A stretch of 33,889 nucleotides of DNA from a virus. The notes beneath the pieces are model-generated. The model saw only the letters and a program-made list of their open reading frames with translations, searched no databases and was not told the DNA's origin. Within the stretch, counting starts at the first letter, position 1; each line of letters starts with the position of its first letter. Of this stretch, positions 1 to 33,889 are shown one piece after another. The stretch is from IMG/VR virus record IMGVR_UViG_3300042557_000175, positions 1 through 33,889 of that record, one strand, 5' to 3'. Both the position numbers and the translations under genes were made by a program.

Positions 1-60
1 CACCAATTCATTGTGTGCATTCTGCCAATTTTCAGGATATTCAAATATATTAACTGCCAT
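1..60 (-). CDS. Tail structural protein, N-terminal fragment (left copy)
   Basis: The ATG lies at position 60 and the reading frame stays open to the window edge, giving 20 residues that begin MAVNIFEYPENW. They are identical to the first 20 residues of the 398-residue protein at 30581-31777, so this is the same gene in the second genome copy, cut by the window edge. It overlaps the neck protein gene by 11 nt, as in the complete copy. Confidence 0.85.
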   Translation of the reverse strand, partial: MAVNIFEYPENWQNAHNELV

Positions 61-697
61 TTTTTATTGATTTAATTATGTTGAATTTAATTGTTGAACT
101 CATTGCTTCAGCCAATTGTTTTTTTAATATGTTTTTCCTTTGTGTGTTGTCTGCTTTTTCTTTAAACTGCATTGGTGCTATACCACCAATCTTAGTTGCA
201 ACAGCCAAACCTTTTGCCGCCTTATCAATCAAGTCCATGTTGGCTTTCTTTTTCTTGCTTGTCTTGTCAGTTTTGTACAACCTTTTCTTTTTGCCACCAA
301 TCAATGCAGACTTCATGCCTGTCCTTGCAATGTAATCCTTGAATGACTTAATCATTGCAGGTGGTGTGTACAGGTTTTTGAATTTAAATTTTGAATTAGG
401 TGCTTTGCCTTTATTCTTTACACCTTTAACACCATCATTGACAAACCTCCAATACTTTGCACTTGAAATAATGTTCACACCAAACCCATCTGCATCTTGA
501 AAAGGAACAGATGTCATTGATTCTGCTAATGTTGATGCACCTTTGGTTCTTGCTTTGCGTTGAATTTGCTTCTTCATTAACTGAATGCTTTCATTTGCAA
601 AACTTATCAATACTGATTCAATAGAATTCTTACTTGCCTGTGCAAAGTCAGTGATTGATTCACCATATTTTTTCCCTATTTCTGATGCCTTAGACAT
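50..697 (-). CDS. Neck / head-tail joining protein (HK97 gp10-like), left copy
   Basis: This 215-residue basic protein resembles the HK97 gp10-type neck proteins that close the head-tail junction of siphoviruses. Visible support is the family-like layout: a helical N-terminus, a central stretch with KYWRFVNDGVKGVK that matches the usual YxxxxxxG region, and a lysine-rich C-terminal half with GLAVATKIGGI. It starts 8 nt inside the end of the frameshift extension of the tail assembly chaperone and overlaps the next tail gene by 11 nt. Compared with its copy at 31767-32414, roughly 53 of 215 residues differ by my hand count, far more than in the flanking genes. The assignment to gp10 is by pattern and position, not by a search. 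Confidence 0.6.
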   Translation of the reverse strand: MSKASEIGKKYGESITDFAQASKNSIESVLISFANESIQLMKKQIQRKARTKGASTLAESMTSVPFQDADGFGVNIISSAKYWRFVNDGVKGVKNKGKAPNSKFKFKNLYTPPAMIKSFKDYIARTGMKSALIGGKKKRLYKTDKTSKKKKANMDLIDKAAKGLAVATKIGGIAPMQFKEKADNTQRKNILKKQLAEAMSSTIKFNIIKSIKNGS

Positions 698-947
698 TTA
701 ATCGTTGTTGCTCTGCTCTATCTGATTCTGACTTGTCCATGTAAAATGAAATGGTGTTCAAAAATTCAATCACATTCATTTGAAAAAAATAATCCCACTT
801 AGTTCTGTCATTGTTTGCCATGTCATTTATTGTGGCAATCCACCCCCACTTTTCTCTGAATTGAAATTCAACTTGTCCACCAACCCCTCCGCCATTTCCA
901 CCAAAAAGTGTTCCATATTTTTGGCTAATTCCCTGTAGTATTTGCAA
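690..947 (-). CDS. Tail assembly chaperone, frameshift extension domain (left copy)
   Basis: This frame opens at a TTG directly on a nine-T run inside the chaperone gene, so an independent start is unlikely. It is best read as the -1 frameshift extension of the upstream protein. The 85 codons contain the motif KWGWIATINDMANND followed by an FLNTISFYMDK-like helix, similar in kind to the W-containing T domain of gpGT-type chaperones that recruits the tape measure protein. Residues upstream of its first good ATG are also conserved in the second copy, which argues against initiation at that ATG. The predicted fusion is 163 + 85 = 248 residues. Confidence 0.7.
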   Translation of the reverse strand: MQILQGISQKYGTLFGGNGGGVGGQVEFQFREKWGWIATINDMANNDRTKWDYFFQMNVIEFLNTISFYMDKSESDRAEQQRLNV

Positions 948-1435
948 AAAAAAACCATGATAGGATAAGCATCTTTTATTTTCATGTGATTGAAAAACAG
1001 GTCTGCTCTTTCTTTGTGATTTTGCCCATCATAAGGAAGATATTTGAACCACTTCTTTTCAACACACAATGATGCAAGGATGTTGTGGATATTGTGTTCA
1101 ATCTTTGATGGGTCTTTGGTAAAATATGAAACATCAATGTATTGTTCAGCAGACAAATCCTGTTCACGCCATTTGACCAAAAACTTTCTTCCACCAACTT
1201 TGAACTTCAACTTGATTTTGCCATCCTTTGGAATGCTTTCCAAATTAGTGATTTCACCAAGTTCTTTATACAGGTCATTCAAAGGCATTGATTCAATTTC
1301 ATCCAATGTTCTGTTGGTTGCCTCTGCTAAAAACTTGCATTTGCGAATGATTGGGTCAGTCTCAGATTCTGAGATGATTTTGCATTGCAAATATTGTTTG
1401 ATAGTAAGTTCTGTAAATGACTTAATCATGCTCAT
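827..1435 (-). CDS. Tail assembly chaperone, zero-frame product (left copy)
   Basis: This 202-residue protein has the features of a siphovirus tail assembly chaperone (G-type product): a first domain with KIKLKFKVGGRKFLVKW and DLSAEQYIDV, a histidine/asparagine helix, and a C-terminal helical part with YPIMVFFCKYY. Such chaperones coat the tape measure protein during tail assembly. At codons 161-163 (GTT TTT TTT) lies the slippery T9 run leading into the 85-codon -1 frame. The gene follows terminase and does not sit next to the tape measure gene, which is unusual. About 12 of 202 residues differ from the copy at 32544-33152. Confidence 0.65.
   Translation of the reverse strand: MSMIKSFTELTIKQYLQCKIISESETDPIIRKCKFLAEATNRTLDEIESMPLNDLYKELGEITNLESIPKDGKIKLKFKVGGRKFLVKWREQDLSAEQYIDVSYFTKDPSKIEHNIHNILASLCVEKKWFKYLPYDGQNHKERADLFFNHMKIKDAYPIMVFFCKYYRELAKNMEHFLVEMAEGLVDKLNFNSEKSGGGLPQ
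946..954 (-). promoter_or_regulatory. Slippery T9 run, predicted -1 frameshift site (left copy)
   Basis: On the coding strand the sequence reads ATG GTT TTT TTT TGC in the zero frame. Slipping back one base over the two TTT codons gives TTG as the next codon at 947-945, exactly where the conserved second frame opens. T TTT TTT fits the X XXY YYZ heptamer rule. Transcriptional slippage on nine T residues would have the same effect. The run has the same length (nine) in the diverged copy at 32663-32671. Confidence 0.7.
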
Positions 1436-1459
1436 AAATATAAATTTGGGTATTAATTG

Positions 1460-2635
1460 TTAAATTGAAATTGTTGAATATTTACCACTTGGTCTGTTGT
1501 TTAATTTATTTAAAGCAATGTATCGCATTGGGTCAATGCAATGGTTCATGTAGTCAATTGGCTTCCCGGTCAACTTGCCATTGGAATCTGTTTCCCATTG
1601 GTATGCCCTCAATTCCTTAATTAGGTTGGTTGATGTCTTTGTCACATACAATTCATAGCGTTTAAGGATATCAATTCCAATTTTTATTGAATCCGCACCT
1701 TTGATTGCCGGGTGAACATTAAAACCTTGTCTTCTCAATTCTTCAATTGATTTAGGCTCTGCTGAATCACAAATTAATTCTTGCCTTCCAAAATTGATTG
1801 ACTTCAAGTAATTTCCAATGTCATTATTTGTCATATTGGTTTGGTACAACAATTCATCAATCCACAACTTGCCATCCTGCTTCCAAATACCAACCAATGT
1901 TGTTGGGTCATTGGTGAAACCAAAGTCCATTGAATACGCAACCAATTTTGCATCTGAGGGGATTGCTTCAACCTGTCTCCAATTGTCAATCACAACCCCT
2001 TGCAATGAACCTATCTGACCCAATCCATACACCTTCCACCAATTGTCCCAATACTTACTTGTGATGGCTTTTTCTTTTGCTGATTCAATGTCATTGATGA
2101 TTGTCTGTGGCAATGCCTCATTGTCTTTGTATGTCAAAATAAGGTGTTCAGAATCTGCTTCATTTAACACTTCTGTGTGACCCCAAAATTCATGTGTTGG
2201 ATTAAAGTCAATAAAAATGTCATCACTTGTCCTGATGGCTAATTGATAATAAGAATCAAAACTGATGTTGTTTGCCTCATTGATGTACAAAACATTTCTT
2301 CTTGCACCCCTCAATTTGGATTCTTGTTCTGCACTAAAAAATTCAATGTATGAACCATTACTAAATTTATAAGTCAACAATGACCTGTTCCAATTCTGTT
2401 CATGAAAACGGTTTGTCCAATTCATGATTTTCAAAAAATCCTTCATTGCCCCCCTTCTTAGATGGGGAATGGTTTCAGATACAATTGAAATTTCAAGGTT
2501 TGGTTTTTTGATAGCCATGTCAATCAATACCGGGATGATTCCAAAGGTCTTCCCTGCGGATGTTCCACCTTGAATGACTTTCTTTCGGGCATTCAGTTGT
2601 CTGATTTTCTTAATTGCAGTTGTGTATTTGAACAT
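1460..2635 (-). CDS. terL: Terminase large subunit
   Basis: The terminase ATPase/nuclease drives DNA into the prohead and cuts the concatemer. The 391-residue protein has a Walker A motif, QGGTSAGKT, at residues 22-30, a Walker B motif VLYINEAN near 115-122, and a C-terminal RNase H-like nuclease with acidic residues in SMDFGFTND, ELICDSAEP and the final DPMRYIA. The chosen ATG (MFKYTT) is the first standard start. The frame stays open for 26 further codons upstream but without ATG, GTG or TTG. It lies 88 nt downstream of the small subunit gene. The partial copy at the right edge is about 98 percent identical at protein level by hand count. Confidence 0.95.
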   Translation of the reverse strand: MFKYTTAIKKIRQLNARKKVIQGGTSAGKTFGIIPVLIDMAIKKPNLEISIVSETIPHLRRGAMKDFLKIMNWTNRFHEQNWNRSLLTYKFSNGSYIEFFSAEQESKLRGARRNVLYINEANNISFDSYYQLAIRTSDDIFIDFNPTHEFWGHTEVLNEADSEHLILTYKDNEALPQTIINDIESAKEKAITSKYWDNWWKVYGLGQIGSLQGVVIDNWRQVEAIPSDAKLVAYSMDFGFTNDPTTLVGIWKQDGKLWIDELLYQTNMTNNDIGNYLKSINFGRQELICDSAEPKSIEELRRQGFNVHPAIKGADSIKIGIDILKRYELYVTKTSTNLIKELRAYQWETDSNGKLTGKPIDYMNHCIDPMRYIALNKLNNRPSGKYSTISI

Positions 2636-2723
2636 TTTTTGGAATACTAAAATGCGATTTGCCCACCATACAATATCCCAATTTTGTTGGGTTTGTGCCT
2701 GTGGAACATTTTCAATTTATGGA

Positions 2724-3143
2724 TTATTGTTTCACATCATCACCAAACAATGGTTGTTCTTTCACCACCATTTCTGATTTCTCAGTCAAGCCATTCAACC
2801 TTTGAGTGATGCTTGTATTGTACACTCCTGCCAATCCACCTTGAATTTGGTCTTCTCTGATTCTTTTCCTTATGTGTGTGCAGATGGTAGCAAATTCTTG
2901 ATATCTTCCATCCTTATTGGCAAAATAATCGTTTAAATCGTTTATAATGCCTTCCCTATAGCAAAACAATTCAAAGCCATCCAAAGTCAATGCCCTTTCT
3001 CTTTTCTCATATACTGATTTGCCATCTTTTCCCACAAAAGTGTGTTTCAAAATAGGGTTGCCTTTTGTTTCTTCAATGTATTCATCAAATAAAGATTCCA
3101 TTATTTCAGGGGATTCTATTTTTTTTGGTCTTCCTCTTTTCAT
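2724..3143 (-). CDS. terS: Terminase small subunit (probable)
   Basis: This 139-residue protein sits immediately upstream of the large terminase gene. It begins with the basic MKRGRPKK patch, then has a helical region with ESLFDEYIEETKGNP and a segment (LTLDGFELFCYREGI) like the DNA-binding helix-turn-helix of phage small terminases, and ends with an acidic tail. Small subunits recognise the packaging site and regulate the large subunit. The call rests on position, size and the residue pattern. The gene lies 12 nt downstream of the stop of a 28-codon microprotein. Confidence 0.75.
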   Translation of the reverse strand: MKRGRPKKIESPEIMESLFDEYIEETKGNPILKHTFVGKDGKSVYEKRERALTLDGFELFCYREGIINDLNDYFANKDGRYQEFATICTHIRKRIREDQIQGGLAGVYNTSITQRLNGLTEKSEMVVKEQPLFGDDVKQ

Positions 3144-3155
3144 TTGTTTAATTGT

Positions 3156-3242
3156 TTATAATCCTATTGATGCTAAATACACACCAATTGAAAATATTGC
3201 TATGTATAAATATAAAATTGCAATTATTTTAAAAAATTTCAT
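3156..3242 (-). CDS. 28-residue single-pass membrane microprotein
   Basis: The peptide begins MKFFKIIAILYLY and is one hydrophobic helix with a positively charged N-terminus. Its ATG overlaps the stop of the upstream methyltransferase gene as ATGA (3242-3239), the same coupling used throughout this phage, and it fills the gap to the small terminase gene. No function is recognised. The ORF is short and could be chance, but its placement and composition favour a real gene. Confidence 0.45.
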   Translation of the reverse strand: MKFFKIIAILYLYIAIFSIGVYLASIGL

Positions 3243-3811
3243 GGCTTGAATACTTTTATTTTCCATTGTGAACCTCCAATTTTTTCAATGGTCAGATTTT
3301 TAAATGATGCAAATTCAATGACAGCATCAACAACCCCTTGCCAACTTTCATTAAAATCATCACCACAAATAATTCCACCACTTTTCAATTTTGGAAACCA
3401 TGTTTTAATATCTTTTAAAACTGACTTGTAATCATGTGACCCATCAATGTATATTAAATCCAATGATTTTGCTTTAAACAATTTTGATGCAGATATTGAA
3501 TCCAATTTCATGATTGATAGATTGTCAGCAAAATGATACAGGTTTTGAATTGCTTGTTCATGTGTTGGAACATTACCTGCAAGTTTGTGTTCTTCTGAAC
3601 CTTCAAAATGGTCAATGGCATAATAATCATATTTGATTTGCCTGTTTATTAATTCAACATTCCAAAGTGCAGTTCCTCTGCCTTTATAAACTCCAACCTC
3701 AACAATTTTAATTTCTTTGCTAAGGTCTAAATCATTCAAGCAACTTTCAAGCAATTTTCCTTGTTCACTCATTGTTGCCCATCCTTCTATGTTTTCAAAT
3801 ATGTGTTCCAT
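3239..3811 (-). CDS. Class I SAM-dependent methyltransferase
   Basis: This 190-residue protein shows a Rossmann methyltransferase pattern: motif I IVEVGVYKGRGT at about residues 36-47, an acidic second strand (YYAIDHFEG), and LDLIYIDGSHDYKSV followed by LKSGGIICGDD. That arrangement is typical of the Methyltransf_24 / macrocin O-methyltransferase-like group, which often methylates sugars. It starts 1 nt inside the stop of a family 2 glycosyltransferase gene (TAATG), so it probably acts on a glycan made by that neighbour. The substrate is unknown. Confidence 0.8.
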   Translation of the reverse strand: MEHIFENIEGWATMSEQGKLLESCLNDLDLSKEIKIVEVGVYKGRGTALWNVELINRQIKYDYYAIDHFEGSEEHKLAGNVPTHEQAIQNLYHFADNLSIMKLDSISASKLFKAKSLDLIYIDGSHDYKSVLKDIKTWFPKLKSGGIICGDDFNESWQGVVDAVIEFASFKNLTIEKIGGSQWKIKVFKP

Positions 3812-4569
3812 TATAGTGGTTGATAAATATTTAATTTGCCATCAATTAAGTCCTGTTTCATCTTATTGAATTCAGGGATGTCTTTTGATGCCATTTCCCT
3901 TTTTTCTTGCCAATATGATGTTTCTTTTGTGTCTATGTGTTCAATATCAATGTGAGGAATAAAGCAATTTTTGAACCCTGATAAATTGCATCTGATTGCA
4001 GACAAGGTATCATCAAATCCATACAAACTTGGTTGAATCAATCCACCAATTCTTTTAATTAATTCCTTATTGTACATTTGACATGTGCCAATGACATGGG
4101 CAACATCTTCAACAATTTTCCATGTTTCACCATTCTTGTGAGGTAACATTCTTAATGTACTTTTCCATTGGTCATTTCTATGTGGGTTTTCCATTAAGTC
4201 TTTTCTTTTCAATCCAATGATGCCAATTGATGGGTCTGCTTCCAAATATTCCTCCATTTCGTCAACCCAATTTGAATAATTGATGACAACATCATTGTCC
4301 ATTTTAATTAGGTGTTCACCCCTTGTCAACCTCCATGCCCTGTTGATGGCTTTTGCTGTTCCAACATTTTCTGACAAGGTGATGATGGTGAAATGCTTTT
4401 CAAATTTTTTAAGGATGTGTTTTGTTTCTTCACAAGAATTGTTGTCAACAACAACAACTTGATGTTTGTCAAGGTCAACCATGTCAACAATATTTGTCAA
4501 GGTTTCTTTGGTGTATTGACTGCGTTGGTTTTCTTCTGTGTCATATACTGCAATGCCAATCAAACTCAT
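3811..4569 (-). CDS. Glycosyltransferase family 2 (GT-A fold)
   Basis: The 252-residue protein has a nucleotide-sugar binding start with VVVVDNNSCEET at about residues 38-49, the ENVGTAKAINRAW segment, and the metal-binding DxD-type motif MDNDV (DND at 91-93). A later VIGTCQMYNKEL...GGLIQPSLYGFDD region is usual in GT2 rhamnosyl- or N-acetylglucosaminyl-type enzymes. It overlaps the upstream gene by ATGA and the downstream methyltransferase gene by 1 nt. The target could be a virion protein, DNA or a host surface glycan; the sequence does not decide. Confidence 0.85.
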   Translation of the reverse strand: MSLIGIAVYDTEENQRSQYTKETLTNIVDMVDLDKHQVVVVDNNSCEETKHILKKFEKHFTIITLSENVGTAKAINRAWRLTRGEHLIKMDNDVVINYSNWVDEMEEYLEADPSIGIIGLKRKDLMENPHRNDQWKSTLRMLPHKNGETWKIVEDVAHVIGTCQMYNKELIKRIGGLIQPSLYGFDDTLSAIRCNLSGFKNCFIPHIDIEHIDTKETSYWQEKREMASKDIPEFNKMKQDLIDGKLNIYQPL

Positions 4570-4847
4570 TTTTTAGGTCTTCCTTTCTTTGGATTCTCAG
4601 TCTTCAATTGCAATTCATATCGTTCAATCCAATACTTAAAATCAGTCAATGCATTGATATTACATCCTGAACAATTGCCGGGTCTGATGCCTGTGATGTC
4701 TGCAACCAATTCTTTGATTTTCATTAATTGAAAAGGTGAACCAACCCAATCAGATTCATTTTTAAAAACCTCCATCACTTTATACAATGTGAATCTGTCA
4801 CCTGTGTCTTCAAAAAGTGATTCATAAATTTGTTGATATGTCATCAT
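4566..4847 (-). CDS. Conserved-looking 93-residue protein of unknown function
   Basis: The product begins MMTYQQIYESLFED and has a central GIRPGNCSGCNINAL motif with a CxxC pair, then a helix rich in W, Y and charged residues, and ends with the basic KKGRPKK. It sits between a 39-residue microprotein and the GT2 gene, overlapping the latter by ATGA. I do not recognise the family. The CxxC could bind metal, but a second pair is missing. Either of the first two methionines could be the start. Confidence 0.6.
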   Translation of the reverse strand: MMTYQQIYESLFEDTGDRFTLYKVMEVFKNESDWVGSPFQLMKIKELVADITGIRPGNCSGCNINALTDFKYWIERYELQLKTENPKKGRPKK

Positions 4848-4852
4848 ATTTT

Positions 4853-4972
4853 TTATAATTGATTTTTTTTAAATTCTTCAATACGCTTTATGATGGCTTT
4901 GGCAAATGCATTATAGAATTGTTCCATTTTCCATTGCTTGAATTTAATGATTGTTGTTGATGGTGTTTTCAT
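4853..4972 (-). CDS. 39-residue basic microprotein
   Basis: The peptide begins MKTPSTTIIKFKQW and continues as an amphipathic, lysine-rich helix ending KKNQL. Its ATG forms an ATGA overlap (4972-4969) with the stop of the upstream membrane protein gene, and its stop is 5 nt before the next start. It exactly fills an otherwise unexplained gap. Function unknown. Confidence 0.5.
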   Translation of the reverse strand: MKTPSTTIIKFKQWKMEQFYNAFAKAIIKRIEEFKKNQL

Positions 4973-5205
4973 ATTTTGAACATTATTCTTTTAAAAATTA
5001 TTGATGTGTATGCACCAAATCCACCAATTGACAATGCTTCAATAAATGGTCTTAATGGTTCACAATAAAAGTGAATGATGTATGCCATCAAACAAGTCCA
5101 AAAAGACAAGCAGACAACACAATTGAATGGTTTAAAATCCAACCATTTTGGTGTTTGGTTAATTGTAAAAAAACTAACCCACAAGAATGCGATTCCTATA
5201 ATCAT
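4969..5205 (-). CDS. Small membrane protein with CxxC-SFW motif
   Basis: This 78-residue protein has two or three hydrophobic segments: MIIGIAFLWVSFF at the start, the stretch around CVVCLSFWTCLMAYII, and SIGGFGAYTSIIF. The CxxCxxFW pattern resembles the small membrane proteins of the DUF1360 type, but I cannot confirm this. Its start lies 32 nt inside the upstream glycosyltransferase gene, suggesting translational coupling and a membrane-linked role near the glycosylation genes. Confidence 0.6.
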   Translation of the reverse strand: MIIGIAFLWVSFFTINQTPKWLDFKPFNCVVCLSFWTCLMAYIIHFYCEPLRPFIEALSIGGFGAYTSIIFKRIMFKI

Positions 5206-6256
5206 TTACTATTTTTTTATATGTTTCAAACCTTGTTTTTGCAACATTGTCAATATGATACAATTGAACATCCTTGTGTAAATTCTCTGCCAATTCTTGA
5301 ATCCTGTGTGGGTTGTCAATCAAGTAAGTCATGTGTTTGTACCAATCCTTTTTGGTGTTTGCAACAAGGCAATTTTCACCATGCTTTAACATTGGCAAAT
5401 ATGGTTCAACACCTGAAACAATCACTGCCTTCTTTTTAAAACCTGCTTCAAGCAATTTCAAGTTTGATTTCATTGAATTGAAACGGCTTTTTCTCAATGG
5501 TATTAATGCAATATTTATTCTGTCATAGAATTGTGCATAATTGGTCACATCTGTTGCCGGGAAAAGAAAAAAATGGTCAGGCAATGCATTTCCTTTTGCA
5601 CTCAATACACCTGCAATGGCTTGGCTTGTTTCATTCTTCCCATCATAGCCACCATAAACCATTTTCATTTTGTCCCGATATTCAGATTTATAAACAGAAT
5701 ACAATGAATCCACCATCAACAACACATCCTCAAAGTGAGTTATTGAACCACTCCAACCAAATGTTGGCATATCAAAACCTACTTCTTTAACTTCAAATTG
5801 TTCAATTGGATTAATACCATTTGGAACAACATAAACATTTTCATTCAATAATTCTGCTCTAATCATTTTCTTCATTTCACCATGTGTGCAGGTGATTGCC
5901 TGTGCATGATAGCCACCTAATTTGATATGATAAGCATGATTTGACCTTTTGGTTTGTTCATGCAATATGTGTGTTGATGGTATTTGATAGTCATCATCAA
6001 GGTCAAGTATATAAGGAACATTGGCATCCTTCAATTTGACAATCAATTCTTGTGTGTTTAATGTCTTTGAAATGAACCTGTTTGCAACAACCAAATCATA
6101 TTCCTTCAAGAATTCAATCTCTGCTGAATCAATTTCTGTTGCCATGTCAATTTCAACTTCATTTTGCAATGCAATCTGATTGTGTGGAACAACCAATCTG
6201 TGATAGTCAACACCACTAATTTTTGGATAAGAGGGAACAACAACCAATATTTTCAT
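5174..6256 (-). CDS. Glycosyltransferase, GT-B fold (GT4-like)
   Basis: The 360-residue protein starts with the typical MKILVVVPSYPKISGVDYHR strand-loop. The acceptor half includes VVANRFISKTL and LDLDDDYQIP. The donor half includes VYVVPNGINP, FGWSGSITHFEDV and LLEAGFKKKAVIVSGVEPY, which matches the sugar-nucleotide binding end of GT4/GT1-type enzymes. The pattern resembles the glycosyltransferases found in other phage genomes near tail or modification genes. It overlaps the upstream sigma-like gene by ATGA. Acceptor unknown. Confidence 0.85.
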   Translation of the reverse strand: MKILVVVPSYPKISGVDYHRLVVPHNQIALQNEVEIDMATEIDSAEIEFLKEYDLVVANRFISKTLNTQELIVKLKDANVPYILDLDDDYQIPSTHILHEQTKRSNHAYHIKLGGYHAQAITCTHGEMKKMIRAELLNENVYVVPNGINPIEQFEVKEVGFDMPTFGWSGSITHFEDVLLMVDSLYSVYKSEYRDKMKMVYGGYDGKNETSQAIAGVLSAKGNALPDHFFLFPATDVTNYAQFYDRINIALIPLRKSRFNSMKSNLKLLEAGFKKKAVIVSGVEPYLPMLKHGENCLVANTKKDWYKHMTYLIDNPHRIQELAENLHKDVQLYHIDNVAKTRFETYKKIVNDYRNRILVG

Positions 6257-6714
6257 TTTATACTTTTTATTTTTTCTTTGACTGACCTTAATGCTGAATA
6301 ACTGATGCCTGTTGCCCTTTGAACCTTTTTCATGTCACCATATTCAATGTATAATCTCACAACTCTATTTTCAAATTCATCTAAGGACAACATCCATTTC
6401 TCTGCTTCTCTGATTTTCTTTTCATTTGTGAATTCATTGTTGGGTTGATACCTATCCACCAAATGTTTGTCACTCAATTCTTGTGTTTCAACATATTTTT
6501 TTCTGAACTGCCCGGTCTTTGATGACATTTGAAAAATTAACCGATACCACCAAAAATTCAAATAATTTAATTCAGGCAATTTTTCTGATTCCATGATATG
6601 CAAACAACCTTCTTGAAAAATGTCTTGATAGTTCGCAGGATTCACCTTCTTGCAAATCAGGATGAAATTTTCATCACTTGTAATCTTATCAAGAATTTGT
6701 TTTCTCAAATCCAC
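6253..6714 (-). CDS. Sigma-factor-like protein (divergent)
   Basis: This 153-residue protein has an N-terminal part with NYQDIFQEGCLHIMES, reminiscent of sigma-70 region 2 (DxxQExxL), then YLNFWWYRLIFQMSS. Its C-terminal part, LDEFENRVVRLYIEY followed by VQRATGISYSALRSVKEKIK, has the layout of a region 4 helix-turn-helix. It could steer host RNA polymerase to late phage promoters or be a DNA-binding regulator of other kind. The start is GTG at 6714; an ATG two bases upstream is out of frame, and the first in-frame ATG lies far inside the conserved part. Confidence 0.5.
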   Translation of the reverse strand: MDLRKQILDKITSDENFILICKKVNPANYQDIFQEGCLHIMESEKLPELNYLNFWWYRLIFQMSSKTGQFRKKYVETQELSDKHLVDRYQPNNEFTNEKKIREAEKWMLSLDEFENRVVRLYIEYGDMKKVQRATGISYSALRSVKEKIKSIK

Positions 6715-6730
6715 ATTTCAAATATAAATA

Positions 6731-7108
6731 TTAAAAACTCAACTGCTCATTCAACTTTTCAACCAACAATTTCAATTGGTGGATTTCATTTTCCTGCTTC
6801 AAACATTTCTGTTCCATCAATTTCAATTTTTGCCTTGCATAGACTTCAGATGTTAAAATGTCTGCCCATGTATCGTGAACAAAGTACAATTGCCTTAATT
6901 TGGCTTTTAATTTGGTTTTCCTTGCATCATCTTTAATGGATGGGATTTGGTCTTCCCATTCATTAATAATTGATTGTAGGACAAATATGGCATTCACCCG
7001 GTCAACCTTTTTGTTCTTTTGATTCAGTTCAATGTTTTCCAATGCTTCATGTACCAAGTCAAATTTTAATTGCCTTTCATGTTGTTCAATGATGTCTTGT
7101 GGATTCAT
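6731..7108 (-). CDS. Coiled-coil protein of unknown function
   Basis: The 125-residue product is almost wholly helical and charged. It begins MNPQDIIEQHERQLKFDL, has a middle part IINEWEDQIPSIKDDARK, and ends with a heptad-like leucine/lysine stretch (EIHQLKLLVEKLNEQL). It lies between the PP-loop protein gene and the sigma-like gene with 2 nt and 16 nt spacing. No family is recognised. Confidence 0.6.
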   Translation of the reverse strand: MNPQDIIEQHERQLKFDLVHEALENIELNQKNKKVDRVNAIFVLQSIINEWEDQIPSIKDDARKTKLKAKLRQLYFVHDTWADILTSEVYARQKLKLMEQKCLKQENEIHQLKLLVEKLNEQLSF

Positions 7109-7110
7109 AA

Positions 7111-7893
7111 TTAAAATAAGTATAATTGTTTTATTCTTTCTGAATCTTTCAAAATTTCATCTGTTATTGGTGAAATTAAATCTGCAAGTTCAATTTCACA
7201 AAAATTGCCACAATCAGGCAACAATTGTGGTTCATTTGCACCTTCATTTGGCTTCAAATCTTTTAAAAATTTACCATTAATGCAAGAATGACCAATGTTG
7301 TTTTCAATATCTGACATCCTTTGAAAATGTTCAGGGAAATCTTTTCTGATTTTATTCCAATAACCTTTGCCACCTTTTACACAACCAATGCAATTGTTGT
7401 TCATATATCCCAATTCATACATTTTTGGCAATCTAATTCTGTTCATCAATAGTAATTCAGCACACATTTGTTTGGTCATTTTCATTTCAATAAGTGGGTA
7501 AAGTGGTTTGATTGATGGGTTTTGTTGTGTGAACCTTACTGCCCTGTTGATTTCCTTTTTACTATATTCAAAATCAAAAATTTGATTGGCTTCAGGAAAT
7601 TGTTTTTGCAATTTGAAACGAACATCTTTTTTTAAAACCTTTGTACACATTGCACCACCCGGTGAATTTATGTATCCTTTTTCAGCAACTTCAAATTGAT
7701 TATTGTATTTATGTGATTTGATAATGTTTATTTTTTTACCATACCATTTTTCACAATCATCAATGAATCTTTTATTGTCTTCATGTGCGGAATCAATTTG
7801 TATATAATACAATTCAACATCATCATATTGTTTTAAGGCTAATTTACAAGCAACTGCACTTGTAATTCCTGCACTGAACCATGCTATCTTCAT
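7111..7893 (-). CDS. PP-loop ATPase, PAPS-reductase-like family
   Basis: The 260-residue protein begins with a PP-loop variant (FSAGITSAVAC; residues 6-16) that binds ATP pyrophosphate in the adenine nucleotide alpha-hydrolase fold. Further marks are QIDSAHEDNKRF, GGAMCTKVLKKD (C83), NNNCIGCVKGGKGYW (CxxC at 168-171) and a CGNFC pair near 228-232. The layout fits the phage "phosphoadenosine phosphosulfate reductase" family, which is related to DndC and other sulfur-handling or adenylating enzymes; several cysteines could hold a metal or an iron-sulfur cluster. Its ATG overlaps the stop of the cytosine methyltransferase gene (ATGA at 7893-7890), so the two may act together in DNA modification. 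True activity is unknown. Confidence 0.8.
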   Translation of the reverse strand: MKIAWFSAGITSAVACKLALKQYDDVELYYIQIDSAHEDNKRFIDDCEKWYGKKINIIKSHKYNNQFEVAEKGYINSPGGAMCTKVLKKDVRFKLQKQFPEANQIFDFEYSKKEINRAVRFTQQNPSIKPLYPLIEMKMTKQMCAELLLMNRIRLPKMYELGYMNNNCIGCVKGGKGYWNKIRKDFPEHFQRMSDIENNIGHSCINGKFLKDLKPNEGANEPQLLPDCGNFCEIELADLISPITDEILKDSERIKQLYLF

Positions 7894-8975
7894 AATTTCA
7901 TATAATTAAAGATTTGACAAATAACATCAATTGTCCAACCATTACCAAGCATTTTGTATCGTTGTGTGTCACTTACACAATTTGTATAATTGTCTTTAAC
8001 GGTTTGTAGTCTTTCGCATTCAATTGGGGTTAGTCTTCTAATTCTTGAATTTAAAATAACACCATTTGGTTCAGATTTTCTTAAAGTATATGATTTGCCT
8101 TTATCACTCATACAATTGCCAAAATTTTCACTCTTCCCCAATTGTGTTGCAATTATTTCACTTGTATTATTTAATATAAAATTATCATCCATTCTTGTCC
8201 CTTCTTTTGTTGTTATTGAATTTGATTTTTTGTTCCCATCTGTTGGATTAAATTTGAATCCATTACCATTTTCTTTTTGTTTGTATGTATTTTTAATAAA
8301 GTATTTTAACATTTTTTTACTTAGAAAATATTTTTCATTAACTTCTGTTTCCAAAATATCTTTCAACAAAATTCCTTTGTCTTTTGGTTGCTCAATTATT
8401 GATTCTAAATCACCAAACAAACCACCGGGTTTCATGCCAATATTTGTCCAATAAATTCTTTTTCTGTTCTGAGCAGAAACAAGTGATGAATTGATATGAA
8501 TTCCTTTCACTCCAATTGCTTTACTCAAAATCAATTCCCATTTTTCACCCATTTCAACATTTTCAAGAAGAAAATAAACATTTGGATTTGACTTTTTGAT
8601 GTCATTTAAAATTCTCATGTATTCCCAAAACAAATATGATTGACCTTCAAATTCAAAACCTTCATTTTTCAATTCAAGATAGTGTTCCAATGTCAAAATT
8701 TCTTGTTCACATTTGGTTGCCATTCCTTTTCTTTTCCCGGCAAATGAAAATGACTGACATGGTGAACCACCAATCAACAAATCAATTTTTGGCAATGAAT
8801 TGACATCAACATCAACAACTGAACCCAACTGAATTGTGTTTGGGAAATTGTGTTGTGTCACTTTAATTGCATATTTATCAATTTCACTTGCAAAATAATT
8901 TGTGACTTCAAATCCACACCGGTTGAGGGCTTGTTGTCCGCAACTCATGCCATCAAATAAACTTAGTACATTCAT
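7890..8975 (-). CDS. dcm: DNA (cytosine-5) methyltransferase
   Basis: The 361-residue enzyme shows the C5 methyltransferase motifs in order: I (LSLFDGMSCGQQAL, residues 4-17), IV with catalytic cysteine (GGSPCQSFSFAG, PC at 72-73), VI (FLLENVEMG, ENV at 138-140), VIII (QNRKRIYWTNI), a target recognition part around 215-310, and the final motifs IX-X (RRLTPIECERLQTV, YKMLGNGW). It would methylate cytosine in phage DNA, probably against host restriction. No restriction endonuclease is nearby, so it acts as an orphan enzyme. It starts 3 nt after the helicase stop and couples to the PP-loop gene. Confidence 0.95.
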   Translation of the reverse strand: MNVLSLFDGMSCGQQALNRCGFEVTNYFASEIDKYAIKVTQHNFPNTIQLGSVVDVDVNSLPKIDLLIGGSPCQSFSFAGKRKGMATKCEQEILTLEHYLELKNEGFEFEGQSYLFWEYMRILNDIKKSNPNVYFLLENVEMGEKWELILSKAIGVKGIHINSSLVSAQNRKRIYWTNIGMKPGGLFGDLESIIEQPKDKGILLKDILETEVNEKYFLSKKMLKYFIKNTYKQKENGNGFKFNPTDGNKKSNSITTKEGTRMDDNFILNNTSEIIATQLGKSENFGNCMSDKGKSYTLRKSEPNGVILNSRIRRLTPIECERLQTVKDNYTNCVSDTQRYKMLGNGWTIDVICQIFNYMKL

Positions 8976-8978
8976 AAT

Positions 8979-9857
8979 TTAAAACGGTTTTTCTTCAATT
9001 TGTTGATATAATTTTTCATTGTCCCTGTATATTCCATGCCCGGCATAATAAGTCAATATTGCTTGACCCTTTTTCCCAACAATCTTTGGTTTTGCTTTTT
9101 CAACTTTGATTAATGTGTTAAAATTATTTGGGTCATCCCAATTTCTGTGGACAACAATCAATGATTGTGCCTTTGCATACCATAGTGAACCACCTTCAAT
9201 TTGGTCGGGTCTTGGTGGTTGTAGTTGTTCACCTTGTTTCAATGGGTCAGGGTTTCGTGGATGAACCAAACAGAATCCATGAACATCTCTTGTTTTGGCA
9301 AAACGATTGAATTTTGGCAATTCATGTTTCAAATATTCACTTATTGTTCCTTTGGCAATCATGTTGTGTTCAATGTCATTCCAATTGTCAATGCCAAATG
9401 AATTGATGTTGTAAGTTTTCACACAATAGTCAACCTCTGAATACAAATTGTCCAATGTATTGTTTGTGTCTTCAGGTTCAATGACCTTGAAAAATTCCTG
9501 AACCATTGGTAATATGTTGTACAATTCTTTTTCTGTGATGTAATTTTGATAAGTTTTGTTAAATGTCTTCCCGGTAAGCATGAAAATCAATTCTGCATAT
9601 ATTTCACTTGCTGTTCCTGTTTCAGGTGAATACACACAATGCTTCCATCCAAAATTCTTTGTAAGGTTCACAAGCAGGTTTAAATAAAAAGTTGTTTTGC
9701 CTGATGTTGGGTAACCTGTGATGATGGTTGTGTTGCCCCTTCTTACTGAATAAAGTTCATCAAGACTTGACCATCCTGTTTTCATTCCGGGATATTGACC
9801 ATTTTTGTGTAAATGGAAAATGTTATCCATGATTGAATTTGCTTCAACTAATTTCAT
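8979..9857 (-). CDS. DnaB-like replicative helicase (RecA-type core only)
   Basis: The product (292 residues from the ATG at 9857) has Walker A TGYPTSGKTT near residues 47-56 and continues with YSPETGTASEIY, FGIDNWNDIE (Walker B-like), GFCLVHPRNP and an EGGSLWYAKAQSLIVVHRN segment, which are the usual DnaB C-terminal domain steps. The N-terminal primase-interaction domain of full-length DnaB (about 450 residues) is missing. The ATG at 9857 is preferred over one 7 codons upstream because it makes an ATGA overlap with the upstream replication gene. Confidence 0.85.
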   Translation of the reverse strand: MKLVEANSIMDNIFHLHKNGQYPGMKTGWSSLDELYSVRRGNTTIITGYPTSGKTTFYLNLLVNLTKNFGWKHCVYSPETGTASEIYAELIFMLTGKTFNKTYQNYITEKELYNILPMVQEFFKVIEPEDTNNTLDNLYSEVDYCVKTYNINSFGIDNWNDIEHNMIAKGTISEYLKHELPKFNRFAKTRDVHGFCLVHPRNPDPLKQGEQLQPPRPDQIEGGSLWYAKAQSLIVVHRNWDDPNNFNTLIKVEKAKPKIVGKKGQAILTYYAGHGIYRDNEKLYQQIEEKPF

Positions 9858-10462
9858 GCTATTGGGTCTCCTTTCCAATCTAACTTAATTTCCTTTTTGA
9901 TTTCATCTTGCCAACATTTGCCATTCAAATATGTCAATGGGTTTTTACGATATTGAACATCAGGTGTTGAATTTATGTAATCATTAATTGTGTTTTTTAT
10001 TTTGATTCTGTCATCTGCATTCAATTTGTCAAACTTGTCTTTGCACTTTTTGGTGTCAACTTTTTTACCATAAGTATTCCAAAATTCATCAAAGGAATAA
10101 TATATATCATTTACATTAACACTTACACCTTCGTTTGCTTCAGTTTGCTTCAACATTGAAGCATTTGCTTCAGTTTGCTTCATTTTGCTTCGCCTTGCTT
10201 CACCACTTTTGATTCCACCCAATCTTCCTGATTCTGACCTTTTTGGTTTTATTTCATTGTTCCATTTTTCCAAATCTCTTTTAAGTTGTTGTTTGATAGG
10301 TTCAAATGTCAATTCAATAATCAAGTCATCTGTTGTTGGGTTATGGTCATTTACATACCTTAAAATGTGTTTAAACAGGTCACCTGCTTTTTCTGATGGC
10401 ATCTTTTCAATTGTGTGTATCAAATCGGTATACAACACAAAACTTTTTTTCCCATTTGCCAT
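9854..10462 (-). CDS. Replication initiator / helicase-loader-like protein (DUF6291-type)
   Basis: The 202-residue protein starts with a domain (KKSFVLYTDLIHTIEKM, AGDLFKHILRYVND, FEPIKQQLKRDLEKW) that I recognise as the DUF6291 type common in Bacteroidota phages and prophages. A linker at about residues 88-110 carries the repeated word KQTEAN. The C-terminal domain (YSFDEFWNTYGKKVDTKKC ... KNPLTYLNGKCWQDEI) resembles the tail of DnaD/phage replisome organisers. It lies directly upstream of the helicase gene with an ATGA overlap, as lambda O precedes P. The DNA for the linker holds iteron-like repeats, so the origin may lie inside this gene. Confidence 0.7.
   Translation of the reverse strand: MANGKKSFVLYTDLIHTIEKMPSEKAGDLFKHILRYVNDHNPTTDDLIIELTFEPIKQQLKRDLEKWNNEIKPKRSESGRLGGIKSGEARRSKMKQTEANASMLKQTEANEGVSVNVNDIYYSFDEFWNTYGKKVDTKKCKDKFDKLNADDRIKIKNTINDYINSTPDVQYRKNPLTYLNGKCWQDEIKKEIKLDWKGDPIA
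10134..10201. repeat. Iteron-like TTTGCTTC repeats, candidate origin
   Basis: Read on the plus strand, TTTGCTTC occurs at 10134, 10144, 10164, 10174 and 10184, with a sixth degenerate copy (CTTGCTTC) at 10194-10201. Spacing is 10, 20, 10, 10 and 10 nt, close to one helical turn. The double gap holds a perfect inverted repeat, GCTTCAA-CA-TTGAAGC (10147-10162). The flank at about 10093-10133 is very AT-rich (contains AATAATATATATC). Iterons next to AT-rich DNA inside an initiator gene is the arrangement of the lambda origin within gene O. Confidence 0.55.
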
Positions 10463-10464
10463 GA

Positions 10465-10674
10465 CTAATCCTCCAAAAATGAAATCATTTTTCTGAGTTC
10501 TTTTGCAAGTTTTATTGCTGATTCCTTTTCAAGCATGATTGCCATGCCTTCATAATCATCTTTGTTTTGATAAAAAACTTCAATGAAAATTTCATTGTAA
10601 CCATTAATGGTCATAAATAGTTCAGAATACAATCCACTTCTGTCTGTTGACTTAAAAATTATTTCATGTGGCAT
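10465..10674 (-). CDS. 69-residue protein of unknown function
   Basis: From the first ATG (10674, MPHEIIFKSTDRSG) the product is a small mixed alpha/beta protein with an acidic central part (FYQNKDDYEGMAIML) and a basic helix (SAIKLAKELRKM) at the end. A TTG five codons upstream is in frame but would lie in the hairpin downstream of the terminator. It is the first gene after the terminator and stops 2 nt before the DUF6291-type gene. No family is recognised. Confidence 0.6.
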   Translation of the reverse strand: MPHEIIFKSTDRSGLYSELFMTINGYNEIFIEVFYQNKDDYEGMAIMLEKESAIKLAKELRKMISFLED

Positions 10675-10683
10675 AATAAAAAT

Positions 10684-10702
10684 AATCAATTACGCATTGA
10701 TT
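10684..10702. promoter_or_regulatory. Perfect inverted repeat ahead of the 10674 gene
   Basis: AATCAAT (10684-10690) and ATTGATT (10696-10702) are perfect complements separated by TACGC. The element lies between the terminator and the first start codon of the next block. It could be an operator, a hairpin in the 5' leader, or a part of a longer termination structure. Confidence 0.45.
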
Positions 10703-10710
10703 AAGCGAAT

Positions 10711-10775
10711 AAAAAAAACCGACCAACTAAGGATTTCGCAAGGGAGTATATGAGTCCCAATCCTTAATCAATCGG
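10711..10775 (-). terminator. Long structured intrinsic terminator
   Basis: In minus-strand RNA the arms CCGAUUGAUUAAGGAUU (10775-10759) and AAUCCUUAGUUGGUCGG (10735-10719) form an uninterrupted 17-bp stem with 13 Watson-Crick and 4 G-U pairs. It is followed at once by eight U residues (10718-10711). The loop side has an inner GGGA/UCCC hairpin (10758-10742) and an unpaired UUGCGA. The G-U pairs work only on the minus strand, matching the direction of the genes. It ends the replication unit. The complex apical part suggests it might also be a small RNA or protein-binding site. Confidence 0.85.
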
Positions 10776-10845
10776 CAATGTCTTTTTAATTTGTACATAT
10801 ACTTGTGGATGCGAATCCGATTCAATAATATAAAAAATAAAACCG

Positions 10846-11196
10846 TTACACAGATAAAAATTTCAACAATCCTTTTTTTGCTTGGTGGATTGAGTTTGCT
10901 CTTTCATCCAATGACTTGATTTGTGCCTTGATTTCATTGATGTCAAATGAACAATAATATCCCCGACTTGTTGCAATTAATGGAAGGATTGAATTTGACC
11001 TGATGTGATTTACAAATTTCCTCAATCGTGCTTCAGAAAATGTAATTCCTGTGTTTTCCTTGATTGACTTGCATATCTCTTTCCCTGTGATTGGATTTTC
11101 AATTGTTCTGAGTTTAAAACCTGCAATCATGTTTGGAAGAAAATGCATTTCATCTGCTGTTAATTCTGTTGTTATGTCTTCAAAGTTAGTTATCAT
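10846..11196 (-). CDS. Winged-helix-like small protein
   Basis: The 116-residue product has an N-terminal acidic helix, then NPITGKEICKSIKENTGITFSEARLRKFVNHIR, which reads like a winged helix, followed by IATSRGYYCSFDINEIKAQI as the wing and a basic terminal helix (DERANSIHQAKKGL). The pattern resembles small HTH proteins in phage replication regions. It is the last gene of the replication unit; a 170-nt non-coding stretch with the terminator follows. It overlaps the previous gene by 11 nt. Confidence 0.6.
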   Translation of the reverse strand: MITNFEDITTELTADEMHFLPNMIAGFKLRTIENPITGKEICKSIKENTGITFSEARLRKFVNHIRSNSILPLIATSRGYYCSFDINEIKAQIKSLDERANSIHQAKKGLLKFLSV

Positions 11197-11422
11197 TTTT
11201 ACCTCCTTGTAATATTAAATCACGAAGCCATTTTACACCAAATGCTATATGAGAAAAATTTGGATTATAATGTACCATTTCTTCAATCTCCTCATCAGTT
11301 GGTAGTTCAATTGGGGTGAGTGAATTGATAATTTCATCAACATGTTTCCCATCTGAAAATGGATGTTCTGTTTTCCATAATGCTTGCCTCACTTGCTCTT
11401 CTGTGTATAGTTTATTGCTCAT
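11186..11422 (-). CDS. 78-residue protein of unknown function
   Basis: The product begins MSNKLYTEEQVRQALWKTEH, has IIELPTDEEIEEM-like acidic stretches (SLTPIELPTDEEIEEMVHY), and ends FGVKWLRDLILQGGK. The TEEQVRQAL...WLRDLI pattern is of a kind often seen in small phage accessory proteins that lack a known role. It overlaps both neighbours by 11 nt. Confidence 0.6.
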   Translation of the reverse strand: MSNKLYTEEQVRQALWKTEHPFSDGKHVDEIINSLTPIELPTDEEIEEMVHYNPNFSHIAFGVKWLRDLILQGGKNDN

Positions 11423-11858
11423 TGGTTTCTTTTATAAATGTTCCATTAATAGTTTTGCCTTTTCTGTCTTTAATTTCAAGCCATGCAGAATAGATGCAAT
11501 CATTCAAATCACATCCATGATTCCATGCACAATCATGTAAAAAATTCATTGCTGATGGATTGACAAATTCAGGACTTACCCTTCTTACAACATCGTATAA
11601 TGTGATGTTTGTAAGTGGTTTATTTATGTCACTTAATTCTTGAGTATTACCTATCTGTTCGCCAAGAATAATCATTGTGACTGCAATATCACCAAATCCA
11701 TCAATCACTTTATCAATATCTTGTTTCAAGATAGCATTTGCAGTTTCACCAACTTCTTCCAAGAATTTTAGGTATTGTTTTCCTGCATTTTCTTTTTTGA
11801 TTAATTCTTTTGCATTTGCCCAATCAATGATGAGGCTTTTGATTTCTTTGTATTTCAT
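11412..11858 (-). CDS. MazG-like nucleotide pyrophosphohydrolase (intact motif)
   Basis: From the ATG at 11858 (MKYKEIKSLIIDW) the product has 148 residues. It shows the MazG-type metal site: FLEEVGETANAILK followed by VIDGFGDIAVTMIIL, with EExxE and a D-x3-D element. MazG-family enzymes hydrolyse (d)NTPs to monophosphates. The longer in-frame start 11 codons upstream is rejected because the ATG at 11858 makes an ATGA overlap with the previous gene. It is a paralogue of the gene directly upstream and has a longer C-terminal domain. Confidence 0.75.
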   Translation of the reverse strand: MKYKEIKSLIIDWANAKELIKKENAGKQYLKFLEEVGETANAILKQDIDKVIDGFGDIAVTMIILGEQIGNTQELSDINKPLTNITLYDVVRRVSPEFVNPSAMNFLHDCAWNHGCDLNDCIYSAWLEIKDRKGKTINGTFIKETNEQ

Positions 11859-12259
11859 TTTTTTAAATTTTGATATGCAACCTCCAAACAATCCTCAAGA
11901 ATCAAATCATAGTTAGATGCAATCAATTGCAATTTGTACAAAGCCATTGAGCCAATCCAATCTGCATAGATAGTTCTTATCAAATCATCAAAACCAATCT
12001 TGTTGTTATATCCAACAATTTGATGAAATTTGAATTCTTCATTGCATTTAAGTTGTCCATTGAAAATGATGAATGTGATTGCAATTTTACCAAAGCCATC
12101 AATCATTGCAGGTCTGTCATCTTTTAGGATTGCCCTTGCTGTTTCACCAATTTCTTCAAGGATTTTCAAATATTGCTTTTCTGCCAATTCAGGTTGCAAT
12201 AAATTTCTGTTTTCTGCCCAATCCAACACATGGATGGTTAATAATTCTGCTTTTGTCAT
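11855..12259 (-). CDS. MazG-like protein with altered metal site
   Basis: The 134-residue protein is a paralogue of the next gene (shared pattern ILDWAxNxxL, EKQYLKILEEIGETARAILKDD). Its second acidic element reads IDGFGKIAITF: lysine replaces the aspartate found at the same place in the paralogue (GFGDIAVT). That aspartate is usually a magnesium ligand, so catalysis may be lost. It couples to both neighbours by ATGA overlaps. A regulatory or heteromeric role with the intact paralogue is possible. Confidence 0.7.
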   Translation of the reverse strand: MTKAELLTIHVLDWAENRNLLQPELAEKQYLKILEEIGETARAILKDDRPAMIDGFGKIAITFIIFNGQLKCNEEFKFHQIVGYNNKIGFDDLIRTIYADWIGSMALYKLQLIASNYDLILEDCLEVAYQNLKK

Positions 12260-12681
12260 AAGTAATAATTTTGGGTTTTAAAATGATTGTCAATTGTGTT
12301 TCTTAAATTTTTGATTTGTGGGTCATGCTCAATGACCTTGATGAAAAGATTGATTGTTTTAATGAGTTCAGCAATGTCATATCGGTTCAATTTTAATAAT
12401 TTATTTTTAGAATTAAAAGCCTCCAATGTATCAACATAATCCTTTCCATATCTTTCAATCAATCCCTTTCTGTATCCTTCCCGGTTGCCTGATAAATTGT
12501 GGTTGCAAAAGTGACATTGACCATGAATGTTGTGGATGTACCATTGCATATTTGCAAATGCACCAACTGAGTAATAATGACCTGCTTCAAGTGGTTCATA
12601 AGAACCACAAGAAATGCAAGGTCTATTGTAATCAATCAATTTTGCTAATTTGTTAATTGAGATTGATAGTCTTTTCTTCAT
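12256..12681 (-). CDS. NinG-like recombination protein
   Basis: The 141-residue protein has the zinc/HNH-like arrangement of lambda NinG (Rap): RPCISCGS (C22, C25), EAGHYYSVGAF (H35), NIHGQCHFCNHNLSGN (H53, C56, C59), then REGYRKGLIERYG. Rap is a Holliday-junction endonuclease of phage recombination. It is shorter than lambda NinG (about 200 residues) because it lacks part of the N-terminus. It overlaps the DnaA-like gene by 29 nt and sits with ERF and an exonuclease, consistent with recombination-dependent replication. Confidence 0.85.
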   Translation of the reverse strand: MKKRLSISINKLAKLIDYNRPCISCGSYEPLEAGHYYSVGAFANMQWYIHNIHGQCHFCNHNLSGNREGYRKGLIERYGKDYVDTLEAFNSKNKLLKLNRYDIAELIKTINLFIKVIEHDPQIKNLRNTIDNHFKTQNYYL

Positions 12682-13081
12682 GAATAAGATGTTTAACTGC
12701 GTTCAATTTGTCCATGAATACTTTGTCTTTAATCCCAATCATGTCACGCACTTTTTGGATTGAATGAATAACGGTTGAATGGTCATGTCCACCTGTTTGT
12801 AAGCCTATGAATCGCAATGTGCCATAATTGTTTACATAACAAATGTACCTTGAAATGTGCCTCCATTCAATCAATTCACGCATTCTGTTTCTTGATTTAA
12901 TTTGTTCAGGTGTGACATCAGAAATTTCTGCAATCTGTTGCAAAACATATTCAATTTTTTCTTTCTGATTTAAAAATTCATACCTGTGAATTGTTTTGAA
13001 TTCATCAAGTTCTGTTTCAAGATTCAATTCATATTTCTTAACAAGAAATTGAATGAAAGGACTGATATAGATTTTCATCAT
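12653..13081 (-). CDS. DnaA domain IV-like DNA-binding protein
   Basis: The C-terminal half of this 142-residue protein matches the DnaA domain IV helix-turn-helix: SRNRMRELIEWRHISRYICY (residues 63-82), a basic-loop-like turn, then the signature TGGHDHSTVIHSIQKV (96-111), equivalent to GGRDHSTV in DnaA. There is no AAA+ domain. The first ~60 residues are helical without a recognised family. It may bind DnaA-box-like sites on phage or host DNA, as an initiator, competitor or regulator. It starts with an ATGA overlap. Confidence 0.85.
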   Translation of the reverse strand: MMKIYISPFIQFLVKKYELNLETELDEFKTIHRYEFLNQKEKIEYVLQQIAEISDVTPEQIKSRNRMRELIEWRHISRYICYVNNYGTLRFIGLQTGGHDHSTVIHSIQKVRDMIGIKDKVFMDKLNAVKHLIHEEKTINLN

Positions 13082-13305
13082 TTGATTGTTTTACCATTAC
13101 CTACAAATGCCCTTTTTTCATTGGCTTCTCTTTGTTCTTTGGTTTGTGATGCAAATATTGTGATGTCCTGACCATATTGGTCAACTTCCTTTTTCTTTGC
13201 TAAAATAAGGTTATTTAAATAGACTTTGCCATCTTTCCCTGTCTTAACATGAGATGGTGGAATTGCATCAATACAGATGCTAAATAAAAACATTTTGTCT
13301 TCCAT
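13078..13305 (-). CDS. Small conserved phage protein of the replication region
   Basis: The 75-residue product begins MEDKMFLFSICIDAIPPSH, has a beta-rich middle (TGKDGKVYLNNLILAKK), then DQYGQDITIFASQTKEQREA and ends AFVGNGKTIK. This pattern recurs in small proteins near single-strand-annealing genes in phages, but I know no assigned function. A single-strand-binding role would fit position and strand pattern; it is a guess. The gene overlaps its downstream neighbour by ATGA. Confidence 0.6.
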   Translation of the reverse strand: MEDKMFLFSICIDAIPPSHVKTGKDGKVYLNNLILAKKKEVDQYGQDITIFASQTKEQREANEKRAFVGNGKTIK

Positions 13306-13306
13306 T

Positions 13307-13549
13307 TTAATTGTAATAATTTAAGTTTTTGAATTTGTTTAATTTTGCTTTTGCTTCATCACATTGGATGGTTTTTGATTCCCAATCAATCAAGGATTGT
13401 GCAACCAATTTATAATCTGATTCAGGGGGATTTTTAAAATTTAATCGTGTCCTGTTTTCATTGTAGATTTTCCATGCATCAATTTGGTCTTGTTGGCTTT
13501 GCTTGTATTCAGCCATCAAGATGTTGCGTTCTTCATATTTACTTGCCAT
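13307..13549 (-). CDS. 80-residue helical protein of unknown function
   Basis: The product begins MASKYEERNILMAEYKQSQQ and is predicted helical and charged throughout (DQIDAWKIYNENRTRL, WESKTIQCDEAKAKL). It overlaps the exonuclease gene by 11 nt and stops 1 nt before the next ATG. No family is recognised; an accessory role to the exonuclease is possible from position only. Confidence 0.6.
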   Translation of the reverse strand: MASKYEERNILMAEYKQSQQDQIDAWKIYNENRTRLNFKNPPESDYKLVAQSLIDWESKTIQCDEAKAKLNKFKNLNYYN

Positions 13550-14162
13550 TGAATGCCATTTTTAAATTGTTAAAATATACATCTCTCATGTCAATAATTG
13601 GTTTTGCTTTTTCTTCAATTTCATTTGCCCAATTTTCATCACAAGTGACATCAATCACAATCATTCTTTGCTCAGTTGGTACCGGGTAAGGTTGACCTTG
13701 AAATTTGTTTTCAATTAAAAATGCACATATTTTCCAATGTTTCAATCCTGTCAGCCACATATACATTTGACATTGATGCCATTGTTGTGTATCAATTCCT
13801 TCATGCAAATAGTCAAGCCATTTTTCTAATGATGTTGGGCATTTATAGTCAATTCCATAGTCAGTTGAAATGGCATCAGGTGTTCCACCAAAAAAACCTT
13901 TTTGAAAGAATCCCGGCTTTTGAATTGCATCAAAATCATAATATGTTGTGAAATGAATGTGTGCCATTGATTCACCATCATTGCCATGTTCTGTTTGCCA
14001 TGTTTCACCTGTTTGAATTTCTCCAAAGAACATTTCATTTGCAAGGTGCTTTGCATAGGTTTCTTTTGACTTTGGGTTATCTCTTTTTGGAAATAAGATG
14101 TGAACCATTGACCCGGTAATTTTACCACATCTTTCTGAATCAAATTTGTTATAAAAACTCAT
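13539..14162 (-). CDS. YqaJ / lambda-exonuclease-like nuclease
   Basis: The 207-residue protein shows the YqaJ-type PD-(D/E)XK nuclease pattern: an N-terminal RCGKITGSMV, ETWQTEHGNDGES, then FFGGTPDAIS (D96) and GIDYKCPTS (D105, K107), followed by a glutamine-rich helix YDTQQWHQCQMYMWLTGL-like region that closes the fold. Such 5'-3' exonucleases resect double-stranded ends and hand single strands to an annealing protein, here encoded directly upstream by an ERF gene with an ATGA overlap. Confidence 0.85.
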   Translation of the reverse strand: MSFYNKFDSERCGKITGSMVHILFPKRDNPKSKETYAKHLANEMFFGEIQTGETWQTEHGNDGESMAHIHFTTYYDFDAIQKPGFFQKGFFGGTPDAISTDYGIDYKCPTSLEKWLDYLHEGIDTQQWHQCQMYMWLTGLKHWKICAFLIENKFQGQPYPVPTEQRMIVIDVTCDENWANEIEEKAKPIIDMRDVYFNNLKMAFNGK

Positions 14163-14761
14163 TTCAATAATTGGTTTAATTGGTGTTGAAAAAATGGACT
14201 AATGTTGTATTTGCTTAATGCCTTTTGAACATCTTGTTTTTTGCCTTGTTCAATGGCTTCTGCCATCTTATCAAATATGGCTTGTGTCAAATGTGGTTTG
14301 TTGGGAATTTGAATGTCATTGGAATGGTGTGCATCTGCATCATCAATTGTTCCGGTTGGCACAAGGAAGGTGTACAGCAAAGTATATTTCAATGCGTATG
14401 TTGTGGCTTTTCCCGCAGTCTTATCCTGCGAATCTGTTCCATGTCCATAGCCTGTCAATTCAATTGATTCACCTGATTCATGGCAAAGTAAATACTTGGT
14501 GACAACTTCAGAAAAAACTGATTGCTTGACTTTGTTTCCGTATTGGCTTTGTTCCTCCCACCTTTCAATTGTGGTTTTTGGTTCAATGCCAATTGGTAAA
14601 ATTACCAAGCCATGTTTTTTCATGGATGAACCAATGATTTTTTTGACCTCTTTGTCTGAAACACCTTTGTATGATGAATTGCCTGTTCCAACACTCATGG
14701 TTTTGTCAACTCCTTTGACTTCTTCCATTACTTGCAATACTGCTTTAATTAGATTTTTCAT
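14159..14761 (-). CDS. erf: ERF-family single-strand annealing protein
   Basis: The 200-residue protein has the ERF superfamily core: VKGVDKTMSVG, YKGVSDKEVKKIIGSSMKKHGLVI, TKYLLCHESGESIELTGYG, and DSQDKTAGKATTYALKYTLLYTF. ERF proteins anneal single strands in phage recombination and genome circularisation. The C-terminal ~60 residues are lower in complexity and helical (IEQGKKQDVQKALSKY). With the YqaJ-type nuclease it makes a two-component recombination system. It starts 17 nt inside an upstream 51-residue gene. Confidence 0.9.
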   Translation of the reverse strand: MKNLIKAVLQVMEEVKGVDKTMSVGTGNSSYKGVSDKEVKKIIGSSMKKHGLVILPIGIEPKTTIERWEEQSQYGNKVKQSVFSEVVTKYLLCHESGESIELTGYGHGTDSQDKTAGKATTYALKYTLLYTFLVPTGTIDDADAHHSNDIQIPNKPHLTQAIFDKMAEAIEQGKKQDVQKALSKYNISPFFQHQLNQLLK

Positions 14762-14900
14762 TGTATAAATTAGATATTTTAAAGGTGATAAATTGAATCA
14801 AAAAATCTGCTTGGTATTTCTTGAAATGGTTGTGTTCTTGAATGGCTAATTTTCTGAGGTGGTTGATTCTTGACAACCTGTTTATATAGATGTCTAACAT
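14745..14900 (-). CDS. 51-residue basic microprotein
   Basis: The peptide begins MLDIYINRLSRINHLRKLAI, continues QEHNHFKKYQADFLIQF and ends with a short hydrophobic/charged tail. It fills the gap between the 70-residue gene (ends 14903) and ERF, overlapping the latter by 17 nt. Composition is helical and basic, with no known family. Confidence 0.5.
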   Translation of the reverse strand: MLDIYINRLSRINHLRKLAIQEHNHFKKYQADFLIQFITFKISNLYNEKSN

Positions 14901-14902
14901 AA

Positions 14903-15115
14903 TTAATTGTAGGGGTTTAGGGCGTTGTATAAATCGTTCTTAAGGTCATCTTTTGGGTCAGGTTCATTGAGGTTGGCTCTGAATTCATCTGCAAGGTCAA
15001 ACAATTCAAGATGTTCAGCCGTTTCAATTAATTCCATTGAATCAATTTCACCACTTGCCCATTGATATTCTAATGTTGTAATTGCAAATTCTTCTAATTT
15101 GTTAATCTGTGTCAT
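14903..15115 (-). CDS. 70-residue acidic protein of unknown function
   Basis: The product begins MTQINKLEEFAITTLEYQWA and is strongly acidic (SGEIDSMELIETAEHLELFD, NEPDPKDDLKNDLY). It couples by ATGA overlap to the upstream ribbon-helix-helix gene. The charge suggests a protein-binding or DNA-mimic role, but nothing in the sequence proves this. Confidence 0.55.
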   Translation of the reverse strand: MTQINKLEEFAITTLEYQWASGEIDSMELIETAEHLELFDLADEFRANLNEPDPKDDLKNDLYNALNPYN

Positions 15116-15297
15116 ATGTTTTCTTGTTTTAAAAGGTTGATAATTGCTTCATTGTACAGGTCATTCAATGATTCACCGTTTCTTTTAAGCCTCAATAATT
15201 CTATTCTTGAGATTAATTCTTGGTTGATGCTGAATGTTGTCATTTTTCTTTTCGGTTTTGACACAGGTCTTCCCGGTCTTCTTGTTGTTGTGTTCAT
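15112..15297 (-). CDS. Ribbon-helix-helix-like DNA-binding protein
   Basis: The 61-residue protein has a basic arm (TTRRPGRPVSKPKRKM), then TTFSINQELISRIELLRLKRNGESLNDLYNEAI, which fits a ribbon-helix-helix domain (beta strand, helix, turn, helix). Such small proteins are often phage repressors or copy regulators. It overlaps by 113 nt with the membrane protein gene upstream, so either that gene's C-terminus or this gene's basic arm is constrained by the other frame; starting at M19 would reduce the overlap. Confidence 0.6.
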   Translation of the reverse strand: MNTTTRRPGRPVSKPKRKMTTFSINQELISRIELLRLKRNGESLNDLYNEAIINLLKQENI

Positions 15298-15421
15298 ATA
15301 TTGATTTTGAAATTTGTGTCATGATAATTAGTACAGATGCAACCATCATTGTTGCACCGTATTTGAATTCAAAGTGCATTGAAATTGATGCAAGGAAAAG
15401 TGCTAAATAGATATTTTTCAT
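15185..15421 (-). CDS. Small two-segment membrane protein
   Basis: The 78-residue product starts MKNIYLALFLASISMHFEF and has a second hydrophobic stretch, ATMMVASVLIIMTQIS, then a polar tail rich in N and K. The last ~37 residues overlap the ribbon-helix-helix gene in another frame and look less protein-like. The N-terminal half has no competing gene, so it is probably real. Function unknown. Confidence 0.5.
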   Translation of the reverse strand: MKNIYLALFLASISMHFEFKYGATMMVASVLIIMTQISKSIYEHNNKKTGKTCVKTEKKNDNIQHQPRINLKNRIIEA

Positions 15422-15459
15422 TTTACAAATATTAAAAAATTAAATTAAATAAACAAATT

Positions 15460-15669
15460 TTATGAACATGATTGACAGATTCCAACCTGTGTGAATTGTT
15501 GTTCTTTATTCAAAAATGTCACAAGTTCAATGGCAGGTGATTCACCACATCCACATGAGCATGATTTATATTTTATTAGATGCTCTGAAATTCTTGAAAG
15601 GTTAAATTCCTTCTTGATTTGGTTTTTTGCCATTCTGATGGCTTGTTTTTCGTTTTTAGCGTATTGCAT
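15460..15669 (-). CDS. Small zinc-finger-like protein
   Basis: From the ATG at 15669 (MQYAKNEKQAIRMAKN) the product has 69 residues. It carries a lysine-rich helix and a cysteine cluster KSCSCGCGESPA followed by GICQSCS at the C-terminus, which could hold a zinc ion. A GTG 19 codons upstream is also in frame, but the ATG makes the more standard start. No family is recognised. Confidence 0.55.
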   Translation of the reverse strand: MQYAKNEKQAIRMAKNQIKKEFNLSRISEHLIKYKSCSCGCGESPAIELVTFLNKEQQFTQVGICQSCS

Positions 15670-15707
15670 GGTTTTAATGATTAAAGGTTTTATTTGATGG
15701 TTTAAAT

Positions 15708-15726
15708 GTGCGTTAATGAGTCGCAC
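15708..15726. promoter_or_regulatory. Small inverted repeat between leader genes
   Basis: GTGCG (15708-15712) and CGCAC (15722-15726) are complementary around a 9-nt loop, in the 68-nt gap between the first gene of the replication unit and the next ATG. It could be an operator or an mRNA hairpin. Weak support. Confidence 0.25.
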
Positions 15727-15737
15727 CCCTCAGTTTG

Positions 15738-15932
15738 TTATAATTGATTACAAAGATTTACAAATTCATTTTCAGTTAAACGAGACATTAATATATCAAG
15801 TGCAATATCAAATACATAAGAGGCATTATTTGAAAGGTCAGTTGATAATTTTTTAACTTCAATGATTAAATCATTAGTTGATAATGTGTTTAATTTAGTA
15901 GTTGCAATTGTTGTGAATTCTTGAGTTGTCAT
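15738..15932 (-). CDS. 64-residue helical protein, first gene of the replication unit
   Basis: The product begins MTTQEFTTIATTKLNTL and is a simple helical protein (NDLIIEVKKLSTDLSN, VFDIALDILMSRLTEN). It starts 30 nt downstream of the promoter's -7 box at 15962, which makes it the leader gene of the early unit. No family is recognised; a small early regulator or anti-host protein would fit its place. Confidence 0.6.
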   Translation of the reverse strand: MTTQEFTTIATTKLNTLSTNDLIIEVKKLSTDLSNNASYVFDIALDILMSRLTENEFVNLCNQL

Positions 15933-15961
15933 ATAAGTAGTTATTTGCGTTTATTGTGATA

Positions 15962-15991
15962 CAAAGATATACCTGTTTTTTTAATATGCAA
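15962..15991 (-). promoter_or_regulatory. Bacteroidota-type promoter of the replication unit
   Basis: On the minus strand a -33 element TTG (15991-15989) is followed after 19 nt by TATCTTTG (15969-15962), an exact match to the Bacteroidota -7 consensus TAnnTTTG with the usual spacing. The first ATG is 30 nt downstream at 15932. The region lies in a 119-nt gap between genes, the only one of its kind in the window, and it heads the block that ends at the terminator at 10711. Confidence 0.75.
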
Positions 15992-16009
15992 TATTTATTT
16001 TAATAAATA
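15992..16009. promoter_or_regulatory. AT palindrome touching the -33 box, operator candidate
   Basis: TATTTATT (15992-15999) and AATAAATA (16002-16009) are perfect complements around TT. It abuts the -33 element of the promoter at 15962-15991. A palindrome at this place is a common operator arrangement. No direct evidence names the binding protein; the ribbon-helix-helix protein nearby is a candidate. In AT-rich DNA chance is not excluded. Confidence 0.45.
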
Positions 16010-16051
16010 ATTGAATGGATGTGTAAATGATTGATTTTCAGATACATTATT

Positions 16052-16276
16052 TTAGTGTGTGAATAGCAAAATTGTGGTGATGATACCCAAAATTGCACTA
16101 ATTGTTTGCCATTTGGTGACCTCTGATTGGGTTTTCAATAAGTCATTGTTTGATTGATACAATTGTTCTTCCCTTTTCCTTAAAATGTGTTTCAATGTAT
16201 CGTTTTGGGATTTGTGCCATTCAATATTTTTCTGAAGAACACCATTCAATTCTGTTGTTGATTCAAGATTATTCAT
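16052..16276 (-). CDS. Spanin- or holin-like protein with C-terminal membrane segment
   Basis: From the ATG at 16276 (MNNLESTTEL) this 74-residue product has a long charged coiled-coil region (DTLKHILRKREEQLYQSNND) and one C-terminal membrane helix (WQTISAILGIITTILLF). It overlaps the upstream Rz-like gene by 8 nt. The frame stays open a further 49 codons inside that gene, but the upstream residues look like a shadow. It lies last in the lysis block. A spanin or anti-holin role is possible from layout only. Confidence 0.5.
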   Translation of the reverse strand: MNNLESTTELNGVLQKNIEWHKSQNDTLKHILRKREEQLYQSNNDLLKTQSEVTKWQTISAILGIITTILLFTH

Positions 16277-16556
16277 GATGTGCAACATTTTTCTTCCATC
16301 CATTTGAGTCATATTTTGAGAGTTCAATTTTGAGTTCATTGAACACAAGTGAATCAGGCAAATTAATGATATAAATTGTTTTCTCATGGTGAATGGTTTT
16401 AATCTGATTGATAGTTGAATCAAACCTGTGTTGAATTACTGATGATGAATCAACATATTTTTCAATTGGTTGGTTGTATGCTTTGTTATACAGAAAAAAA
16501 CAGGCATAAATCAACCCGGCAAATATTACAAGAACAATCCAATCAACTATTTTCAT
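16269..16556 (-). CDS. Rz-like inner-membrane spanin candidate
   Basis: The 95-residue protein begins with one N-terminal membrane anchor (IVDWIVLVIFAGLIYACFFL) and then a periplasmic helical part (VIQHRFDSTINQIKTIHHEKTIYI). This is the topology of i-spanins such as Rz. It is close to the M15 endolysin gene, separated by a membrane protein, and couples upstream by ATGA overlap. The identity is inferred from topology and place. Confidence 0.5.
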   Translation of the reverse strand: MKIVDWIVLVIFAGLIYACFFLYNKAYNQPIEKYVDSSSVIQHRFDSTINQIKTIHHEKTIYIINLPDSLVFNELKIELSKYDSNGWKKNVAHHE

Positions 16557-16867
16557 TTAAATGGGTTTCTTAAATATGGTAAATATGTATGGAAAATGGT
16601 AAATGAACAACTGAACACACAATATGAAATGAACCAATGTGTGTCTGTTTCTTGAATCAAAATGCACATGGTAATCACCCAACAGGCTTTAAAGAAATGG
16701 AAACAATCAGTAAAGGTAATCAATGGGTAATGCCTCCAATATTTACCCCAATTGTATTTGTTATGCCATGCATCTGATGAAAACCAAAAACCCCAATGTG
16801 CCAACCTGTTTGAAATCATCAAATCAGATAAGGCATTTAAAAATCCAAGTATAATTAATCCAATCAT
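16553..16867 (-). CDS. Aromatic-rich membrane protein
   Basis: The 104-residue product has a hydrophobic N-terminus (IGLIILGFLNALSDLMI), a tryptophan-rich middle (HWGFWFSSDAWHNKYNW), then TFTDCFHFFKACWVITMCIL and a final hydrophobic region, suggesting three membrane segments. ATGA overlaps tie it to the endolysin upstream and the spanin-like gene downstream. It may be part of lysis, though the W-rich middle is unlike common holins. Confidence 0.6.
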   Translation of the reverse strand: MIGLIILGFLNALSDLMISNRLAHWGFWFSSDAWHNKYNWGKYWRHYPLITFTDCFHFFKACWVITMCILIQETDTHWFISYCVFSCSFTIFHTYLPYLRNPFK

Positions 16868-17274
16868 TTTATTATTAGTATTTGTTTACGATTATAATTA
16901 GCAAAGGAAATGTGAATCCATGAAAAATCATATTCATTTATAAGTTGGTCAAACTCCAAAGTCTTTGCAAGTTCAAACAACTTTTTATTTTCTGCTTTTG
17001 TTCCTGTGGTTATGTCAATGGCTTGACCTTTTGTGTGTTGGCTTCCCTTTTGACCTTTGACAAGTTGATTCAACTTTTCTGACCTGAAGAATGAATTAAT
17101 CTTGATGGGTTTACCATACATTTTCCTCAATGGTTCAAACACATTTTCTGCAACCATTTTCATATTGTGCAATTGGGCATCATTGGGCATATTGTCAATG
17201 CCATTTCTGATTGCAGTTGGTGATAATACACCTTCTTCAAAACTTATGTGTTCACTAATCCTCATACGATTCAT
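16864..17274 (-). CDS. M15-family peptidase, endolysin
   Basis: The 136-residue protein has the M15 (VanY / L-Ala-D-Glu or D-Ala-D-Ala peptidase) zinc motif SQHTKGQAID (H80, D87) and the later WIHISF (H121), with PIKINSFFRSEKLN ahead of it. It would cut peptidoglycan peptides at the end of infection. It has no signal peptide, so it needs a holin. A start at M4 (MRISEHISFEEG) is equally good. It overlaps the upstream gene by 20 nt. Confidence 0.85.
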   Translation of the reverse strand: MNRMRISEHISFEEGVLSPTAIRNGIDNMPNDAQLHNMKMVAENVFEPLRKMYGKPIKINSFFRSEKLNQLVKGQKGSQHTKGQAIDITTGTKAENKKLFELAKTLEFDQLINEYDFSWIHISFANYNRKQILIIK

Positions 17275-17461
17275 AATAAATTTCTGACAAATAACCTTCC
17301 ACTAATATAAGTGACATTCTTTTAATATTTTCAACTCTTTTTTTATCCTCATCGTCCAACATTGCTGAGTCAAAAAAGTCAGCACAAGCCAATGCATAGT
17401 GACAGGTTGCAATGATTTCTGACCTTGATTCACCTTCTTCAAAATCTATTTCTTCAATCAT
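17255..17461 (-). CDS. 68-residue acidic protein of unknown function
   Basis: The product begins MIEEIDFEEGESRSEIIATC and is acidic and helical, with a central DFFDSAMLDDEDKKRVENIK. It couples by ATGA to the phosphoesterase upstream and overlaps the endolysin gene by 20 nt. No family is recognised. Confidence 0.55.
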   Translation of the reverse strand: MIEEIDFEEGESRSEIIATCHYALACADFFDSAMLDDEDKKRVENIKRMSLILVEGYLSEIYYESYED

Positions 17462-18402
17462 AATTCCTTTACAATTACTTTGCCATTATCAATCAAAATA
17501 CAAGAATGATTCCAATCATTTATTGGCATATAATTAGGTGATAAATCACAAAGACATCCATTTGAATAAACACTATATTGTTCTTTACCCATGATGGTTG
17601 CAATGTCCCTTGTCATACGATGGAAATGTCCAATGATTGCAGGTCTGTTCAACTTTAATCGTGTTGCCCTTGCCGGGTTGACACCACCACTTTTCATTGG
17701 TAACTCATGACCATGAAGAACTACATAATCCCACATATAGCACCATTGTGCAGAATCCAATTGTATGATATCAAGTTCACGCAAACCAAGTATTTCACTA
17801 AGCATGATGTGTTCAATGTCCAACAATTCAGGTGCTTTCAATCTTATCCATTTGTCAAACCTCAAATCATGATTCCCGTATTTATAAATGATTAATGCAT
17901 TGGGAAAATTTTCCCTCAATCCTTTTAAGAAAATCTTTGCACAATCAATTTCATATTTGACAGATGTTTTTGTGACTAAATTATCATGTTTGGAAATGCT
18001 TCCCATGTCCAAAAGGTCACCGTTTATGTAAATTGTGTCAACTTGATTTTCTAATCCAAATTGAATTGCACCAAACAATGCTTTGTCATCATGATAAGGA
18101 AGGTGAATGTCTGAAATAATCAAGACTTTTTTTCTGTCCTTTGGCAAATAATATGGTTCAATTTTTTCTGTTTCACCTTTTGGTAATTCAGATTTTAATT
18201 TCTCTAAATAATCAATTATTGGCTTTGCAGATTTTTTGTCTTTTATGCCTTTATTTCCTCTGTAATATCTGACCCGGTCACGAACTTGTTCAAGACTATT
18301 AAATTTGTCAGGATGGTCTGCATAAATCTTTTTTGCAATGGTTAGATTGCCTGTGTTTGGGTAGTTTTTTAAGTATTCAAAAATTATTGGGTTTGGTTTC
18401 AT
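17458..18402 (-). CDS. Calcineurin-like metallophosphoesterase with N-terminal helical domain
   Basis: The 314-residue protein has the metallophosphoesterase motifs in order: ISDIHLPYHD (D98, H100), INGDLLDMG (D129), YGNHDLR (176-179), LHGHE (H230) and IGHFHR (258-261). They form a two-metal centre that hydrolyses phosphodiesters or phosphomonoesters. The first ~75 residues (YLKNYPNTGNLTIAKKIYAD ... VRDRVRYYRGNKG) look like a helix-turn-helix and could bind DNA. Such fused proteins are frequent in Bacteroidota phages; the substrate is unknown. ATGA overlaps occur at both ends. Confidence 0.85.
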   Translation of the reverse strand: MKPNPIIFEYLKNYPNTGNLTIAKKIYADHPDKFNSLEQVRDRVRYYRGNKGIKDKKSAKPIIDYLEKLKSELPKGETEKIEPYYLPKDRKKVLIISDIHLPYHDDKALFGAIQFGLENQVDTIYINGDLLDMGSISKHDNLVTKTSVKYEIDCAKIFLKGLRENFPNALIIYKYGNHDLRFDKWIRLKAPELLDIEHIMLSEILGLRELDIIQLDSAQWCYMWDYVVLHGHELPMKSGGVNPARATRLKLNRPAIIGHFHRMTRDIATIMGKEQYSVYSNGCLCDLSPNYMPINDWNHSCILIDNGKVIVKEL

Positions 18403-18638
18403 TGGCTTTTCTTTTTGACAAAATATGTCAATAGTTTTTTTATGTCATCAGGAATAATAAGTAGACACAACCCACAAATTCCAATGCCAATAGGATAGCG
18501 AATATCAATTTGGGCAAAGGTTTCATAAACCAATGGCAAACCGATTAATACAAGTGAATAAAAAAAGCAAATGAACCCACATATTGTTGTGATTGGATTT
18601 TCAAGAATGCTTATATTTTTTTTGATTTGTTTAACCAT
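18399..18638 (-). CDS. Small two-segment membrane protein, holin candidate
   Basis: From the ATG at 18638 (MVKQIKKNISILENPI) the product has 79 residues with a basic N-terminus and two hydrophobic segments (TTICGFICFFYSLVLIGL, YPIGIGICGLCLLII), then a lysine-rich end (IKKLLTYFVKKK). That is class II holin topology. A start nine codons upstream would overlap the preceding gene further and reads like a shadow. It couples downstream to the phosphoesterase by ATGA. Confidence 0.6.
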   Translation of the reverse strand: MVKQIKKNISILENPITTICGFICFFYSLVLIGLPLVYETFAQIDIRYPIGIGICGLCLLIIPDDIKKLLTYFVKKKSQ

Positions 18639-18787
18639 CTTTTGACCATTTGGGTAAGTTGCCAAATTGAAATAATCACCGATAAACTAAATGAAAGAAA
18701 TTGAACCAATGGCAACCAATATGCAAGTGAACCAACAATTGCCAATGACCAAGAAACAATATTCAATTCAATTATTTTGTTGTCCAT
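18611..18787 (-). CDS. 58-residue membrane protein, holin candidate
   Basis: The peptide begins MDNKIIELNIVSWSLAIVGS, has two closely spaced hydrophobic segments (IVSWSLAIVGSLAYWL, FLSFSLSVIISIW) and a basic tail (MVKRWLNKSKKI). Its ATG overlaps the stop of the upstream lectin-like gene by one base (TAATG), and its end overlaps the next membrane protein gene by 28 nt. Topology fits a small holin. Two adjacent membrane proteins could be holin and antiholin. Confidence 0.6.
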   Translation of the reverse strand: MDNKIIELNIVSWSLAIVGSLAYWLPLVQFLSFSLSVIISIWQLTQMVKRWLNKSKKI

Positions 18788-19572
18788 TATGTTGTGGCAA
18801 TGTATGTGTTTAATGCTGTATACAATGCAGATGTTTCACTAACCAAAGATGCACCAATGAACCAACATGACAATTGACCAAGATAAACAGATGCGGTAAC
18901 CGTTCCATAAGTAAACACAGAATAATTTGCTGAAACAGGAACAACAGATGCACTTGTTGTTGCATTTGTATTTGTTCCATTTACTGAATGTGTGATTGCC
19001 GTTGAACCTGTTCTGTTTAACATCAACAAACCTGTACTACTTAATCCAAATGTATTATTTAATCCACCATTATTGTGCAATCTTACATCACTTGCATTTA
19101 TTGATGGTGCATAAGATGATGCCCCACTATTTCCCCACAAAAATCTTCCTGTTGTTGTGTTATGTGTTCTTTTCCAAACACCAATACAAGCATTATCTCT
19201 TTGTATGTTTGGTGTGCCTGTTGTTGGGTTAAAATTAGTATTTAAATAACTTGATGCACCACCCACAAAACCACTTGCATTCCATGTTAAATTTGCACCA
19301 ACTATTGTTGCTTCATTATTTGATGGACTTTTCCAATTCAATCTTCCAAAACCACTTGACCCATTGTTTGCAAACATATAAAACACATCCATTTTATCCC
19401 ATGCACCTGATGATTTTAAATCTAAAATAAGTTGATTCTGCAATACTTGTTGTGGTGCAGATGGCAATGTATAACCCAATGCGGTTGCTCTATCCAATAG
19501 GCTTTGATATGATGAATCAAATGCATCAAATGGATGAATATTTTCAACACCAATTCCTAATCTTATCTTCAT
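18787..19572 (-). CDS. Lectin-like tail or appendage protein (receptor-binding candidate)
   Basis: The 261-residue protein starts with a helical part (PFDAFDSSYQSLLDRATALG, PSAPQQVLQNQLILDLK), then GAWDKMDVFYMFANNG and a beta-rich concanavalin/LamG-like body (GFGRLNWKSPSNNEATI, GGASSYLNTNFNPTTG). I have seen this pattern repeatedly in Bacteroidota phage structural proteins, usually near the tail genes, where it probably binds a surface glycan. It starts one base inside the stop of the upstream gene (TAATG). Confidence 0.7.
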   Translation of the reverse strand: MKIRLGIGVENIHPFDAFDSSYQSLLDRATALGYTLPSAPQQVLQNQLILDLKSSGAWDKMDVFYMFANNGSSGFGRLNWKSPSNNEATIVGANLTWNASGFVGGASSYLNTNFNPTTGTPNIQRDNACIGVWKRTHNTTTGRFLWGNSGASSYAPSINASDVRLHNNGGLNNTFGLSSTGLLMLNRTGSTAITHSVNGTNTNATTSASVVPVSANYSVFTYGTVTASVYLGQLSCWFIGASLVSETSALYTALNTYIATT

Positions 19573-19838
19573 TATGAATAAGCTATAACGGTTCCACTTG
19601 TCAAAGTGATTGTTGTGATTTTATTGTCTGCACCTGCAGGTAAGAATGAACCTGCTTTCATGGTTACACCTGATAAACCTTTTGTTGACAATACACTTGT
19701 TCCATTGATTGCAAATGCTGAGAAAACAGCATCAGCAACAACAACAACAGAATTGAATTGTCCTGTTAAGGTTGCATTTGCACCATTTACAACTTGAAAT
19801 CCACCTGTTCCTGCTATTATTTCTTGACTTGTAGACAT
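19572..19838 (-). CDS. Small beta-rich structural protein
   Basis: The 88-residue product begins MSTSQEIIAGTGGFQVVNGA and is rich in V, A, T, S and G with alternating hydrophobics (FNSVVVVADAVFSAFAINGT, ITTITLTSGTVIAYS). This is characteristic of decoration or fibre-tip proteins. It sits directly upstream of the lectin-like gene. Its role in the virion is inferred from composition and position. Confidence 0.6.
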   Translation of the reverse strand: MSTSQEIIAGTGGFQVVNGANATLTGQFNSVVVVADAVFSAFAINGTSVLSTKGLSGVTMKAGSFLPAGADNKITTITLTSGTVIAYS

Positions 19839-19880
19839 ATCTTTTTTTATGTATAAATATAAAACTTTAAAAATTTTGTT

Positions 19881-20318
19881 TTAAGGCACTTGACACCTGT
19901 TTTGTGTTGATGGCATATCAAAAGCCAATGACATTCTCCAACCATTTACCATGTCAGGCAAACCTTCACGAATGATTTCTAATTGAACTGATTCTTGCAA
20001 CACATAATTGTCATAATAAGCAGGTGAATTCAACATTGCCCAAATGTCTTGACAGATTGAAAATGTATCTGACAAGGTATCTTGCTCATTTGATTGGTCT
20101 GCTTTCTGAATGTCCATAACCAACAAATTTACATTCAAGGTCAATGTGCTTTCACTGATGGAACTTGGTAATAAATTTGACCAAACAAGTGGATATTTTT
20201 CTTGCTCACTTGCAGAAATATCAGATTCTTCCCCAAACACATAGCCATTTACCTGACTATGGTTTTGGCTTATTGTTTTGATTATGTTTAATATTTGATT
20301 GATGCTTGTGTATATCAT
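19881..20318 (-). CDS. Tail-completion/terminator-like protein
   Basis: The first ATG (20318, MIYTSINQILNIIKTI) gives 145 residues; a TTG four codons upstream is less likely. The pattern of an N-terminal helix, VNGYVFGEESDIS, EQEKYPLVWSNLLP and SESTLTLNVNLLVMDI resembles the small proteins that close siphovirus tails or necks. It follows the adaptor gene by 50 nt, a place where head-tail joining genes are usual. The call is tentative. Confidence 0.55.
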   Translation of the reverse strand: MIYTSINQILNIIKTISQNHSQVNGYVFGEESDISASEQEKYPLVWSNLLPSSISESTLTLNVNLLVMDIQKADQSNEQDTLSDTFSICQDIWAMLNSPAYYDNYVLQESVQLEIIREGLPDMVNGWRMSLAFDMPSTQNRCQVP

Positions 20319-20368
20319 AATTTTGTGCAATAAAATTTTGCAATTTGATGATGTTTTTTTTATTTGGT

Positions 20369-20965
20369 TTAGCAGTCATTACAGCCATAATTTAAGAAAC
20401 CTTTATCTGTTGGAATGTTTTGAAAATTGTATTCACCCCTGCAACAATCAGAGCCACCAATCACCATGCCTGATGTGTAGTTAGTTCTGTTTGCAAAAAT
20501 GGTATCAATGTCAACATTTGTTTGTGTCAAATACAAAGGATATGTTGTCTGATTGGCTAACAAAAATTTGGTCAATCTTTCTGCATACCATTCAGCCTTG
20601 TTTTTTGCCCTATCCATCAACATTTGAATTTCATCCATTGATGCCGGGTTCATGTTGTCTGCATTCTGAACTCCAACGGCTTTATTAAAGTATTTGTAGT
20701 TAATATTCAAAGGCAATTCCATGCGACAATACCAAATCATAGTTGGTTGGATATACAAGTCCAAAAGGTCTTTGTATTTTTGACTTACATTTCCTGTTTC
20801 AATTTCACTTGAAATATCTTTGTATAATGATGACCCCAAAATTGGCAAAATGAAATAATTCTGCACATCATAAATTGTTGGTGTCACAACCTTCATGTCA
20901 ACATTGTCCTGAAGAATTGATTCTGCTTTCAATGTTGCCTCACTTATAAACATTACTTTTGCCAT
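20369..20965 (-). CDS. Head-tail connector / adaptor-like protein
   Basis: The 198-residue protein begins MAKVMFISEATLKAESIL, continues YDVQNYFILPILGSSLYKDI, and has LLDLYIQPTMIWYCRMELPL. This pattern fits the adaptor family found directly after portal genes in Bacteroidota phages. The C-terminus is cysteine-containing (GGSDCCRGEYNF, LNYGCNDC), possibly for disulfides or metal. It starts 3 nt after the portal stop. Confidence 0.65.
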   Translation of the reverse strand: MAKVMFISEATLKAESILQDNVDMKVVTPTIYDVQNYFILPILGSSLYKDISSEIETGNVSQKYKDLLDLYIQPTMIWYCRMELPLNINYKYFNKAVGVQNADNMNPASMDEIQMLMDRAKNKAEWYAERLTKFLLANQTTYPLYLTQTNVDIDTIFANRTNYTSGMVIGGSDCCRGEYNFQNIPTDKGFLNYGCNDC

Positions 20966-20968
20966 GTC

Positions 20969-22948
20969 TTATTTCTTTACTCGTTTAACTAATTCTTGAT
21001 TCCAAATGTGTCTGCAATATGGAAGGTTCACATCCTTTTTTGGGTCATGATACCATCCACCCCTGCGAGTAAATGCATCATAATCAGGTATTCCATACAA
21101 GTCACCCAATTCTTGTGAAATTTTGTCTATATCTTCCCTTGAAAAATACCTTTGATTGTCCATCATTGCTTGACAAAAATCCCTTGATTTACCACCTTTT
21201 ACCAATGCAGGTGCATCAACACGCAATGCATATCTATAACGGATAAAAAGGTCTTCAAATGAACTGATTTTTCTGTCTTGTCCTTTGCTTGTGATGACTA
21301 TTTCTTTTCCTGTTGTGTCAATTAATTTGTCAGCAATTAATACTTCCAAAATGTTTTTGATTTCTGTCTTTGAAACCTCCAAAATCTTTGCCAATGAATC
21401 AGCAGAAATGTTTGGTGTTTTCTTTATCAAGTCCAATGCACCTTCTTCAATTTTTGATAGTGCAAATTCTTGTCTTGAAAAACCTTGTTTGGTTTCTTTC
21501 AATGATTCAAAATTGTCAATTGGTTCACCATATTTTTGAAATATAGAAAAGTCAATATTTTCATCATTTTCTTCATGCTTACAATTTGAAAATTGACTTG
21601 GTGTTTCTCCAATTACATCACCGCCTTCAACAGGTGGTTTGTTGATGATGTTTCTGATTTCATTGTTTGTCAATGTTGCAAGAACCTTGTTTGCTACCAA
21701 TGGTGATAAGGCATTCAAGTCATCAATCACAGATGTGTTCACATTTGCTTTGATGTCCAATGGTTTTCTTCCAATGATTCCACGCATTTCATCTTTGGTT
21801 AAAATGCCCAACAATGTACTTTCACTGAATGATGGCATCACCGGGTCAACAGGTTTAATGAAAATCTTACCTTTTACAGGTGCAAAAATATCAAATACTC
21901 TTCTTTGAATATCTTGTTTAGGTGAAACATAAGTATTTTGAAACAAATTGAATGCATCAATCATTTCATTTCTTCCACCCAATTGACCCTCTACACGAAC
22001 ACCAAACAACATTGGTGATACAATCTTGTGACCAACAAAAATTTCCTCCTGTATTGTCTTATTTAATGCATCATATTTCTTGTCAAAATCACCTGCACTT
22101 AAATCCAAAATTTCAGGTGTACGCAATGGGTCATCAACAAAGTCAATCACCATTGTACCTGCTTGGTCAGTTGGTGAAAATTTTGCCTTCATTCTTCTTT
22201 CTGTTGACTTCATTTCTTCATCACTTGGCACACCATTTTTGAAGACAATCATCTTTGAACCTTTGAATGAATTCTGAATCTCTGCCCTATGGAAATTTGC
22301 AATTTCACAATCTGTTATAATCGCAGGAACAGCCCCTATGTATTCACCCAATGTGTAAGTTTTGATGCCGGGTCTGTATGATTTATAGTAAAAAATAAAT
22401 TCAGATTGCTTTTCATTTGGGTTGTATAATGGCAAGGTCTTAATTTCTTCAGGTTTGATGTTTGTATTTTCAACACCATCATCATTGAGCCAACAATCTG
22501 ACAAATAAAATTCTGTATTGTCTATGTTTGACCTAACCTTTGAATAATCAACATGGTATAAGGTTGCCAATTCACCTTTTTTGTTGTTTACACCTTTCAA
22601 ATAAAAGCCACCAAATATTTCATTGTCCAAACAAGTCTTTGACATTAAATCTGTCAACGATTCATATTCATTTGGATTGTCAACAAATGATTTTAAAAGG
22701 GCAATTTGTTCACCTTCCATGCCTGTTTGGTCAAATGTCCAACCTTGTCCTTTGATGTATGATTGTTTACTTGTGATGATGGCATTGTGCTTTGCTGACC
22801 TATTGAATAAAGTCAATAAAAATTCAGGGTAATTGTTGCCTTCACCATATTTTACATAAGGTATTTTTTGGTTTGATGATGGTTCAACAAATTGTGGAAC
22901 TTTGTCATTGGTAAAACCAATTGAAATTAATGATTCTTTAAAACTCAT
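20969..22948 (-). CDS. Portal protein with C-terminal winged-helix and CRHxW domains
   Basis: The 659-residue protein is larger than a typical portal (400-550). Residues to ~400 have the portal pattern: NRSAKHNAIITSKQSYIKGQ, LTDLMSKTCLDNEIFGGFYLK, EIANFHRAEIQNSFKGSKMI, VGHKIVSPMLFGV. An added region near 490-560 (LDLIKKTPNISADSLAKILE...) reads like a winged helix, and the last ~90 residues (RDFCQAMMDNQRYFSREDI ... LPYCRHIWNQELVK) resemble the C-terminal CRHxW part of phage minor-head (MuF-type) proteins. The portal forms the dodecameric DNA channel. The gene couples to its upstream neighbour by ATGA. Confidence 0.85.
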   Translation of the reverse strand: MSFKESLISIGFTNDKVPQFVEPSSNQKIPYVKYGEGNNYPEFLLTLFNRSAKHNAIITSKQSYIKGQGWTFDQTGMEGEQIALLKSFVDNPNEYESLTDLMSKTCLDNEIFGGFYLKGVNNKKGELATLYHVDYSKVRSNIDNTEFYLSDCWLNDDGVENTNIKPEEIKTLPLYNPNEKQSEFIFYYKSYRPGIKTYTLGEYIGAVPAIITDCEIANFHRAEIQNSFKGSKMIVFKNGVPSDEEMKSTERRMKAKFSPTDQAGTMVIDFVDDPLRTPEILDLSAGDFDKKYDALNKTIQEEIFVGHKIVSPMLFGVRVEGQLGGRNEMIDAFNLFQNTYVSPKQDIQRRVFDIFAPVKGKIFIKPVDPVMPSFSESTLLGILTKDEMRGIIGRKPLDIKANVNTSVIDDLNALSPLVANKVLATLTNNEIRNIINKPPVEGGDVIGETPSQFSNCKHEENDENIDFSIFQKYGEPIDNFESLKETKQGFSRQEFALSKIEEGALDLIKKTPNISADSLAKILEVSKTEIKNILEVLIADKLIDTTGKEIVITSKGQDRKISSFEDLFIRYRYALRVDAPALVKGGKSRDFCQAMMDNQRYFSREDIDKISQELGDLYGIPDYDAFTRRGGWYHDPKKDVNLPYCRHIWNQELVKRVKK

Positions 22949-23361
22949 GGTTGGTAAATTATTGTGTCATTGTTGTCGGGTTCATAAATATCATCAGTTG
23001 TTGTTGGTGGTATAAGCCACATCAATCCAACTTCCAATGTGCCTTGAATATTGGGTATGTATTCTTGTGCGGTATCATGTGCAGGTGATGGTGTACATTC
23101 ATAAATAGTGTAATCATAAAAGCCTGAATTTGTCAAGCAAACCTCACCGGCTAATGTGTCACAATTTGGGTCACTTGAAACAAAAATCCCAACCTTGTTG
23201 TATCGTTGTTTGTAGTTGGATGAATCACTCAGCAACAAATATGATTGTTCCAATGATTGTTGATTGGTCAATTCGCATAAATAAACAGGTGATGCAATAG
23301 TGACATTTTCAGTCAAGGTTAAAATCACATTGTTGTTTGCACCAAAATTCAATCTAATCAT
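22945..23361 (-). CDS. Structural protein of unknown function ahead of portal
   Basis: From the ATG at 23361 (MIRLNFGANNNVILTL) the product has 138 residues; the frame opens two codons upstream at a TTG. It is beta-rich and has no cysteine-pair motif beyond a few isolated cysteines (LCELTNQQ, NCDTLAGEVCLT). It ends with an acidic tail (DIYEPDNNDTII). It sits first after the terminator at 23397 and overlaps the portal gene by ATGA. I recognise the pattern from other Bacteroidota phages but no role. Confidence 0.6.
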   Translation of the reverse strand: MIRLNFGANNNVILTLTENVTIASPVYLCELTNQQSLEQSYLLLSDSSNYKQRYNKVGIFVSSDPNCDTLAGEVCLTNSGFYDYTIYECTPSPAHDTAQEYIPNIQGTLEVGLMWLIPPTTTDDIYEPDNNDTIIYQP

Positions 23362-23396
23362 ATACAATAAATATAAAAATGTAAATTAATTGCCAT

Positions 23397-23426
23397 AAAA
23401 AAAGGGCATCCAATTATGAATGCCCC
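23397..23426 (-). terminator. Intrinsic terminator after the capsid/tail-tube genes
   Basis: In minus-strand RNA a GGGCAUUC/GGAUGCCC stem (8 bp with one G-U pair) surrounds the loop AUAAUU (23426-23404) and is followed by seven U residues (23403-23397). It sits in the 90-nt gap between the tail tube gene and the next gene. It would limit read-through from the major capsid and tube genes into the portal part. Confidence 0.8.
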
Positions 23427-23451
23427 TTCCCTCCCTTAATTATGAAAACAT

Positions 23452-23970
23452 CTATGACAACAATCCTGTAATAATTGATGATGAAACCTCATTTGCAAAG
23501 GCTTTTTCCATTCCTGTAAAGGTCAATTGATAACCTGTGAAATCATTCATTGCTTGTCCACTATTTCCTGAACCTGCAGTGACTTCCATGCCATTCAATT
23601 TTCCAAACAACCAATACTTGCCATCCTTAGATTCAACAATGATTGACAATCTGTTCTTGATTAATAAATCCAAAACGGCTTGTGTCTCATATTTTAATTG
23701 AACAAAGTTTGCAACCACTGATTGCTCATACGCAACCGTACCATTCGCCGGGTCTGCTTGAATTGTTTGTGTGAAATTATTTGCACCTCTGCTTGTTAAT
23801 TCAAAAGTGAAAAATTTCTTCCCTGCACTTTTTGTGATTCCTGTTACAAAACCACTTGCATTTTCAGTAATTGCCGTAATATTTGACAACTCTGTGATGT
23901 ATATTTTACTGATACCTGATACTGCACTTTTGCAGTCCAATGCGTATCCACTAACTATTGCACATGGCAT
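23452..23970 (-). CDS. Tail tube protein (probable)
   Basis: The 172-residue protein has KIYITELSNITAITENASGF, SAGKKFFTFELTSRGANNFT and YWLFGKLNGMEVTAGSGNSG followed by MNDFTGYQLTFTGMEKAFANE, the sequence pattern of the tube/major tail proteins in Bacteroidota phages. The middle has a beta-strand repeat typical of tube folds. It follows the major capsid gene, with a GC-rich hairpin between, and a terminator after it. The role is inferred from pattern and place. Confidence 0.7.
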   Translation of the reverse strand: MPCAIVSGYALDCKSAVSGISKIYITELSNITAITENASGFVTGITKSAGKKFFTFELTSRGANNFTQTIQADPANGTVAYEQSVVANFVQLKYETQAVLDLLIKNRLSIIVESKDGKYWLFGKLNGMEVTAGSGNSGQAMNDFTGYQLTFTGMEKAFANEVSSSIITGLLS

Positions 23971-23988
23971 ATTTTTAAAAATTATTAT

Positions 23989-24008
23989 GGGGGGATTTTA
24001 CTCCCCCC
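23989..24008 (-). promoter_or_regulatory. GC hairpin between capsid and tail-tube genes
   Basis: In minus-strand RNA GGGGGGA and UCCCCCC form a 7-bp stem with a GUAAAA loop, 6 nt after the capsid stop codon. No U-run follows directly (CAUAAUAAUUUUU), so it may be a processing, stability or attenuator element that sets a high capsid-to-downstream ratio rather than a full terminator. It is the only such G6/C6 run noticed in the window. Confidence 0.55.
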
Positions 24009-24014
24009 GATTAA

Positions 24015-24977
24015 TTAAATTGTGAACTTTACAATATCAGTTGTGATACCAACTTGCACACCTAATTTGAATTTCATTCGCATGTAAACGGTGTCATAGT
24101 CTTGTGAATACCACACTTTCAATTCTTCTTCTTCGTTTTCTAAGTCAACACCCAAAAACATATTGCTTGTGCGTAAAGCATAGATTTTGTTTGTTCCATT
24201 TAAACCTGCAACAGGAACAACTTTCACATTCGTTCCCATCAAGAAAAATTCACCAAGTGCATCTTCAGGTGCTTTGTAATGAACAATACCAAAAGTGCTT
24301 GAATTTACCATTGCTTGTTGTAATAATCTTGCACTATCAACACCGCAGAAGATTCTTAAATCTTGCTTGTCTAATAAGGCAACAGGAATTGCATTGTAAA
24401 CTGCTTGGAATACACTAATCACATTTGCACTTGTGATTGATGTTGTTACAGGTGTACCAATGAATGCCGCAGTATTTGCCGCAACAGGCCCGGTTGCATC
24501 ACCAATGATTTTGATTAAACCGTCAAACTTGTTTAAATGGTCTTGCCAATTGGTTGAACCACTTACTGACTGCCAAATTGCTTGTTCAACTTTCTCACCT
24601 TGATTTCCCATGATATGTTCCATGAACGCTTGGTCAATCTTGCCCGGTAATGCTTCATAATTTGAACCCGGTGACAATAATAATTGAGCATAGATTGTTT
24701 CAAGGTCTTTGATACACCATGATTTTTCTGCTTTGATTCTGCCAACGGTCAAAGTTCTTGCAGTGATTGATGTGTCACCTGATGCATTGGTCAAACCACA
24801 GGCTGCACCTGTCTGCCAAATTAATGTGTCATCCAATGATGGTAATTGGATTGATGATTTCACTCCTGTCAATTTCTGCATATATGTTGCAGTCTTTGGT
24901 TCAAAGAATGATTTGATGATGAGCATCTGCTCATTTGTTTTAGTGTACGGCGCTAATGTGCCAATTGAAAATGCCAT
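24015..24977 (-). CDS. Major capsid protein
   Basis: The 320-residue protein lies between the scaffold-like and tail tube genes. It begins MAFSIGTLAPYTKTNEQMLI and shows HK97-fold-like pieces: a spine helix region, EHIMGNQGEKVEQAIWQSVS, LDKQDLRIFCGVDSARLLQQ and ENEEEELKVWYSQDYDTVYM close to the C-terminus. The final strand part (MRMKFKLGVQVGITTDI) is usual in this family. The gene carries near-consensus codon usage for a highly expressed gene. The identification rests on place, length and pattern. Confidence 0.8.
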   Translation of the reverse strand: MAFSIGTLAPYTKTNEQMLIIKSFFEPKTATYMQKLTGVKSSIQLPSLDDTLIWQTGAACGLTNASGDTSITARTLTVGRIKAEKSWCIKDLETIYAQLLLSPGSNYEALPGKIDQAFMEHIMGNQGEKVEQAIWQSVSGSTNWQDHLNKFDGLIKIIGDATGPVAANTAAFIGTPVTTSITSANVISVFQAVYNAIPVALLDKQDLRIFCGVDSARLLQQAMVNSSTFGIVHYKAPEDALGEFFLMGTNVKVVPVAGLNGTNKIYALRTSNMFLGVDLENEEEELKVWYSQDYDTVYMRMKFKLGVQVGITTDIVKFTI

Positions 24978-25002
24978 GTTTTTATTTATTTAATTGTTAA
25001 AC

Positions 25003-25587
25003 TTATTTTTTCTTCCACTCATTGTAAGATGCAAAAACATCATACGCAGTTCTTGTGTTTTTCTTTTTGAATAATTGATTTTTCACAGGTTCAGGTTCAC
25101 CTGCAGGTTGTTCAGAAATAGCATCAACGATTTCAACAATTGCATTGAACTTTTCTGTGTTGTTTTTGGTGATGTCATTGATGTTGTTTGAAATCTCGCT
25201 GAACTTCAATTCATATTCATTCACCTTTGATTCAATAGCACTGAATTTTTCAAGTAAAGAATTGAATGCTTCCAAATGAGTAGCAAACATTTTTTCAAAT
25301 TCACTTGCCATTTCTTCTTTCATTTCTTCTTCTTCTTCAACTTCTTTGCTTTCAATAGCAGTTACCAATCCACCAACGGTTGTGATTTTTGTGCCATCTT
25401 CCAATTCATGAACTGAATCAGGTGCAGGTATCACATTGCCATCTTCAGCAACAACACTAATTGCTGTGCCTTCTGACAAATCACCTTCCCATTGTACTAT
25501 TGTGCCATCCATCAATTTGGCTTCAGACATTTTTTGTTCTCCAAACAATAATGTCTTGATTTTTTCAAATGCTTCTTTCTTAGTCAT
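25003..25587 (-). CDS. Scaffold-like capsid assembly protein
   Basis: The 194-residue protein sits between protease and major capsid genes. Its first half is beta-rich (AKLMDGTIVQWEGDLSEG, GTKITTVGGLVTAIES), followed by an acidic run (EVEEEEEMKEEM), a long coiled coil (about residues 90-160) and a basic end (FKKKNTRTAYDVFASYNEW). Acidic coiled coil with a basic capsid-binding tail is usual for scaffolds. It is probably cut by the neighbouring protease. Confidence 0.65.
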   Translation of the reverse strand: MTKKEAFEKIKTLLFGEQKMSEAKLMDGTIVQWEGDLSEGTAISVVAEDGNVIPAPDSVHELEDGTKITTVGGLVTAIESKEVEEEEEMKEEMASEFEKMFATHLEAFNSLLEKFSAIESKVNEYELKFSEISNNINDITKNNTEKFNAIVEIVDAISEQPAGEPEPVKNQLFKKKNTRTAYDVFASYNEWKKK

Positions 25588-25631
25588 GTCTTTTTTGCTA
25601 TTAAATATAGTTTTGTTTTTGTGTTGCTTTT

Positions 25632-26318
25632 TTATTGAATATTAATATTGCTTTTTACCATTGAGTTCAATTCATTCAATGCTTTTTGCTTTGCATTATG
25701 GTCATCAATCTGCTTAATGATGTCAATCATTTGTTCAATTGTTGTCAATGGTTTGTCACCAAGTTTTTCCAACCTGAAATCACCTTCAACTGAAAATCCT
25801 TTGAATTCACCTGTCTTGATAAAATTATTCCAAACTTCTTCATTGTCCACCTTGTAAGAACCAAACCAACTGCCATCAGGTAATTGTAAACCATCAGGTG
25901 CATTGATACCTCTTTTGGAATCAATAATAAATGATTCAATCATATACACCCCATCCACAAATTGGTTTGGGTCATGCATCTTATTTACTTCATTTATGTA
26001 ACCTTTTTTGAAGAACTTATTTCTGATATTATAAATGTCTTCAGATGTGAATAAACCATAGTATTCAAACCCACTTGCATCCCTTCTGTAAATAGGCAAA
26101 TCTGCAACCATTAATGCCCCGCTTATGATTCTCTTTTCTTTGTCTGCTTTGAATGAATATTTATTGTAGTCATTACTAACTAATTTTCCTGTTTCAAATT
26201 GTTGAGAAAAGGCAATCCAATTTAATTCTATTGCAGGGTCATTTACGAGTGCGACTGCAGTCACTTCTGCTTCATCATCCTCACTTACAACAAACCTGTA
26301 TATTGGTAATTTTTCCAT
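25632..26318 (-). CDS. XkdF-like prohead serine protease
   Basis: The 228-residue protein has the XkdF (putative phage serine protease) pattern: TAVALVNDPAIELNW, RIISGALMVADLPIYR, a histidine in VNKMHDPNQ, YMIESFIIDSKRG, and the probable nucleophile in FKGFSVEGDF. It would mature capsid and scaffold proteins. It lies directly before the scaffold-like gene, the usual place for a prohead protease. The catalytic pair H/S is inferred from family knowledge. Confidence 0.75.
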   Translation of the reverse strand: MEKLPIYRFVVSEDDEAEVTAVALVNDPAIELNWIAFSQQFETGKLVSNDYNKYSFKADKEKRIISGALMVADLPIYRRDASGFEYYGLFTSEDIYNIRNKFFKKGYINEVNKMHDPNQFVDGVYMIESFIIDSKRGINAPDGLQLPDGSWFGSYKVDNEEVWNNFIKTGEFKGFSVEGDFRLEKLGDKPLTTIEQMIDIIKQIDDHNAKQKALNELNSMVKSNINIQ

Positions 26319-26334
26319 ATTATTAAATATAATT

Positions 26335-27966
26335 TTATCCTATTGTTGCCTTGTCTTCAATTGCCTTGACTTTGTTTTGTGTGTTGGTGATGTCTGATTC
26401 AACCACATAAACCTTTTGGTCAATTCCATTTGATTGAGTTCTGATTGATTCATTTCCAATTGTAACCATGTTGGATGATGGTCTGACCATTGGGGGCAAT
26501 GATGGTCTTGTTACTGATGGCATTCCGCCACCTGATTCACCACCGGGAATTTTTGTATTCAAAATTGCATTCACATTTGCCAAACCACTTGCCACTGCTG
26601 CTGCTGCACTTAATGCACCAATGAAAGGTGATGCAACATTTGGAACAGGAAGGAATGCAGATTCATAGGCTTTTTGTGCAGACAAGTATGTTGAAATCAA
26701 TGTTGATGCAACTGACAATGCTTTTCCTTCTGCTGTGTTTTTACCTGCCAATTCTGCGAATCCATTTAACGCATTTGCAGTAATGTTCAATTGATTGACT
26801 TTTGCCTCTGCTTCTTTTTTATCAATTTCAATTTTTGCCTTTTGCAGTTTGTCATAATTCTGATAAAACTCATAATCAGATTTGGCTTGTTTATTTTTTA
26901 AATCATTTTGGTCTTTGTCATATTTCTGATAAAATTCAAAATCTTCTTTCCCTTTTTTATTGCGTTCTTCTTGTTCTTTTTTTAATTGCTCTTTTCTTTT
27001 TTCTTCTTCATTTTTCCTGATTTCAGTTCTTGTTTTTTCAATCTCAATTAACTTTTTATTGTATTCCTCTGAACCTTTTTCAAGCAATTTCAATTCATCT
27101 TGTTGCAATTTCAATTTCCTTTTCAACACATCTTTTCCTTGTGCTTCTGCAAGTTCAATTTCAAAATTTCTTTGCTTCAATGAATTTTCTATTTTGACTT
27201 TTTTGTCTTCTTCTGCAAATCCAACATTGTATGCTTCTGCTGTGCGTTCACCAAATGTTTTTGCTGAATCAATTGCCCCACTAAAATCACCATCAAATAC
27301 TTTTTTAACAACCTCACCAATGACTTTGAACCCTTCAACCGTTGCCTTCATTGTTCCAACTGCAACCTGTCTGAAATTGGTGAAAAAATCTGTTACAATT
27401 TTAAATGATGGAAATGCTTCAGTGATTGCTTTGCTGAATTCCTTCCAATTTGCAACCAATGTCCCAACTGCAACTGCAATAGCACCAACACCTGTGGCAA
27501 TCAACGCCCCTCTTAATGTGAACAATCCTTTGACCGCATCACCTAATTGTGCTTTCAACAACTTGAATGCATCACCCATACCCAATAAGCCATTCAAACC
27601 TGTTGCAATAGCAATTGCACCTTGCGTTTGTGCCATCATTTTTTGCAGGTCTTTATTCTCTGACCCAAATAATTGCATTGCCCCTTGTGCCACAGAAAAA
27701 CCATTTGCAACACCACCAATGACATTGGCAAATGCTTGAAATTTTGCTTCAGGATTGAACGCTGCAACTGCGTTTTTTGCATCATCAATTTTGTCCCGCA
27801 ATTCACCTGCCCTTTTTGCGGTTTTCACAAATGCTTCTGAACTTGGTTCTAAGTTTGCAAGTTCATTTGTTAATTGTCTTAACTCACTTTTTAAAGACTT
27901 GACTGAATTCTTTGCTTCATTGTCTTTTATCTTTAATCCTAATACTATATCATCTGTTTCTGCCAT
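26335..27966 (-). CDS. Tape measure protein
   Basis: The 543-residue protein has a helical, heptad-rich start (SVKSLKSELRQLTNELANLE), a hydrophobic membrane-like stretch (LIATGVGAIAVAVGTLVANW, ~150-172), a long charged coiled coil (about 265-395) with the repeated word FYQKYDK/FYQNYDK, an alanine-rich hydrophobic part near 440-470 and a proline/serine-rich C-terminus. This layout is that of a tape measure protein, which fixes tail length. At 543 residues the tail would be short (roughly 80 nm by the usual 0.15 nm per residue rule). Confidence 0.8.
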   Translation of the reverse strand: MAETDDIVLGLKIKDNEAKNSVKSLKSELRQLTNELANLEPSSEAFVKTAKRAGELRDKIDDAKNAVAAFNPEAKFQAFANVIGGVANGFSVAQGAMQLFGSENKDLQKMMAQTQGAIAIATGLNGLLGMGDAFKLLKAQLGDAVKGLFTLRGALIATGVGAIAVAVGTLVANWKEFSKAITEAFPSFKIVTDFFTNFRQVAVGTMKATVEGFKVIGEVVKKVFDGDFSGAIDSAKTFGERTAEAYNVGFAEEDKKVKIENSLKQRNFEIELAEAQGKDVLKRKLKLQQDELKLLEKGSEEYNKKLIEIEKTRTEIRKNEEEKRKEQLKKEQEERNKKGKEDFEFYQKYDKDQNDLKNKQAKSDYEFYQNYDKLQKAKIEIDKKEAEAKVNQLNITANALNGFAELAGKNTAEGKALSVASTLISTYLSAQKAYESAFLPVPNVASPFIGALSAAAAVASGLANVNAILNTKIPGGESGGGMPSVTRPSLPPMVRPSSNMVTIGNESIRTQSNGIDQKVYVVESDITNTQNKVKAIEDKATIG

Positions 27967-27968
27967 AT

Positions 27969-30584
27969 TTATACATTTGTGTTGTTATTTAAAATTACCG
28001 TCCAATCCTCATCATAAGGAACAAACCATGCTGTGTGTTTTCTCTTTAAAACAAATGATGTTTCACCACCAATTCTTTGACTTGAATTGATTGGATAAAT
28101 AGTAATGTCACCACTATTATTTTGGTTGTGTACAATTATCAATGGGTATCCTGTTTTTGGTTTGCTCAATGATGCATCAGGCAAATATGTTCTTGATGAC
28201 CCTTCAACCAACCATATCTTTTGTGTGAAATCAATTTGCACAAATGTGTCATTTGTATATTTAATATCTGTATATGTGTTTTCTCTATCCCCCAAAAAAC
28301 TTGAATTGCTTTTCTTGAATAACATTGGCAAATCAAATTCAGGCAAACCCGGTTGTTCAGGTGTGAATGTACCTTGTCCACCATTTGTTGTTGTTGATTC
28401 ACTTACAAATGCAGGTGCAACCTTTAATTTCAAGAACTCAATTTGTATTGGGTCATTGGAATTCAAATCATAATCAACTTTGTTCAATCTGTAATATTGA
28501 TTGTCTATTTTATAGTATTTTCTAAATGACAAGTTTGACATTTGCAAAGGTGATAAATGAAAGTAAGCAGTCACTAATTTTGAATCCTTGTCAGTTATTT
28601 CATTTATATTTTTCAACCAATATTGCCCATACAAATTTGCTGTTGTGAATGCAGGTTTTGTGCCATAGAAATATGCTTTTGCAGTAAAGCATTCCAAAGA
28701 AAATGTTGGTGTGTTCACATCATCAATCATTCCTGCATAAGGGAATGAACTATAAACGGTTGTTCCACTTACATCATCAATTTGCCATCCTCTTGTTGTT
28801 GGTTTTAAGCCACCATAATAAAGCATTCTAATATTGTATATTGGCAATTCACTTTTACCTGTTGATGTGTCTTGTGGTCTTATAATTGTGTAAACTCTAT
28901 CATGATAATCAGGTGTTGAACCCAATGGTGATGCAGAAAAACCAATTTCAATTGTTTTTGTTTCCTTTAAAAAATCATTTATAATGTTGAACCTTTGCGT
29001 ACTGAATGGTTCACGATATGCATCTTGATACCTTTTGTTAAATTCATCATCATCTTGCACATATTTCATTTCAAATGTTTTAAAATCAAGCAAACCCATT
29101 GGTGCAATTTGAATGTCTTTTGAAACATCTAAGTATTCTGTCAAGTCAACAACATCATTGGTATAGAAATCATCTCTTGGTTCAATTATGAATTTCTTTT
29201 TGTCAATTTGGTCAACTTCAACATATAAATTAAATGCTTTAATCAAATAACTCAATAAATCTGCTTGTTTGATTTTGTTAGATAAAGAATTTACAATGTT
29301 GATTGTCTGACCTTCTTGATAAATTGGTTCAGGATTAGAAAATAAACCAAACCCTGATTCAAAAACTACATTAAAATTTCTTGCATCTTGACCTGCTGTT
29401 GTAATACGATAGTACATTGTTGCATTTATCTTGTCACCTGACTTAACATCCCAAATATCTGATTCTAAATTCAACCCAATTGTTGTGCCATTTGTGATTG
29501 ATTGAACAATTTGTTCTGCATTTACATTTATTGCACCTCTTTTTTGATAAATTAAAATATAAACAATAACCGAACCTGTTCCTGTTCCTGTGATTGATAC
29601 ATCACCTTGTAATCCAAATCTGTATTTTCCATGTAAACCTGTTGGACAAGTCCATTCATGATTGATTGTACTTACACCTGATGGGTTTGTGTCATTGGTA
29701 TTGGTATTGAATTCAATTTTAAAAGGTGCGGATTGAGATATACTTGCACTTGTGTATGTTAAATCAGTTGAATTTGTGATTTCAAATGTCCTGTCTTCAA
29801 CCTCTGATTCAGTCATTCTATATTCGCCACCACTAAATGGAACAATTAATCTTTTGAACCTTGTTGAATTAAAAAAGTTAGATTGATACCTATATCCACT
29901 TTGAGCAAAAATTGAATCCACAACTTGCTTCATGTAAACAGATGGAAACATTGCCGTTTGTATTGGATAGGCAATTTCTTGTTGACCAACTGAATTTCCC
30001 ATGTCAATCAATGGATAAACATATCCACTTCCATTTGGGTTGCCTGATGAAAAATTCACATAGGTTGTTCCGTTCTTGATGATTGATGTGTCCCATGAAT
30101 TTTGAATGTTGGTTCTGTTCCATACATGGTTGAATTCTGACAAATCCAAATCAGTCAATTTCAAGTCTCCTAAATCTTGAAACATATTTGCAAACTTACC
30201 AATGATGATGCAATCATATTCAATAGCACCATCTGTGATTCTGATGCCTGTCAATTGCATATAACCTTGAATTTGTGGAATTGAATTCCTCAACAACATG
30301 GCTTCAACTTTCAAATTTGGATTGAAATCAGGTTGGTAATTTAAGTTGGTTGAATTGATTGTTGCCCTGTCAAGGTTGAAGATGTTTGAAAACAATTGAT
30401 TGTTGTTTGATGTGCCGGGTATGGTGATTGTCTTTGTGAAATCTGACTTTCTTTTTTCAGGTTCTTTGACATCAACAATTGATTTGGTCACAGGAATTGA
30501 AATGGATTCATACAAATCAACATCATAAGACCTTGTGACAAAACCTGATGCATCAAGTGAATAAATTTTTAATTCTGTTATCAT
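27969..30584 (-). CDS. Large tail protein, tail-tip/baseplate candidate
   Basis: This 871-residue protein begins MITELKIYSLDASGFVTRSY and has a DVKEPEKRKSDFTKTITIPG segment near residue 40, a motif I associate with large Bacteroidota phage tail proteins. The middle is mixed beta (PFKIEFNTNTNDTNPSG, SDIWDVKSGDKINATMYYRI) and the last ~130 residues form a separate beta domain (TQKIWLVEGSSRTYLP, GDITIYPINSSQRI) like a small tip domain. It lies 2 nt before the tape measure gene and couples to the gene above by ATGA. A tail-tip role is inferred from size and place. Confidence 0.65.
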   Translation of the reverse strand: MITELKIYSLDASGFVTRSYDVDLYESISIPVTKSIVDVKEPEKRKSDFTKTITIPGTSNNNQLFSNIFNLDRATINSTNLNYQPDFNPNLKVEAMLLRNSIPQIQGYMQLTGIRITDGAIEYDCIIIGKFANMFQDLGDLKLTDLDLSEFNHVWNRTNIQNSWDTSIIKNGTTYVNFSSGNPNGSGYVYPLIDMGNSVGQQEIAYPIQTAMFPSVYMKQVVDSIFAQSGYRYQSNFFNSTRFKRLIVPFSGGEYRMTESEVEDRTFEITNSTDLTYTSASISQSAPFKIEFNTNTNDTNPSGVSTINHEWTCPTGLHGKYRFGLQGDVSITGTGTGSVIVYILIYQKRGAINVNAEQIVQSITNGTTIGLNLESDIWDVKSGDKINATMYYRITTAGQDARNFNVVFESGFGLFSNPEPIYQEGQTINIVNSLSNKIKQADLLSYLIKAFNLYVEVDQIDKKKFIIEPRDDFYTNDVVDLTEYLDVSKDIQIAPMGLLDFKTFEMKYVQDDDEFNKRYQDAYREPFSTQRFNIINDFLKETKTIEIGFSASPLGSTPDYHDRVYTIIRPQDTSTGKSELPIYNIRMLYYGGLKPTTRGWQIDDVSGTTVYSSFPYAGMIDDVNTPTFSLECFTAKAYFYGTKPAFTTANLYGQYWLKNINEITDKDSKLVTAYFHLSPLQMSNLSFRKYYKIDNQYYRLNKVDYDLNSNDPIQIEFLKLKVAPAFVSESTTTNGGQGTFTPEQPGLPEFDLPMLFKKSNSSFLGDRENTYTDIKYTNDTFVQIDFTQKIWLVEGSSRTYLPDASLSKPKTGYPLIIVHNQNNSGDITIYPINSSQRIGGETSFVLKRKHTAWFVPYDEDWTVILNNNTNV

Positions 30585-31777
30585 AGTGATTGTCTGAAAT
30601 TGTCAAATGTGTATTGTATGGTCAATTCAATATTGCTCATTCTTCTATCATTTACATAGCGTTTTTGCTCATAGTTTGTTTCAACTATATTGACAGGCAC
30701 ATAAGTGTTTGAATCAATCTCATACATCACAATTGGTGATTCAATTAATTGCTTCATTCCTTCATATTCTGCATCAGTTAAATAATCAGAATTAATGGTG
30801 ATTGAGTCAGATGCTTTTGTATAATAGTTTGTTTTTGCTCTGAATGTTTTTGCATAGTCCAAAGGTTGAAATTTCTTGTATTGCTTCCTTTCAACTTCTG
30901 TCCTGTTCCTGCTCACCTTCATAAAAGTAAATGAATCAAATGCACCTAAATTATTTAACCAATGCAACCTGACTGATTCATATTTTGTGCAACTTGTATC
31001 TATTAAATAAAGGTTTTGAAACAATAGGTCTTCACTTGAATTCAATCCTTCAACAGAATAATAAACTGCATTGGGATTTGTGAATGCTGCATTGTAAACG
31101 GTCAAATAATACCCAAATGAATTACCTGCTTTTGCTATGTTTATGGATGTTATTCCACTCACAGGTGTATAACCTGCAGTTGATTGAATTATCACACCCA
31201 TTGATGCGTTTAAAAGTGAAATTCTTATATATGCCAATCTTCCTTGTGGGTCAAACATGGTTATGAATTTTTGTTCATCCTTCCTTAGTTTTTCCATGAA
31301 GGTTTGTTGATTCAAAGTTCTGTTTGATGAATCAATGTCCAAAATTATGTATGCTGTTTTACTCCAATTAAGAAAATCAAAAATTGCATTGCTTGACTTT
31401 GCATTGTCACCGCTTGAATAGTAACTGCCTAAATTAGGGAATATTGTTGGTGTTCCACTTACATCATATACTTCACCAAAGTCAACCCAATAATTAATTT
31501 TGGAATTGTTACATGATTGAATCCCACTCACATCAAATGATTTAAAATCATAGCTCAAATAATTTCTTATCACCTCACCAATGTCAAATTTTATGGTATT
31601 GACTGATGGTTGTTTGGGCAACAATAATCTTGAAACAGGATTTGTTTGACCTACAATGTTTATGTCTGCAAGAAATTGAAAATTAGGCAAACCTGCATTG
31701 GTTGATGAAACATCAAACACCAATTCATTGTGTGCATTTTGCCAATTTTCAGGGTATTCAAATATATTAACTGCCAT
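30581..31777 (-). CDS. Tail structural protein (distal-tail or fibre-like)
   Basis: The 398-residue protein begins MAVNIFEYPENWQNAHNEL and is beta-rich with many S, N and T residues (PNLGSYYSSGDNAKSSNA, LTVYNAAFTNPNAVYYSVEG). The C-terminal part (NRTEVERKQYKKFQPLDYAK, NYEQKRYVNDRRMSN) is more basic. It lies between the neck protein and the 871-residue tail protein. I recognise it as a structural protein by place, not by name. The window starts inside its second copy (1-60). Confidence 0.6.
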   Translation of the reverse strand: MAVNIFEYPENWQNAHNELVFDVSSTNAGLPNFQFLADINIVGQTNPVSRLLLPKQPSVNTIKFDIGEVIRNYLSYDFKSFDVSGIQSCNNSKINYWVDFGEVYDVSGTPTIFPNLGSYYSSGDNAKSSNAIFDFLNWSKTAYIILDIDSSNRTLNQQTFMEKLRKDEQKFITMFDPQGRLAYIRISLLNASMGVIIQSTAGYTPVSGITSINIAKAGNSFGYYLTVYNAAFTNPNAVYYSVEGLNSSEDLLFQNLYLIDTSCTKYESVRLHWLNNLGAFDSFTFMKVSRNRTEVERKQYKKFQPLDYAKTFRAKTNYYTKASDSITINSDYLTDAEYEGMKQLIESPIVMYEIDSNTYVPVNIVETNYEQKRYVNDRRMSNIELTIQYTFDNFRQSL

Positions 31778-32414
31778 TTTTTATTGATTTAATTATGTTG
31801 AATTTAATTGATGCACCCATTGCTTCTGCCAAATCTCTCTTCAATTTATTTCTGCGTTGTGGTGTATCTGCTTTTTCTTTGAACATCATTGGCTCTATTC
31901 CACCAATCTTCGTTGCAACTGCCAATCCTTTTGCTGCCTTTTCAATCAAATCTGAATTAGCAGTCTTTTTCTTAGTCTGTTTGTTTGTTTTGTATAGACT
32001 TTTTCTTTTCCCACCTATTAATGCAGTCTTTTTGCCAGTCCTTGCAATGTAATCCTTGAAAGATTTAACCATATCATCAGGTGCAAATAGGTTCTTGAAT
32101 GAGAATTTTGAATTAGGTGCTTTGTCCTTGTTCTTAACACCTTTAACACCATCATTGACATATCTCCAATATTTTGAAGATGAACGAACATTCACACCAA
32201 TACCATCAGCATTGTCAAATGGCTCTGCAATCATTGATTGTGCCAAAGTTGATGCACCTTTTGTTCTTGCCTTTTGTTGAATTCTTTTCTTCATTATAGC
32301 AATTGAGTCATTTGCAAATATCATCAACACCGATTCAATGGTATTTTGACTTGCAGTTGAAAAGTTTTCAATTGACTCCCCAAACTTTTTTCCAATTTCA
32401 CTTGCCTTAGACAT
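31767..32414 (-). CDS. Neck / head-tail joining protein (HK97 gp10-like), right copy
   Basis: This is the 215-residue counterpart of 50-697. The same architecture is kept, with conserved blocks MSKASEIGKK, KARTKGASTLA, NDGVKGVKNK, SFKDYIARTG, KAAKGLAVATKIGGI and the shared end KFNIIKSIKNGS. Substitutions cluster in the linkers between them. It overlaps the 398-residue gene by 11 nt and the chaperone extension by 8 nt. Confidence 0.6.
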   Translation of the reverse strand: MSKASEIGKKFGESIENFSTASQNTIESVLMIFANDSIAIMKKRIQQKARTKGASTLAQSMIAEPFDNADGIGVNVRSSSKYWRYVNDGVKGVKNKDKAPNSKFSFKNLFAPDDMVKSFKDYIARTGKKTALIGGKRKSLYKTNKQTKKKTANSDLIEKAAKGLAVATKIGGIEPMMFKEKADTPQRRNKLKRDLAEAMGASIKFNIIKSIKNGS

Positions 32415-32664
32415 TCAACCTCCTTTGTTCTTCCCGGTCTGATTCTGATTTGTCCATGTAAAATGAAATGGTGTTCAAAAATTCAATTACATTCATTTGA
32501 AAGAAATAATCCCATTTGGTTCTGTCATTGTTGCACATATCATTTATCGTGGCAATCCATCCCCACTTTTCCCTGAATTGAAATTCAACTTGTCCACCAA
32601 CTCCTCCGCCATTTCCACCAAAAAGTGTTCCATATTTTTGGCTAATTGATTGTAGTATTTGCAA
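32407..32664 (-). CDS. Tail assembly chaperone, frameshift extension domain (right copy)
   Basis: The 85-codon -1 frame opens at TTG on the T9 run, as in the left copy. Only four of 85 residues differ (S6, C44, E78 and R81 in this copy), and the KWGWIATINDM motif is intact. Keeping an open, nearly unchanged frame over the region that overlaps the zero-frame gene supports translation of both frames. Confidence 0.7.
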   Translation of the reverse strand: MQILQSISQKYGTLFGGNGGGVGGQVEFQFREKWGWIATINDMCNNDRTKWDYFFQMNVIEFLNTISFYMDKSESDREEQRRLNV

Positions 32665-33152
32665 AAAAAAACCATGATTGGATATGCATCTTTGATTTTC
32701 ATTTGATTGAAAAATAGGTCTGCCTTTTCTTTGTGGTTTTTGCCATCATAGGGAAGATATTTGAACCACTTCTTTTCAACACAAAGTGATGCAAGTATGT
32801 TGTGTATGTTGTGTTCAATCTTAGATGGGTCTTTGGTGAAATATGAAACATCAATGTATTGTTCAGCACTCAAATCTTGTTCACGCCATTTCACCAAAAA
32901 CTTTCTTCCACCAACTTTGAACTTCAACTTGATTTTGCCATTCTTTGGGATTGATTCCAAATTAGTGATTTCACCAAGTTCTTTATACAGGTCATTCAAT
33001 GACATTGATTCAACTTCATCTAAAGTTCTGTTGGTAGCCTCTGCCAAGAATTTACATTTGCGAATGATTGGGTCAGTCTCAGATTCTGAGATGATTTTGC
33101 ATTGCAAATATTGTTTGATGGTAAGTTCTGTAAATGACTTAATCATGCTCAT
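32544..33152 (-). CDS. Tail assembly chaperone, zero-frame product (right copy)
   Basis: The 202-residue counterpart of 827-1435 keeps the same length, start and stop. About 12 residues differ; several changes lie in the overlap tail (NSGKSGDGLPR at the end). The core KIKLKFKVGGRKFLVKW and DLSAEQYIDV blocks are unchanged. Confidence 0.65.
   Translation of the reverse strand: MSMIKSFTELTIKQYLQCKIISESETDPIIRKCKFLAEATNRTLDEVESMSLNDLYKELGEITNLESIPKNGKIKLKFKVGGRKFLVKWREQDLSAEQYIDVSYFTKDPSKIEHNIHNILASLCVEKKWFKYLPYDGKNHKEKADLFFNQMKIKDAYPIMVFFCKYYNQLAKNMEHFLVEMAEELVDKLNFNSGKSGDGLPR
32663..32671 (-). promoter_or_regulatory. Slippery T9 run, predicted -1 frameshift site (right copy)
   Basis: The coding strand again reads ATG GTT TTT TTT TGC with nine T residues in the same place. 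The flanks have changed (TTGATTGTAG instead of TTCCCTGTAG on the plus strand nearby) while run length and phase are kept. Confidence 0.7.
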
Positions 33153-33176
33153 AAATATAAATTTGGGTTTAAATTG

Positions 33177-33889
33177 TTAAATTGAAATTGTTGAATATTT
33201 TCCTGAAGGTCTATTGTTTAATTTATTCAAGGCAATATATCTCATTGGGTCAATCAAATGGTTCATGTAGTCAATTGGCTTCCCTGTCAACTTACCATTG
33301 GAATCTGTTTCCCATTGGTATGCCCTTAGTTCTTTGATTAAATTGGTTGATGTCTTGGTGACATACAATTCATACCTTTTTAAAATGTCAATTCCAATCT
33401 TGATTGAATCAGCACCTTTCATTGCTGGATGAACATTGAACCCTTGCCTTCTTAATTCCTCAATTGATTTTGGTTCTGCACTATCACAAATCAATTCTTG
33501 CCTTCCAAAGTTGATTGATTTCAAATAATTACCAATGTCATTATTTGTCATGTTGGTTTGATACAACAATTCATCAATCCACAACTTGCCATCTTGTTTC
33601 CAAATACCAACTAAGGTTGTTGGGTCATTAGTGAATCCAAAGTCCATAGAATAGGCAACCAATTTTGCATCAGGTGGTATTGCTTCAACTTGTCTCCAAT
33701 TATCAATCACAACCCCTTGCAATGAACCTATCTGACCTAATCCATATACCTTCCACCAATTTTCCCAATACTTACTTGTGATGGCTTTTTCTTTTGCTGA
33801 TTCAATGTCATTGATGATTGTCTGTGGCAATGCCTCATTGTCTTTGTATGTCAAAATAAGGTGTTCAGAATCTGCTTCATTTAACACTT
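33177..33889 (-). CDS. terL: Terminase large subunit, C-terminal part (cut by window edge)
   Basis: This is the 3' part of the second terminase copy. The frame continues past position 33889 (a GTG at 33887 is only an internal valine, as seen from the left copy's EVLNEAD). It carries the nuclease domain (SMDFGFTND, ELICDSAEP, IDPMRYIA). Only four residue changes were found against the left copy over 236 residues, although synonymous changes are frequent. Confidence 0.95.
   Translation of the reverse strand, partial: VLNEADSEHLILTYKDNEALPQTIINDIESAKEKAITSKYWENWWKVYGLGQIGSLQGVVIDNWRQVEAIPPDAKLVAYSMDFGFTNDPTTLVGIWKQDGKLWIDELLYQTNMTNNDIGNYLKSINFGRQELICDSAEPKSIEELRRQGFNVHPAMKGADSIKIGIDILKRYELYVTKTSTNLIKELRAYQWETDSNGKLTGKPIDYMNHLIDPMRYIALNKLNNRPSGKYSTISI

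Follow-up and report, generated by a model that had tools for sequence, protein, structure and literature searches.

Two overlapping frames beside the terminase gene

The window, by which we mean the whole stretch of DNA analysed (a 33,889-base IMG/VR virus record), carries its genes mainly on the minus strand. Directly after the gene for the terminase large subunit (TerL) lies a gene of 202 codons, in which an earlier note had pointed out the string ATG GTT TTT TTT TGC; the string is indeed present on the minus strand, where the slip region reads ATC ATG GTT TTT TTT TGC AAA and the run of nine T's (T9) occupies 954-946. The same note had described an 85-codon frame in the -1 register that could begin with TTG exactly at the slip site, and this open reading frame was found at 947-690, its first permitted start being the TTG at the slip codon. 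When recomputed, the two predicted products have the 202 and 248 residues given for them, the fusion (GT) consisting of 163 residues from G followed by 85 from the -1 frame. The features of the locus are:

827..1435, minus strand: G frame (frame 0), predicted short product of 202 aa with its stop at 827-829; open reading frame, frame-0 selection upstream of the run, fold model with pLDDT 82
946..954, minus strand: candidate T9 slippage site, GTT TTT TTT TGC, with the heptamer T_TTT_TTT at 947-953; nine T's in all relatives with the junction
690..947, minus strand: T extension, 85 aa read in the -1 frame, beginning at the slip codon and ending at its stop, 690-692; -1 selection after the run
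827..945, minus strand: two-frame overlap, comprising the 40-residue tail of G and the start of T
32544..33152, minus strand: G frame of the second copy, another allele of the same phage type
32663..32671, minus strand: T9 of the second copy
32407..32664, minus strand: T extension of the second copy
1460..2635, minus strand: TerL, directly upstream of G/T; Terminase_3C and Terminase_3 above cut-off
50..697, minus strand: HK97-gp10-like tail/neck gene, directly downstream of G/T; PF04883 above cut-off, phrog_5
26335..27966, minus strand: tape-measure-like protein, the presumed client of G; phrog_3336 (tail length tape measure), E 7e-6

Apart from the T9 runs, one in each gene copy, the window has no homopolymer of nine or longer. 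The G/GT unit is present twice, the second copy (32407-33152) being 91% identical to the first, because the ends of the contig overlap imperfectly. Positions 1-2172 and 31718-33889 are 87% identical without gaps and hold part of terL, the G/GT unit and the gp10-like gene. Most simply, assembly joined two strains whose common genome, circular or circularly permuted, is ~31.7 kb long; the near-copies may instead be a true duplication.

Selection on the two frames was assessed in 8 close sequences through pairwise codon differences, which are not independent events. By this count, the synonymous share of differing codons upstream of the run is 75% for frame 0 and 2% for -1; past the G stop it is 3% for frame 0 and 80% for -1, and within the overlap (827..945) 16% for frame 0 and 37% for -1. 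Where the first and second copies differ within the overlap, 5 of 6 codons are synonymous when read in the -1 frame, against none of the 6 in frame 0. Judged from these codon patterns, selection moves from frame 0 to the -1 frame at the T run. At the level of sequence, the two-frame observation of the earlier note is confirmed as more than chance, and that slippage makes a G/GT-type pair here would seem close to certain.

Relatives and the conservation of nine T's

A first scan with the fusion returned 7 loci, all with ATGGTTTTTTTTTGC, and a profile of both parts reached relatives at 47-53% identity, among them one clade with TATGTTTTTTTTTGC. We also scanned IMG/VR with the extension domain alone, a query that leaves the search unbiased towards the T run; this yielded 50 loci with identities down to about 24-25%, and exact T9 stands at the junction in all 50. 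The count includes one locus (L034) whose upstream frame is shortened in its contig and which the automatic filter had dropped; an alignment of G alone was too divergent to serve as a scan query. T9 is also kept in contigs near 50% G+C, and in loci L043 and L044 it is the sole A or T run of at least 7 within 12 kb. L044 (51% G+C) has its gene order in common with the window as far as the large tail-type gene.

The W-containing domain that the earlier note had seen in the extension is borne out by the motif KWGW, which forms its conserved core. The statement that the -1 frame lacks a good start of its own also held: the stretch from the run to this core contains neither ATG nor GTG, leaving as the only candidate a TTG that the run itself creates, and a separate start usable for the T extension was found in none of the relatives. 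Over 21 diverse rows, the only invariant residues of G are D, Y, F and F, and both F are the slip codons. One member (L007) has a shortened frame-0 tail, with a G of 197 aa, which is consistent with a weakly constrained end of that frame.

Among cultured phages, tblastn with the window fusion gave no match, and queries from diverged metagenomic members reached the Nonlabens phages P12024S and P12024L (Inhavirus). Their pairs, gp38-gp39 and gp40-gp41, are of the same sequence family, follow TerL as in the window and have an exact T9 junction again (ATA CTT TTT TTT TAT); they differ in their annotation, two hypothetical genes for each pair, in their 25-28% identity to the bridging members and in the A that follows the run. 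One further relative has a T9 junction as well. Scans of genome contigs found no prophage. The window TerL is closest to that of Flavobacterium phages (55.6%), and the host probably belongs to the Bacteroidota.

Three other phages were considered as relatives and set aside. Flavobacterium phage 6H has a G-like gp10 (10047-10927) that ends soon after a T_TTT_TTC and is followed, in the gap, by an open frame lacking annotation; its fold match is weak (TM 0.34), it lacks T9, and a shift at T_TTT_TTC hits a stop at once. Elizabethkingia phage TCUEAP1 carries after TerL a single 180-aa open reading frame (2164-2706) whose only match is a faint one to T (hhalign probability 14%), possibly a chaperone without a frameshift. 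Flavobacterium phage Fpv5 has a related TerL and a different gene order.

Probable slippage at the T run and its agent

Very probably, we are dealing with a tail assembly chaperone gene of the G/GT type, whose GT form would arise from slippage at T9, by the polymerase, the ribosome or both. Most expression would give the 202-aa G, and a fraction of decoding would slip at exactly nine T's into the -1 frame and give the 248-aa GT. On the lambda model, we would expect G to bind the tape-measure protein and GT to bring in tail-tube subunits through its T part. Slippage in the cell, and with it a G:GT ratio, is what we infer, as is the role in tail assembly. The agent that we slightly favour is the host RNA polymerase, which would add one U and thus produce a U10 mRNA; we lean this way because relatives keep the length of nine whatever the codon phase. 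Within the G/GT explanation we give roughly even weight to the polymerase, a lesser though substantial share to the ribosome acting on T_TTT_TTT, and a small one to both together.

T_TTT_TTT takes seven T's, and the run is nine in every relative. The nine are split over codons either as 2+3+3+1 (phase A) or as 1+3+3+2 (phase B), with an in-phase T_TTT_TTT present in both, and a tree of 17 fusions shows at least 2 phase changes, on well-supported branches, with the length constant at nine. Given each genome's codon usage, exactly nine T's are expected in only 10-17% per lineage; for six deep lineages this corresponds to 7e-6 if they were independent, a figure that overstates the case, as the lineages are related. 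Away from the T9 site, A/T runs of at least 8 fall below the codon-shuffle expectation in ~163 kb of coding sequence, and A runs of at least 9 were observed 1 time against about 7.6 expected from codon shuffles.

Programmed transcriptional slippage calls for a homopolymer of 8-9 or more with a conserved length, and T9 has both properties; it would also leave transcripts of mixed length at the site (U8, U10, U11). Nine A/T is a length at which slippage by bacterial RNA polymerase is efficient (PMC5009743), and the E. coli enzyme favours T runs and insertion (PMC6260861); insertion is the direction needed for GT. The transcriptional slippage of Thermus dnaX and of Shigella spa13 and mxiE likewise uses a homopolymer of slippage length, at which one added base opens a longer frame (PMC5009743), although in different genes, and at the T9 of the window such slippage is a prediction from DNA sequence. 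The same review names no tail chaperone as using transcriptional slippage (PMC5009743), and in a limited literature search we found no proposal of polymerase slippage for one.

Purely ribosomal -1 frameshifting of the kind known from lambda and P2, in which two Phe tRNAs would slip on T_TTT_TTT and the extra two T's would be incidental or held by coding constraint, is a plausible explanation that we nevertheless doubt somewhat more than we believe. It agrees with the in-phase heptamer in all T9 phases and with the tail chaperones described so far, which frameshift on the ribosome (PMC5009743), and amino-acid constraint on the flanking codons could hold the run length. The E / E+E' pair of phage P2 is a close example, with a T-rich slip site, the -1 direction and no need for a hairpin (PMC3091744); it differs in its TTTTTTG, the site of P2-like phages, where the present family always has T9 in two codon phases, and the sequences are unrelated. 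Against a purely ribosomal mechanism, seven T's would be enough, and exactly nine in two phases across deep lineages is unlikely by codon usage; furthermore, U_UUU_UUU is much weaker than A_AAA_AAG in E. coli (PMC5009743). Nor is a conserved stimulator, common at such sites though not obligatory, seen near the run: 16 members gave no conserved or unusually stable RNA fold on either side of it. Since P2 works with no downstream stimulatory structure (PMC3091744), a missing fold is in itself no argument against the ribosome.

The earlier reading of the locus as a programmed -1 frameshift thus stands as regards the slippage-joined G/GT-type unit; the ribosome is one candidate for the slipping agent, given a run that is always nine T's and occurs in two phases. 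A U10 transcript would encode the identical 248-aa protein, so that a junction peptide cannot tell the ribosome from RNA polymerase. We tentatively propose, with belief and doubt almost in balance, a tail chaperone family of phages probably infecting Bacteroidota in which the G:GT ratio is set by RNA polymerase slippage at the conserved T9 and not by ribosomal frameshifting. A G/GT pair is in itself ordinary in tailed phages; here homopolymer length, and not codon phase, seems to be selected, which makes the family a clean natural case, and if polymerase slippage makes GT, the ratio would be set at transcription. The cultured member P12024S makes the question directly testable.

Identity of the pair and other features of the window

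In G/GT chaperones, G binds the tape measure protein and T the tail tube protein, neither G nor T is found in the virion, and the gene sits between those for the tail tube and the tape measure. Tail chaperone families are too diverse for a sequence match to decide membership, and our claim is therefore that the pair works like a G/GT chaperone, not that it belongs to a named sequence family. The locus has overlapping frames joined near the end of the first, a conserved slip site and a second frame without a separate start, and its genes run in the order TerL, G/T, HK97-gp10-like gene, two tail-type genes and tape-measure-like gene. As in lambda gpG/gpGT, a short and a C-terminally extended product would share one start and part where a -1 shift occurs late in the first open reading frame, in the tail region. 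There is no sequence match to lambda, nine T's take the place of a lambda-type mixed heptamer, and the gene adjoins TerL, three genes separating it from the tape-measure-like gene further downstream; no tail tube gene was recognised in the window.

The earlier name of tail assembly chaperone fits architecture and gene order, on which we base it as a probable assignment: matches in PHROGs and Pfam are to families of unknown function, Pfam gave no above-cut-off match to a known chaperone family, and the predicted models matched no solved structure. The fold model of G is good (pLDDT 82) and that of T moderate (pLDDT 63) and mostly helical; the G model matches unnamed phage proteins and the P12024S protein only. 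In BFVD, chains of ~240-267 residues (A0A516L611, A0A516L5A8, A0A6J5N0W0, A0A6J7WJY4 and others) match the G and T models, the T matches in single chains being weak (E about 0.03-1.5), and these modelled matches suggest single-frame fused relatives.

It is rather improbable that the slippage-made pair is real and is some other two-form protein encoded after the terminase. Such a protein would account for the lack of any matching annotated family or solved structure and for a gene that adjoins TerL, away from the tape measure gene. A two-form C-terminal extension in a tail operon, followed by tail genes, is however the hallmark layout of the chaperones, and there is weak similarity to Phage_TAC_7 in one member (E 0.037) and to a BFVD chaperone model (E 0.14). 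With the chaperone reading, a widespread unannotated family would gain a likely function, including two PHROGs of unknown function (phrog_32199 and phrog_38404, the P12024 pair).

It is very unlikely that the extension is an independent gene that forms no fusion and is started from a codon of its own, such as the slip-site TTG or the internal ATG annotated in P12024S gp39. The P12024S/L annotation does present two genes, the second from an internal ATG, but -1 selection begins at the run, ahead of that annotated start, the stretch up to the conserved core offers only the run-made TTG, and the single-chain relatives match both domains, if weakly for T; moreover, T9 would be retained for no reason. 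An assembly error, a pseudogene or a phase-variable homopolymer has a negligible chance, for although homopolymers are error-prone and apparent fused relatives occur in BFVD, T9 appears in every independent assembly as well as in the genome records of two cultured phages, and selection acts on both frames.

Elsewhere in the window, a Methyltransf_24 methyltransferase and two glycosyltransferases (families 2 and 1) are clustered beside the terminase genes (3239-6256), and a PAPS-reductase-domain protein adjoins a C5-cytosine DNA methylase (7111-8975). The portal protein (20969-22948) weakly resembles winged-helix DNA-binding domains in its C-terminal residues, about 500-558.
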